Source: Cymodocea nodosa (lineage: Eukaryota > Streptophyta > Magnoliopsida > Alismatales > Cymodoceaceae). From it: a stretch of 64,000 nt of DNA. Positions 1-64,000 of this stretch are shown piece by piece. The DNA is taken from positions 3,616,001 through 3,680,000 of the forward strand of contig CM072343.1 in the NCBI GenBank assembly GCA_036874045.1. Reading direction: 5' to 3'. The notes under the pieces were generated by a model. That model searched no databases and was not told the origin of the DNA. It saw nothing but the letters and a program-made list of their open reading frames with translations. How positions within the stretch are numbered: the first letter of the stretch is position 1; each line of letters begins with the position of its first letter. A program made the translations under genes and the position numbers.

Positions 1-922
1 CAGTAAGTATCCGATAGTTTTATATTTTTGGTAGGTTGCAGACCAAAGTATCTGGAAATAAAGGTTTAGTCGGAGGCTTTGGGTTAACTATCCGAAAGTC
101 AGAAGATTTCGGAGAGTTACTAGCTATAACTATCTGAAATGACTTAAAGGACACTTAAGTAGACATTCAGACAATTATGAAGCTAAGTATCCGAAAGTTA
201 GACACTTAAGTGGATCTTTGGATAGTTAAGAAGCCAAGTATCCGGAAAGTAGTGACTTAAGTGGATCTTTGGATAGTTAGGCAATAACTATCCGAAATTC
301 ATAAGTTTTCGGAAGGTTATTGGTAGAACCTTCCGAAATACCTGAAGAGACACTTAAGTGAGTTTTCAGATAGTTAAGATGTAACTATTCGAAAGACATG
401 TAGTTTTCGGAGAGTTATCAGTAGAACCTTCCGAAAGGACAGAGAGAGAGAAGTATGTGACTTTTCGGATAGTTAAGTCATTAACTATCTGAAATACTGA
501 ATCTCTCCGAACAGTTAGCCTGCTATAATACCACCTATTTAGAAATAAGTTTCTCTTCGGATAGTTAAGTCTATAACTATCCGAAATGTTGTAGATTTCG
601 GAAAGATAAGAAGATAAGGCTCCAAAATTAAGAGCCTCTTCTCCGAAGCATTGTTTCTCTACTGTAATGGCTTGTATGTAATTAAAGGTTTATAAACCCT
701 AAGTTGGGTAGTATATAAACCTTTATAATGTTGTAAAACATTGCAGTTGATTGTGCCGAAGCTCATAAAGGAACCCTCAACTCTCCGTGGACGTAGGCTG
801 TTGCTAAACCACGTAAATCCTGTTTCTTCCCTTACTCTTCACTCCTAGCTTCAGTGAGTTTAGAGCTGAGTGTTTCAGTATCATGCCATAGAAGGTTAAC
901 TGAACGATCCATTATAGTATCA
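1..922 (+). repeat. Copia-1 5' LTR (left end cut by window)
   Basis: This matches base for base, with scattered substitutions, the 3' LTR at 13035-13966, so the first ~68 bases of the LTR lie outside the window. It is followed at once by a copia-type primer-binding site and a Gag start, which fixes it as the 5' LTR. The U3 part (about 60-600) is packed with short inverted repeats. One clear example is TTCGGATAGTTA at 556-567 facing TAACTATCCGAA at 574-585, 12-bp perfect arms around a 6-base loop. The exact 3' end is uncertain by about 10 bases because the two LTR copies diverge in their last few bases. Confidence 0.85.
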
Positions 923-927
923 ATAAC

Positions 928-940
928 TAGTATCAGAGCA
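928..940 (+). other. Primer-binding site of Copia-1
   Basis: TAGTATCAGAGCA differs by one base from the usual plant copia site TGGTATCAGAGC, which is complementary to the 3' end of initiator tRNA-Met. It sits between the LTR end and the Gag ATG at 963, as expected for minus-strand priming. Confidence 0.8.
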
Positions 941-962
941 AAAGGTTCTTCAATTTAACAGA

Positions 963-1425
963 ATGATAGACGATAGAAAGCTTAGGATCGAGAAGTTTGA
1001 TGGTAAAGATTTCGGATACTAGAGGTCTTAGATCGAAGACTGTTTGTATTAGAATGATCTTCATCAACCGTTGCTCGGAAGAAAACTAGAGAAGATGGAT
1101 CAGGAAGAGTGGGAGTTATTGGACAGAAAAGTTTTAGGTCTCGTTAGGTTGTCACTAGCAAGGAACGTTCATTCAAACGTCGCCAAGGAGAAAACAACAG
1201 CTGACTTGATGAAAGCTTTGTCTAACATGTATGAGAAGCCTTCAGTCGCTAACAAGGTATTTCTCATGCGTAGATTATTTAATCTGAAAATGCATGAATG
1301 TGGAAATGTAACTGACCACATTAATGAGCTAAATACTATTCTGAATCAACTGCACTCAGTAGATATAGTATTTGATGATGAAGTTAGGGCCTTGATTTTA
1401 TTATCCTCATTACTAGAAAGTTGGT
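963..1425 (+). pseudogene. Copia-1 Gag, N-terminal part, interrupted
   Basis: Reading from ATG 963 gives a copia Gag of the UBN2/gag-polypeptide type: a KFDGKDFGY start, then a helical capsid-like domain with the LKALSNMYEKPS-type segment and a FLMRRLFNLKMHE helix. Gag packages the element RNA and forms the particle. Three early in-frame stops, all TAG (1020, 1029 and about 1050), stand where related Gags have Trp, Gln and Gln. The frame then runs open to 1425, where it is cut by the end of a minus-strand gypsy LTR. The rest of gag and all of pol of this element are not seen; only its 3' tail and 3' LTR reappear at 12859-13966. Confidence 0.85.
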
Positions 1426-3255
1426 TGTAACGATATTTGTTGTTAACACAACAATCGCAAATTTTACATTTATAAATTTTCCGCAAGCGCACGATGCCTA
1501 TTGTATTAAGCAGTGCAAGTACGGGTCATCTCCACAAGGATTTTAATCTGTTGTATCTAATGATATACTGAATGAATACAAGTTTGGCTGTAGAAATTTA
1601 GCCACTAAAGGAGAGAGTAAACAGCTATTATCAGAGGTCTAAAATGGGGGCCAAAATCTAAGAGAATATGCATATAAAACATACAACCTCAATCAATATA
1701 ATCTGAAATTTACAGTCCATCATTTCAACGAGTGTGCATGCATTCACACTTAACATCATCCACTAAATTCATATGTAACTACCGCATGAGTATGGTCATA
1801 GTTACAGCAAGGAATAGTCATTCACAATCAATTAAAAACTATACTAAGTTAGCTATTGTTAGGCATATACACAAACACCACATATGCACAAGATTTTATT
1901 CACATAATCACAAGTTTCCACCATTCTTTTATATCAGAATCTAACAATAAAATGCTGCAATTACCACTACTCCTACTCCTAATGTATCATGCAAGAACAC
2001 ACAAACAGGATATATCACAACACAAGACAACACACGAAATACACATATCTATAATCATATACCTATGCACATGAGCACACACACAAACATAAACATATGC
2101 ATAGGGATCTCACTCTAACCCTCATATACCTTAGGAGAATTCCAATTCCAACCCAACGTGCACCATTGGAAGTGTTGCTCCCCTCATTTGGCTATTCCAC
2201 AAGGCTGTTACACTTGTGTTTTCCCCTCTTGAAGAGCACCTCCTTTGGGATTGAGTAGAAAAGGCCACTGTTCTTCAAACCTTCTCCAACCTTGAGCAAG
2301 GAGCACTTTCTAGGGATAGTCCACGTGATGCCTCCTCAATCCAACAATGTAGCACCAAGGTTTCCTCCCAATGCTGCCATCCAACTCCACCATGAAGCCT
2401 TGGACGTGCCCTTCATTGCAAGAGGAGCATGGAACCCAAAATGGAGGAAGGACGCCAAGACCCTTGGCTCACCACCGGCTATGTAGTTGGCCTCCCTTAC
2501 CTTGAGAAGAAGAATGGAATGAAGAAGAGAAATGAGGATGCAAGAATGTGGAGCTTTCAGCCTTGGACGTGAGTGGAGATGGGGTTCCAACGAGAATGGC
2601 TTGGGCCATATATAGTGAGATTCTAGATCTAGATCTAGAATCTCAAAAGTGCTTTAGATGATCCCAAGGAAGATCAATGGCTCTCATTTTTCCATGCTTT
2701 ACTTTTCCTTTGTTAACCACTTACAAATAATGTTAAATGTCACACTTTAAATGAAACTTGATAACTAATACAATAAATGTGTGGCATGCATAAGGAACAT
2801 TAAATTTGTACTAAAAATATACATACATGCAATAATTATCAATTGACGACATTAACATGTATGAGAAATTTAATTCACAATTCATTTGCATGGAAGTAAT
2901 GTTTTGTGTTGCTAAATGAAATTCCTCCACGATAACTTTACTCTTGCGGTGGTGTTGTCAAACTAAATGTGTTATGTGCATGAGATTTCATGAAGTAATA
3001 ATAAAAAAATCACTAGTTGCATATTTCATGAAATCAATTCTATACTAACTATAATCCTACACGTGGGTTATTTGATATGATGCAACTAGAATAGTGATAA
3101 ATTTGTGCATTTTTCCAACACTTAGCTCATTTGACATGCAATAGCCTCAAATACAGTTGAGATGTAATCTCATTCAAAAACATATATTTAACACAATTAA
3201 GTCCATAACTATAATGCAATAATATCTAATAAAATGCACAAATTTTGTCTCTACA
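1426..3255 (-). repeat. gypsy-A LTR, minus orientation
   Basis: On the minus strand this starts TGTAGAGAC (3255) just after a polypurine tract and ends ...GTTACA (1426). Its terminal ~130 bases match the end of the plus-strand gypsy-A LTR at 35675-37861. Both share the gypsy-type block around the 'constant' sequence complementary to GTACTTGCAC...GTGCGC followed by TTATAAATGTAAAATTTGC. Small ORFs inside it (1732-2590) are not supported as genes. It is the 3' LTR of the minus-strand relic that follows to the right. Confidence 0.8.
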
Positions 3256-3295
3256 TATTTCCCCCATACCTAGCCTTTGCTAGTCCCTTAGCAAA
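3256..3295 (-). other. Polypurine tract region of minus gypsy-A
   Basis: Read on the minus strand, AAGGGACTAGCAAAGG is followed by CTAGGTATGGGGGAAATA and then the LTR start TGTAGAG. The same block precedes the plus gypsy-A LTR at 35640-35674 and the gypsy-B LTR at 48645-48684. It is the priming site for plus-strand DNA synthesis. Confidence 0.75.
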
Positions 3296-4772
3296 GCACT
3301 AGATCTAAAAATAAATTACAACAAATAACCCAAGTGTTAATACATTTATTGAAACAAAACAAAGCAATTCAAATATCAAAAATTACTACTACATAAGCCA
3401 CTTTCGTGGGGAACACGGCCACACTTAGCATGTGTAGCAAGCCATTTGAACCCCTAGGTCACCCTAGTGGCGAAGTTATGTCTCTGGAGGGTTTACAGCG
3501 GATGCACCCACAAAATCCTCAAAAATACAAACTCAAGATAAAATCAATAGAAATTAAACACAACAAAAACAAAATAAACAAACCAACCCCTTGGTTTCAC
3601 CTATACATGATTTTCCTTTCTCTTTCTAGTTTGGAGAAAAAATAATTATTCAAACTCATCCTATAGAAAGTAGAATATCATACTATATGTGTACAAGTGA
3701 TGATGGCTAAAACCTAAAGAAACACATGGTTGCCTACTTAATTCCATCCAAGCCACAAAGGAATAAACCAAGTTTTATCTGCAAGTCCATTGTCCTTTTA
3801 TTTCCAATATTTTCATTATGACATATATATATATATTCTTTTCTTTTCTTTCTTTCTTCTTTTTCTTCTTCTTCTTCTTCTTCTGTTTTTTTTTTTTTAC
3901 ACACTTTTCTCACAAAACTATGCCCATCTACCCTTGAAATGCCTCCTACTAGGGGATTACACGTGAAGACTAAGAGGTTGCTTAGCCTCCGTCCCCGACC
4001 ACCTTTTTGGAATGGGCATTTGGTCCTATCCCTTTTTTTTTTTTTTTTTTCTACCCTTTTCTAGGACAACCCATTGGACAAATTCAAGGTTATTCTCTAG
4101 GTTTCTTTTCAAGAAGAGGTAAGCTCCCTTAGTTTGTTTTGGTTAAAGCCTCGTGGATGTGCAATAGTATATATAGTTTTGAAAATATGAATGGATTTGA
4201 ATGAATTTTTTTTTTTTTTTATCTCCTTCCTCAAAATTTCAAGGATCTTCTTGTAAAAGCTACACCTCAGGGCTAAAATACCAAAAACAAACCATAAAGT
4301 TTCTAAAAACAAAGAAAAAATTGAAAACAGATCATCGTCGAAATGCCTCCCCCCCATACCTAAACTTAGCATTGACCCCAATGTAATAAAAAAAATAGTA
4401 AAGGTCAAGAGAAAATAGCATGTAGACGACATAAAAAGAAAAAATGCACAAGAAAGAAGGTAAAGCCCCCCAGCCCATACCTAACAAGATAACCATTTGC
4501 ACAAGAAAGATGAAATAAATTGGGATCAAGTATTACTTCTAAGAACATACAATGGAGATTGAGTAGCATGTAAATGAGAGTAATACTTCATTCATTTCAA
4601 GGTAAACTAAATCATATCTCAAGTGCATCATACATGTATAAGGATAAGGGTAACATACCTTTTTTTCTTGAAGGAGAGAGATAGAAAACCTGTAAAACTA
4701 ACAAACAAATCAGATACGAAAAGCTAAGCACATATGTATAAAAAAAATTTTATTTTTTTATTTTTTTATTCC
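3296..4772 (-). other. gypsy-A non-coding tail between gag and PPT
   Basis: No credible protein is encoded. On the minus strand the block contains ACATTGGGGTCAATGC and, a few bases on, AGGTATGGGGGGGAGGCA (about 4385-4325), and another TAGGTATGGG motif near 4490. The same two motifs occur in the same order on the plus strand at 30440-30600, so this is a conserved family-specific tail. A CTT/T-rich microsatellite lies at 3838-3898 and a poly-T run at 4029-4050. The stretch 3395-3510 matches, inverted, 35420-35540. Confidence 0.65.
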
Positions 4773-6225
4773 TCACTTAAAAGAAGGATCCACATTGTTC
4801 CCTTCTCCTTGCATTGCATGAACTTCCACTCTACGAGGGTTTGGGATGGTGTTACTAGGTAGTTCACCCCTCGCACAACCTCCAAAATTGGCTGCTGATT
4901 GAGCCAACTGAGCTTCTATATTCTTGATAGATTTCTCGTGGCTAGATAATATGGGTGTTGTTTGCCCACTAACTTGCAATAAAGCTTGGATTCCCTTCTC
5001 AATATCTGCAATCTTCCTTTCTAAGGGTCCAATTCTATCTATCTGGGCAGGCGAGTGTGAGTTCCAAGTGCCACTCGAAGATCCAAATTGCTGCTCTAGT
5101 GGAGGTATAGGAATATCCTGCCGTCTCCAAGAAAGATTGGGGTAGGTAGACCATCCCGGGGAGTGGTGGGAGGATGACTGGAAATTCCTTTGTCCTACAC
5201 CAAGAGCATTGACTTGCTCAATAGAGGTGCCCTATATGACAAGACACTCCTCAATAGCATGTCCTTATGTTCCACAAGCCATGCAACTAACATCTACCAT
5301 AACCTTCTTCCCTTTTTGTTGGCTTAGGACCAAATCCTCCACTCTCTTCACCATTGAAGTCATTCTAGCCTCCAAACTACAGAGGGGATCCACAGCATGA
5401 ATGCCCCTTGGCAGGGATCTATCAAATGTCCTGTCAGAGGAACTAGCCATCTCCATGGTCCTTTCTGCCAGATCAACTAAGGTATCCCAAGCTTGAGTCT
5501 CTATAAGTCTCATGAATCGCCCAGGGCATAATGACTCCAACATTACCCTGGTGTTATAATCCAATCCTTCAAAAATAGCTTGACATTGCCTAGACTTGGG
5601 TAAACCATGGTTTGGGCATCTTGCCAACAACCTATTAAACCTTTCGAAATACTTCCAAAAAGGCTTGTTTGGTTATTGAGAGATGTTCAAAATCTGGTTC
5701 TTTGCTTGAATAGTCTTGTGCAATGGATGGAATTTCTTGATAAAGATTGCACAAAATTCAGTCCAAGTCCTAATAGAATTGGTTGGGAGAGTGTTCATCC
5801 ATAATTTGGCATCATCTCTCAATGCAAAAGGAAGGAATCTAAGTTTGATGGCGTCAACATGTACATTAGGCAAGCTTATCATGTTGCACACGTCATTAAA
5901 ATCACTTAGAAATATATATGCATCCTCCTTGTGCAGTTCTGTGCATAGTTCACATAGTTCATGTGCAGTTCACATAGTTCATGTGCAGTTCTATCTTGTG
6001 CCCTTCTATTGGGGGTATGACTAGACAAGATGGTTGGGCATGAACTCTAGGATAGCAAATGTCTTCTAACGTTTGCTCTTCCATTCCTACTGGGTTTACT
6101 ACCCTATTCTCTTTCATATCTGAATTCTTTTCAGCTTGTTTTTCTAATAATAGGTCTAACTCTCGTAACTGTTCTCCTCTTACTAGTCTATTGCTATGAT
6201 CTCTAGACCACATAGGAGATTGCAT
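4773..6225 (-). pseudogene. Athila-like Gag, gypsy-A
   Basis: Minus-strand pieces line up as one Gag. N-terminal part (6225-5959) includes LEDICYPRVHAQPSCLVIPP. The capsid segment (5891-5673) has DDAKLWMNTLPTNSIRTW, typical of Retrotrans_gag. The middle part (5630-5265) includes SLPRGIHAVD, then a CCHC zinc knuckle (CMACGT.GHAIEEC, about 5280-5240) broken by one TAG stop. The region STYPNLSWR and a coiled coil follow, with the GELPSNTIPNPR end and a stop at 4773. In autonomous Athila elements this last motif runs on into protease; here the frame closes, so the element is gag-only as far as can be seen. Several stops and a frame change near 5640-5670 and 5940-5990 (a local duplication of a ~20-base unit) kill it. 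Confidence 0.8.
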
Positions 6226-6490
6226 ATAATAACAACAATAATAAAGATGTATGGAAGAGGTGTGGAAGAAATTTTACTCACTACAAGTGCCGCGTGTGCT
6301 ATCTCCCTGCATCATCAAGTGAGGTAATTGATAATTACACACAAAATAATTGATAAACAATAATGCAAATAAACAATGTACATAAACAAGAAGAAGGAAA
6401 AATACTATAAACACTATCTATAAATGAGAAATTTTATGCATAGGCAGCATCAAATAAGGGAATAGTCTCGTTATGTCTAAGAACTTTGTG
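6226..6490 (-). other. Spacer between integrase end and Gag, no gene seen
   Basis: AT-rich sequence with no LTR end, PBS or PPT that I can recognise. On the minus strand it includes TTGATGATGCAGGGAGATAG, which resembles a splice-acceptor context, but I cannot support an intron. Confidence 0.4.
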
Positions 6491-7155
6491 CTACAAAAAT
6501 GTTTTGAGTCGATGGCCATTGACCTTAAAAGTTTCCCTAGTTTTAGGATGTTCTATTTCTACAGCTCCATGAGGGAACACACTCTTAACTACATAAGGTC
6601 CTATCCACCTAAATCGAAGTTTTCCTGGAAAAAGATGCAACCTAGAATTATATAATAAAACTAGCTGCCCTATATCAAAATTTCTACGAAGAATCTTACT
6701 ATCATGAAAAATTTTCCCCTTTTCCTTAGTAATTCTAGAATTTTCATATGCATCTCGCCTAAATTCTTCCAATTATGTTAGTTGAAATTTTCTTTTCTTA
6801 CCAGCAGCTTGTAAATCCATACTAAGTCTTCTTATTGCCCACATGGCTTTATGCTCCAACTCTACTAGTAAGTGGCAGGCTTTTCCAAAGACAACTCTAA
6901 AGGGAGACATATCTAAAACTGACTTATAAGCCATTCTATATGCCCATAATGCCTCATCTAGCTTTTCGGCCCAATCTTTCTAAATGCCCTAATTATTTTC
7001 TCTAGGATTTGCTTAATTTGTTTATTGGCATTTTCCACTTGTCCATTTACTTGGGGGTGATAAGGGGTAGTCATTTTATGGTTCACTCCATATCTTTTCA
7101 TTAACGCTTCAAATCTTTTGTTACAAAATGTGTTCCCCTATCACTTATAATAGCT
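6491..7155 (-). pseudogene. gypsy integrase, core end and C-terminus
   Basis: On the minus strand the integrase core is seen near 7130-6990 (GNTFCNKRFEALMKRYGV, then TPYHPQVNGQVENANK). After a frameshift comes KLDEALWAYRMAYKS and FGKACHLLVELEHKAMWAI. The intact ORF 6772-6491 carries the C-terminal GPY/F-type domain ([16 protein letters not shown]). These are hallmark motifs of the Ty3/gypsy Athila/Tat integrase, which joins element DNA to the chromosome. The fragment starts abruptly at ~7155 against copia RT sequence. It lies just upstream, on the same strand, of the Gag at 6225, an order not expected in one element. Confidence 0.85.
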
Positions 7156-7164
7156 CATGGAATG

Positions 7165-7859
7165 AAAATACAGAAGTATGATTGGTTTTTTACTTTATTT
7201 GACTGCTAGTAGACTTGATATTATGTTTGTTGTGTGTGTTTGTGCTAGATTTCAATCTAATCCTAAAGATCACACTTAATTGCAGTTAAAAGAATATTTA
7301 GATATATACAAGGAACTAAAAATTTTGGACTGTATTATTCTAAGGATAGTTCAATAGATCTTATAGGATATACTGATGTTGATTATGCAGGATCTAAATC
7401 TGATAGAAAGAGTACCAGTGGCACATGTCAATTATTGGGAAATAATTTTGTGTCATGATTTAGTAAAAAGCAAAACTGTGTAGCACTTTCTACTACAGAA
7501 GCTGAATATGTTGCTGTTGCACTATGTTGCACTATGTTGCACTATGTTGCACTCAGATTCTGTGGATAAGGCAAACTTTAGAAGATTTTAGATTATCTTA
7601 TGATACAACTGAGATTTATTGTGATAGTAGTTCTACAATAAATCTTTCCAAAAATCTTGTATTACCTACAAAGAGCAAAGCATATAGAGGTTAGACATCA
7701 TTTTCTAAGAGATAACGTAATTAAAGGAAAAATTAAATTAGAATTTGTGTCTAGTAAAAATCAATTAGTTGATATATTTACAAAACCTCTAGACGAAAAT
7801 ACATTCTGCAACATTAGATTAAATTTAGGTATTTGTAGGATATGTGATGTGTAAAATGC
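7165..7859 (+). pseudogene. SIRE-A reverse transcriptase end and RNase H
   Basis: The sequence opens inside the copia RT C-terminal segment (KYRSMIGFLLYLTASRLDIM) and continues through RNase H (DYAGSKSDRKSTSGTCQLLG, TEAEYV, the ILWIRQTLEDF segment). It ends with FTKPLDENTFCNIRLNLGI and a stop about 7854. RNase H removes the RNA template during reverse transcription. A short 11-base unit (CACTATGTTG) is repeated in tandem at 7523-7552. Stops (for example at about 7278 and 7456) and a frame change around 7660 make it a pseudogene. The left part of pol is missing: the junction with gypsy integrase lies at ~7160. Confidence 0.85.
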
Positions 7860-9444
7860 TTAAACTCTACAAAAAAAGATAAATATTATTGATGATGCTG
7901 TTCACCTCATAGATATTATATACTTATTATAAATATCTAAAGTAATATCTAAACTACTGCTTAAGATACTATGTATTTATTGTAAAATCATAGTAGTATC
8001 TTATTGATTTTAAGTAGTTTATCAATTTTAATGGTTTTACGATTTTAAGTGGAAGTGTAAATGAAAAACATTAAATTCTTCTGACATTCTGAAATTTTGA
8101 TTAAATGTTTTCTTTCAATCAAGGAAAATGCATATCATCATGCACAAATTTGACTTAATTGATTAAACTTGTAGAATAAGTTATATGTAACTCATCTTAA
8201 ACTGTTAATCAAAAGTATAAGCTTATTAAAACTGATTCATATTCTCAGTACAATCATAGAAGTAAAAATTGTATGAGATTTGTATTTTATTGCATTTGTA
8301 TTAATGGAATACATATATACTGTGCTTAAAATGAAAAGTACTTATAAAGTGAAAATCTTTGAGAGTTTATTAATCGGTTTGATCACGAGCCTTTTGTACT
8401 TGAGCAGATAGGTATGTAAGGATTGTTGTCCTGAAAAAGGATTCTTTAAATTTGGCAACCTAAGGTCCTGATCAGATCTGGGATTGTTCACTGAAAGCTC
8501 ATTACACGAGTACATTAGAAAGCTCTTGTATGATTCAAGCTTTTCAAACTAACTTTTAAAGAAAATTATCAATATTTACTATTTTGAAAGAAAAAAAAAA
8601 ATGTTGTTTCATTAATTACAGATATCTTTGAATCACATATAGTTTCTACCAATATGACTACTGATTTATTGAATCAACATTAGTACGTTTGAAAACGTTT
8701 ATTTGAGATACATTCTTTTATTCTCCTTGAATTAATCACATTGAGTTCAATATTGTGTTTTGATTCATATACAGTATGAATTGATTCTGGAAATCATTTT
8801 TGATGATGTCAGAATAACGGAAGTCTCTGAAAAGAAAATTTAAAAGTATAGTTATACTTAACATCTATTGTCACTACAAGTATAGTTTGTATTTTGATTG
8901 AATATATTTGAAGTATATTTGTAGGGGGAGGATTACCAATGTCGAAAATAGATTAATATAATTCAGAATACAAATCTTGGTTAATCTGAATTAATGTCCT
9001 CTTAAAATCTTAATGAAATAATTTAAAAAGACAAACAAACTATTTTAGATTCAAAGGACAAAAATGTTCGAATAGTTTAAAATGTTCTCAAGATAATCTT
9101 AAGTTTAGCATGTGTGTTGTTTTCAGAACGTTTCAGTTGGAAGCATTCGAAACTTGTTTTAAGTGTACTAACTAGACATTATGTTAGATAAGGTAACGTG
9201 TAAAACTGCCTCTAGACAGCATTTTACTCGTTAGGTTAGTTAACTCAATGAGTTATACTTGAATATTTCGGGTACCTTGATTGAATAAACCTTATTCAAT
9301 ATTTATTTAATATCTAAACCCGACTTCTATTGACGTTGTGTTATTCGCCTAAAACCCTATTTAAACACTTATTACACGGGCACTTAGGTTATTTGTAAAC
9401 TTTGTCAAGAAAATCTTTCCCACTTGTTACTGTTACAACCTGCG
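7860..9444 (+). other. SIRE-A region between pol and accessory ORF
   Basis: No ORF of substance. The block 7950-8990 is clearly related to 45900-48480, minus the solo LTR nested there. An example is the shared TTGATCACGAGCCTTTTGTA at about 8376 and 46325. GTAGGGGGAGGATTACC near 8930 is a purine-rich motif. About 9215-9290 holds an inverted-repeat module (GTTAACTCAATGAGTTA) shortly before the accessory ORF. Confidence 0.6.
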
Positions 9445-11686
9445 ATGATGGTCTCCAAGCTCTACAAAGGTCGTGGCAGAAGAAATGGCAAAAGCAGAGG
9501 AGATGCAACCGGAAAAGAAATAGAGCATGATGAAGTTCCACGCACTTGGTTCAAGAAAATATTTTGAGTGGACAAAAGATTAGTAGAAATTTATAGTGAA
9601 TATTTCTTTCCTGAAGGTATACTGAATGAAGTTAGACAAGAACTCCAAAATACTGATGCAAATATTACATACATGGGTATTCGTAGTAAATTTGATAGAG
9701 AATACAAAATGAAATGTGCTAAGATTACATTTGTCGAGCAGTATGCAAATTATTTGGAAAAAGGTGTAGGTTCTTCAACTAGAACTCCTCAAATACCAAT
9801 AAACAGTACTAGACTACATGCATTTGAGGAAGAGCATGAATCAGCTATCCCTACCACTTTATATTCAAAACAAGTAAAATCAAATATTGCTGTAGACAAA
9901 ACAAAAGTTGACAGTCTTCGAAAAGTCGTTGCAATAGAAAGTGTCTTAGAAGAATTAAAGTAGAAAACTTTTTTGCAGCAAGTTGAAAAGAAAATAGCAA
10001 TACTTGAAGAGGAGAAACAGAAATGTTATAGAAGAAGAAAAATCAGAAAAATTATGTCTAAGGAAACAAAGTTTGTTGAGAAAGGAAAATCAGCTGAAAA
10101 TTTATTTCCAAAGGATAATGTATGTCTAGACATTGTACCTTATTGGGCATTTGATAAACTCATCAGTTCCGAACACACTAAAACTGATGAAGATAATGAG
10201 ACTTTATTTTCCCTTGCTAGAAAGCTTGAGACGAAATACAAGTCAAATATGAGCTCAAGTTTTTCTATTACTACAAGTCCTAATGATGCAGAAATTGACA
10301 AATCAGAGCATTAGGAACCTGACATTGAACAAGTTATTGCAGATATAATTGACAATGTTGAGGTAGTAACTAGTTCACAGGCTGAATTGTCTAGAGTAGC
10401 AGATATTGAAAATGTTTAGACTCCAGAAGAGCTAAAAGTTAACTAGCCTTCTTCAAAATCTATAGAAGCAGAATCTAAGAATTCACAGCATGACTCAATG
10501 GAAATATCTATTGAACAAAATGAACAATTACAAACAAATACACCGACTATAGAATTTATGGAAACATTGAACTCTAATCATTCTATAGAGATTGAATAGA
10601 TGAATGTTGAGCATATTGAAGACGTTCCTAACACTGTTGAAGCTAAAGAATCAAGCTTACCTAAGCAGCTTCAAGATAATATTTTGGAAGAGGAACAACA
10701 TGACATTCATTTTGAAGAAGAGGTTCCTGAAGATGAATTAAACTCTAAATCACAGCTTCAGGTATCACCTTCTTTGTGTATAGTATTACGAATTCAAGGT
10801 AATTCAATTCATTTTAGATCTGAAGAAGCATTGCAGAAATACAATAATCTGATTACATGTCAGATTCTGCATGCTCGTCCAAAAAGTTCAGAACTTTGAT
10901 GGAAATAAGGGATCTATTTGAGTTTCAAGGCCTCATTCAATTCTTGCCAGTTGGAACAAAATGGAAGCAATACACAGAGCTTATTGCAGCTTTTATAGCA
11001 ATCTGGTCAAGAATGGAAATTTTCTAAAAACTCAAATAAATGAATAGGAGTTTATATTGTCTCCTGAGTTGATTTTTGAAGTTTTAAGATTAAAGAATGA
11101 AGGTGTTGTTGTTACAAACAGATTTGACATGATAAGACAATTGGAATGGAACATTCAGTCTTTATCAAAAATTCCATATGTATATTCTGAAATGAAATTA
11201 ATGGAAAATCTGAATGTAGAGGCAAGGTTTATTGCGAATATATTGCACGCAAATTTATTTCAAAGAGTTGGACACAATTTGGAAGTCAGTAGAAGCTGTT
11301 TATATGCAACTTATGGCCTGCTGAATAGAATTCAAATAAATTGGTTTGATGTTTTTATGTCTCAACTACAGCATATGAGTTTACAGTTATTTTATGGTGA
11401 TGCTGTATTTAGAATCCTTGCAAGCCAATTGACTTTATCCAACTGACCCTCTAAAACTAAAGGCATGAGAGCATTTAGTGTTAAAGATTTGCAAAAATTC
11501 CAAGCCATGCATAAACCTCAACGACAACAACAACAACCTGATTATACAGACCATATACAACAACAACAAAGTTATTTAGTTCAAGCAGAACAGCAAACCC
11601 AGCTACCTCTTGACTTAGATGTAGTGCTTAACGACATTAGAAACTTAAGTTGTTATTTTTTGCACGTGGTAAAATTCTTATTATAA
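9445..11686 (+). pseudogene. Sirevirus accessory (env-like position) ORF, SIRE-A
   Basis: From ATG 9445 a long, polar, Glu/Lys-rich protein can be followed through successive open pieces (9568-9963, 9973-10314, 10600-10899). After a frame change near 10890 come 11057-11446 and 11465-11686. Most internal stops are TAG. The globular part (about 10905-11446) contains RDLFEFQGL, then NVEARFIANILHANLFQRVGHNLEVS and RIQINWFDVFMSQL...LFYGDAVF. It is related to 23400-24169 and 40600-41361, so all three belong to one protein family. A Gln-rich tail follows. It lies downstream of pol on the same strand, the place where Sireviruses carry an extra ORF, sometimes called env-like. Function is unknown; I see no convincing transmembrane segment. 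It resembles the widespread 'putative plant transposon protein' domain, but that is an impression. Confidence 0.7.
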
Positions 11687-12858
11687 AAACATTTGTTTAT
11701 TATTGAATCGGTGAGTTAAAGTTTTTTCGGAGACTTACAGTCGTAACTATCCGAAAGGTAATTTAAGTCATGTTTTCAGGTCTTGACACGTGTCTCACTA
11801 GTTTTATGGTATAAAGAGTTTTTCGGTGACTTACAACCGTAACTATTCGAAACTTAAACTGTTTTCGGTGAGTTATCGTTTAACCTTCCGAAAGAAAGGT
11901 TAAGTTGGTTTGTTGAGTTAGCATAACACCACAGACTTAGTTCGTTGAGTTAGCTACAATACTTGTCACGTGAAATGGCACATGAGGAACTCATTAAGTT
12001 AGAAACGTTAAGTTATATATACTTGTGTTACTCATTTAGTTAACATTAAAGTAACGACTTATTATTACACTTGATGGAAAATTCTTTGGATGAGAAAGTT
12101 TATTTTGTAGGAAATTTTTTAGAGATCCAGGACTAATGATTAAAGAAAATTAGAAATATCAACGTGGGTTAGAACGTGTGTGTTTCGATGAAGGAAAAAG
12201 AAAAGACGTGGAGAAGTGGAAAACTGGTAGTGATTCAACATGAAGGATATGCATGAAATGAAGATACAGTATAAAAGGCATAGAATTCTCGTTGATCAAA
12301 CTATCCCTGCACACCAAAAGAAAAATCTTTTTTAGGGATCAAAAATACCTCTACGGGGAAAATCTCTCAAGTGGAAGAAAATTCAGTGAAGCAGAAAATG
12401 TTAAATTTATGTCGCTAAAGATTTGAAGTATCAAGTGGAAGAAAATTCAGTGAAGTAGAACAAGGTATTATTTATGTCACTAAAGATTTAAAGTATCAGA
12501 AGAAAGCAAATTCGGTGAAGTAGAGAAAGACAAGATATTCATCACTAAAGAATTGCTAAAGAAGAAAAAGAAGAAGAAGAAAGATCTCAAACAAGGAGAA
12601 ATGTTTTAAATTCCGTAAATTAGTTTTCTCTGTTTATAGTTATGAAATTGTTTAGATGATACATGGTATCGAGTTATAATTGCATCTACAATTTCTAAGG
12701 AGAATTGAATTGTATATTGTAATTGAAACCTTGAATAAAAATGATTTTATGAAAACAATGTCTCGACTTGTTTTTGATTTTTAAAGTTTCAATTATATTT
12801 CAGAAAATATTAAAAATACACAATTCACCCCCCCTCTTGTGTAGCCATACGATCCTAC
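11645..12858 (+). repeat. SIRE-A 3' LTR, 5' part missing
   Basis: It matches, in reverse, the solo LTR 46459-48069 and the fragment 28152-29372. It ends with the Sirevirus-type block ACCCCCCCTCTTGTGTAGCC and GATCCTAC at 12858. The first ~400 bases of the LTR are absent and the accessory ORF runs straight into it (11645-11686), so no PPT remains. Inverted-repeat modules lie at 11710-11900 and 11930-12030. Confidence 0.8.
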
Positions 12859-12966
12859 TGAGATGAAGAGTTGATGATTATTTAAGCGGCTGTTGCAATA
12901 ATCTATAAGCCGAGTGTAGAGATTGATTTTTCTTTTGATCATTATGACAAACTCCAAGTGGGAGAT
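12859..12966 (+). other. Copia-1 3' untranslated tail and polypurine tract
   Basis: This short stretch between the end of the SIRE-A LTR and the Copia-1 3' LTR ends in CAAGTGGGAGAT, the classical copia PPT, followed by TGTTAGGG. It shows where the interior of Copia-1 resumes after the nested elements. Confidence 0.75.
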
Positions 12967-13966
12967 TGTTAGGGCAAGTAGTGCAGGTGTGGAGTATGCC
13001 ACAAGAAGTCCAAGTTCAATCGGAAGCTTGTTAACAGTAAGTATCCGGCAGTTTTATATTTTCGGTAGGTTGCAGACCTAAGTATCTGGAAATAAAGGTT
13101 CAGTCGGAGGCTTTGAGTTAACTATCCGAAAGTTAGAAGATTTTAGAAAGTTACTGGCTGTAACTATCCAAAATGACTTAAACGACACTTAAGTGGACGT
13201 TCGGATAGTTATGAAGCTAAGTATCTGAAAGTTAGACACTTAAGTGGATCTTCGTATAGTTAAGAAGTCGAGTATTCAGAAAGTAGTGACTTAAGTAGAT
13301 CTTCGGATAGTTAGGCAGTAACTATCCGAAATTCATAAGTGTTTGGAAGGTTATGGGTAGAACCTTCCGAAATGCCTGAAGAGACACTTAAGTGAGTTTT
13401 CAGATAGTTAAGATGTAACTATCCGAAAGACATGAAGTTTTCGGAGAGTTATCAGTAGAACCTTCTGAAATGACAAAGAGAGAGAAGTAAGTAACTTTTC
13501 AGACAGTTAAGTCAGTAACAGTCTGAAATACTGAATCTCTTTGGACAGTTAGCCTGCTACAGTACTGCCCGTTTAGAAAGAAGTTTCTCTTCGGATGGTT
13601 AAGTCTGTAACTATCCGAAATGTTGTAGATTTTGAAAAGATAAGAAGATAAGGCTCCAAAATTAAGAGTCTCTTCTCCGAAGCATTATTTCTCTACTGTA
13701 ATGGCTTATATGTAATTAAAGGTTTATAAACCCTAAGTTGGGTAGTATATAAACCTTTATGATGTTGTAAAACATTGCGGTTGATTGTGTTGAAGCTCAT
13801 AAAGGAACCCTCAACTCTCCGTGGACGTAGGCTATTGCTGAACCATGTAAATCTTATTTCTTCTTTGGATTGTTTCTTCCCTTACTCTTCACTCCTAGCT
13901 TCAGTGAGTTTAGAGCTGAGTGCTTCAGTATCGTGCTATAGAAGGTTAACTGAATGATCCGTTCCA
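12967..13966 (+). repeat. Copia-1 3' LTR
   Basis: Starts TGTTAGGGC after the PPT and ends ...GTTCCA, about 1000 bases; bases 13035 onward match 1-922. It has the same dense array of TTCGGATAGTTA/TAACTATCCGAA inverted repeats (13060-13640). AAACCCTAAG followed by GTAGTATATAAACC at 13725-13755 is a likely TATA region, since TATATAAA is followed after ~100 bases by a conserved leader. Confidence 0.85.
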
Positions 13967-13984
13967 TCTATAACACTGGCATAA

Positions 13985-14054
13985 CAAGAGAATTATTCCA
14001 GAAACCTTTGAAATAGGACAAGAAGTATATCTTTACATGACTAAACTCCATAAC
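13985..14054 (+). pseudogene. gypsy integrase C-terminal sliver
   Basis: Translation in one frame gives KRIIPETFEIGQEVYLYMTK, then LH. This is the turn between the integrase core and its C-terminal domain in Athila/Tat elements; compare [20 protein letters not shown] at 6491-6772. It is flanked by the Copia-1 LTR on the left and by the SIRE-C LTR on the right, so it is the target DNA into which both inserted. Confidence 0.6.
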
Positions 14055-15802
14055 TGTTAGTTCAATTATTTTATAAGTTAATTTTGATGATGAAAAATGT
14101 GTGGTTTAATTATTTCTACAATATTTTAGCAGTCTTTTTACTAAAATGAAAATTGTCTAACTGCTATGTACTTAGAACCTTTTAAATTAGATTTTGGCAG
14201 ATTGTTATTTCTACAGTGAATTGATCGAAGAGTTAATATATAAGTCACTAAGCAAAATAGGGCAAATCAGATGGTTAAGCTTCTCTCCTGGCTTTTCAGA
14301 CAGTTATATAAGTAATTATCCGAAAAGGATTTATCTTCGATGAGTTAAGTCTTTTTATATTTGAATATATTTTTTATGCTAAGTATCTAAAATCCCTTAT
14401 GTTTCAGATAGTTAAGGGTTTTCATTTCAGATAGTTAGCTGTTTCTCTGAGTTAATGTATTTTTAGTTACTTTCTTCTAAAGGACATGTGTCAGTCTCTC
14501 ATCGCTTGACTTAAGTGACTTTTCAAAAGGTTACACTGTAACTATCTAAAAACTCTTAAGAATCGGAGAGTTACCTTTAGTAAGTATCCAAAATTGGTTT
14601 TAAGGTTCGGATAGTTAATTTTTATTATTTCTGACTTAAGTGACTTTTCAAAAGGTTACTTGTGTAACTATCCGAAATGACTTAAGGTTCGAAGAGTTAT
14701 CTTTTATAAGTATTTGAAACATGTTTTCTCTATCGGATAGTTTATTTTTTATACTACTATTTCAGAAGGACACATGTTTCAATCTTAATACATGACTTAA
14801 GTGGCCTTTTGGAATGTTAGTTCTATCTATCTGAAATGATTTTGAGCTTCAGCAAGTTATCTTTCTAAGTCTCCGATTTTCTAAGATCCTTTGAAGATTT
14901 GATTTCTATAGAATCTACAACTGTTATTAATTGACTAACTATTTTGGCAAGATATCTTTTGATTGTAGATCTCAAATTAATTATGATTGATTGTTGTTGG
15001 AAATGAATTACTGCATAAGGCATCTGATCAAATTCCTTCCATCTATGCAAATCTCGAAGGAAGAATAAAAAGGATTTGCAGAAAACTAAAATTGAGAGAC
15101 GCACAGAATTTTTCAACACTCAAAAAGAGAAATTGGCCGCTTAGCAATTCTACAAACCTTCAGAAGATTTGTCTGTAACAAAGTCCAGAAGATTAAAAGC
15201 TGTAGATCAATTAAGAATTCTCCTCAGAGCTTTATAGTCAACTCTTCATAGGAGTTGATCTGGTGTTGTGTGTCATTTTTTTCATTTTGAGTCAATGACT
15301 CCTGGTTTTAAACTATATTCTCGTTTGCTTTAAAACCCTAACTCACAAGGGTGTTGTGAGTAGACCTTCATAAGGTTGAGGCCTTGGTGAAGAGAGTGAA
15401 GTGTAATTCTTCACTTACTCAAGATTGGGGTCTTGAGTAAGATTAGGGTATTGAGTACACAAAGTTGGTTCTTTGTGTGAGGTTTTTGTTTAGCCAATAA
15501 TAACATCTGTAAGGTTGTTGCTTAGCTTGCAAAAGTAACTTGTTTAAGGTTTGTGCTTAGCCTTAAAAGCACAAAGCACGTTAGTGGAATTCTCAAGGTT
15601 GTGGCCTTGAGGAGTGGACTACCTAGTTTGGGGAACCACTATAAATCTTTTGTTTCTTTTAATTTCTACACTACATTTTGTTATTTCAAAATCAATTAAT
15701 TAGGGTTCATTAGCGTCAACAGCTTCCAAAAATTTTAAAAGTAAAATAAACTTTATTAGGACACTATTCACTCCCCCTCTAGTGTGCCATTCGATCCTTT
15801 TA
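14055..15802 (+). repeat. SIRE-C 5' LTR
   Basis: Starts TGTTAGTTCAATT and ends at the Sirevirus block ATTCACTCCCCCTCTAGTG plus GATCCTTTTAA, directly before a PBS. It matches the 3' copy at 24537-25769 along its first ~1250 bases. U3 modules (14280-14860) alternate ACTTAAGTGA, TTTCAAAAGGTTA-like and TAACTATCCGAAA-like units. Confidence 0.9.
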
Positions 15803-15804
15803 AG

Positions 15805-15816
15805 TAGTATCAGAGC
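15805..15816 (+). other. Primer-binding site of SIRE-C
   Basis: TAGTATCAGAGC, one base from the canonical initiator-tRNA-Met site, two bases after the LTR end and 14 before the Gag ATG. Confidence 0.85.
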
Positions 15817-15830
15817 AGGTTATTTCTATA

Positions 15831-17711
15831 ATGGATTTAATCAATCTGAGATCAATGGTAGAGGGTCAGCATGTTCATTGACCTCCATTGTTTGATGGCA
15901 ATAAATATGGTTTTTGGAAAAACAAAATGACTAACTTTTTAAAATTTATGGATGTGAAGGTATGGAGAGCAGTGGTTTGTGGAATACAACTTCCAAATGT
16001 TCCTGAAGATATGTGGAATGATGAAGATGAGAAGAAAATACAAATGGATGCAAAATGAATGAATGCACTAACTTGTGCAATCACTGTTGATATATACAAC
16101 AAGATTTCTACTTGTTCTACTACATATGAAGCTTGGTGTGCATTAGATATTATATATGAGGGAACAAATGAGGTGAAGGATACAAAAATAAGTATCCTAC
16201 TAAGAAAATATGAGATGTTCAAAATGAAAGAGAATGACAGTATCATTGATCTCATATCTCATTTCATTGAGATCATAAATGGATTGAAGAATCTTGGGAA
16301 AGAATTTCCCGTGAAAGAATAGGTTATCAAAGTCTTAAGAAGCTTGAATAAGGACTAGAAAGCTAAGACAACGTCACTCCAAGATTCAAAGGATATGAGG
16401 ACCTTTACATTGGAAGATCTCACTAGCAATTTGTTAGCCTATGAGACTCAACTAAAAGACTAGAAAGAAGAAGAAGGAGAAACCTCTAGGAAGGTTGAAA
16501 AGAAGAAGGAAGTAGCACTAAAGGCTCAACAACCATCTAAGGAGTCTATTAATGAGTTTCTAGAAGAATTGGCCTCTATTATTAGAAAATACAGGAAATT
16601 CTAGAAGAAAGGAAAAAGCCATGACAAAGGGAAGCAATCTGCTACAAAATGCTTCAACTACAACAGATATGGGCATTTTCAGAGCCAATGCACATATCAA
16701 AAGAAGGATGAAAGAAAGAACTTTGACAAGAAGAAATCTCATGGAAAACAGAAGTTTCATCAGAGAATATTTAATCAAGGAAAGAAGAAAGCATCCCAAG
16801 TTACTTGGGATGACTCTACAGAATCTGAAGTATCTGAAGGTACTAGTATTGATGGTACACAAACTAAGTCTGAGTTTGAAGAACTAGCCAATGTCTATTT
16901 TATGGCTATCACTAATGAGGTACATTTTGATTCTAATATAGTTGATAAAATAATTTCTGATAATGATTCTAATGTGCCTGATATAAATCAAGATGATTAT
17001 AATGAATTATTGGAAGAACTGAAAAATGTTAGTTTAGAAAATTCTATTTTAAAAAGGAAATTATCGAATAGTAATAAAACTACTGCTAAGTTAGAAAAGG
17101 AAATTACTACATTAAAAACTAAAAATTTTGCATTAAAGAAAAATAAATTTGTTGATGATAGTTCTAATATGCATGATAAAATTTCTGAACTTGAAAAATA
17201 TAACTCAAAACTTATTAAAGAACTAAAGGATAAATTTTTAGAAAACAAAAAGCTACAAGATGAAACTGAAAAATTTAATGAAAAACTTAAAAATCAATGT
17301 GTAGAAAAATCTAGTTCTAATTCTAATATAGAAAAATTAGAACAAGAAATTGGTAGACTAAAATTTAAACTAGGAGCTTTTACCAAAGGAGATAAGAAAC
17401 TGACCAATATTATTAATAGTTATAAAGTCTTTGGTGATAGAACTAGTATAAGTTTTAACTATGAACCACCAAAAACATATGCTTCTGTTAATTTTTCAAA
17501 CAGCTATAAAATGGACTATGGAAATAGCTATTTGAAAACAATTAATAAAGAAAAAGTTATCTATGTGTTAAAAAGAAATTCTATGAATCGAAATAACACA
17601 TGGATCTCAAAACAAAATAGATTTCAAATCTTCTCCATTGACAAAAATGGACCTAAGAAAATATGGGTACCAAAGGATGTGATTATGACTGTTCTTGTAG
17701 GTCAAAACTAA
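15831..17711 (+). pseudogene. SIRE-C Gag
   Basis: One frame (ATG 15831) of about 627 codons. N-terminal FDGNKYGFWKNKM and the DVKVWRAVVCG, KISTCSTTYEAWCALDIIYEG and ILLRKYEMFKMKE segments are copia capsid (UBN2-type). A zinc knuckle follows at 16650-16691 (CFNYNRYGHFQSQC), whose second Cys codon has become Tyr (TAC 16659-16661). A long Lys/Glu/Asn coiled coil (16980-17390) and the GPKKIWVPK linker before protease complete it. This long coiled-coil Gag extension is usual for Sireviruses. Stops at about 15879 (TGA), 16056 (TGA), 16320, 16359, 16461 and 16602 (TAG) inactivate it; the reading frame is otherwise intact. Pol follows in another frame. Confidence 0.9.
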
Positions 17712-20700
17712 AAGATCACGATGGGTGATGGATAGTGGTGCTTCAAAGCATATGACTAGAGATAAATCTATCCTAAAAGATCTGAAGAAAATTGATGGAG
17801 GAAATGTCAGATTTGGTAATGATCAGAAAGGTAAGATTATTGGTATCAGATCCATTTATGTAAATGATAAAATGATTATAGATAATGTTTTGTTAGTTTA
17901 AAATTTAGAGCATAATTTAATTAGTATTACTCAGTTAGAAGATAAAGGTTATATGGTTTTGTTTAAATCTAAGAAATGCCTTGTTATTGATGAAAATTCT
18001 AATGAAGTCAAATTTACTGCTCAAAGAAGAAATGATGTATGTTTTCTAAATTTACCTGCTGACGTTTCTACTACTGATTCCTGTTTAATTGCTAATAATT
18101 TAGACAATGCATGATTATGGCATCGTAGACTAGGACATATTCATATGAAGCAGCTAGATAAGTTAGCTAAGAAGAACCTAGTAGATGGTTTACCCAACTT
18201 GAAATTTAAAAAGGATAAAATCTGTGATGCATGTGAATTGGGAAAACAGAAGAAGAGTTCTTTTAAACCAGGTAAGCAAATTATATCTAGATGAATTTTG
18301 GAATTAATTCACATGGATTTATTTGGCCCTACTAGAATAGAAAGTTTAGGTGGAAAGAGATATGTATTTGTTCTAGTTGATGATTTTTCAAGATATACTT
18401 GGGTGATGTTTCTAAGACATAAGAGTGAAGTATTTGAGGAGTTTAAGATCTTTCTGAATCTTGTTCAAAATAAAAAGCAATTAAAAGTTCAGAAAATTAA
18501 GAGTGATCATGGAGGGGAATTTGAAAATGAAAATATGGAAAAGCTTTGTCAAGATCTAGGAATAGAACATAGATTTGCCTTTCCTAGAGCCCCTTCTCAG
18601 AATGGAGTTGTAGAGAGAAAGAATAGATCTCTTCAAGAAATGGCTCGAACTATGCTTAATGAAAACAAGATTGCTTATTATTTTTGGGTTGAGGCAGTTA
18701 GTACTGCATGTTATATTTTAAATAGAATAACCCTAAGAAGAGAATTGAATGAGACTCCTTTTGAACTATGGATGGGTAGAATTCCTAAAGTTCATTATTT
18801 TAAAGCTTTTGGATCAAAATGCTTTATTCTAAATACAAAAGAGAATAAAGATAAATTTGAAGAAAAATCTGAAGAAGGTATATTTTTGGGATATTCTTCA
18901 AGAAGTAAAGCTTATAGAGTTTATAACAAAATTTCTTTAGCTGTTGAAGAATCTATGCATGTAAATTTTGATGAAGAGCCAAGTAATAATTTAGAAGAAA
19001 TTTTTGGTACTTTTGATTGTGAATGTGATGAATTAAATATTGGAGAATCAAGTACCATGGGTCAAGAAAGAAATGATAATCTTATGACTCATAAATTCTT
19101 GCCTTAATACCCTAAGGAGTTTATTATTGGTGATATTTTTGAAGGTGTTCAAACAAGATCTAGTATCAATGTATTCGAGTGTTATGCATTTCTATCTAAA
19201 ATAGAACCTTAAAACATTGATGAGGCATTAAATGATGAATTTTGGATTAGTGCCATGCCAGAAGAACTTAATCAGTTTAGAAGAAATGAAGTATGGGACT
19301 TAGTTCCTAAACCTCTAGATCATTCAATTATAGGCACTAAATGGATATTTAAGAATAAATCTAATGAATCAAGGCATGTAATTAGGAATAAGGCTAAACT
19401 AGTAGCCCAAGGGTGTAACTAGAAGGAGGGAAAAGATTTTGAAGAAACCTTTGCTCCTATAGCTAGATTAGAATCAATTAGAATTTTTCTAGCTTTTGCT
19501 ACTCATATGAATTTTAAACTATATCAAATGGATGTTAAAAGTGCATTTTTAAATGGTTTAATTAAAGAAGAAGTATTTGTTAGGCAACCTTGGTTTTGTT
19601 GATGTAGATTATCTTGAGCATGTTTTCAAACTGAAGAAGGCATTGTATGGTTTGAAACAAGCTTCGAGAGCTTGGTAGGATAGGCTGAAATCTTTTCTGT
19701 TAGATAATGGTTTTTCTATTGGAAAGGTTGGCAATACCTTATTCTTTAAGAAAAATCATCTAGGTCTATTAGTTGTTCAGATTTATGTAGATGATATCAT
19801 TTTTGGAGCAACTAATGAGGATTTAAGTAATAAATTTGCAGATCATATGAAGAATCAGTTTGAGATGAGTTTAATGGGTGAGTTGACATTCTTTTTAGGA
19901 TTGCAGATTAAACAAATAGAAAAAGGAATCTTTGTATATCAAGAAAAATATACAAAACAACTTTTAGAAAAGTTTGGAATGAGTAATTGCAAGTCCTCAG
20001 GCACTCCTATGAGTTCTTCAATTAAATTGGATAAAGATGAATCTAGACCAGCTGTTGATATGACTAAATATAGAGGAATTATAGGTTCTCTTCTTTATTT
20101 AACAACCTTTAGACTTGATATCATGTTCAATGTTTGTGCCTGTGCTCGTTTTCAAGCTCAACCAAAAGAATCTCACCTATCTACAGTTAAAAGGATAATG
20201 AAATACTTACAAGGAACTTCAAACTATGGTTTAATGTATTTCAAAGATAGTAACTTGGACCTAATTGGATATAGTGATGCTGATTATGCTGGATGCAAGT
20301 CTGATAGAAAGAGTACTAGTGGAACTTGCCAACTATTTGGCAATTCATTAATTTCTTAGTTCAGTAAGAAGCAGAATTGTGTTGCTTTATCAACTAATGA
20401 AGCTGAATATGTTGTTGTTGCCCTATGTTGTGCACAAATTCATTGGATGAAACAAACTATGAAAGATTACAGAATTATATATGGAAAAACTCCTATTAAT
20501 TGTGACAGTAATAGTGCAATAAGTTTGTTAAAAAATCCTATGTTGCACTCTTGGGCAAAACATATTGAGATAAGACACCATTTTTTAAGAGATAATGTTA
20601 TAAAGGATAATATTGAGTTGAATTTTGTTCCTACTCATGAGTAGTTGGCAAATATATTCACAAAGCCTCTTGAGGAAAAACAGTTTATTAAATTGAGAAG

Positions 20701-20734
20701 AGATTTAGGTATATGCTGCCTTAATGATTTCTAA
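17712..20734 (+). pseudogene. SIRE-C Pol (protease, integrase, RT, RNase H)
   Basis: Order protease-integrase-RT-RNase H is the Ty1/copia order. Protease has the active-site motif MDSGASKHMT (17730). The GAG-pre-integrase segment has LWHRRLGHIHMKQL (18115). The integrase core has LIHMDLFGP, DHGGEFENEN and SQNGVVERKN (18300-18625). RT has [14 protein letters not shown] (19519) and YVDDIIFG (19786). RNase H has YSDADYAGCKSDRKSTSG (20270), a degenerate NEAEYV and the terminal FTKPLEEKQF. Breaks are a frame change against gag at ~17711, another near 19590, and stops at 17899, 18112, 18292, 19105, 19210, 19420, 20357 and 20642 among others. With its LTRs and PBS this is the most complete Sirevirus here; its 10+ kb span fits the clade. 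Confidence 0.92.
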
Positions 20735-22225
20735 GCATTACTTGCTATCTTCTACATTTTAAATGTTTGCTTCACTATGTTCTTTTCTATTATTTGTTTA
20801 TATTGAGTTATTTTGATAATCTACTTCAATTTAATTCTTATATTGAGTTATTTCTTGAGAATATTTACAAATTCTTATTTTTCAAACTTTCAAAACAAAA
20901 ACAAAACAACCAACACTCTTCATGGGATTTTCTACTAAGTTTATAAGTTACAATGATTTCATACATCTATATTAAAATCAACTCAAATTAATTCACAAAA
21001 TTACTAAAGGTTTCAACTCCACAAATAGATTAATGCCCACATGACCCATAGGATGGAGATCTAAATCTGAAAAATAGCCAAGTTACCTTATTAATTCAGT
21101 GATTGTATTCCTATTTGCTAGACTAAATGTTATATGATTAGATAATTTAGAAGTATTTAATATGTAAGGGTGAAAAACAAGGAAAAGTGGCTGGAAGCAA
21201 TAAGACTCAAGATATTTAACTTGACCTTGTCCAAATGTTTTTAACTTTCTACACTTTACCATTTTTAGTACTATCAAAGTGATTGCCATTATAAAAAAAA
21301 AAATTGGAGTGTTTGTTGCAAAGAGCAACCAACACCAATCATGTCAAAAAAAAAAAAAAAAAAAACTCCGATTATGGCTATGTAGTACTGATAGTTTCAT
21401 AATTCTCAAAAATCTTCCTTTCCTCTTAGTTAATTACATAACAAACATTATTAAGGGAAAATATACCTTGGGGTTGGTTCATGGAAATTTCAAACTGGCC
21501 GAAGAGAACATATTGAATATTTCTGAATTTTTCTACTCTAAAAACATTAAGTTATAGCACAACAATTTATGAAAACTGTTTTTTAAGGTTAATAAGGTGA
21601 ACCATAGGATCAAGTTCCTATGCTAAGTGAAATGTGTTATTTATCTTAATGTGGAGCCTTGAATATTTCAGTAATCCTCACACAAACAACAAAAATAATT
21701 AAAATATATATATATATATATAAATTAAAAAAATAACAAAAATAAATATAAAAATACAAATACAACAACAAAAACATTACTTGTTGATTTCTCTTATTCA
21801 AAAATTTAGGGGGAGTTTATTTTTTTATTATTTCTGATTTTCTCAATTTTAAGCTCTATTACTTTCTTGATTAGCATATTTTTAGGGGGAGTTATTTTCT
21901 TTACCTAGATAGGTACTGGAAGTCTTCGGAGAGTTAGCATATTGTCTTAGGGGGTTTTAAGATAGTTAAGTTTGTAATTATCTGAAAAATCTTTAGTTTC
22001 GGTAAGTTCCTGTCTTGTGATCTAAGTTCATTTTTTTTCGGATAGTTATCTTGTAACTATTCGAAATTCTCTTTCTTTTTGATAAGTTAGGCCTCTAACT
22101 CACCGATCTCTAGAGCTTTCCGATATTTATATGCTTTCGGAGGGTTATCTTCTCACTCTATCTTGACCCTCCAATTCTCAAACCCTTCGTCTACTCTTTT
22201 TTCGCACCATCTCCAATCTTCCTAA
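20735..22225 (+). other. SIRE-C region between pol and accessory ORF
   Basis: Non-coding and AT-rich, with poly-A runs (21292-21303, 21345-21364) and an AT microsatellite near 21705. Two AGGGGGAG-type purine motifs occur at 21808 and 21883. From 21905 to 22170 it carries an array of inverted-repeat modules (for example TTTCGGATAGTTA followed by TAACTATTCGAAA around 22030-22060), ending 55 bases before the accessory ORF ATG. Confidence 0.65.
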
Positions 22226-24169
22226 ATGGCTAAGTCTGGACATTTTTCTGGCCTTTCTCAACAAGAGCAAGAACAGAGGATTCAAATAATGGAACAAGAA
22301 CTCTAGACAGGTATGGCAGATCTTACTCCTACAAAAGCTCAACTCATTATTTTTACCAGAGAAGAGGTTATTGATATTGAGTCAGTTTATGGAACCTTAG
22401 AAATAGTCACTCGTTTCTTATGTTTGGAGAAACAATTGTCTGTTCTTAGTAAATACCATCTTATTAGCACCTTTGATAAAAGTGGACAATAGTTGAAAAC
22501 CAAAAAGCCTTCCTCGAGAAAATCCACCAAAACCTTTACTAGACCTAAGAAATAGAAGACTAGTAAGACATCGTCTGCTCCTTCCAAAGTTTCTAAGGAA
22601 TCTTCCTCCGATGATGAAGATATTTTTACAACTAAAGTTAACTCCTTAGAACCTCAGTTTAAATCTATTTATGAGGCATATGTTAGTCAATTTTTGAGTA
22701 CTTTTGAGGATACTAAGGTCTTTGAGAAACATGCTTTGCACATGGCTCTACAATTACAAGCTACTTTACTCAAGAGGAGAAATCAAGTGTTACTCAATCG
22801 ACTCAGTGATCAACCAAGAATAAAAATTCAAGAGCCTTTTGAACCTACTTGTTATCATGCTACTTCTAATATGGTAGATAAGAAAAAATTTATTACTGAA
22901 CCAAAGTTCTTTTTGCCTAAGAAAGTAGTTGATTTCAGGCATGTTGTTGGGAGAACTCATTCTAATTCTCCTGAGATTAGTATTGGCTCTTTATATTGAA
23001 CTGCTCCTGGTTCTCCTTAATTGATTTTTCCATCTCCACAGGTTTTACCACCTGAATCTCCCATTACTTCCTATGAGGCTACCAAAACTCAATTCACATA
23101 CTCTCGGAGAAGAAAAAAAACTCTCTCCTCTCATCCAAGTTTTGCCAAACCTCTTTCTATAAATAGAGAAGACTCCACACCTCCTCCTCCTTCATCTGAT
23201 GCAGAATCTCATCCAATTCCTTCTCCTCACACTCATAATTTGATACAAGGATTGTATGAAGATTCGGGCTCTGCTCTTGTTCCTCCATCTCCTCCACCTA
23301 CTGAAATCCCTCTAGCAAATGAAGATCCAGAGGTACCACTCACTTATTCTTCAGATATCCTTGTAGATGTATATTATTTCAGATCTACTACAGCTAGGGA
23401 TCTCTTTTACAATAAATATAAAGGAATGAAAATTGTTTACAGTAGATCTGTCAATTTTCAAGGAATGGATACAATTCATCGTCTGCTCAATAATCAAGGG
23501 CTTTTAGGTCTTATTTCTACTTCATCCAGATTATTAATTTTTGAAGACCTAATTCTCCTTTTCTACTCCAATCTTGATATTTTTCCTCATTATTTTCTTC
23601 TGCATCTGCCCAACCAAACAATAAGAATTGATGAAGAATTTTTGGAGACCCTTTTTGGCATACCATCTACTAGTATAAACATTTCTCTTTCTTCATTAGA
23701 ATTGGGTTGGAAGGAACATGAAATGAATAAATTGGTTGGAAAATCACTTGGCAGAAATTTTAAATTTGTTAAGCAAGCAGATCTTCATGGTTTGGCTCGA
23801 ATGATTGCCACCATTCTGACATGTTCTATTTTTTAGAAAATTGGACATGCAAATGAACTGGAAAGAAAGGTTTACCAAGCCACCTATGTTGTGATGGCTG
23901 GTATACAGGTTAACTGGGAAAAAATAATTATTTCTCAAATATCTCATCTGCAAAGTTTTTTATTTTATGGAGACTCCATTTTCAATCTGATGGCCAAATA
24001 TGTTAATTTGTCGGGCAAACCTCTAAAACTAATTAAAAGAAGAACACTACAATTAAAGGATCTTCAGAGAACGTCTTCTACAGATCCTACAGAGGTGCCT
24101 ACTCCTATTCAACCTCCTACTCATTGGAGTCCTCCTCATCGTGCACCATCTCCATCTCTAGCTCCTTAG
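22226..24169 (+). pseudogene. Sirevirus accessory ORF, SIRE-C
   Basis: One uninterrupted frame of 648 codons from ATG 22226 (MAKSGHFSGLSQQEQEQRI) to TAG 24167, broken only by nonsense codons (for example 22304, 22490, 22553, 22997, 23018, 23834) and no frameshift. The N-terminal half is polar and Ser/Pro-rich. The globular part (about 23340-24050) contains TTARDLFYNKYKG, then DLILLFYSNLDIF, RIDEEFLETLFGIPSTSINI and, after the 23834 stop, VNWEKIIISQISHLQSFLFYGDSIF. A Pro-rich tail closes it. It is the same family as 9445-11686 and 40049-41361. Position after pol on the sense strand agrees with the extra ORF of Sireviruses; the role is not established and could be in particle or host interaction. 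Confidence 0.75.
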
Positions 24170-24536
24170 GAACATTAAACCTCAGTAGTTGACAGTTTTG
24201 TTACCCTCTTAAAACAAAATGGGCTTCTACTTCAACATAATCAGATGCTTTTGGACCAAGTAGCTCATTTAAAATAACTTCTGAGGGAGAGGGATAATTT
24301 AATTCAAGATTTATTATAGAAAAAGTCAATTGATCATTAGCATTTTTTTTGTTTTCTTTTGATGTAATTTTCTTTATTTGTTTCCCTCTGTATCCATCTT
24401 GTTTCTTACTTTTCCTCAATGAAATTACATTTTATTTATCTTAGTGTATCTTTCAATAAATTTCTCCCTTTTTAATTCTGACAAAGGGGGAGAATATATC
24501 TGTTTATAGTTTTGTCATCATCAAAAAGGGGGAGAT
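24170..24536 (+). other. SIRE-C 3' tail with repeated polypurine tracts
   Basis: The end reads ACAAAGGGGGAGAATATA and, ~40 bases later, TCATCAAAAAGGGGGAGAT directly before the LTR TGTTGG. Two PPT-like copies upstream of the 3' LTR, the last within a TTTGTCATCATCAAAAAGG context, are a known signature of Sireviruses. Confidence 0.8.
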
Positions 24537-25769
24537 TGTTGGTTCAATTATTTTATCAATTAATTTTGATGATGAAAAACGTGTGGTTTAATTATTTCTG
24601 CAATATTTTAGCAGTTTTTTACTAAAATGAAAATTGTCTAACTACTATGTACTTAGAACCTTTTAAATTAGATTTCGATAGGTTGTTATTTCTATAGTGA
24701 ATTGATCAGAGAGTTAATATATAAGTCATTGAAAAAACCAAGACAAATTGGATGGTTAAGCTTCTCTCTTGGCTTTTTGAGCGGTTATATCAGTAACTAT
24801 CCAAAAAATATTTATCTTCGGTGAGTTAAGTCTTTTTATGTCCGGATATATTTTTTATGCTAAGTATCTGAAATCCCTTCTGTTTCGAATAGTTAAGGGT
24901 TTTCATTTTGGATAGTTAGCTGTTTCTCTGATTTAATGTATTTTCGGTTACTTTCTTTTGAAGGACATGTGTTAGTCTCTCATCACTTGACTTAAGTGAC
25001 TTTCTGAAAGGTTATGCTGTAACTATCTGAAAACTCTTAAGAATCGGAGAGTTACCTTCAGTAAGTATCTAAAATTGGTTTTAGGCTTCAGATAGTTAAT
25101 TTTTATTATTTTTGACTTAAGTGACTTTTCGGAAGGTTACCTATGTAACTATCCAAAATGACTTAGGGTTCGGAGAGTTATCTTTTATAAGTATCTGAAA
25201 CATGTTTTCTTTATTGGATAGTTTATTTTTTATGCTACTGTTTCAGAAGGACACGTATTTCAATCTTAATACATGACTTAAGTGGCCTTTCAAAATGTTA
25301 GTTCTATCTATCCAAAATGATTTTGAGCTTCGGCAAGTTATCTTTCTAAGTTTCTGATTTTCTAAGATCCTTTGAAGATTTGATTTCTATAGAATCTACA
25401 ACTGTTATTAATTGACTAACTATTTTGGCAAGATATCTTTTGATTGTAGATCTCAAATTAATTATGATTGATTGTTGTTGGAAATGAATTACTACATAAG
25501 GCATCTAATCATTTCAAAATTCCTTCCATCTATGCAAATCTTGAAGGAAGAATAAAAAGGATTTGTAGAAAACTGAAACTAAGAGACACACAGAATTTTT
25601 CAACACTTGAAAGGAGAAATTGGCTGCTCAACAATTCTGCAAACCTTCAGAAGATTTGTCTGCAACAAAGTCCAGAAGATTAAAAGTTGCAGATCAATCA
25701 AGAATTCTCCTCAGAGCTTCATAGGAGTTGATTTGGTGTTGTGTGTCATTTTTTTCATTTTGAGTCAAT
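24537..25769 (+). repeat. SIRE-C 3' LTR, 3' end deleted
   Basis: Matches 14055-15302 of the 5' LTR, starting TGTTGGTTCAATT. It stops at GAGTCAATGA near 25769, missing the last ~500 bases (R/U5 and the CCCCCTCTAGTG end). What follows is a gag fragment, not flanking DNA, so the end was lost in a recombination or deletion. Confidence 0.88.
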
Positions 25770-25807
25770 GAAGGTATGGAAAGCAATGGTTCGTGGAAGC
25801 ATTAGCA
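25770..25807 (+). pseudogene. Sliver of Sirevirus gag
   Basis: AAGGTATGGAAAGCAATGG and the following GTTCGTGGA match SIRE-C gag at 15955-15990 (KVWRAVVCG). The LTR sequence before it would normally be ~650 bases upstream. A clean join of LTR to gag therefore marks a deletion spanning LTR end, PBS and Gag start. Confidence 0.75.
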
Positions 25808-26391
25808 TATTTAGAAAACTTTATAAAAAGAACTACATAGTGGGAAAACTCAGCTTTACAGATAAAAGAATATTGCCAAGGGGAATGCATGAAATAGATT
25901 CAAGCACTATACTTGAAGTTGAATTAACTAAATTAACAAGGAAAATAGAAGAGTTATCATTAAATCAAAAGCTAGCAGAAAAGAATGCAAACATTAATGA
26001 CTTAGATATTATTTATGTTAGAAACCAGAAAGATAACTTTGGAAATTCTTATAACCTTAATTGGAGAAATCACCCGAATCTATCTTGGAGAAATAACAAT
26101 TTCTAAGGAGAAAATATAAATGACAAAAATATAAGTTATGAAGCATTAATTGAATAAGGATATAGAATAGAGAAGTTAAAAAAGATAATTCAACAATTAA
26201 ATAATCATCTAAATCATATATTTGGAAATGCTGCCATTCAAAATCAAAATATGAATAGAAATATACCTCCTAGATAAAAGGAATCAATAGAAGTTAGACC
26301 TACTGAAGGATTACCAATGCAAGCAATACCTAACCCTGTTAATAGAACTATTAATGAAATTGATACCTCCTATAGGAAGGAAACTAAATGA
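25808..26391 (+). pseudogene. gypsy-B Gag, C-terminal part, copy 1
   Basis: Closely related to 43190-43774. It shows LPRGMHEID, a coiled coil with IEELSLNQKLAEKNANINDL, and SYNLNWRNHPNLSWRNNNF, the 'NHPNxSW' signature of Athila-type Gag. It ends RTINEIDTSYRKETK at TGA 26389. There are TAA/TAG stops at 26104, 26155 and 26275. The capsid half is missing, replaced by the SIRE-C fusion. The stop at the gag end is at the homologous position in copy 2, so Gag ended here in the ancestor and did not continue into protease. The F-box ORF starts 216 bases on. Confidence 0.8.
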
Positions 26392-26607
26392 AGCAGTATA
26401 ACTAAAGTAACTATGTATAATATAGTAAGTAGAAAAATATAAAAAGAAAAAAAATGAAAGTTTAATTATAGTTAGTAGTATCGTAGAGTTATTACTTAAC
26501 TTAATGAACTTAGTTCGTTGAGTTATAACCTAACTCCATGAGGGTAAGTAGCTATGTTAATTTTATCTCTATTAAATTTTTGTTTATGTTATATAGAATC
26601 ATAATAG
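26392..26607 (+). promoter_or_regulatory. Gag-to-F-box spacer with inverted-repeat module
   Basis: Conserved with 43775-44011. The core at about 26500-26540 reads TTAGTTCGTTGAGTTA, then TAACCTAACTCCATGAG, an imperfect inverted repeat of the type found in the LTR U3 arrays. It is followed by a T-rich stretch up to the F-box ATG. It could serve as a leader or internal promoter for the downstream ORF; that is inference. Confidence 0.45.
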
Positions 26608-27747
26608 ATGGAATTGATGAAATTACCACTAGATGCACTAAGGGAAGTACTAAGTAACTTATCAACTAAAGATTTGTGCAGATTGTGTTGTGTGTCAAAA
26701 GAAATTAAAGAATCTGTTAGAGAAAAATATTTTCGTGGACTGCAAGCTGCAAAAATGACTAAGATTAGAGATGAATTTTTATGGAAGTCATTTAATTGTA
26801 GTTCAATCAGCTATGAATATCTAAATATGAAAGAAACTATTGAAATTCCACCCAATACATTAGAAGGAATAGATCATATTATGGGGATAGATGAAGGATT
26901 AATTGTTTACAAAACCAAACCAAGGTATGCAATTTTGTTACCTGATATTTTGATTAGAAATCCTATCACTAGAGAAGAATGGAATATAGGAAGGCCTAAT
27001 AGATTTGAAGTACCAATTGAAAATTGTGGGTCAGCTTTAACATTTTCTGATAAAAATTCGACCATTCCTGAAAAATTGTATTATTGGAGACCAACTGAAA
27101 ATTGGGATGAAGATTTATGTTTAAGTGTGTATAATTTTCTAAATAGATCTTAGACTAAAAATACTACGATATATCTAGGATAGAGAGCATTAATTAACAA
27201 CATACATGTCATACTTGATGGATATATATATCTAGTGTCAGATATATCAATTGCATTTAGATCTGATTTATACATAGTAAGCATAGACAGTTATGATGAT
27301 GACTTGATAGAAATATTACCTATACTAAGTGATATAACTAAACCACCATCTATAGAATATGATAAAATTCAATTAGGAATGTGGTATAATGAATACGATG
27401 ATCCTACTTTATGTCTGATAAGATGGTGGGATGAATTGATGAAATTTCAAATATGGATTATGAAAGACCTAAATGAATGGAAGTGGGAAAAGGAATATAT
27501 TGAAATATATGTAGAAATATAAACAACTACATTATCTTGGAATAGAAAAGGATCCCTTTCTGCATTTCAGTTTATTAATGGTAATACACTTATATTTAGT
27601 ATTGATAACATACTGCATGTTTACAAGTTAAAAAGGAAAGCAAACTACATTAAAATAGAATTAATAGCAAGAAGAATTATGCCTAAAAAGTTTGCTTGGA
27701 CTAACACATTTATTCTATTTGTTACTACTGTTCAATCATGTTCTTAA
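26608..27747 (+). pseudogene. Captured F-box/FBA protein gene, copy 1
   Basis: A 380-codon frame from ATG 26608 to TAA 27745. F-box motif at residues ~6-45 (LPLDALREVLSNLSTKDL, then CCVSKEIKESVREKYF), the segment that binds SKP1 in SCF ubiquitin ligases. The rest matches F-box-associated (FBA) domains: DEGLIVY (~95), ILIRNPITREEWNIGRP (~115-130) and FQIWIMKDLNEWKW (~280-293), the position of the eIWvM...W motif, then an FINGNTLIFSIDNILHVYKL strand pair. No intron is visible, as expected for a retro-captured gene. Internal stops at 27151 (TAG; Trp in copy 2), 27181 (TAG) and 27520 (TAA). It lies sense-oriented 216 bases after an Athila-type gag, where pol should begin. Known F-box/FBA proteins select substrates for ubiquitination; the target here is unknown. 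Confidence 0.85.
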
Positions 27748-28151
27748 ACTGTGATTTTGTACTTTTAATGTTGTGTGAATTCTGCATTTATTTTTAGAAA
27801 AAGAAAAAAAGAAAAGAAGAAAGAAAAATTTTAGTTTTAGTTTTATTTTATAAGAAAAAGAAAAAAAACAAAATATCAATCCAGTTTGTTGGTATCTGTT
27901 CTGGGAAACCAACTAGCTTGCTTATGAGCCACCAAAGGCATATGAGCCTAAGTTCCACACAAGACACTAATTTAACAAGTTACGTTTTGTTGTTAGATGT
28001 TATTTTGTTATATATATTATGCTTTTATTGGTGAATGAAAAGTTTTTCAGAATCAAAAGTCAAAGGATATTGAAGGAGATACAAAAGAACAAGGTATGTA
28101 ATTACATTCAAACTTAGTTCATGGAGTTATTCATTAACTCAACGAATTAAG
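27748..28151 (+). other. gypsy-B tail after F-box copy 1
   Basis: Conserved with 45152-45540, including CCAACTAGCTTGCTTATGAG and the module TGGAGTTATTCATTAACTCA just before 28151. It is cut there by a minus SIRE-A LTR; in copy 2 the same sequence continues to the GGACAATGC/TATGGGGGGGAGG motif. Confidence 0.65.
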
Positions 28152-29372
28152 TGTAGGATCATATGGCTACACAAGAGGGGGGTGAATTGTGTATTTTTAA
28201 TATTTTCTGAAATATAATTGAAACTTTAAAACTCAAAAACAAGTCGAGACATCGTTTTCATAAAATCATTTTTATTCAAGGTTTCAATTACAATGTACAA
28301 TTCAATTCTCCTCAGAAATTGTAGATGCAATTATAACTCGATACCATGTATCATCTAAATAATTTCATAACTACAAACAGAGAAAACTAATTTGCGGAAT
28401 TTAAAACTTTTCTCCTTGTTTGAGATCTTTCTTTTTCTTCTTTAGCAATTCTTCAGTGACGAATATCTTGTCTTTCTCTGCTTCACCGAATTTGCTTTCA
28501 CTTGATATTTCAAATCTTCAGCAACATAAATTTAACCTTTTCTGCTTCACTGAATTTTCTTCCACTTGAGAGATTTTGCCCGAAGAGGTGCTTTTGATCC
28601 CTGAAAATGATTTTTCTTTTGGTGTGCAGGGATGGTTTGATCAATGAGAATTCTATGCCTTTTATACTATATCTTCATTTCATGCATATCCTTCACATTT
28701 AACCACTACCAGTTTTCCAGTTCTCCATGTCTTTTCTTTTTCCTTCATCGAAACACACACGTTCTAATCCACGTTTATATTTCGAATTTTCTTTAATCAT
28801 TGGTCCTAGATCTCTGAAAAATTTCCTACAAAATAAACTTTCTCGTCCAAAGAATTTTCCATCAAGTGTAATACAAAGTCGTTACTTTAATGTTAACTAA
28901 ACGAGTAACACAAGTATATATATATAACTTAACAAGTTCCTCATGTGCCATTTCACGTGACAAGTACTATAGTTAACTCAACGAACTAAGTCTGTGGTGT
29001 TATGCTAACTCAACGAACCAACTTAACCTTTCTTTTGAAAGGTTAAACGATAACTCACCGAAAATAGTTTAAGTTTCGGATAGTTACGGTTGTAAGTCAC
29101 CGAAAAACTCTTTATACCATAAAACTAGTGAGACACGTGCCAAGACCTAAAAACATGACTTAAGTTACCTTTCGGATATTTACGACTGTAAGTCTTTTAA
29201 AAAACATTAACTCATCGATTCAGTAATAAACAAATGTTTTTATAATAAGAATTTTACCACATGCAAAAATAACAACTTAAGTTTATAACGCTAACCTAAC
29301 GCATTGCCTTAGTGTTCAATATAACAACCAACGCGTTTAGTTATGTTAACTTAACAAGTTAAACATGTGCAC
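28152..29372 (-). repeat. SIRE-A family LTR, minus orientation, truncated
   Basis: On the plus strand it begins TGTAGGATCATATGGCTAC (reverse of the LTR end GATCCTACA) and follows the solo LTR 46459-48069 closely. It stops at 29372, where the equivalent of about 47605 is reached; the remaining ~460 bases of the LTR start are missing. A gypsy-A LTR terminus abuts it. The inverted-repeat modules are at 28930-29220. Confidence 0.85.
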
Positions 29373-29465
29373 TGTAACACTTTTATGTGTTGTTAAATTA
29401 AACGGCAAAAGCGTAAATTTTACATTTATAACCGCAAGTGCACGGTGCCCATTGTAATAAGCATG
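29373..29465 (-). repeat. gypsy-A LTR terminal fragment, minus orientation
   Basis: Starting TGTAACACTTTTATGTGTTG, it is the inverted copy of 37770-37861 (the end of the plus gypsy-A LTR), including the GCACGGTGCCCATTGTAATA block. Homology fades after ~29465. Confidence 0.75.
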
Positions 29466-31284
29466 TACAAGTTAGGTGGCTAACCTTCCGAACTCCCTAT
29501 GGGTGTAGTTTTTTCTGATATTTCTTTTTATCTGCATACTTATAATCAAAACTGCAATTAAATGTTGATATAAAAATTATTTTTGTAAATTTTCTATGAA
29601 ACTACAAGGATTTTACCTTTCTAACAAGATATTATACGTTATATTTGGATTTATATACATTTCTGGAGAATTTTTCTAATATGATATGTTCTGCAGAATA
29701 CGAATTCTGAGTTATCTGAGTTTCACACGATTTTGATAATACTTCAGTTGTGGAAATTTTTGTCTCTGATTTTTCTTAGTAACTAGAAGTAATTACCTTT
29801 TAGACAAATATTTATTTGTGAATTTCTAAGTTGTATAAATTTCTATAGAAAATCTTGAATTTATAGTAGCACAGTTTAATTTCTAAAATCTTGTGTGTGC
29901 TTGATATATTTAAAACTTTGGGTGAAGTTGATGCTTTATTGGTAAAATACATTGTATTTTATGCTGATCATAGTGGCATGAATGTAGGATCTTGTAATTT
30001 AATGAGTTAAGGAAAATGAGGTCTTAAGTGGAATTAAAAATGATTAGTTTTCAATTCTTTTATTGTATTGCAAACTGCTAGTATTACTAAAGACCTAAGT
30101 ACTTGAATTAATTATCTTTGCTCATTTAATCAGTTTTGCATGTCATTATGGATAACTAATAATACTAATAATAATAATAATAATATAATAAAAAATATAA
30201 TTATTAAAAAAATTTTAATTTTGTTGTTTATGTGCTTTATATATACTTTTTTTTTTGATATATTTATTAGTTTTGTAGTTGAGTCTTTTCTTCGTCAAGC
30301 AAGGTACGTACTCTTAATCCTATTACTATATGATGCATTTGAATGATACTTATATTAAGCATTATTTCTTTAGCATACTACTCAATCTCCATTGTATGTT
30401 TTAGGAATAATACAATTTAAATTTATACAAGTGCATATGGATTGCATGTTAGGTATGGGGGGGTGTAATTTTTCCTTGCTTGTCATGATTTGCTTCTTTT
30501 GTTTTTGTCATCTTCATGTTTTTTATCCTATTGCCTAAATGCTTTCTTTTACATTGGGGACAATGCAAAATTTAGGTATGGGGGGGAGGCATTTAATGAT
30601 AGTTTTTTTTTTTTTCTTATTTATTATGTTTTTATAAATGCTCTTAGGTCCTAATGGATAGAGTTCTTTTAGGTATAATTGTGACCTAAAAGTGAATCCT
30701 TTAGGAAAGAAACATTGAACCTTAAGGGGAGGAGAAGAATAAAATCCAAAACCATCCATAATTTTTGAGCTTATATGTAGTATTGCACTTACATGAGGCC
30801 TTGACTAGGAAGGAACCACTTTTCTTGAAGGGAAACTTAGGTAAGAACTTAGGAATATACCTTGGGATTGTCCTATGAAAAGGGTAGAATAAAATGGCTA
30901 AGGTAAAATTGCTCGTTCCCACACAATGATGTGGGAGGCACTCTTAAGGGTAGAGGGCTAGAGAGAAAAAATAAAAAGAAAAACAAGAAAAATGATGAAA
31001 AAAAAAGAAAAGAAAGAAGAAGAAGAGAGATTGATTACTTGTTCTTACAAAGTCTACTAAGTAACCGGTCAACTTTCCCCTAAGTAAGGGATTATGGTCA
31101 CATAAAAAGGTGTTGGAGTAGGAGATAATATAAAAAAAGAGAAAAAAAAAAGAAAAAAAAGAGAGAGAGAGAGTCAAAATAAAGGGACAATGGACTCAAG
31201 GATAGACCTTTGGGATTACCTAGGTAACTTGGAAGGAGTTGAGTAGGCTATTTCTTAGTCTTGACTATTTTCACATACACTTAT
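29466..31284 (+). other. gypsy-A-like non-coding tail, left part
   Basis: No supported gene. From about 30360 it matches the minus-strand tail at 4560-3900, inverted: CTCAATCTCCATTGTATG, then TTAGGTATGGGGGGGTG (~30450) and CATTGGGGACAATGCAAAAT plus TAGGTATGGGGGGGAGGCA (30553-30595). An ATA/AAT-rich microsatellite sits at 30155-30185 and GA-rich simple sequence at 30960-31185. The stretch 29466-30130 I cannot assign. Confidence 0.55.
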
Positions 31285-31659
31285 TGTGATGCGTGTGTCT
31301 TCCATCAAGTATATGTATGTGTCATTGAATATGGTTGTATTTCTTTGACAATTTGTACAAGGGCAAACTTGTCTTTTGGGTATCACCAATCGTTGCCCCT
31401 ATATATATGTAAGGGGTAATCCACGTCCAAGGGATGCCATGCCAAACCATCCCTTGATTTCATTCTCCCCCTTCTTTGTACCAGCAACCATACAACAAAG
31501 AATCACAATAGATTGATCACCCGTGGACGTACCTGTGTTGGGGAACCACGTAAATTTGTTGTTCTTCGAATTCTCCACTCGCAATCCTCTCTTCTACGTA
31601 GATCTCTTCTCCACGCCACCCCTAGATGCTCCACGTTTGTTTGATCTTTCCGCACAACA
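31285..31659 (+). repeat. 5' LTR of the short-LTR copia element
   Basis: 375 bases, TGTGATGCG to CGCACAACA. It includes CCCCTATATATATGTAAGGG (31397-31416), a likely TATA region, and GGGGAACCACG before the end. Confidence 0.92.
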
Positions 31660-31701
31660 ACTAGTATTAGAGCCAGGTTGGACATCTCTAGGTTTGCATT
31701 T

Positions 31702-32069
31702 GAAGTTTCGAAGAGTTTCATCAAGGTTCAAGCTATTTCCGCAAGGGATCTCTCCATTGTTGTAACTGCCATCGTCGCCGGCGCCAGTCTGCACACTCCG
31801 ACGCCAAGTCGTGCGCCTTCCTCGTCCGTGCTCCTTTGCGTCTCAAATTTTGAGGACGTGTAGTAAGCTTCATGAAATTCCTTCCTTTAAAATTTCGAAG
31901 AGATTGATCACGGTTCAGGCCATTTCCGCAAAGATATCCCCCATTGCTACTACTGTCATCGTTGTCGGTGCCAATCTGCACACTCTGACGCCAAGTCGTG
32001 TGCCTTCCTCGTCTGTGCTCCGTTACATCTCAAATTTTGAGGACGTGTAGTAAGCTTCCTAAAATCATG
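31702..32069 (+). repeat. 188-base tandem duplication, GC-rich
   Basis: Two diverged copies with a 188-base period (compare GGACGTGTAGTAAGCTTC at 31853 and 32041). They contain CCAAGTCGTGCGCCTTCCTC/CCAAGTCGTGTGCCTTCCTC blocks and are visibly richer in G+C than anything nearby. They stand where gag and protease should be. The overlapping small ORFs in it, on both strands, are not convincing. They may be a captured host fragment. Confidence 0.75.
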
Positions 32070-34769
32070 CAGCACTCAAGGATGGGTCATTTAAGGCAGA
32101 AAGGAATGCAGAAACTAAGTAGTCTGGGCAAGTTTGATGGGCACAAGATTGCTTGTATTGACATGTGCAAGCATTGTGTCTTTGGCAAACATAAAAGAGT
32201 GTCATTTGCACGCAGTCAGCATAGCTCCAAGGGAGTTCTTGATTATATTCATGCTAATTGTTGGGGGCCTTCACGTCAGCCTTCTATTGCAGGTTCCAGA
32301 TATTTTCTTTCTATCATTTACTGTCATTCAAGGATGAACTGGGTTTTCTTTTTGACACACAAAAGTGAAGCTTTTTCTTGCTTCAAGCATTGGAAAAAGT
32401 AGGTAGAAAACCAAACAGACAAAAAGGTAAAATATCTTAGAACTGATAATGGTCTTGAGTTTTGTTCTCAAGAATTTGATAACTTTTGTAAAGATGAAGG
32501 CATTACATGGCATAACACTGTTAGGTATACCCCTCAGCAAAATGGAGTGGCTGAAAGATTGAACAGAACACTCCTAGAAAAGGCACGTTGTATGTTGTCT
32601 CATGTAGGTTTGAGCAAGAAGTTTTGGGCAGAGGCTATTAACACAGCTTCCTATCTGGTGAACAGGTCCCCTTCTAATGCCTTAGATGGGAAAATACCTC
32701 TTGACGTATGGTTGAAAAGATCTACTAGTTATTCAAATCTCATAATTTTTGGGTGTCCAGCTTACTATCATGTGAACAATGGCAAGCTGGAACCACGTGC
32801 CAAGAAAGGCATATTTGTGGGTTATGGTGTTGGTATAAAGGGATACAGGATATATGATATTGAATCTCACAAAGTAATATATAGCCGTGATGTTACTTTT
32901 GATGAGAATTCTCTTTTGTAGGCAATAGATAAACTAGCAAGTGAAACCCTAGAAATTGAGCACACCCTTCCTAAATAGATGGAGATAGATGACGCACAGC
33001 AGCCGTCTATCACTAATCAAGTTGAAATTAGAGAAATCTCATCTGAAACTTAGGAAAATGAAGTTGAGGAGGAAGAGGTGGAGCAACCACAACCAATAAC
33101 CATTGGCAAAGATCGTCCTAGAAGAGACGTTAGACCTCTGATTAGATATGGCTACGACAGTTTGGTTGCTTTTGCCTTACAAGTAGCAGTTGAGGTGGAG
33201 GATTCTGTTGATCCACTTACATATGAAGCTACAATGCAAGATTCAGAAGCTGGTCTTTGGATGTCTGCTATGGAGGAGGAACTCCAATCTCTCCATAAGA
33301 ACAAGACTTGGGAACTGGTGAAACGTCCAAAGAATACAAATATTGTTGGTTGCAAATGGGTCTATAAGAAGAAGATTGGGACTCAAGGCAATGGAGGTGT
33401 GCAGCACAAGGCAAGATTAGTTGCCAAAGGTTATTCACAGTGACAAGGAGTTGATTTCAATGAGGTATTTGCTCCTATTGTACGTCATACATCTATTAGA
33501 ATTTTGTTATCCATTACTACAGCACAGAATTTAGAATTGGAACAACTAGATGTAAAGACGGCCTTCTTGCATGGTGAGTTGGAAGAAAATATTTGGATGG
33601 AACAACCAACAAGGTCTGTGGTGAAAGGTAAATTTGATTGGGTGTGCAAATTAAATAAGTCCTTGTATGGACTTAAACAGTCATCATGCCAATGGTACAA
33701 AAGGTTTGATGCATTTATAGTTAAAGTTGGTTTTAGACGCAGCAACTATGATTCATGTGTATATGTTAAAACTCTTGATAAAAGTACACATGTTTATTTG
33801 TTATTGTATGTTGATGATATTCTTATAGCTGCGAAAAATATCGAAGTGATACAGGAGCTGAAGGACACATTAAAATCAGAATTTGATATGAAGGATCTTG
33901 GTCCAGCTGGTAGAATTCTTGGAATGGAGATTAGGCGTGAAAGAAATTCTGGTAAGCTATTTTTGAATCAATAGAAGTATATTGAGAAGATCCTTAGCAG
34001 ATTTGGTATGGCTTCATGCAAAGCCACTAGCACGCCTTATGACAGAAATGTCAAATTGTCATCTGCAATGTGTCCACAAACTGATTCTTAAAAGCTTGAT
34101 ATGCAGCGAGTTCCTTATGCACAGGTAGTTGGAAGTCTTATGTATGCTATGGTATGCTCTAGGCCTGATCTAGCATATCCTTTTAGTGTTGTTAGTAGGT
34201 TCATGTTCAATCCGAGCAGGGAACATTGGAAAGTAGTTAAAAGGATATTCAGATATTTGAAAGGAACTCCAGGTGTTGGCTTGATGTATGCAACAAATCA
34301 GGGTTGTACTATGGCTGGTTATATAGGCTCAGACTATGCAGGTGATGTTGACAGAAGGAGATCATTATCTGGTTATGTCTTTATATTTGCAGGTTCTATT
34401 GTGAGTTGGAAATCAACTCTTCAGCCTATGGTATCTCTGTCCACAACTAAGGCTGAATATGTGGCTATGACAGAAGCTGCAAAGGAAGGGATTTGGTTGA
34501 AAGGCTTACTTGGAGACTTTGGTTGGCGCATTGATAAAACTGATATCTTCTATGATAGTCTTAGCGCTATTTGTCTCTCCAAAGATAATGTCTTTCATGA
34601 TAAAACTAAACATATTGATGTTAAGTATCACTTCCTCAAGAATGAAGATAGGATAAAGATTATGATGGTCAACACAAAGGACAATCCGGCTGATATGTTT
34701 ACAAAGGGCGTTGTTGAAAGCAAGTTCAAGCATTGCTTGGACTTACTCAACGTCTATTGTTGCTGCTGA
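32064..34769 (+). pseudogene. Pol of the short-LTR copia element (5'-deleted)
   Basis: One frame throughout with nonsense codons only. It begins in the GAG-pre-integrase domain (HSRMGHLRQKGMQKLSSLG). The integrase core has TDNGLEFCSQEFDNFC and PQQNGVAERLNRTLLE (32440-32585). RT has WVYKKKIGTQG, LEQLDVKTAFLHGELEE (33535) and YVDDILIAAKN (33808). RNase H has DYAGDVDRRRSLSGYVF (34335) and TKAEYVAMTEA, ending DMFTKGVVESKFKHCLDLL. The family end resembles Tork/Tnt1-type elements, unlike the Sireviruses nearby. Stops lie at 32400, 32919, 32976, 33051, 33441, 33972 and 34089. It is not autonomous: no gag or protease. Confidence 0.92.
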
Positions 34770-34837
34770 CCCAAGTTGGGTCTTGGTGATCCATCACCTA
34801 TTCGTGGTGAAGATTGATGAAAGACAATGTGGAGATT

Positions 34838-35208
34838 TGTGATGCGTGTCTTCCATCAAGTATATGTATGTATCATTGAATATGGTTGTATTTCTTTGAT
34901 AATTTGTACAAGGGCAAATTTGTCTTTTGGGTATCACCAACCATTGCCCCTATATATGTAAGGGGTCATCCACGTCCAAGGGATGCCATGCCAAACCATC
35001 CCTTGATTTCATTCTCCCCCTTCTTTGTACCAGCAACTATACAGCAAGGAATCACAATAGATTGATCACCCGTGGACGTACCTATGTTGGGGAACCACGT
35101 AAATTTGTTGTTCTTCAAATTCTCCACTCGCAATCCTCTCTTCCACGCAGATCTCTTCTCCACGCCATCCCTAGATGCTCCACGTTTGTTTGATCTTTCC
35201 GCACAACA
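34838..35208 (+). repeat. 3' LTR of the short-LTR copia element
   Basis: 371 bases, matching 31285-31659; starts after GTGGAGATT and ends at CGCACAACA before the CTTAT duplication. Confidence 0.92.
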
Positions 35209-35213
35209 CTTAT

Positions 35214-35674
35214 TTATATAGTACTTTACTTTCTTAGGATAAAAATTGAATAATTATTTGAATCCAAACTAGAAAGGTGAGAGGTAATTGAATAAAGGTG
35301 AAGCTAATAGGTCAAGACTACTTAAGAGCAATTTTATCCATGTTTAGGAAACTAAGAGCATATTTTTGTCATTTTTGTCTTTCAATTGTGTTGTTGTATG
35401 TTCTGTTTTGGATTTTGTGGGTATATCTGCTGAAAACCCTCTAGAGACACAACTCCACCACTAGGGTGACCTAGGGGTTAAAGGCTTGCTGCACATGCTA
35501 TGTGTAGTCGTGATCCCTACGAAAGTGGCTTAGGTTAGTTCTATTTTTGTTATTTGTTTATTAGTTGTTTTTGTTTTCTATTTTTAATAAGTATTTTTTC
35601 ATATGGGCTTTGTGTTATCATTGTTTAGTTTTAGTCCTTTGCTAAGGGACTAGCAAAGACTAGGTATGGGGGTG
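35214..35674 (+). other. gypsy-A tail (right part) and polypurine tract
   Basis: Continues the tail interrupted at 31284. 35420-35540 matches, inverted, 3395-3510. It ends AAGGGACTAGCAAAGACTAG, then GTATGGGGGTG, immediately before the LTR start TGTAAAG. Confidence 0.7.
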
Positions 35675-37861
35675 TGTAAAGTTTCAATTTGTGCATTTTA
35701 TATATGTTAATTCATGCATATTAAGGATTATAAGTCATCATTATATATGTTCTTATGAAAGATTACATGAAAATCATATTTTAGAACTATGCATGTTTTA
35801 TTGGTTAAATAGTCAATAATACACAAATTTATCCTTTATTAAATTAACACCTAGTCAATTTGCCCATGTGTAGATATAAGTAATTTATATATTGATTTCA
35901 TGCATATCTTAAAAGAATTATCATTAAGATATGAAATCAAATAATCCTCAATTGAACAAGCAATATATTATGCACATTTCATTTTTGCTTTATAATCTAG
36001 TAGGAATTTATGTGTAATGTGCATATGCATTTAATGTTATCTTTTGAGTTGTTGATAATAGGTGAGGACGTGGACCCTTGGATTAAATCATGGGAAATCA
36101 ACAACTCATGGTCATCCAATTCAAACTCCAAATCAATTCATCAATCAATCAATTAATGATTAAAACTTGCCTAAATTAGAAGGTCTCAATTGGAAGGAGT
36201 TTGAAATATTTCCATAGATGGATGACAATGGAAAGCAAAAGAGGATGGTTGGCCAAAGGAAAGATCATGTCCTCTTTCTCCTCCACGCAAGGGCAAGAAC
36301 TCCAACTCCAATTTTCGTCCATCCTCCTCCATCAAAGATTTTGGAAGAGTTTTCCTCCAAGATTGGTGAGCTTAGGCGCCTTCCCCCTCATCTTAGATGA
36401 CCTCCTTTTCTCCACTCCAAGCCGACATACGAAAGGATCTCCATGGGTGAATTTGGTGGTATTGGAGGCACATGTGCAGCATTGGAAGAGCTTGGGATGT
36501 GATCTTCAAGATGAGGTAATTAGGAAGCATCAAAGTTGAAGAAGAAAGTCAACAAATCTATGTATTTTGGAAGTGGATTGAGGACATGCAACCCATTTTC
36601 TCCAAAGCAAACATAGGCAGTTCCCCTTTGGACGTGATTTGCAAGTGGTGACAGCCTTGTAGAGGAGTGGACAAAGTGGTTCATCATCAAATAAAGATCA
36701 AATGCTTGAAGAGAAGTGGATGAATTAAAGGTAAAAGAGAAGGGAGAGATCCTCATACTTGAATATCAAATTTTCATATCATGTGTATGAGTATTTAGGT
36801 TTTCAATTCATTTGTTATGTGCACATGTAGTATGTTATTTAAATGATGATTTTGTTTAAGAATATTAGTTTTTTTACAATATATTTCGTAGAAAATGATT
36901 ACTTCATGTGAATGTGTGAATGTTGTGCATAAAACTAACTCTTAACCCTTGTGAATGCGTGTATATCCTATTTGCTGTAAATTCTAGTGCATGTTCCATT
37001 TTGTTATATGTTTTACGATTCGATTCCATTGAGTTTTATGTCGTGTTATAGCTTTTTTTGTAAGTACTTTAAGTGTACAATACGTATGTAGTGTTGTCGG
37101 AATTTTTTAAAATGCATTTCTTTGGTTTTTCGATTATTCTTTCGAAGGTAGCATTTGCTCTGTTTTACTGGTAGAGTGATAGAAATTATGCTAGACGCCT
37201 TTGTGTTGCCTTGCTTTTGTGTATTCCGAAATATTTTCTTGTAAATTTTCCTGATTAGAGAAATGAGTTATCTATCAAGGCACGGTTATTTCGTGGTGTT
37301 TCATGAAGATTTTATTGAGTTATGATTTTTACACCAATGATGTGTTTTTGGAAAGTTTTCATAATTGTTTTGCGCACTATTTGTATTTCTGACTTTGGCA
37401 GCAACCTAAAGAGAATTAGTCCTGGAAATAACTTCCATTTTAAAGATAACTTGATGACCTTTTCAACCAATATTTTCTCTAGATTTTTCAATGTCCAAGT
37501 TAGAAGTAAGAAGAGTTAGAATTCAAACTAATTTTTGTGATTCCAGAAACGTGAACTTAAGATTTTCTTGAGTTTCCTAACTATTAGCTCTAGGAATTAA
37601 CAAGTTTTATGCTATCTTTGAAATCTTTATTATATTTTTGTAAATTATAACTTAATTACATGTAATTAGAGTTTTAATTGTGGATTTAATGGTATAGATG
37701 CTTTATCAAACAATCATTTTAATAAAATTATTTAAGACAAACTCCTTATGGATTCGACCCGTACTTGCACATACTTATTACAATGGGCACCGTGCGCTTA
37801 CAGTTATAAATGTAAAATTTGCGCTTTTACTGTTAATTTAACAACACATAAAAGTGTTACA
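35675..37861 (+). repeat. gypsy-A 3' LTR, plus orientation
   Basis: Starts TGTAAAGTTTCAATTTG after the PPT. It ends with the block GACCCGTACTTGCACATAC ... GGGCACCGTGCGCTTAC ... AACACATAAAAGTGTTACA at 37861. It matches the minus LTR 1426-3255 and the solo LTR 54204-56263 at both ends. Small ORFs within (36201-36756) are not supported. No TATCCGAAA modules occur in it, unlike the other LTR families here. Confidence 0.85.
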
Positions 37862-38163
37862 CATAGATTCTATGGATGCAACAAACATTGGCAGATTATA
37901 AACTTAAGTTTTAGAATATAATTATTTACTATGATAGTAGTAGTGCCATAAATCTCTCCAAAAATATAGCCCTCCACTCAAGAGCAAAACATATCGAAAT
38001 TAGGTACCACTTTCTAAGAGACCATATTGAAAAAGGTCATATTTCTTTAGAATATGTCTCTACTAAAGAACAATTAGCAAATATTTTCACTAAACCAATA
38101 TCTGAATCTGCATTTAATCATATTAGATGAAATTTAGGAATTTGTTCTTTGTATGATTTATAA
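37862..38163 (+). pseudogene. SIRE-B RNase H end, fragment
   Basis: Matches 60436-60738: AINLSKN, then ALHSRAKHIEIRYHFLRDHI, EYVSTKEQLANIFTKPISES, ending GICSLYDL and TAA 38161. It starts abruptly at the gypsy-A LTR end. Premature stops lie near 37890-37930. Confidence 0.85.
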
Positions 38164-38516
38164 TTCAATGCTTATCTACTCTCTAAGCTCACAACCAAGA
38201 GCTTGTTCCACTAACATTTTCTCTTGCAGCAACTTAGCCAAATTTTAGGACAACCATGAAATGTCTAGATATAATTATTTCAGCTTAAACTCCTTTTGAC
38301 AAGTGGCAAAATAGGGAGAGAAAATTCCAATATTATTTCAGCAGGTTACAATAAAGTAGGGGGAGTAAACTTAGAAAAATAGGGGGAGCAAATTCAAATT
38401 CAAATTCAAATTTAGTATCCTATTCCTTCTTTGTGCATTTATTTGTATAGCTATATAGGGAGACAAATACATGTAAAATATTGTAATGTTTTTGCCATTA
38501 TCAAAAAGGGAGAGAT
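38164..38516 (+). other. SIRE-B 3' tail with polypurine tracts
   Basis: Contains AAAGTAGGGGGAGTAAAC, then AAAATAGGGGGAGCAAATTC, and finally CATTATCAAAAAGGGAGAGA next to the LTR: three PPT-like copies, the Sirevirus arrangement. Confidence 0.8.
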
Positions 38517-40047
38517 TGAAAGGACCTCTAGATTTTGATAATGCAAAAATCAATGTGAGGAATATTCTTTTGTATTTCATAGATCATCAGATTAGTAGTT
38601 AAAGTTAGTCACCAACAGATCATTTAAAGCTGATAGATGAAATCAGAAGGATTAGACAGTTATCAGTCTAAGTATCTAGAAGAAGCAGATTTTTAGAAGG
38701 TTAAATGCCTAAGTATCCAAAAGACCACTTTAAGGAAGCAAGCAAACTCTTCGGAAAATTACAGGTTTAACTATCTGAAAATAAGGTCTTTGGAATGTTA
38801 GAAAAAAAGTTTGAATTCTTCGGAGAGTTAGGACAACTAACTATCTAAAAATCTAAGGAAATTGGTAAGTTAGAAAATCTAACTATCCGATAAGTTAAGT
38901 CATTTAAAATGCATGTGATGAAAGTTAGAAGCAAAGAAAGACATCTGTTCAAGTTTTCGGAAAGTTAAAATGGTAACTATCCGAAAATACAAGCAAATTG
39001 AAAAGTTATCTAGAACAACTATCCGGATAGTTAAGTTAGAAGAATATGCATGTGCAAAAATTGAACTCATAACAGACAAAGGCTTAAAAGGACTTTTGGT
39101 AAGTTAGAAAAACTAACTATCTGAAAATTGAGAAGTTTCGAAAGGTTACAGAATGAACTATCCGAAACTTAAGTCATCCTATTATACACATGCCTAAATA
39201 GAATAACTACAGTCAGAAGCTTTGAAGGAAATCAGAGAGTTACTGTAGCTAACTATCTGATAGTCAAAAAATATTTCAGTAAGTTACAGCGACAAGTATC
39301 TGAACTTAAGACACCTCACATGAACGACTTAAAATCCCATGTGACACAAACAAAAGGACTTAAGTGGATTATTGATGAGTTACAGACATCCTTTAAAGAG
39401 TTACATAGCTAACCATCCAAAAGTCAAAGGAAATCAGAAGGTTATCTTGAAACACCTTCCTAAATGGTAACTTACCATATTTGGACCTGTAATTTCAATA
39501 AGTACAACAAAATACATCTGTTAGAAGTGAATATGATCGTTATGCTGAATGTTATAAATATAAATAGCAAACAAAAGAGTATGACAACTTTTGAATATAC
39601 AAATCCATACATCAAGCTTCACATATACAGTAGAACATCTTCAATATCAAATCTTCAACAAAGGCAAACTCAAGTCTAGAGCTCTCTACCCAAATAAACT
39701 TTGATTTCTTCAAACTATTGGTTTACTGAAGTGCACCAACTGAAAACTTTAGAGATAGGTTGGTTGGAGCTATGACTAGAAAGTTCAGTTCAATTGGTTG
39801 ATTCTTGCTTTGACCTTAAAGCAAGTGTTTGTAAGTCTTGAAAGATTAGTGAAGCCCAAGTATCCCTTGAGGGTGGACTAGTCATTAGTGGTGAACCACG
39901 TAAAATTCTTGTGTGCATTGTCTTCTTTTATTTTGTGCTTACTGAATTAAACTATCAATTAGTCATTCATTGTTAAAATCCTGAAATTGCATTTAAGAAA
40001 CTAAATATAACCATTCACCCCCCTCTGGTAAGCCATTAGGTCCTAAT
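38517..40047 (+). repeat. SIRE-B LTR (3' LTR of the truncated copy)
   Basis: Starts TGAAAGGACCTCTAGATTTT and ends ACCCCCCTCTGGTAAGCC plus GGTCCTAATA near 40047; the same family as 52638-54033. Inverted-repeat modules run 38660-39450. Confidence 0.88.
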
Positions 40048-40048
40048 A

Positions 40049-41361
40049 ATAAAGAGCCAATTTTTGTAGATTTATTGTTAGAAGAAGAAGAAAATTAAGA
40101 GTAGGAGCAGCGAAGGGAAGAAAAATAGGCTGATGAAGAGCTGTAGCCTAAAGAAACTGAAGTAAGGGTAGAATATGTTGTGCCTAAGACTCCATCCCAA
40201 TCTGCCACTAAAACAAAAATAACAGTAACAATGTAGATAGGTAGTGAGAAGGAAGAAGAAAGGGAAGAAGCTGAGTAGGAAGCTAAACAGAATGAAAAGA
40301 ATTCGATAGATTCCTCTAAAGAGAATGAAACTCTTCAGCAATTAATGGAGAAATTAAAAGATAGAAGTGTGGAAAGTTCTGTAAGCTCTCCACCACAATT
40401 AAGAGTTGAAAGGTAGGAATCTTCGGATTTTTTTCAGCAACAAGTACAACAACAAGTTCAGCAAATTGAAGAACAAACCACTCTAGAGCAACAAATCCAA
40501 ATTCTTGACTCATCTGAAGCAACAATTTTGAATAAAGTTCACTTTTGGAGTTAGGAAGCATCTAATAAGTATCAAGAAATAAAGGGGTATGATATAATTT
40601 ACAATAAGCCAGTAGACTGGACTAGAATGGATGATATTAGAGAATTATTTGAATTACAGGGCCTACTAGAATTAATTCCAAAGCAAAAAGGGCATGTAGT
40701 TTATGAAAATTTAATGCCCTATTTTATGCAAATTTGAGAGGAAGAAGGAAAATTAATTGCAAACGTGGAGGAAGTTAATATATAGATAACACTCAATCTT
40801 CTCCACAACTTATTTGGATTAAGGAATGAAGGAATTGAAATTTTGGAAGAAACAACTGTAGTGGAATGAACTAAATAGGAAATTAAGCAATGCATAGCTA
40901 GTGACCCTCATGTGCCACTACTTAATAGAATGAAGTACTTAAATGGAAAGGCACACATGGTGGCAACTATATTGGTAAAAACTATTTATCAAAGACAAGG
41001 CCACAATATTGAACTAAGTCAATTTGTCAAGTGGACCACTTATGTAGTTATTAATAGAATTCAAGTAAATTGGTCTAGAGTATTTATCTCTAAGCTGAAA
41101 GTAGTAAAGAAGAAATTATTTTATGGAGATTTGATTCTATTACTGATGGTGGAAGGCATAGACTTCACTAAATGGACATCAAAGAGGATGAAATCTAGAA
41201 CCATTTCTGTGAAGGAATATAGAAATTATGTTTTTCCTGTTGTTGCTTCTATTGTTGGACCTTTTGGAGAATTTATAGGAGTTATGAATCATATAAATCA
41301 ATTAGAACAACAACTAGAAAAGCTCCAGAAGGAAGTAGATGAATTAAGGAATAGGGATTAA
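40049..41361 (+). pseudogene. Sirevirus accessory ORF, third copy (5' end missing)
   Basis: A Glu/Lys/Gln-rich stretch (40049-40550) with many TAG stops leads to the globular part RMDDIRELFELQGLLELIPK (40627). The final open piece 40912-41361 has HMVATILVKTIYQRQGHNIE and NRIQVNWSRVFISKL...KKKLFYGD. A C-terminal coiled coil (LEQQLEKLQKEVDELRN) ends at TAA 41359. Homologous to 9445-11686 and 22226-24169. The SIRE-B LTR lies directly upstream, so that element inserted into this ORF. Confidence 0.7.
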
Positions 41362-41865
41362 ATGTATTATTCATCTACTTGTACTAAAAAATATCTGATT
41401 GTATGTAATTGTAAATAACATATATATATATGAATGTTTGAACATCAAGATGTTGTTGAATTCGTATGTTTGAGAGTGAATGATTTAATTTAGAACTATA
41501 TTAAAGATAAATTTTGTATATATATTTGTTTAAAGCTTTGCAAGACAAGTTTTCTTATTTTCTGTCCAAGATTTCTAAGGTTTGAAGGTTGATTTGAGTA
41601 CTAAAACGTTTGAGGAAAAATTTGAAACTCCTCTAATATGTGTGGCTAAGTTTTTAAAATTTTATGAATGATATGATTAAATGCATGATGATTTGATAAT
41701 AACTGAATATATCTACATACTAAAAAGTAAAATGTAATTTCTACATAACTAGAAATGAACTGTATGTTAAATATGCATATAATGTTTAGATTTAAATGAG
41801 TTTAAATTGAAACACTGCATTAATGTAATGTATTTAACTTTATTTAAGTTGATAAAATGTAGGGA
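41362..41865 (+). other. AT-rich stretch after the accessory ORF, no gene seen
   Basis: Contains an AT microsatellite (TATATATATATG about 41420) and purine-poor AT-rich DNA. I recognise nothing else in it. Confidence 0.4.
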
Positions 41866-42640
41866 AAAAATATAGAAGTTAATATGAGAAGTTTCTTAGG
41901 AAAATTTGCTAAGTGTTAATTCAACGAAGTTAGTTCGTGGAGTTAACCTTAATTCTACGAAGTCAATAATAAAATATAAGGTCACTCCGTTGAGTTATCT
42001 GTAACTCAATGATGTTAGTTTGTGAGTTAGCAAATAGAAGCTAAAGCTAGTTTGTTGAGTTAGCTGTAACTCAACGAGATTAGTTCGTTAAGTTAGGAAT
42101 AGTAATTGAGGTCACTTCATTGAGTTATAAATAACTCAATGAAGTTAGTCCGTGAAGCTAGCTGAACGATTATTCTTTTCTCCACAAATGAAACTTCCTG
42201 GGTTTAGCAATTACTGAAATTTAAAAATTAGAAGTGGAACACGTATCCATAAAAATAGGAATCATACCATACGTTACAAGACACGTTCTTGCAATGAGAT
42301 TCATCTACATTATGGACGTGCATTATAAATATAGAATAGAATGTTATTTACTAATTACCAGTAATTGAGAAGAGGAAAGAGAACTCATTGGGGGAACTAG
42401 AAGGACAAGTAGTTGATTCAACTTCATCTATCAACAACTATTTATTTAGAACAAAGCTTCAAACTTGTATGTAACTAATCTTCTGCATTTTACTTTATGT
42501 TAAGAGTTTATGAGCACATGGACTCATTGTCCAAGCACTAAACGATTAGTAAGAATACCTACACAGGATTATTCAACATAGAGGTGTACTAAAATATTAT
42601 CTGAATTAGTCTTTAACGAAATCCTTAGGGGTGTAGCTAA
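41866..42640 (+). repeat. Probable LTR fragment with module array and TATA box
   Basis: 41890-42165 is an array of GTTGAGTTAGCTGTAACTCA-type inverted repeats. It is followed by GCATTATAAATATAG (about 42323), a good TATA box, and ~300 bases of leader-like sequence to the Gag region. This U3-TATA-leader order suggests an LTR. However I cannot see a matching partner, a terminal GTACTTGCAC block or a PBS. It may be the remains of the 5' LTR of the F-box element or of another Sirevirus. Confidence 0.45.
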
Positions 42641-42665
42641 CCTTTCTTTAAAGGAGAACAAAGAT

Positions 42666-43774
42666 ATGGTTGCTCTAGTAGAAAAACTATTAGGGAAAAT
42701 TCTATATCTTGAACTAATTGATGAACCTTCATGTATTCGATTGCCAAACTTTGAGGGAGATAGGTTTGAACTGAAATCTAATTATATTAGTCAATTGCCA
42801 CACTTTCATAGATTAGAAATAGAAGATACCTATTATTTCCTTTTGCTTTAAAATACACAACTAAGAGACAATTATATACTCTATCACCTAATTCAATTTC
42901 TACATGGATTGAATTTTGCTCTATTTTTTTGGAAAAATATTATCCAACACATCAAATGATTAAAAAGAAAAATGAAATATTAATGTGTAGCCAAAAATAG
43001 GGAGAATCATTTTGAAATTATTTTGAATGATTTAAAGATTTACTAACTCAATATCCACATCATGCAATGAGTAAAGCACAATTAATAGGTATAATTTATG
43101 AAGGCATAGATGTTTCAACTAAATCTTTATTAGAATCTACTTATTAGAATGGATTTTTAAAACTGTGTAGTGAAGAAACATGGGCATACTTAGAAAGCTT
43201 TGCAAAAATAACTACTTAGTAGGAAAACTCAATTGAAGCTATTACAAATAAGAAAATATTGCCAAGGGGAATGCATGAAATAGGTTCAAACACTATGCTT
43301 GAAGTTAAATTAATTGAGTTAACAAAAAAAATAGAGGAGTTATCATTAAATCAAAAACTAGTAAAAAAGAATGCAAATATTAATGACTTAGATATTATTT
43401 ATGCTAGAAACTAGAAAGATAAATTTGGAAATTCTTATAACCCTAATTGGAGAAATCACCCAAATTTATCTTGGAGAAATAACAATTTCCAGGGAGGAGA
43501 AAATATAAATGACAAAAACATAAGTTATAAAGCATTAATTGAATAAGAATCTAGAATAGAGAAATTAGAAAAAATAATTCTACAATTAAACAATCGTCTA
43601 GATCATGTATTTGGAAGTGCTGCCAATCAAAATATGAATAGAAATATAACCCCCAGATAGAAGGAATTAGTAGAAGTTAGACCTATTAGAGGACTTCCAA
43701 TGCAAGTAGTACCTAACACTTTGAATAGAATTGTTAATGAAATTGATACCTCCTATGGGAGGGAAGCTGAATAA
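42666..43774 (+). pseudogene. gypsy-B Gag, copy 2
   Basis: Athila-like Gag. N-terminal motif FELKSNYISQLPHFHRLEIE with the EDTYYF segment. Capsid part has STWIEFCSIFLEKYYPTHQM (about 42895-42960) and the AQLIGIIYEGID helix. Then ILPRGMHEIG, a coiled coil, PNWRNHPNLSWRNNNFQGG (about 43445-43500) and the end IDTSYGREAE at TAA 43772. I see no CCHC zinc knuckle in it. The end coincides with copy 1, so this Gag is a stand-alone ORF without a protease. Stops (mostly TAG) lie at about 42849, 43000, 43146, 43218 and 43545. Confidence 0.8.
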
Positions 43775-44011
43775 AGCAGCATAATTATTAACCACTATGT
43801 ATAATATAGTAAGGAGAAAAATATAGAAAAAAGAAAACATAAAAAATGAAAGTTTAATTATAGTTAGTAGTACCATAGAGTTATTGCTTAATTCAATAAA
43901 CTTAGTCCGTTGAGTTATGACCTAACTCCACGGAGGTATATGTAAATAGCTATGTTAATTTTATCTCTATTTAAATTTTGTTTATGTTGTTGAAAAACTA
44001 AATCATAATAG
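43775..44011 (+). promoter_or_regulatory. Gag-to-F-box spacer with inverted-repeat module, copy 2
   Basis: Counterpart of 26392-26607. AACTTAGTCCGTTGAGTTA, then GACCTAACTCCACGGA, at about 43898-43936 forms an imperfect stem closer to palindromic than in copy 1. The rest is T-rich to the ATG at 44012. Confidence 0.45.
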
Positions 44012-45151
44012 ATGGAATTGACAGAATTACCACTAGATGCATTGAGGGAAGTATTGAATAATTTATCAGCTAAAGATCTGTGTAGATTGTATTGTGTATC
44101 ATGACAAATTAAAGAATGTGTTAGAGAAAAATATTTTCATGGACTACAAGCTACCAAGATGATGAATATTAGAGAAGGATTTTTATGGAAGTCATTTAAT
44201 CATAGTTCAATTAGTTATGAATATCTAAACATAGAAAAAACTACTGGAATTCCACCCAATACATTAGAAGGAATAGATCATATTATGGGAATAGATGAAG
44301 GATTGATTGTTTATAGAACCAAACCAAGGTATGCCATTCTGTTACCTGATATTTTGATTAGAAATCCTATTACTAGAGAAGAATGGAATATAGGAAGGCC
44401 TAATAGGTTTGAAGTACCAACTGAAAATTGTGAGTCAGCTTTAACATTTTTTGATATAAATTTGACTATTCTTGAAAAATTATATTACTAGAGACCAACT
44501 GGAAATTAGGATGAAGATCTATGTTTAAGTGTGTATAATTTTCTGAATAGATTTTGGAATGAAAATATTATGATATATTTAGGAGGGAAAGCATTAGTTA
44601 ACAATATATATGTCATACTTGATGGTTATATATATATAGTCACAAATATATTAGTTGCATTTAGATTTGATGTATATATAGTAAGCATAGATAGTTATGA
44701 TGATGACTTTATAAAAATATTACCTATACCTAAGGATATAGCTGAACCACCATCTACAGAACATGATAAAATTCAATTAGGAGTATGGTATAATGAATAT
44801 GATGATCCTACTTTATGTGTAATAAGATGGTGGGATGAATTGATGAAATTTCAAATATGGATTATAAAAGACCTAAATGAATGGAAGTGGGAAGAGGAAT
44901 ATATTAAAATATATGAAGAAATAAAAACAACTACATTATCTAAGACTAGAAAAGGATCAATTTCTGCATTTCAATTCATTAATGGTAATACACTAGTATT
45001 TAGTATTGATAACATACTGCAAGTTTACAAGTTAAAAAGGGAAGCAAACTGCATTAAAATAGATTTAATAGCAAGAAGAATTATGCCTAAAGGTTTTGCT
45101 TGGACTGACACGTTTATTCCATTTGTCACTACTTTTCAATCATGTTCTTAA
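44012..45151 (+). pseudogene. Captured F-box/FBA protein gene, copy 2
   Basis: Again 380 codons, ATG 44012 to TAA 45149, alignable to copy 1 without a gap. F-box at residues ~6-45 (LPLDALREVLNNLSAKDL). FBA features are the same: DEGLIVY, ILIRNPITREEWNIGRP, FQIWIIKDLNEWKW and FINGNTLVFSIDNIL. Stops at codon 31 (TGA 44102), codon 160 (TAG 44489) and codon 166 (TAG 44507). The last two are Trp (TGG) in copy 1. None is shared with copy 1. Codons 167-379 are fully open. The gag and the tail around it are also homologous to copy 1, so the F-box moved with the element rather than being two insertions into host genes. Confidence 0.87.
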
Positions 45152-45670
45152 ATTATGATTTTGTATTTTTAATGTCGTATGTATTTTGCATTTATTTTTA
45201 GAAAAAAAACTTTAGTTTCTATTTTATTTATCTTACAAGAAAAAAAAGAAAGAAAAACAAAATATCAATCCAATTTGTTGGTTTCTGTTCTGAGAAACCA
45301 ACTAGCTTGCTTGTGAGCCACCAAAGGCGTAGGAGCCTAGGTTCCACACAAGGCACTGATTTAACAATTTATGTTTTGTTATATATTTTGCTTTTATTTG
45401 TGAATGGAAAGTTTTTCAAAATCAAAAGTCGGAAGATATTAATGGAGATATAAAAGAATAAGGTATGTGATTGATTACTTATTTTGAATTTACATTCAAG
45501 CACAATTCGTGGAGTTATTCATTAACTCAACGAATTAAGTTTGTTGAGTTAGGTGCTAAGTCAACGAAACATTATTCATGCTTGCTAGTATATACTGAAT
45601 TTACTATAAATCTTTTATATTGAGGACAATGCAAAATGTAGGTATGGGGGGGAGGTAATTAGATTAAAAT
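45152..45670 (+). other. gypsy-B tail after F-box copy 2
   Basis: Conserved first part as in copy 1, then a module (GGAGTTATTCATTAACTCAA, then GTTGAGTTAGG, 45508-45560). Next is ATTGAGGACAATGCAAAATG plus TAGGTATGGGGGGGAGG (45618-45655), the same motif found in gypsy-A tails. Confidence 0.7.
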
Positions 45671-48640
45671 CCAAGTAATCTTGTTAATTAGAGGAATTAG
45701 GATTGTGCTGCAAATTTCTATGGAAACTAAAATAATTTTATGAACTTTACTGTAACTTTTCAAAATTTCCTATAACTATCTAAAAAATTATGATAACTAT
45801 CCAAACACTATCTGAAACCTTTCAATAGTTAAATTATAAATTTTTTTTTTGAAAACTGTAATTGCTTGAATGTTATATTTAGAATCTTATATAAGATGCT
45901 ACAAAATTTTATTATTAATACAAATCAAGATATAGTATCTTATGTTTTTATTGAATTTTATAAGTTTAATAGTTTCACAATTTTAAAAAGAAATTAGAAT
46001 GCTTAACTAAAACTCAGGAAATTATCTGAAATCCTGAAAGAGTTGAAATGTTGATTTTTGGATTAAATGAAATACATATGATCAAGGATACATTTAATTT
46101 GATTGATTAAACTTGTAGAATGATTTATGTGTAAATCCTATTAAACTACAGAAAAAGTTTGAGTTTATTGATATGGATTCATAATTTTCAGTAGATTGTA
46201 GAAGTAGGATTATATGAAATTTGTGTTTTATTGCATCTGTATTAATGAAATACATATATATATTGTATTGAAAAGAAGAAATAAAGGAGAAAAGAGAAAA
46301 ACTTTTAGAGTTTATTGATTTATTTGATCACGAGCCTTTTGTATTTGAGTAGATAGGTATGTAAGGATTGTTGACCTAAAAATGGACTTTTTAAATCTGG
46401 CAACCTAAGATCCTGATAAGATCTAGGATTGTTGACTGAAAGCTTGACACATGGGTACTGTAGGATTGTATGGCTACATAAGAGGGGGTGAATTGTGTGT
46501 CTTTAATATTTTTTGAAATATAATTAAAACTTTAAAACTCAAAAACAAGTCGAGACATTGTTTTCATAAAATCATTTTTATTCAAGGTTTCAATTACAAT
46601 ATACAATTCAATTCTCCTCAAAAATTGTAGATGCAATTATATTTAGATACCATGTATCATCTAAATAATTTCATAACTACAAACAGAGAAAACTAATTTG
46701 CGGAATTTAAAACTTTTCTCCCTGTTTGAGATCTTTCTTCTTCTTCTTTTTCTTCTTCAGCAATTCTTCAGTGACGAATATCTTGTCTTTTCATGCTTCA
46801 CCGAATTTGCTTTCTTCTGATACTTCAAATCTTCAGTGACGAAAATCTTACCTTTTTATGTTTCACTGAACATTCTTCCACTTGAGAGATTTTTCCCGAA
46901 GAAGTGTTTTTGATCCCTGAAAAAGATTTTTCTTTTGGTGTGCAGGGATGGTTTGATCCTTGAAAAGATTTTTCATTTTGTGTGCAAGGATAAATTGATC
47001 AACGAGAATTCTATGCCTTTTATACTGTATCTTCATTTCATGCATATCCTTCATGTTTAACCACCACCAGTTTTCCACTTCTCCACGTCTTTTCTTTTTC
47101 CTTCATCGAAACACACACGTTCTAACCCACGTTTATATTTCAAATTTTCTTTAATCATTAGTCTTGGATCTCTGAAAAATTTCCTGCAAAATAAACTTTC
47201 TCGTCCAAAAGTTTTTCATCAGTGTAATAAGAAGTCGTTACTTTAATGTTAACTAAACAAGTAACACAAGTATATATATAACTTAACGTTTCTAACTTAA
47301 CGAGTTCCTCATGTGCCATTTCACGTGACAAGTACTGTAGCTAACTCAACGAACTATGTCTGTGGTGTTATGCTATCTCAACGAACCATCTTCGTTGTAT
47401 TATGATAACTCAATGAACCATTTCTGTTGTGTTATGATAACTCAACGAACCAGTAATAAACAAATGTTTTATAATAAGAATATTACCACGTGCAAAAATA
47501 ACAACTTAAGTTTATAACGCTAACCTATCGCGTTGCCTTAGTGTTCAATATAGCAACTCAACGCGTTTAGTTATGTTAACTTAACGAGTTAAACATGTAC
47601 ACCTCACGTGATACAATACAACATTCGTAACTTATAATTTCACCACGTGTATAACACTAAATTAACGAGTTCGTCTCTTCTTTTACTCACTAACTTAACG
47701 AGTTATCACGTGACCTATTTTAACCTTTAAGCCTCTAACTTATCGAGTTCTCACGTAACCTCTATACAAACAAAACTCTAACTTAACAAGTTGTCTAAAC
47801 GTGCACTGTTCATGATATAGAAGATATAACATTAAAACATATCATGCTTTTCAATAAAAACACACGTTAACTTAACGTTTAGCTAAATGAGAAATTAATG
47901 CAATGAAACGACTAGTTATTAACTTCAGATCCAATACAGACAAGTATTTATATCAGTAAGCTTTTTCTGTATTAATTGATGATTTTAATTTCTTTTCACA
48001 AGCAATAGTAATTGAGCAAATATGATTATTTTCATTCAACACACATCATCAAAACAAAAATACTCAACAGGTACACTAGAAAGCTCTTGTATGATTTAAG
48101 CTTTTCAAATTAACTTTTAAAGTAAAAATATGCATATACTATTTTGAAAAGATGAAAGTATTTTATTAAAATATAGATATCTTTTAAATCAAGTATATTC
48201 TCTGTTATTTATGATTACTGAAGTATGAATCTAGAATTAGATTTTTGAAGTTGTTTATTTAAGATACAATTCATTATCCTTCATGTTTTAATCATATTGA
48301 GTTGAATTGTATTTTAATTTGTATGTAGTTGAAATTTATTTTGGAAATCATATTGAAAAATTCAAGATAATAGATGTTTAAAAAAATTGATAATATAACT
48401 ACCACCTATTTGATGCTAGTATATTTTGTATATAATTTACGTATTTTTTGAAATATATTTGTAGGTTGGAATGGAAAAATAATGTTAAATTAGATTATTG
48501 AGTTATATAGAATATCTTTATATTAATCTAATCTTAATTTTCTGAAGATACAAAATGAAGAAATATTTTTCATTAGGAATACTAATTTATGAAGAAAAGA
48601 AATAGTTCTAGCACTTTAAAGAGACCTATTAACTAGATCA
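45671..48640 (+). other. Sirevirus-like post-pol segment, split by a solo LTR
   Basis: Outside the solo LTR, 45900-46458 and 48075-48480 match 7950-8990 of SIRE-A in order and strand. No gene is visible. How a Sirevirus segment came to lie between the F-box tail and the gypsy-B PPT is unclear; a truncated nested copy or template switching would explain it. Confidence 0.55.
46459..48069 (-). mobile_element. SIRE-A family solo LTR, TSD GGTAC
   Basis: 1611 bases, TGTAGGATTG...TACTCAACA, flanked by GGTAC at 46454-46458 and 48070-48074. Relative to SIRE-A (8505-8515) it is a clean insertion in the sequence before AGAAAGCTCTTGTATGATT. The orientation is minus (the CCCCCTCTTATG end is at the left). 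Inverted-repeat modules lie at 47320-47460 and 47560-47780. The ORF 46863-47078 within it is not supported. A solo LTR with a perfect TSD indicates intra-element LTR recombination. Confidence 0.93.
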
Positions 48641-48644
48641 TATT

Positions 48645-48684
48645 AGTTTGCTAAGGGACTAGCAAAAGTTAAGTATGGGGGAAG
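48645..48684 (+). other. Polypurine tract region before the gypsy-B LTR
   Basis: GCTAAGGGACTAGCAAAAG, then TTAAGTATGGGGGAAG, is the same PPT context as gypsy-A (3256-3295 and 35640-35674), directly before the LTR. Confidence 0.75.
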
Positions 48685-50697
48685 TATTTAGAATGAAAAA
48701 GTGCATAATATTAACGGTTAAATAATGGTTAATTGCATTATATTTAGCTTATCATATGAGAATTAATCTATTATGTTATAATTGCACAATTACATGCCTT
48801 AATTAAAGAATGTGCATAATTCCTATAAATTAATGTTAATGAAGTATATTTTTGAATTGTCGATGAGTTATAGGTTTTTTAATTCCTAAGTATCTCAAAT
48901 GTTTGTTATTTCAAAGAGTTACATTTTATGTACTGGACAGTTGTGTTTTGAATGCTTAAAGGGTATTTTATTATTATTTCGAAGATGACACATGTGATCA
49001 GAAAACCTGATTTAAGTGTAGTTTTATAGTATTAAGCATGATATGTTTTATTTGCATATATTTATATCATGTATAGGTGCATAGTAACAACTCGTTGAGT
49101 TAGTGTTCTTTTTATTAAAAGATCACATGCCAACTTGTTGAGTTATAGGTTTAAAGGTGTTAAAAGATCACATGCCAACTCATTAAGTTAGCATTATGCA
49201 TGTGTTGAATTTAAATGTTTTATTATTTCATTTGAGTTGCACATGTTTAACTCGTTAAGTTGGCATAATTATAGACGTTGAGTTACTTGAATACACCCTA
49301 AGGTAATGCATTGTATTAGTATTATAAGCTTATAAGTTAATTTCTTTATTTCACATGATGTATTATTTTATGTTAAGTCCGTTGAGTTAATAGTTAAGTT
49401 AACGGAGTAAGTCCATTGAGTTACACTAACTTCATGGACCAGTTATTTTCTAACATGCCACTGTCAGTAGTTGTAGAAATAGAAAATTTAAAGGAAAACC
49501 ACGATTGCATGTATCACACAAGAATTAACTCATGGAATGAAGAAGAAATCACCATCATTGATACGAATGAAGTAAATCCAACTAATCATTTAGGCAGAAG
49601 CAGTTACTACTGAAAAGAAGAGGAGAAAAATAAAGAAAAGTGTGTGTGAAGGTGGAGAACCATACTAACTATAGGAAGCATCGAAAGTTCCCTAAAGCTC
49701 TACAACACCACCACAATCACCAACCATCGAAGGTCTATGAGAATACTTTCTGGATGTTAGGTCGATTCCAGGCAAAACACAGTGACTGACAACTACTATA
49801 AGGAGTGATCGCGTCACAAGAAGAAAAGCCATTTTCACCAAGCACCGACTCATATCTCAGGATATCGTAAAGCTTCTAGCCTTGGTTTCAGGTTAATGTC
49901 AATATACTGAAGAGGAGATCAACTTACAAGTCTTGGTTCATGATTCTATAAGGAGAGGAGGCATGACTATAAGTGATTAAGTTTTCAGTAGTGTAATCGT
50001 GTCACATGTAGTGATGAAAGTTCTTACTATTGATAAAGAATATTTACATTTCACCTTTCATTCATCTTTAGGAACATATCAAAACAAAAATACCAAAAAA
50101 CTAATTATCTGTGTTTATAATAGTATTGTTTGTTTTGTATCATGATTAATGCTATCATTGTCAGTATTGTGAATGTTTCATGTTTATTTGATTTAGAAAA
50201 TAGAAAATAGTTTTATTGATTACTAAAATTGATTTGTACAGAATACTAAAAAATCTTAATAGTTACTGTTCAAAATATCTGAATGTTAGTGTTGATTAAT
50301 GATAAATCTCAAATTAACTAACATTAAAAAGCTTAATTGATGTTATTTACATTCTATGGAACCGCCCAATGGATAGCCGAATTCCTTTGTGAATAACAAC
50401 ATTTAATTGGAAATTACTAGGTAGGTTCGTAGAGTTAACTTAAGTCCACGAGGATAGTTCGTTGAGTTAACTATAACTCCATGAACTAAGTCTGTTGAGT
50501 TAACTGTAAATCAACGGAGAGCTTAATTGAACACATATAAAACTCTAGTTATAAAAATCAAAATAGTACATTATTCTTACTCAATCTTTGTGGGATCGAC
50601 CTGTACTTGCACACAAATACAATAAAAACTATGCACTTGTAGTTAAAATACAAATTGGACTTAATAGCTAATTTGTGTGAAAAGTTGTTTGTTTACA
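48685..50697 (+). repeat. gypsy-B LTR
   Basis: Starts TATTTAGAATGAAAAAGTG (first G mutated to A) and ends GTTTGTTTACA, ~2013 bases. Homologous to 60751-62896, including GGGATCGACCTGTACTTGC near the end. It has U3 modules (48860-49440) and further modules 50420-50520. The short ORF 49416-49613 is not supported. Confidence 0.82.
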
Positions 50698-50770
50698 TCT
50701 AAAAAAATTTATTAATATAAGCATAAAAACAAACCAATCAAGTTTTCTAGTGTTGTTGCCACAAGTTTTA
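50698..50770 (+). other. Degenerate PBS-flank after the gypsy-B LTR
   Basis: CAAGTTTTCTAGTGTTGTTG resembles CAAGTTTTATGGCGCCGTTG at 62996-63015, which is the 5' leader of the second gypsy-B element. An LTR with a PPT on one side and leader on the other points to a tandem or recombined element. Confidence 0.45.
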
Positions 50771-52340
50771 TGATTTAACTTTTCAGAATCAAACATATGG
50801 CTCACTAGAGGGTGGTGAATGGTGATTGATTTTAACCTTTCTTCAATTTAACTAATTGATTTAAGTTAAACAACAAACACAAGTATTAACTAGATGAATG
50901 AATATGCATAGTGGAGATAAAAGTAAGAGATAGGAAATTTTTAGGTGGTTCACCAACTCAGCTAGTCCACCCCTGAGATTCACTTGGGCTCCACTAAGTG
51001 AGTTAACACTTACAATACTTGCTTTCAAGCAGAAGCAAGAACCAACACATGAGCTTTCAAGTAAAAGCTCTGAACCAACCTTTTCTTTGAGTTTTTTGAT
51101 GCAAGCTCTTAACCAATAGTAAGCTTTTAGGTGCAAGCTCACAAACCAACACTTTCTTTCTTTCTTGTAGAGTTTGTGCACAAGGAGCTTTCAGTACTTC
51201 ATTATGCTTTTTGCTTCTCTTCTTCTTCAGTACTTGTTGAAAATATGTCATGGAATTTTTGGTGTAGCCCTCAAAGTATATGATAATAGTTGTCTTTATC
51301 TTCCCTTTACTAATCATATTTATACCAATATGCATAATGATCATATTCTTTCTAATGACATTTGTTTTGTTCTACTTACTGTACTATCAGTCCCAAAAAT
51401 AGTAAGTTACCGTTCTATATACTGTCCTTGGTGCAACCTTCCAATTCCCATTAATTTTTGGATAGTTAGTTGTTGTAACCTTTTGAAAATTCGAATAGTT
51501 GTTCTGTAACTCTTCGAAAAACTTGAAGAGTTATTTCTTTCACGTGATTTTTAAGTTCTACGCGTGACTTCAAATTTAGCACGTGAGTCTTTAGGTTTGG
51601 ATAGTTATAATTGTTAACTTTTCGAAATGTCTTGACTTTTGGATAGTTAGCTATCTTAACCTTTCGATTTTCTTTTAAGCTTTCGACTACTAGTCACGTG
51701 TGTTTTTAAGTTCTACATGTGTAACTTAAAGTTCGGATAGTTAGCCCTCTTAACTTTTCAAAAACTTGAAAAGTTGTCCTCCACTGTTTTTGACTTTCTG
51801 TCACGTGAGTATTTAAGTTTCTCACGTGTAACTTAACTATTCAGATAGTTGTCCCTATTAACTCTTTGATTCCATTGTATTTTCGGATAGTTACCTATTG
51901 TAACCTTCTAAAAACTTGAATAGCTATTTTTCTAACCTTTTAAAGGACTTCCTATTTCAGATAGTTATCTATTGTAACCTTCCGAAAATTTGAATAGTTA
52001 TTTTTCTATCCTTTTGAAGAGCTTCTTGTTTCAGACAGTTAGTCTCCTAACTTTCCAAAATTCTTCCTTTATGCTCTTAAGCTATCTTTTGGATAGTTGG
52101 CTTAGTAACCTTCCGATATTCCTCTTCTTTCGGATACCTAAGCTTTGATCTGTTTTTAAACTATCTGAAATTCTTGTATTTTATCTAGCAACATTTACTA
52201 AACTATCTGTATCTGTTTATCTGTCATTCTTTCAATTTCTTTCTTCTAACTTGCAATGTGCTGAACTGTAGTTGTCTTGTGAAATATAGATTGTTTCCTC
52301 ACATGGATTTTTGCATTATCAAAACACAAGGGTTTTAACA
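50771..52340 (-). repeat. Sirevirus LTR, minus orientation (fourth family)
   Basis: On the minus strand it starts TGTTAAAACCCTTGTGTTTT directly after a PPT (AAAAAGGGGGAGAT, 52341-52354). It ends after ACCACCCTCTAGTGAGCC near 50795-50771; the last bases are uncertain. It is related to SIRE-B LTRs in the GGTTGGTGAACCACCTAAAA region. Modules run 51440-52170, with CACGTG-type sites at about 51540-51830 (CACGTGATTTTTAAGTTC). Confidence 0.75.
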
Positions 52341-52637
52341 ATCTCCCCCTTTTTGATAATGACTAAATCCTTTACATTAAATTACATGCATTTCACTCCC
52401 TAGATTGTTTCTATATAGTGAATCACACAGAATATAAATAAAACAAAGATTTATAATGTTTACATCATAATGAAGTTAATTTCTTCCCCTGTGTGTGTGC
52501 TAGGAACTACGATACTGTAATTTTCAAGTTTTTCTCCCCCTTCTTGTCATTAGAGAAAAGAGGTTCCACATTTCTTTTAGTCATGTAATGGCAGTTGTCA
52601 TGCTTTCTTTTTGTAACTTCATACTATAAGTCTTTTA
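52341..52637 (-). other. 3' tail of the minus-strand Sirevirus, two polypurine tracts
   Basis: Read on the minus strand: ACAAGAAGGGGGAGAAAAAC (52555-52536) and, 180 bases on, CATTATCAAAAAGGGGGAGA before the LTR. The rest of this element should lie beyond the plus-strand SIRE-B that starts at 52638. Confidence 0.75.
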
Positions 52638-54033
52638 TGAAAGGACCTCTAGATTTTGATAATGCAAAAATCAATGTGAGGAATCAAATTGTATTTCTCA
52701 AGTATAACAGTTTAGCAGAAGATGATATAGACAGTTCAAAGTTTGCTGCAAGTGATAAAAAGGATTTCGAAAGGTTACCAGGCTTAACTATCTGGAAGAG
52801 ACAGAATTTCGGTAAGTTACCAAGCCTAAGTATCCAATGAATTAAGCTTTAAGCAACGAAATCACCATCGGACAGTTAGAAAAGTAACTATCCGAAATTA
52901 CAAAACCTTCGGAAGGTTTTTAAAGATAGTTGGCTGAATGATTGGAGAGTTAAAGTGCTAACTATCCGAAAGCTCAAGGAAAATCGAAAAGTTAGGAAGG
53001 CTAACTATCTGAAACTTAAGTCATTGAATTTCCCACGTGTAGAAATCCAAACAGAAGCTTAAAGGGATTTTTCAGAGAGTTAGAAAGAAGCTTAAAGGGA
53101 TTTTTCGAAGAGTTAGAAAGTTAACTATCCAAAAAGCAAGAACGTTTCGATAGGTCATAGATTTAACTATCTAAAACTTAAGTTATCCTTTTATGCACAT
53201 GTCAAAATAAGAAAGCAGTTAGAAGCTTAAAGAAGGAAATCAGAGGGTTACTATAGCTAACTATCTGATAGTCAAAGGACATTTCAGTGAGTTACAGTTA
53301 CAAGTATCTGATCTTATGATACCTCATGAGTATGACTTGAAGTCCTACGTGGCAAAAGAACTTAAGTGACCCTTCGGTAAGTTACAGGTATACTTCGAAG
53401 AGTTATACAACTAAACCTCCAAAAAACCCAGTAAATCAAAAGGGTATCTTGAAATACCTCCCTAAACGGTAACTTACCAAATTTAGGTCTGAAACTTTAC
53501 AAGTATAATAGAATACATCCGTTGGGAGAAAATATGATCATTACACATAATGGTATATATACAAACACCAGACAACGAAGTCAGACAGCTTTTTGCACAT
53601 ACAAATCTATATACCAAGCTCAACGCATACAGTAGAAAGTTTTTTCAAGATCAAATCCTCAGCAAATGCAAACTCAAGTTTAGAAGCTCTCCACGCATTA
53701 AACTCTGATTTCTTCAAGCAAGTGGTTTACTAAAGTGCACCAACTAAAACTTCAGTGATAAGTTGGTTGGAGCTACGACTAGAAAGCTCAGACTGATTGG
53801 TTGGTTCTTGCTTTGACCTTAAAGCAAGTGTTTGTAAGTTGTCGAAAGCTTAGTGAAGCCTAAGTATCCCTTGGGGTTGGACTAGCTATTAGTGGTGAAC
53901 CACCTAAAATCCCTGTGTGCATTATTTATTATTGTGTGCTTGCTGATTCTCATTATCAATCAACCATTTATTATTAAGAAACAAAATATTACCATTCACC
54001 CCCCCCCCTTTGGTAAGCCATCAAGTCCTAACA
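52638..54033 (+). repeat. SIRE-B 5' LTR
   Basis: TGAAAGGACCTCTAGATTTT to AAGTCCTAACA, 1396 bases, matching 38517-40047. Immediately followed by a PBS. Modules lie at 52770-53470. Confidence 0.92.
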
Positions 54034-54034
54034 A

Positions 54035-54047
54035 TTGGTATCAGAGC
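54035..54047 (+). other. Primer-binding site of SIRE-B
   Basis: TTGGTATCAGAGC, the canonical plant copia site complementary to initiator tRNA-Met. Confidence 0.95.
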
Positions 54048-54085
54048 AAGGTTGATCACGTTAATAGATTTAACCATCTGAGATC

Positions 54086-57000
54086 ATGGCTTTCCACACT
54101 ATAGAGAGTTAGAATATCCATTGACCTCTCCTCTTTGATGGTAGCAATTATAGCTACTGGAAAAATAGGATGGAGTGTTTTCTCAGGAGTACAGATGTGA
54201 AACTGTTACGGTTTTGATTGATAAAAAAATAAACTCATATCTGAAAACCATGTTTTAAAATAAATAACCGCAAGTGCATGGTGCAATTGTAATTTACTCT
54301 GGTGAGTATGGGTCGAATCCACAAGGATTTGGCTTTTACAAAATATTTCTAAGGTGCAAAAATAATAATAATTACAAGTGATTCAAAATTTATCAAAAAT
54401 TCACTCAATAAAGCATAAATTCCTCATTTCCATTCATAAAACACTAAATCACTACAGCACAGAATCTCAAAATTTAGTCAATTTCACACATATCCTCCTC
54501 TCAATATGTCAATGGTAAAATATAGTAAAAATACCATACTAAGTAATCATTGGATTAACTTTACAACCCCACTAATTTCGTCAAAAATTATGAAATAGGC
54601 AAGTGTCAACAACGCTTTTCCTGCAGGCGTGCAGACTAGCAAATAACATTCCCGAATTGCGCATAGTTGCTAAAAATAGCATAATATTTTTAAATCTTCA
54701 TGAAAGTCTACAAAATCAGCTTGCTTGGAAACTTAACTCGTTCCTCTAGCAGAGAAAATTTACAGAGGTTGATTTCATGCTGTAGATAATAAGTAATCGT
54801 GTTCGGCATTGAAGCAAAAATCGGGCGAAAAATGCCAGGATGCGCCAGATGCGACATCAACGAAATAAATTTGAAAACCTATACAAATCGATTGCAAAAA
54901 TTCTAAAAACTATACAAGAGTAAAGTAAATCGAAGCTCTACAAAATAGAATCAAAAACTAAAGAAAAACATCACTGGATCATCGAGTTACGACCTAAACA
55001 AAATCCTCAAAATCACAAGATTCTAAACCGACGGGATACAACCCCAAGTTAGCTATGTTAGCATACAAACATTCCCATATGTACAAGATTCAACCAAACA
55101 TGAGAGTTGCTTTAACATCAAAAATAAAAGTAACATTACATCTACTGAAATATAAAGTTCTAAACGAAATCCTAAAGTTTTATCACATTAAAACATAACA
55201 TTACAAATGCAAGACTAGAAATTTAACCTAAATGCCAATACAACTACAAAATGCATGTAAAAACCTAAAACTAATATAACCAAAGCACTCCAGCCCTTTT
55301 ACCATGAAGAATCAGCAACTAATGGAGGAGAATGTTGCTGCATGAGTTGATCCTAGCCATTCCTCACGAAGATGCTTCCATGGCTGTCACCCAAGGAAGT
55401 TCCACCAAAGAAGGGAGGTCGTGCAACCCACCAAGCTCCACTATTGCAGCTGCAAACTCCACCAAACTTGATTCTCTAGCCTTTCCTCACGAGTGGAGGT
55501 CTACACCAAGGGAGGGAGGTCTTCAAAGCTTGGAGGACAGCAACCTTCAGCCTTCCACAAGTTCCCAAGCCACCACTTAGTCATCCTCCACGAGAAACCA
55601 AGCTTCAAGCCAAAGAAGGGAGGTTGTCCTTGCCTTCTTCACGAGTGGAAGCTTCACTAGAGGGGAGAGGAGCACCTTGGATGCAAGAGGAGAGGAGGAG
55701 GATGTTAGCTGCTTCTAGGGCACGAAATTGAGTTGGTGAAGAGAGGGGTGAAAGAGGAGAGAAGGTGTGCTTAAATAGGAAGTTGAGTGTTGGAGTTGAT
55801 CTCCTACACCTTTGATCCAAGGGCCACCATTTTTTCTCCTTTATTAACTTTTGTTTAACCTACAAAAATCAATTAAAAACATCAAAACATTTAAGGAATA
55901 AAGTTAAATCAACTAAGATACATGAATAACTAATAAAAGTTCAATATCATTACATTCCAGAAATACCCATGTACTTTATTCACCCTGATTAACCTAAGTG
56001 TTAAAATAAAATTGTCTTAGTTAATAAAACTATATTAATAACATATGTAAGGCCAACCAAGATACAATTGTGTTTCCATGAAGTACAAAATTAAGATAGA
56101 GTCTCATTTATGCAATATATTTCCATTTAAGCACATGTTCAAATAGATAATCAAAAATGCATCAATAAATTAAATTTCACTTAAGCACATCTAAATATGG
56201 ATCTTTAAAAGCATAAAATGCATCCATTAAGTATATGAAATATGCATAAATTATGACTCTACGGAAACTTTGGAGAATGGTTGTACATGGTACACCAATT
56301 CCAATCAGTCATGAAAGTGACTGGACTGAGGAGGATGAAAGAATCATCTAGATGGATGATCGTGGGCTTAATTACATTTACTATGCACTAACTGGTGAAT
56401 AGTACAATAAAATATCTACTTGTAAATCCTCTCATGAAGCTTGGAAGACCCTTCAAATTACATATGAAGGAACCAGCCAAGTTAAAGATACTAAAATCAA
56501 CATTTTGTTAAGAAAATATGAATTATTAAAGATGCTTGAAAAATAAAGTATTACTGAAATGTTTTCTAGATTCACTGAAATTGTGAATGAACTAAGAGGC
56601 CTTGGAAGGGATTTCTCTAATTGTGAATAGGTACAGAAGATATTAAGAAGCCTAACAGTAGAAGTCTACTTCCATACAAGATTCAAAGGATCTAAACAAT
56701 TATTCAGTCGAAGATTTGTTGGGAAATCTTCTAGCTCATGAAGTTCAGATGAAGGAATGGAAAGAAGAAGAAGGAGCCACCAAAAGAAAGGTTGAGGAAA
56801 AGAAAGAACTAGCTTTTCCTTCAACAGAAGACCAACCAAGCTCGGATGAAGATGAAGTTTTACTATTGGCCAAAAATTTCAAAAAAATGATGAGACAAGG
56901 AGGCAAAGCCAGCTCCTCAAGATCAAAAGTCCCTACATGCTACAAGTGCAAAAAATTGGGACACATTCAACTTTACTGTCCTTTCCAACAGGATGAGGAC

Positions 57001-57688
57001 AAACAAAAATGGAAGAAGAAGAATAAGAAGAAAATGGCCTTGAAAGCCACATGGGATGACAGCAACTCATCCAGCAGCTCATCAGACTCAGAGGAAGAGG
57101 CATCTGCAAACATGTGCTTTGCTACACAAGAAGTATGTTCTACATCCCCTTATTGCTCAGAAAAGGAAAATGATGATTTAGATGTAGATAGTCTTCTTTG
57201 TACAGTAGATAATCTATATATAAAATGTAAGAATTATATAAAAGAATTAAAGAGTTTAAATTCCTATTTAGAAGATGTGTTTGCTGAATTAGAGAAAGCC
57301 CTAGTTGATAACAGGGAATTAAACTAAGATAGATAACTATAGTTGTAAAAATTTTGATTTGAAAGAAGAAAACAAAAATTTATTATCTGAAATTGCTGAT
57401 TTGAAAAACACTGTATGTAAATTTACTAAAGGTGAAAATAGCTTAAATAAAATCATAAGATCTCAAAGAACAGAAACAAGTAAATTTGGCCTAGGGTATG
57501 CTATACCACAAGAAACTCCCTACTGTGGTGGAAAAATTAGATCCTATAGAAATGTCACAACTATTTTTGTCATTAAAAGAAGATCTACTCATATATGGCT
57601 ACCAAGAGGCAATAGGTTTAATATACAAAGGACTAACACTCATGGACCTAAGAAAATATGGGTACCAAAAGTCTTAATTTCAACATGA
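54086..57688 (+). pseudogene. SIRE-B Gag, interrupted by a solo LTR
   Basis: ATG 54086 leads into FDGSNYSYWKNRM and FLRSTDVK, broken at 54203 by a nested LTR. It resumes at 56264 with RMVVHGTPIPI, YNKISTCKSSHEAWKTLQIT and INILLRKYELLKM. After a frame change near 56700 comes the part to 57327, with an intact zinc knuckle CYKCKKLGHIQLYC (56938-56979), Lys- and Ser-rich linkers and a coiled coil. Then 57359-57688 ends in HGPKKIWVPK before protease. There are several TAG stops (for example 56350, 56400, 56627) and at least two frame changes. Same architecture as SIRE-C Gag. Confidence 0.88.
54204..56263 (-). mobile_element. gypsy-A-like solo LTR in SIRE-B gag, TSD GAAAC
   Basis: 2060 bases between GAAAC at 54199-54203 and at 56264-56268. 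On the plus strand it begins TGTTACGG. The other end reads ...CTCTACG where CA is expected (one base changed). On the minus strand the start GTAGAGTCATAATTTATGC matches the gypsy-A LTR start. The block at 54260-54345 (AACCGCAAGTGCATGGTGCA ... GAGTATGGGTCGAATCCAC) matches the LTR end. Orientation minus. Removing it restores the gag reading DVKL-W. ORFs at 55332-55820 in it have no recognisable protein. Confidence 0.92.
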
Positions 57689-57699
57689 TTTGTAGGACT

Positions 57700-60600
57700 G
57701 CAAGGACAAGGAAGCTCAAACGTCAAAGTGGATCATTGATAGTGGATGCTCAAAGCATATGACAGGTAAGAAAAGATTTCTAGAATCTATTAAGTTTATA
57801 AATTCAAGATCTACTAAGTTTGGTAATAATGAAAAATGTAAAATTATTGCTGTAGGAAATGTTGCATCTAAAAATGGGAAAATAGAAAATGTTTTGCATG
57901 TAAACGGTTTAAAACAAAATCTGCTAAGTGTAGGTCAATTATATGACAAAGGCTACAATTTACTTTTTACTGCTGAGAACTGTTTTATATTACAACAAGA
58001 TACTCATGAAATTAAATTTATTAGATATAGGGATAATTCAATTTATGCATTAGAATTTCCATTTGATAATATGTCTAGTGATGCATGTTTAGTTGCTTCT
58101 AATGAAGATGAATGGTTATGGCATAAGAGACTAAATCATGTGAAAATGAGAATCTTAAGAAAGTTGACCAAACATGATCTCGTTAGAGGTGTGCCTAAAC
58201 TCAAATTCAAAAGGGATAAACTCTGTAGTGACTATACGATTGGAAAACAAAAGAAATCAATACATAAGAGTATTGAAGACATTGCCACAAGTCAGCCACT
58301 AGAACTACTGCATATGGACCTGTTTGGTCCTACTTAGACAGCCAGTTTAGGAGGAAGAAAATATACCTTAGTGGTAGTTGATGATTACACAAGATTCACT
58401 TGGGTTATTTTCTTAGCACACAAGAATGAAGCTTGTTATGAATTCAAATATCTCTACATTAGAATTCAAAATGAAAAAGAATCAATTGTAAAGAAGATCA
58501 AAAGTGATCATGAAAGTGAATTTGAAAATTTTGAGTTTGAAGACTTATGTAATTCCTTTGGTATAGTACATGAGTTTTCATGTCCAAGAACTCCTACATA
58601 GAATGGAGTTGTAGAAAGGAAAAATAGATCAGTACAAGAAATGGCAAGAACAATTCTTAATGCATCTAATTTATCAAAGTTTTTATGGGCTGAAATTATA
58701 AATACTACATGTTATTCAATAAACAGAACTCATCTTAGACCTATCTTGCATAAGACACCATTTGAATTATGGTATGGAAAAACACCAAATGTTGGATTGG
58801 ATTAAGATGTTTTGTGCTTAATACAAGGGATCAAAAAGACAAATTTAATGCAAAGTCTGATCCTGCTCTACTTGTTGGATACTCTTCGAGAAGTAAGGCT
58901 TACAAAGTCTATTTTGAATATGAAATAAGAGTAGAAGAATCAATAAATGTATCATTTGACGAAAACCTAGTAGGAAAATTAAAGTAGTTGAAGATAGAGA
59001 GTGAAAGTGAAAATGAATCAGTAAATAAGAAAATTCTTCAAAAAAAAGATAGTTCAACACTGCCTGCACCTACTATGACAGAAAAAGCATGGAAGACAAA
59101 GTCTGGACATCCCATTGCACAAATTATTTAGAATATAAATCAAGGTATTCAAATAAGAAGCAAAATTCAGAATATTTGTAATTACTACGCATTTGTATCT
59201 AAACTTGAACCTACAATAGTTGAAGAAGCTTGCAATGATGAATATTGGATTATGGCCATGCAAGAGGAACTGAATCAGTTCAAGAAAAATGAAGTTTGGG
59301 ATTTAATTGAAAGTCCCATTGAAAAATCATTTATTGGAACTAGATGGGTGTTTAAGAATAAATTAGATAATAATGGCAGTATTATCAAAAACAAAGCTAG
59401 ACTTGTTGCTCAAGGATACAACTAGCAGGAAGGAATCGATTATGAAGAAACTTTTGCACTTGTGGCAAGACTTGAAGCAATTAGAATGTTGCTTGCCTTT
59501 GCAAGCAGTATGAAAATAAAGCTTTATCAAATGGATGTTAAAAGTGCTTTTCTTAATGGCATTTTGCAAGAGAAAGTATATGTAGAACAGCCACCAGGTT
59601 TTGAAGATGAAGAAAGACCAGACCATGTATACAAACTAAATAAAGCTCTTTATGGTCTCAAGCAAGCACCACGTGCATGGTATGATAAATTGAAGGGTTT
59701 CCTTATTGAAAATCAATTTAACATAGGAACTATAGATAACACTTTTTTTATCAAGTCAGAAAATTCTCATATGTTGATCATTTAGATTTATGTTGATGAT
59801 ATTATTTTTGGTGCCACAAATGACAAACTATGTCATGACTTTCAGATCTTAATGAAGAATGAATTTGAAATGAGTCTTATGGGAGAATTAAAATTCTTTT
59901 TAGGATTACAAATTCATCAATTACAGCATGGCATCTTTTTGAATCAAGAAAAATTCTACAAAGAGATTCTCTTAAAGTTTGGTATGGAAAAATCAAAAGA
60001 AGCAAATACACCTATGAACTCAAATGAAAAGCTTGATAAAGATATTTCTGGCTCTTCTGTAGATCAAAAGAAATACAAAAGCATGATTGGATCACTTTTG
60101 TATTTAATAGCTAGTAGACCAGACATAATGTTCAATGTATGTGCTTGTGCAAGATATCAAGCTTCTCTAGAAGCATCACATTTAAAAGCAGTCAAATGTA
60201 TCTTTAAATATTTACAAGATACAAAAGACTTTGGTTTATTTTATTCTTCACAAAATCATCTAATATTAGCAGGTTACAGTGATGCAGATTATGTAGAATG
60301 CAAATCAGACAGAAAAAGCACTAGTGGTACATGCCAACTGCTTGTTCACTCTCTTGTTTCATGGTTCAGCAGAAAACAAAATTCTATACCACTCTCTACA
60401 ACTAAAGCTAAATACATGGCAGTAGGTTTATGTTGTGCACAGATTCTATGGATGCAACAAACATTAGTTAATTATAAACTTAAATTTCAGAATACAATCA
60501 TTTACTATGACAATAGTAGTGCCATAAATCTCTCCAAAAATACAGTCTTGCACTCTAGAGCAAAACATATCGAGATTAGGAACTACTTTCTAAGAGACCA

Positions 60601-60738
60601 TGTTGAAAAGGTCACATTTCTTTAGAATATGTCTCTTCTAAAGAATAACTAGCAGATATTTTCACCAAACCCTTATCTGAATTTGCATTCAATCATATTA
60701 GACAAAATTTAGGAATTTGTTCTTTCTATGATTTATGA
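57700..60738 (+). pseudogene. SIRE-B Pol (protease, integrase, RT, RNase H)
   Basis: Protease has IIDSGCSKHMTG (57733). Pre-integrase has WLWHKRLNHVKM (58115). Integrase has LLHMDLFGPT (58305), DHESEFENF (an expected Gly-Gly pair is changed, 58508) and T.NGVVERKNRS with a TAG in place of Gln (58599). RT has [14 protein letters not shown] (59520) and YVDDIIFGATN (59788). RNase H has YSDADYVECKSDRKSTSG and TKAKYMAVG (usual Glu of TEAEY lost), ending GICSFYDL at TGA 60736. Three frames are used (changes near 57700 and 58790) and stops include 58336, 58986, 59130, 59423, 59785 and 60625. The order and the C-terminus agree with Sirevirus pol. Confidence 0.92.
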
Positions 60739-60750
60739 TACAATGCTTAT
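60739..60750 (+). other. SIRE-B 3' UTR, cut by a gypsy-B insertion
   Basis: TACAATGCTTAT continues in the sister copy (38164 on) as sequence starting CTACTCTC. Here the gypsy-B LTR starts at 60751. The last five bases CTTAT are the expected target duplication. Confidence 0.7.
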
Positions 60751-62896
60751 TGTTTAGAATGAAAAAGTGTATATTATTAACGGTTAAATGATGGTTAATT
60801 GCATAATATTTAGCTTACCATATGAGAATTAAGTCATTATGTTATAATTGCACTGTTATATGCTTTAATTAGAATTACTACTTAATTTTGGGGAATTAAT
60901 GTTAATTTAGTACATTTTTGAACTGTCGGTAAGTTGTAGGCTGTGAAAATCTTAAGTATTCAAATTTTCTGATATTTCGGACAGTTATGTTTAACATACC
61001 GAACATATTTCGGACAATTATGTTTAACAGACCGAACATGTCGGATAGTTATGTTTTTATTGTTGAATAGTTATGTTTTGAAAGAATATTTTATTATTTC
61101 CAGAAGTACACATGTCAAAACCATAATGCATGACTTAAGTGAACTTTCGGTGAGTTATCTCTAACTATCCGAAATTGCAGCTAGGCATCAGATAGTTATA
61201 TGTGTAACTCTCTGAAATATCTTTTTATTTATAAAATAACTGTGGACATGTGTCATGTTCTAGGAAATTGACTTAAGTGGATTTTCGGTGAGTTATCTGT
61301 AACTATCCGAAATGCATCTGAGCATCGGATAGTTAGCTCTATAACTCTCTGAAATGTTTATTTTATAATTAAACTGCTGCTGACACGTGTCGAGATCTAG
61401 TAGATTTATTTAAGTTATATATCGGTGAGTTATCTCTAACTATCCGAAATGAATCTAAGCATCGAATAGTTAAGTTTGTAAGTATCTGAAATGCATCTAA
61501 GCATCGGATAGTTAAGTTTGTAAGTATCCGAAATGCACCTGAGTATCGGATAGTTAAATTTATGCACATGTTTTATAGTTAAATCAACAAAAAAAGTCTG
61601 TTGAGTTATCTATAACTCCACGGACTATTTATTTTCTAATATGCCACTGTAGCGGTTACAGAAATAGGACAGTTGGAAGAAAAATCACGTTTGCACATAT
61701 CGCGCAAGGAGAAGAAAGCATCATCGTTGATATGAATGAAGAAAATCCAACCGACCATTCAAGCAGAAGCAGTTACTACTGAAGAAATATAAAAGAAAAG
61801 AAGAAAAAGAAGAAAAGGGTGTGATCGATGGACGGCCAGTGTATACAAAGGAGGAGCACCGAGCTTTCTGCAGGCAGTATCAGCAATTCTCCAATGTATC
61901 ACACCAATCATCGTTACCACCACCACAATCACCAACCATCGGAGGTCTGTGAGAATACTTTCTTGATGTCGGGTCGATTCTGAGCCAAACACAGTGCCTA
62001 ACAACCACTGTGAGGAGTGATCGCGTCGCGAGAAGGGAAGCCATTTTCACCAAGCGCCGACTCATATTTCAGGAGATCAAAAAGCTTTTAGCCTTGGCTT
62101 CAGGTTGATGCCTGTATGCTGAAGAGGAGATCATCTTGCAATTCTGGACTCACGATTCTATAGGGAGAGGAGACAGAATTGTAAGTGGTTTAATTTTCAG
62201 TGGTGTAATTGTGTTGCAAGTAGTGACGGAAGTATTTACTATCAAGTGAGATTACTTTACATTTCACCTTTCGCCTATTTCCATGTTCATATTAAAACAA
62301 AAATATAAAAAAAAAACAGTTTATCTTTGTTTGTATGTTGTATTTGAGTGTTGTATTATGTGTTGTATCGTGATTAATGTTACATTTATCAGTGTTGTGA
62401 TTGTTTTATGTTAGTTTTAGTTTTACAGTTTACTAAAATTGGTTCGTTCAAAAGACTTAAAGATTTTAATGGTTACTGTTTGAATTATCTGAATGTTAGT
62501 ATGCTTAATGATAAATCCAGTGTTTACTAACATTAAAGAGCTTAATTGATGTTATTTACAATCTGTGGAATCACCCAATGGTTGGCCGAATTCCTTTGTA
62601 AATAGCAGTATTAAAAAGAAAAGACAGGCTCGTGGAGTTAACTTAAGTCCACAAGGTTAGTCCATTGAGTTAGCCATAACTCAACGAACTTTGTCTGTTG
62701 AATTAATTGTAATTCAATGGAGAGCTTATTGAATATATAAATTTGATCGTTAACAAACGAACAGTTCTCAAGTTCTCTAGCAATTCCTTATGGGATCGAC
62801 CTGTACTTGCACACTGATACAATAGACACTATGCACTTGCAGTTAAAGTACAAATTGGAATTAATATCTAAATTGTATTAAAGGTTGTTTGTTTAC
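60751..62896 (+). repeat. gypsy-B family 5' LTR
   Basis: Starts TGTTTAGAATGAAAAAGTG and ends about GGTTGTTTGTTTAC, ~2146 bases, homologous to 48685-50697. The U3 array (60915-61640) repeats TTCGGTGAGTTATCTSTAAC and TATCCGAAATGCA-type units several times, each with ACTTAAGT near it. The end has GGGATCGACCTGTACTTGCA. Modules of the second type lie at 62625-62725. Confidence 0.9.
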
Positions 62897-63004
62897 TTCT
62901 AAAAGAAAAAGAATAGGCATAAAGCTAAATTAACTAAGTAAAAACAAAAGTAAGAAATCAAAGTTTTTCAGGTATCGTGCTAAGAAAAATCCAAACAAGT
63001 TTTA

Positions 63005-63022
63005 TGGCGCCGTTGTCAGGGA
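63005..63022 (+). other. Primer-binding site of the gypsy-B element
   Basis: TGGCGCCGTTGTCAGGGA differs at two positions from TGGCGCCGTTGCCGGGGA, the site used by Athila/Tat-type Ty3/gypsy elements (complementary to a tRNA-Asp 3' end). It lies ~109 bases after the LTR. Confidence 0.88.
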
Positions 63023-63128
63023 ATTGAAATTGGAATTGAATAGAATTGAATTGAATAGATATAAGCAACTGATAGAGCTGTTTCATTTTAATAGCCAGAG
63101 TTGTGTGTTTTCTTCTGTAATTGAGAAT

Positions 63129-64000
63129 ATGGCATATGCTTATGCTCAAAGATTTCTAAAACCTGTAATTAGCATATGTGAATTCTGCAATTCTGAAGGA
63201 CATGACATTTCTGACTGTTTGAAATTGAGATGTTTACAGATGGTTAGATCCCATGAACAACAAATGAACTATCCTTAGTATAATAGAGCCGAGTATGAGA
63301 ATCCTATAGTTTACCCAACTGATGATCAATATAGAATGTGTAATATGTTGAGAGACATTGAAGTTTGGGATAGGTATGACCGACCGGAGCGTAGTATAGA
63401 GAAAAACTTGGATAAATTAGAACACTTTATGTGTCAGCAACAAGAAGTCAACCAATTAAATTATAAGGAACCATATTCAGAACCTAAAAAGGATATAATT
63501 AACGAAACTGAAAAAACCATAATGAAAATTGATCAAAAATTGAATGCAATGAGATTAGATGATCTAGAAAGAAAATTAAAAGCATTAGACGAATATACAA
63601 TGAAAATACAAGTTATGCAACAGGACGATGAAAATTATAATGTTATAAACCTACATAATTTGCAAAATATACAACAAACATAAAATATTAATGCAAGAGA
63701 ATTTAAAGAATACACTTTAAAACTAAAAACAATTGAAGATCATAATCACGAAAATGATATACAAAAACATCATAAGAGTAATGAAAATCTGGAAGATGTA
63801 TTTGTAACATTAAGATCTGGAACTAATATACCACCAAGAACTCAAAATGAAAATAATACGAAGGTGGATAAGAGTAAAAATCAAAATGATAATGAAAATG
63901 TAATAGCTGAAAATCTAGAAATCACTGAAGAACAATCTGAATCTGCTAATGAAGCTAAAAATGATCAAACAAATCAAATGAAAGAAAAAGAATCTTTTAA
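63129..64000 (+). pseudogene. gypsy-B second element, Gag-region ORF (continues past the window)
   Basis: A single frame is open, with two stops (TAG 63276, TAA 63681), to the window end. It may begin at ATG 63024 right after the PBS, or at 63129 (MAYAYAQRFLKP). A CCHC zinc knuckle (CEFCNSEGHDISDC) comes within 20 residues of the latter start. After it come a polar coiled-coil region and VFVTLRSGTNIPP, the motif that in Athila elements joins Gag to protease. The capsid domain normally ahead of the zinc knuckle is absent. Beyond ~63840 the protein is Asn/Glu/Lys-rich. It is Gag-like nucleocapsid sequence leading probably to pol outside the window. Confidence 0.7.

What the first reader, a model, noticed from the sequence alone, without database searches (positions are those of the whole stretch)
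26608..45151. F-box/FBA gene carried by an Athila-like Ty3/gypsy element, two copies
Seen: two 380-codon ORFs (26608-27747, 44012-45151) with an N-terminal F-box and FBA-like C-terminus. Each lies 216-237 bases downstream of an Athila-type gag in the same orientation, and gag, spacer and tail are all homologous between copies. Known: F-box/FBA proteins are substrate receptors of SCF ubiquitin ligases, and some plant viruses use F-box proteins against RNA silencing (polerovirus P0 against ARGONAUTE1). Inference: the retroelement may use the captured F-box to remove a host silencing or restriction factor. It could also be a passive transduplication.
Basis: partly seen in the sequence, partly recalled or inferred. 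Interest (0 to 1): 0.92.

Follow-up and report, generated by a model that had tools for sequence, protein, structure and literature searches.

The report
F-box gene in plant retrotransposon family
A plant jumping-gene family has taken up a gene for a protein of the kind that marks other proteins for destruction, has spread it to thousands of places in the genome and seems to have kept it working while it spread, which suggests that the element uses it against, or together with, its host.

Summary
Both window "ORFs" are broken (three internal stops each). They are two decayed members of a large family: one F-box 26-mer hits 3,513 places in this 375-Mb genome (control 0), with gag (3,316) and integrase (3,483) in near-equal number. 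On contig C1 the spacings give one order on one strand: integrase, 4.6-5.6 kb, gag, 1.2 kb, F-box, 2.1-2.3 kb, polypurine tract|LTR. The F-box thus sits downstream of pol, next to the 3' LTR, where accessory ORFs usually lie. The gag before it is a capsid-type gag that also lies 3' of pol, which is unusual.

The F-box frame shows purifying selection: omega 0.50 against 0.61 for gag in the same 21 copies, 0.81-0.95 in neighbouring noncoding DNA; 0.65-0.68 in the half not used as query. This disfavours passive hitchhiking. The 17 aligned copies match F-box and, more weakly, F-box-associated models. A low-copy F-box set, about 32% identical, is the nearest relative found outside the family.

Best reading: a selected accessory gene of an Athila-like Ty3/gypsy family, probably an SCF substrate receptor. 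Its target, including any silencing factor, is untested. My paper searches showed no F-box ORF in an LTR retrotransposon.

The parts
25796..26391 (+). copy 1: 3' part of the capsid-type gag (5' part missing), broken
   Evidence: blastn to gag of L009, 88.8% over 25796-26607; stop codon located
26392..26607 (+). copy 1: gag-F-box spacer, acceptor-like AG before the ATG
26608..27747 (+). copy 1: F-box/FBA reading frame, broken by three internal stops
   Evidence: 92.0% DNA identity to the F-box of L009
27750..28152 (+). copy 1: start of the noncoding tail D', cut by a later insertion from about 28152
40151..42503 (+). copy 2: end of the linker and ORF1 with the PF20167-like region (40555-41355)
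   Evidence: tblastn 67.5% to the PF20167-like ORF of L017; tiles; PF20167 E=8.9e-6, below cut-off, on L017
42504..43774 (+). copy 2: capsid-type gag, broken
   Evidence: stop codon located
43775..44011 (+). copy 2: gag-F-box spacer
44012..45151 (+). copy 2: F-box/FBA reading frame, broken by three internal stops
45153..48684 (+). copy 2: noncoding tail D', interrupted by an insertion at about 46459-48070, ending in the polypurine tract at 48671-48684
48685..50733 (+). copy 2: 3' LTR (first bases TA instead of TG)
   Evidence: one mismatch to the PPT|LTR junction 29-mer at 48671; LTR of L026 matched in pieces to 50733

Best explanation
The two window sequences are broken copies of an Athila-like Ty3/gypsy LTR retrotransposon family that carries an F-box/FBA gene as a standing accessory gene, in sense, between pol and the 3' LTR. 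Its protein most likely acts as an SCF substrate receptor: the F-box end docks on host SKP1, the FBA end picks a protein for ubiquitination, and removal or control of that protein helps the element replicate. Shown here: the family, the order of parts, the copy number, the F-box homology and the purifying selection. Inferred: SKP1 docking, expression (perhaps from a spliced 3' mRNA), and the nature of the target.
For: Copy number: F-box 3,513, integrase 3,483, gag 3,316, PPT|LTR 4,042 and 5' zinc-knuckle 2,519 places at up to 2 mismatches, each reversed control 0. Order on C1: gag to F-box 13 pairs at 1,159-1,214; integrase to F-box 11 pairs at 5,171-6,738; F-box to PPT|LTR 17 pairs at 2,095-2,286; no opposite-strand pair in these three intervals. 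Integrase-linker-ORF1 run on to the F-box without an LTR between in L011 (gag missing there), L029+L009 and L031+L026. Domains: RVT_1 2.2e-31, RNase H, integrase, gag PF03732 9.2e-7. Selection: omega 0.53 (32 copies) against 0.84 and 1.01 in its wrong frames and 0.81-0.95 in D' (15 copies); 0.50 against gag 0.61 in the same 21 copies; codons 182 to the end 0.68 (32 copies) and 0.65 (12 copies not chosen for open frames). Omega=1 is rejected: 2dlnL 91.3 (21 copies), 20.2 (second half, 32), 57.0 (whole frame, 12), 10.7 (second half, 12). N/S falls from 3.02 in singletons to 1.19 in variants shared by three or more of 28 copies, p=1e-6. PF00646 matches 17 of 17 aligned copies. Three Skp1-family matches in the genome.
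Against: No expression or binding data. In the sample drawn by tail similarity 0 of 5 F-boxes are intact, and both window copies are broken. The neutral yardstick itself is 0.81-0.95, so 0.65-0.68 in the less biased half is a moderate difference, and it averages in neutral decay after insertion. Shared variants shift in D' too (N/S about 3.0 to 2.05); F-box against single D' frames gives p 0.047, 0.014, 0.026, and with transversions only 0.25, 0.0003, 0.005. Fixed subfamily differences: p 0.014 at the looser threshold (12 N: 12 S), 0.093 at the stricter (10 N: 8 S). The 20 main copies were picked by F-box protein similarity and open frames. No copy with both LTRs, target-site duplication and all parts was read whole; the layout is composed from pieces and distances, and about half of the 20 copies have something else upstream. 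The first aligned copy is under the TIGR01640 cut-off.
Confidence: 0.62

Rival explanations
1. Passive transduplication: the F-box was captured once and hitchhikes without use.
For: 0 of 5 F-boxes in the tail-drawn sample are intact and both window copies are broken. Retrotransposons are known to carry captured gene sequences (PMC7264820, part 1 of 3 read). Some variant tests are weak (p 0.047, 0.093, 0.25).
Against: Omega 0.50-0.53 against 0.81-1.01 in wrong frames and noncoding DNA. F-box numbers match gag and integrase numbers. The frame is kept in two subfamilies.
Confidence: 0.13
2. The F-box serves the element's own economy: it tunes turnover of Gag or other element proteins (self-restriction or capsid maturation) and does not attack a host factor.
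For: It lies immediately 3' of the capsid gag in the same module, with constraint similar to gag in the same copies (0.50 against 0.61).
Against: No direct evidence either way; the target of the C-terminal domain is unknown.
Confidence: 0.2
3. The F-box copies are host genes or host pseudogenes, and the gag neighbours are coincidental insertions.
For: A low-copy F-box set exists in the genome: nine loci at 39-100% identity to the probe L044.
Against: The window type occurs at about 3,500 places, with repeated spacing to gag, integrase and PPT|LTR. The low-copy probe is 31.6% identical to it.
Confidence: 0.03

Closest known systems
Athila / Calypso / Diaspora lineage of plant Ty3/gypsy elements (PMC2410132 and PMC1142308, passages read)
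   Same: Retrotrans_gag, PR-RT-RNase H-INT order, a PBS-like site of the tRNA-Asp type (by recall and that paper), long LTRs, pol-less derivatives; gag and env ORFs of Athila are reported under purifying selection.
   Different: Those papers describe gag-pol as one ORF with gag first. Here, in the one clear 5' part read (L034), a zinc-knuckle frame precedes PR, while the PF03732 capsid gag lies 3' of pol, followed by an F-box gene.
Orchid Gypsy elements with an AlkB-type m6A RNA demethylase ORF (PMC9289625; abstract, section 12 and a term search seen)
   Same: A cellular enzyme-type domain fixed as an additional ORF in a multi-copy Gypsy lineage; active in vitro and proposed to act on host surveillance.
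   Different: Different domain. The screen of 121 angiosperm genomes reports 15 uncommon domains, and the main text never holds the word F-box; it used RT as marker. Its supplements were not seen.
Additional ORFs of plant LTR retrotransposons (PMC7264820, part 1 of 3 read; Retand, PMC11963269, passages read)
   Same: Extra ORFs most often sit between pol and the 3' LTR and may be conserved in most copies.
   Different: Those described in what I read are env-like sense ORFs or antisense ORFs, not F-box proteins.
Plant-virus F-box silencing suppressors such as polerovirus P0 (PMC6593998 and PMC3588083, search listing with start of abstract)
   Same: F-box or F-box-like motif in a mobile or viral genome, with possible use of the SCF machinery.
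   Different: No homology is claimed. P0 function is studied in those papers; nothing was tested here. This protein has an FBA-type C-terminus.

Membership tests
Ty3/gypsy LTR retrotransposon | PR, RT, RNase H, then integrase in that order | tested here: met
   L034 and L031: Asp_protease_2 3.8e-4 (below cut-off), RVT_1 2.2e-31, RT_RNaseH, rve 1.8e-15 with Integrase_H2C2, in that order
Ty3/gypsy LTR retrotransposon | LTRs with PBS and PPT at the internal borders | tested here: met
   PPT AAGTATGGGGGAAG directly before TGTTTAG; alignments start at that base; PBS-like sequence after the LTR in L026 and L034. The tRNA-Asp match is from recall and PMC1142308, not computed
Ty3/gypsy LTR retrotransposon | target-site duplication around a complete copy | not tested
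Athila lineage | RT phylogeny inside Athila | not tested
   no reference RT set on hand; Athila-likeness rests on recalled gag and INT motifs and the PBS type
Athila lineage | gag 5' of pol in one gag-pol ORF | tested here: not met
   capsid gag lies 4.6-5.6 kb downstream of integrase (6 same-strand pairs and 1 opposite in that range); the 5' region of L034 starts with a zinc knuckle
F-box protein (SCF substrate receptor) | N-terminal F-box domain | tested here: met
   PF00646 39.2 bits, cut-off 20.5, in L003/L009; 17 of 17 aligned copies match
F-box protein (SCF substrate receptor) | FBA-type substrate domain | tested here: inconclusive
   TIGR01640 matches 17 of 17 (best E 1.3e-8), first member 32.1 bits against a cut-off of 37.9; 38 of 145 genome matches are marked over the cut-off, at least one of them not a family copy; PF07734 weak, 6 of 17
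F-box protein (SCF substrate receptor) | binds SKP1 and acts in an SCF complex | not testable with these tools
functional accessory ORF of a retrotransposon | present across the family and under purifying selection | tested here: met
   counts; omega; see the weaker tests in the Against line

The most novel reading that the evidence does not exclude
A plant retrotransposon family encodes its own SCF substrate receptor that removes a host silencing or restriction factor, expressed with the capsid from a separate 3' module. This would be a retroelement analogue of viral F-box suppressors, combined with a permuted gene order (pol before capsid).
Probability: 0.22. Interest if true: 0.94.

Novelty: new variant of a known kind. 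Interest (0 to 1): 0.74.

Why it matters
Accessory genes of plant retrotransposons seldom have a recognisable biochemical role. An F-box gene kept under selection in a family with some 3,500 F-box places points to the ubiquitin system as a place where element and host meet, and gives a defined protein to test. The 3' position of the capsid gene raises a separate question: how such an element expresses Gag and Pol.

Tried and rejected
First thought: a direct repeat of about 1.7 kb around one copy was taken for LTRs, giving a 12.6-kb element. Tile mapping showed that repeat to be the linker after integrase; the LTR starts at the PPT.

Idea of a purely non-autonomous gag-F-box element: rejected as the main form. 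LTR-gag-F-box copies without pol exist (3 of the 20 fetched: L015, L021, L028), but their joints differ, as expected of separate deletions.

Idea of an F-box-less sister family: 14 same-strand integrase-to-PPT pairs at 8,488-8,788 (one opposite-strand pair at 8,691) hold no exact F-box 26-mer. One of the 14 was read (L043) and holds a diverged F-box with one stop; 13 were not read. Nine further pairs at 5,047-6,520 without an exact F-box 26-mer stay unexplained and may be deletions or an F-box-less form. One deletion-like copy without F-box was seen (reverse strand of L031).

Homologues elsewhere: no hit at E<=0.001 for one copy or for the alignment of 17; how many plant proteins that collection holds is not known to me. 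None in the PDB at E<=1. FBA_1 and FBA_3 in this genome: no match at E<=0.001, but no control genome rang either, so this shows little. A first Fisher test pooled three frames of D' (p=0.0034); it counts variants three times and is replaced by single-frame tests.

Paper searches for an F-box ORF in LTR retrotransposons. I read the listings (one search showed 20 of 147 papers) and one passage of PMC7602945 (an F-box gene with TEs in introns, not this); no such report seen.
Full report
1. What is at the coordinates. The F-box homology is real (PF00646 E=2.6e-10) and so is the upstream gag stretch, which ends 216 and 237 bases before the two F-box starts. But neither window copy is an open 380-codon frame: internal stops stand at codons 182, 192, 305 and at 31, 160, 166. 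Gag, spacer, F-box and tail are homologous between the copies.

2. It is a large family. A protein search of the window's own genome (374.6 Mb, 28 contigs) gave 5,405 candidates, of which only 150 were scored; apart from the window copy itself these are 85-91% identical over the first 181 residues. A 26-mer inside the F-box frame occurs at 3,513 places with up to two mismatches; the reversed control has none. The same kind of count gives 3,316 for gag, 3,483 for integrase, 4,042 for the PPT|LTR joint and 2,519 for a 5' zinc-knuckle stretch, each with control 0. These counts depend on how well each 26-mer is kept.

3. Anatomy. Twenty copies were fetched with about 10 kb each, chosen for long open frames, plus flanks of a few. 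Tiles mapped onto them and the places where repeats end give this composed order: LTR (about 1.9 kb, starting TGTTTAG); PBS-like site; a short frame with a CCHC zinc knuckle; protease; RT; RNase H; integrase; a linker of about 2 kb; ORF1 with a PF20167-like region (E=8.9e-6, below cut-off); capsid-type gag (PF03732 9.2e-7); about 0.2 kb spacer; F-box/FBA; about 1.85 kb noncoding tail; PPT; LTR. The sum is about 17 kb, but no copy was read whole. In 10 of the 20 the linker lies upstream within the stretch (L009, L010, L011, L016, L017, L020, L023, L025, L026, L027); the others are cut, rearranged or end earlier, and three have the LTR directly before gag. Where the sequence reached beyond the linker, integrase preceded it without an LTR between: L011 (gag missing), L029+L009, L031+L026. 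In the one copy with a clear 5' part (L034) no capsid gag lies between LTR and protease.

4. The order on contig C1. Among exact matches listed there (100 F-box, 44 gag, 100 integrase places; a shared span with 59 F-box, 83 integrase and 100 PPT|LTR places): gag to F-box, 13 same-strand pairs at 1,159-1,214 bases; integrase to F-box, 11 at 5,171-6,738; integrase to gag, 6 at 4,620-5,611 with one opposite pair at 4,877; F-box to PPT|LTR, 17 at 2,095-2,286. Fourteen integrase-to-PPT pairs at 8,488-8,788 (one opposite at 8,691) fit the same layout although none holds the exact F-box 26-mer; the one read holds a diverged F-box (L043, 76% amino-acid identity, one stop). Nine shorter pairs at 5,047-6,520 are unexplained. 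In the zinc-knuckle list only 9 places fell in the span and no spacing emerged.

5. Intact and broken. Of the 20 copies fetched for open frames, 9 have an uninterrupted frame of 378-379 codons. Of 6 places drawn by similarity of the noncoding tail, 5 hold F-box sequence and 0 of 5 are intact. That sample is small, but decay seems to be the rule.

6. Selection. Under a codon model (IQ-TREE MGK+F1X4, fixed FastTree topologies, stops masked, values read from the logs) omega is 0.53 for the F-box in 32 copies, 0.84 and 1.01 in its wrong frames, 0.95, 0.81 and 0.85 in the noncoding tail (15 copies), 0.61 for gag (21) and 0.37 for ORF1 (10). In the same 21 copies F-box is 0.50 and gag 0.61. Copies were found with the first 181 codons (omega there 0.41), so the later codons are the fairer test: 0.68 in all 32 and 0.65 in the 12 copies not chosen for open frames. 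Omega=1 is rejected with 2dlnL 20.2 and 10.7 for these two, 91.3 for the 21 and 57.0 for the whole frame in the 12 (nine kappa values tried); the noncoding yardstick is itself below 1. Internal branches are only about 18% of tree length, so the values mix constraint with neutral decay. Variant spectra agree but are weaker: in 28 copies singletons have N/S 3.02 (257/85), variants shared by three or more 1.19 (107/90), while the tail falls from about 3.0 to 2.05. F-box shared variants against single tail frames give p 0.047, 0.014, 0.026; transversions only 0.25, 0.0003, 0.005. Third codon positions hold 86 of 199 shared variants (p=0.002 against one third). Two subfamilies differ by 12 N and 12 S fixed changes at the looser threshold (p=0.014 against singletons), 10 N and 8 S at the stricter (p=0.093).

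7. The protein. The 17 aligned copies all match PF00646 and TIGR01640, an F-box-associated family (best E 1.3e-8; the first member is below the curated cut-off). No homologue was found among predicted proteins or solved structures. The best TIGR01640 match in the genome (49.8 bits) is not a family copy: 31.6% identical over residues 118-268 (451 bases read). It belongs to nine loci at 39-100% identity to it, six of them with stops inside; the other listed matches, 30-37% identical, are or look like the retroelement copies (150 of 4,418 candidates scored). Whether the nine are host genes or another element could not be read. They are the nearest relatives outside the family found; the donor is not identified. 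Three Skp1-family matches exist.

8. Expression hints. About 11 bases before the F-box ATG lies a pyrimidine-rich stretch ending in an acceptor-like AG, kept in 22 of 28 copies (read by eye; a first script pattern caught 17 and its list of misses shows five more). The spacer of L009 folds better than its shuffles (z=-4.0). Both are suggestions only.

9. Reading. The F-box is best read as an integral, selected accessory gene. Docking on SKP1 follows from the domain family; a target has to be assumed. An anti-silencing role is attractive because viral F-box proteins do this (PMC6593998, listing only), but nothing here points to a particular target, and control of the element's own Gag is as compatible. 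Passive hitchhiking is disfavoured by the constraint, not excluded.

10. Known and new. [quoted passage not shown] An F-box in that role was not seen in the searches listed under Tried and rejected. The 3' place of the capsid gag also departs from the plan in PMC1142308 and PMC2410132 (passages).

Noticed in passing
window 14055-25771: Direct repeats of about 1.24 kb, 90% alike (14055-15298 and about 24537-25771), enclose Copia integrase (rve and SH3, 18298-19107) and a PF20167-like stretch (23408-24085): apparently a Copia element that truncates F-box copy 1. No target-site duplication was shown.
   Followed up: partly
window 28152-29288, 46459-47392, 11637-12858 (minus): A repeat of about 0.9-1.2 kb, 87-92% alike, in the noncoding tail of both F-box copies at different points and a third time in reverse.
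   Followed up: partly
window 60752-62951: LTR-like pieces 74-86% similar to the F-box family's LTR: a related family or an old copy.
   Followed up: no
L036 (C1:5968500-5978000): Two units 7,748 bases apart with a broken F-box, 99.9% alike over 1,753 bases; three exact F-box 26-mers on C1 keep that same step, suggesting a recent tandem duplication.
   Followed up: partly
C7:17066786-17067439 (L044) and eight further places: A low-copy F-box/FBA set, about 32% identical to the retroelement F-box: possible host relatives of the donor gene.
   Followed up: partly
L009:4500-4800: The gag-F-box spacer can form a strong hairpin (z -4.0 against 100 shuffles); conservation not tested.
   Followed up: no
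C1, integrase-to-PPT pairs of 5,047-6,520 bases: Nine element 3' halves shorter than the F-box layout by about 2-3.5 kb; could be deletions or an F-box-less form.
   Followed up: no
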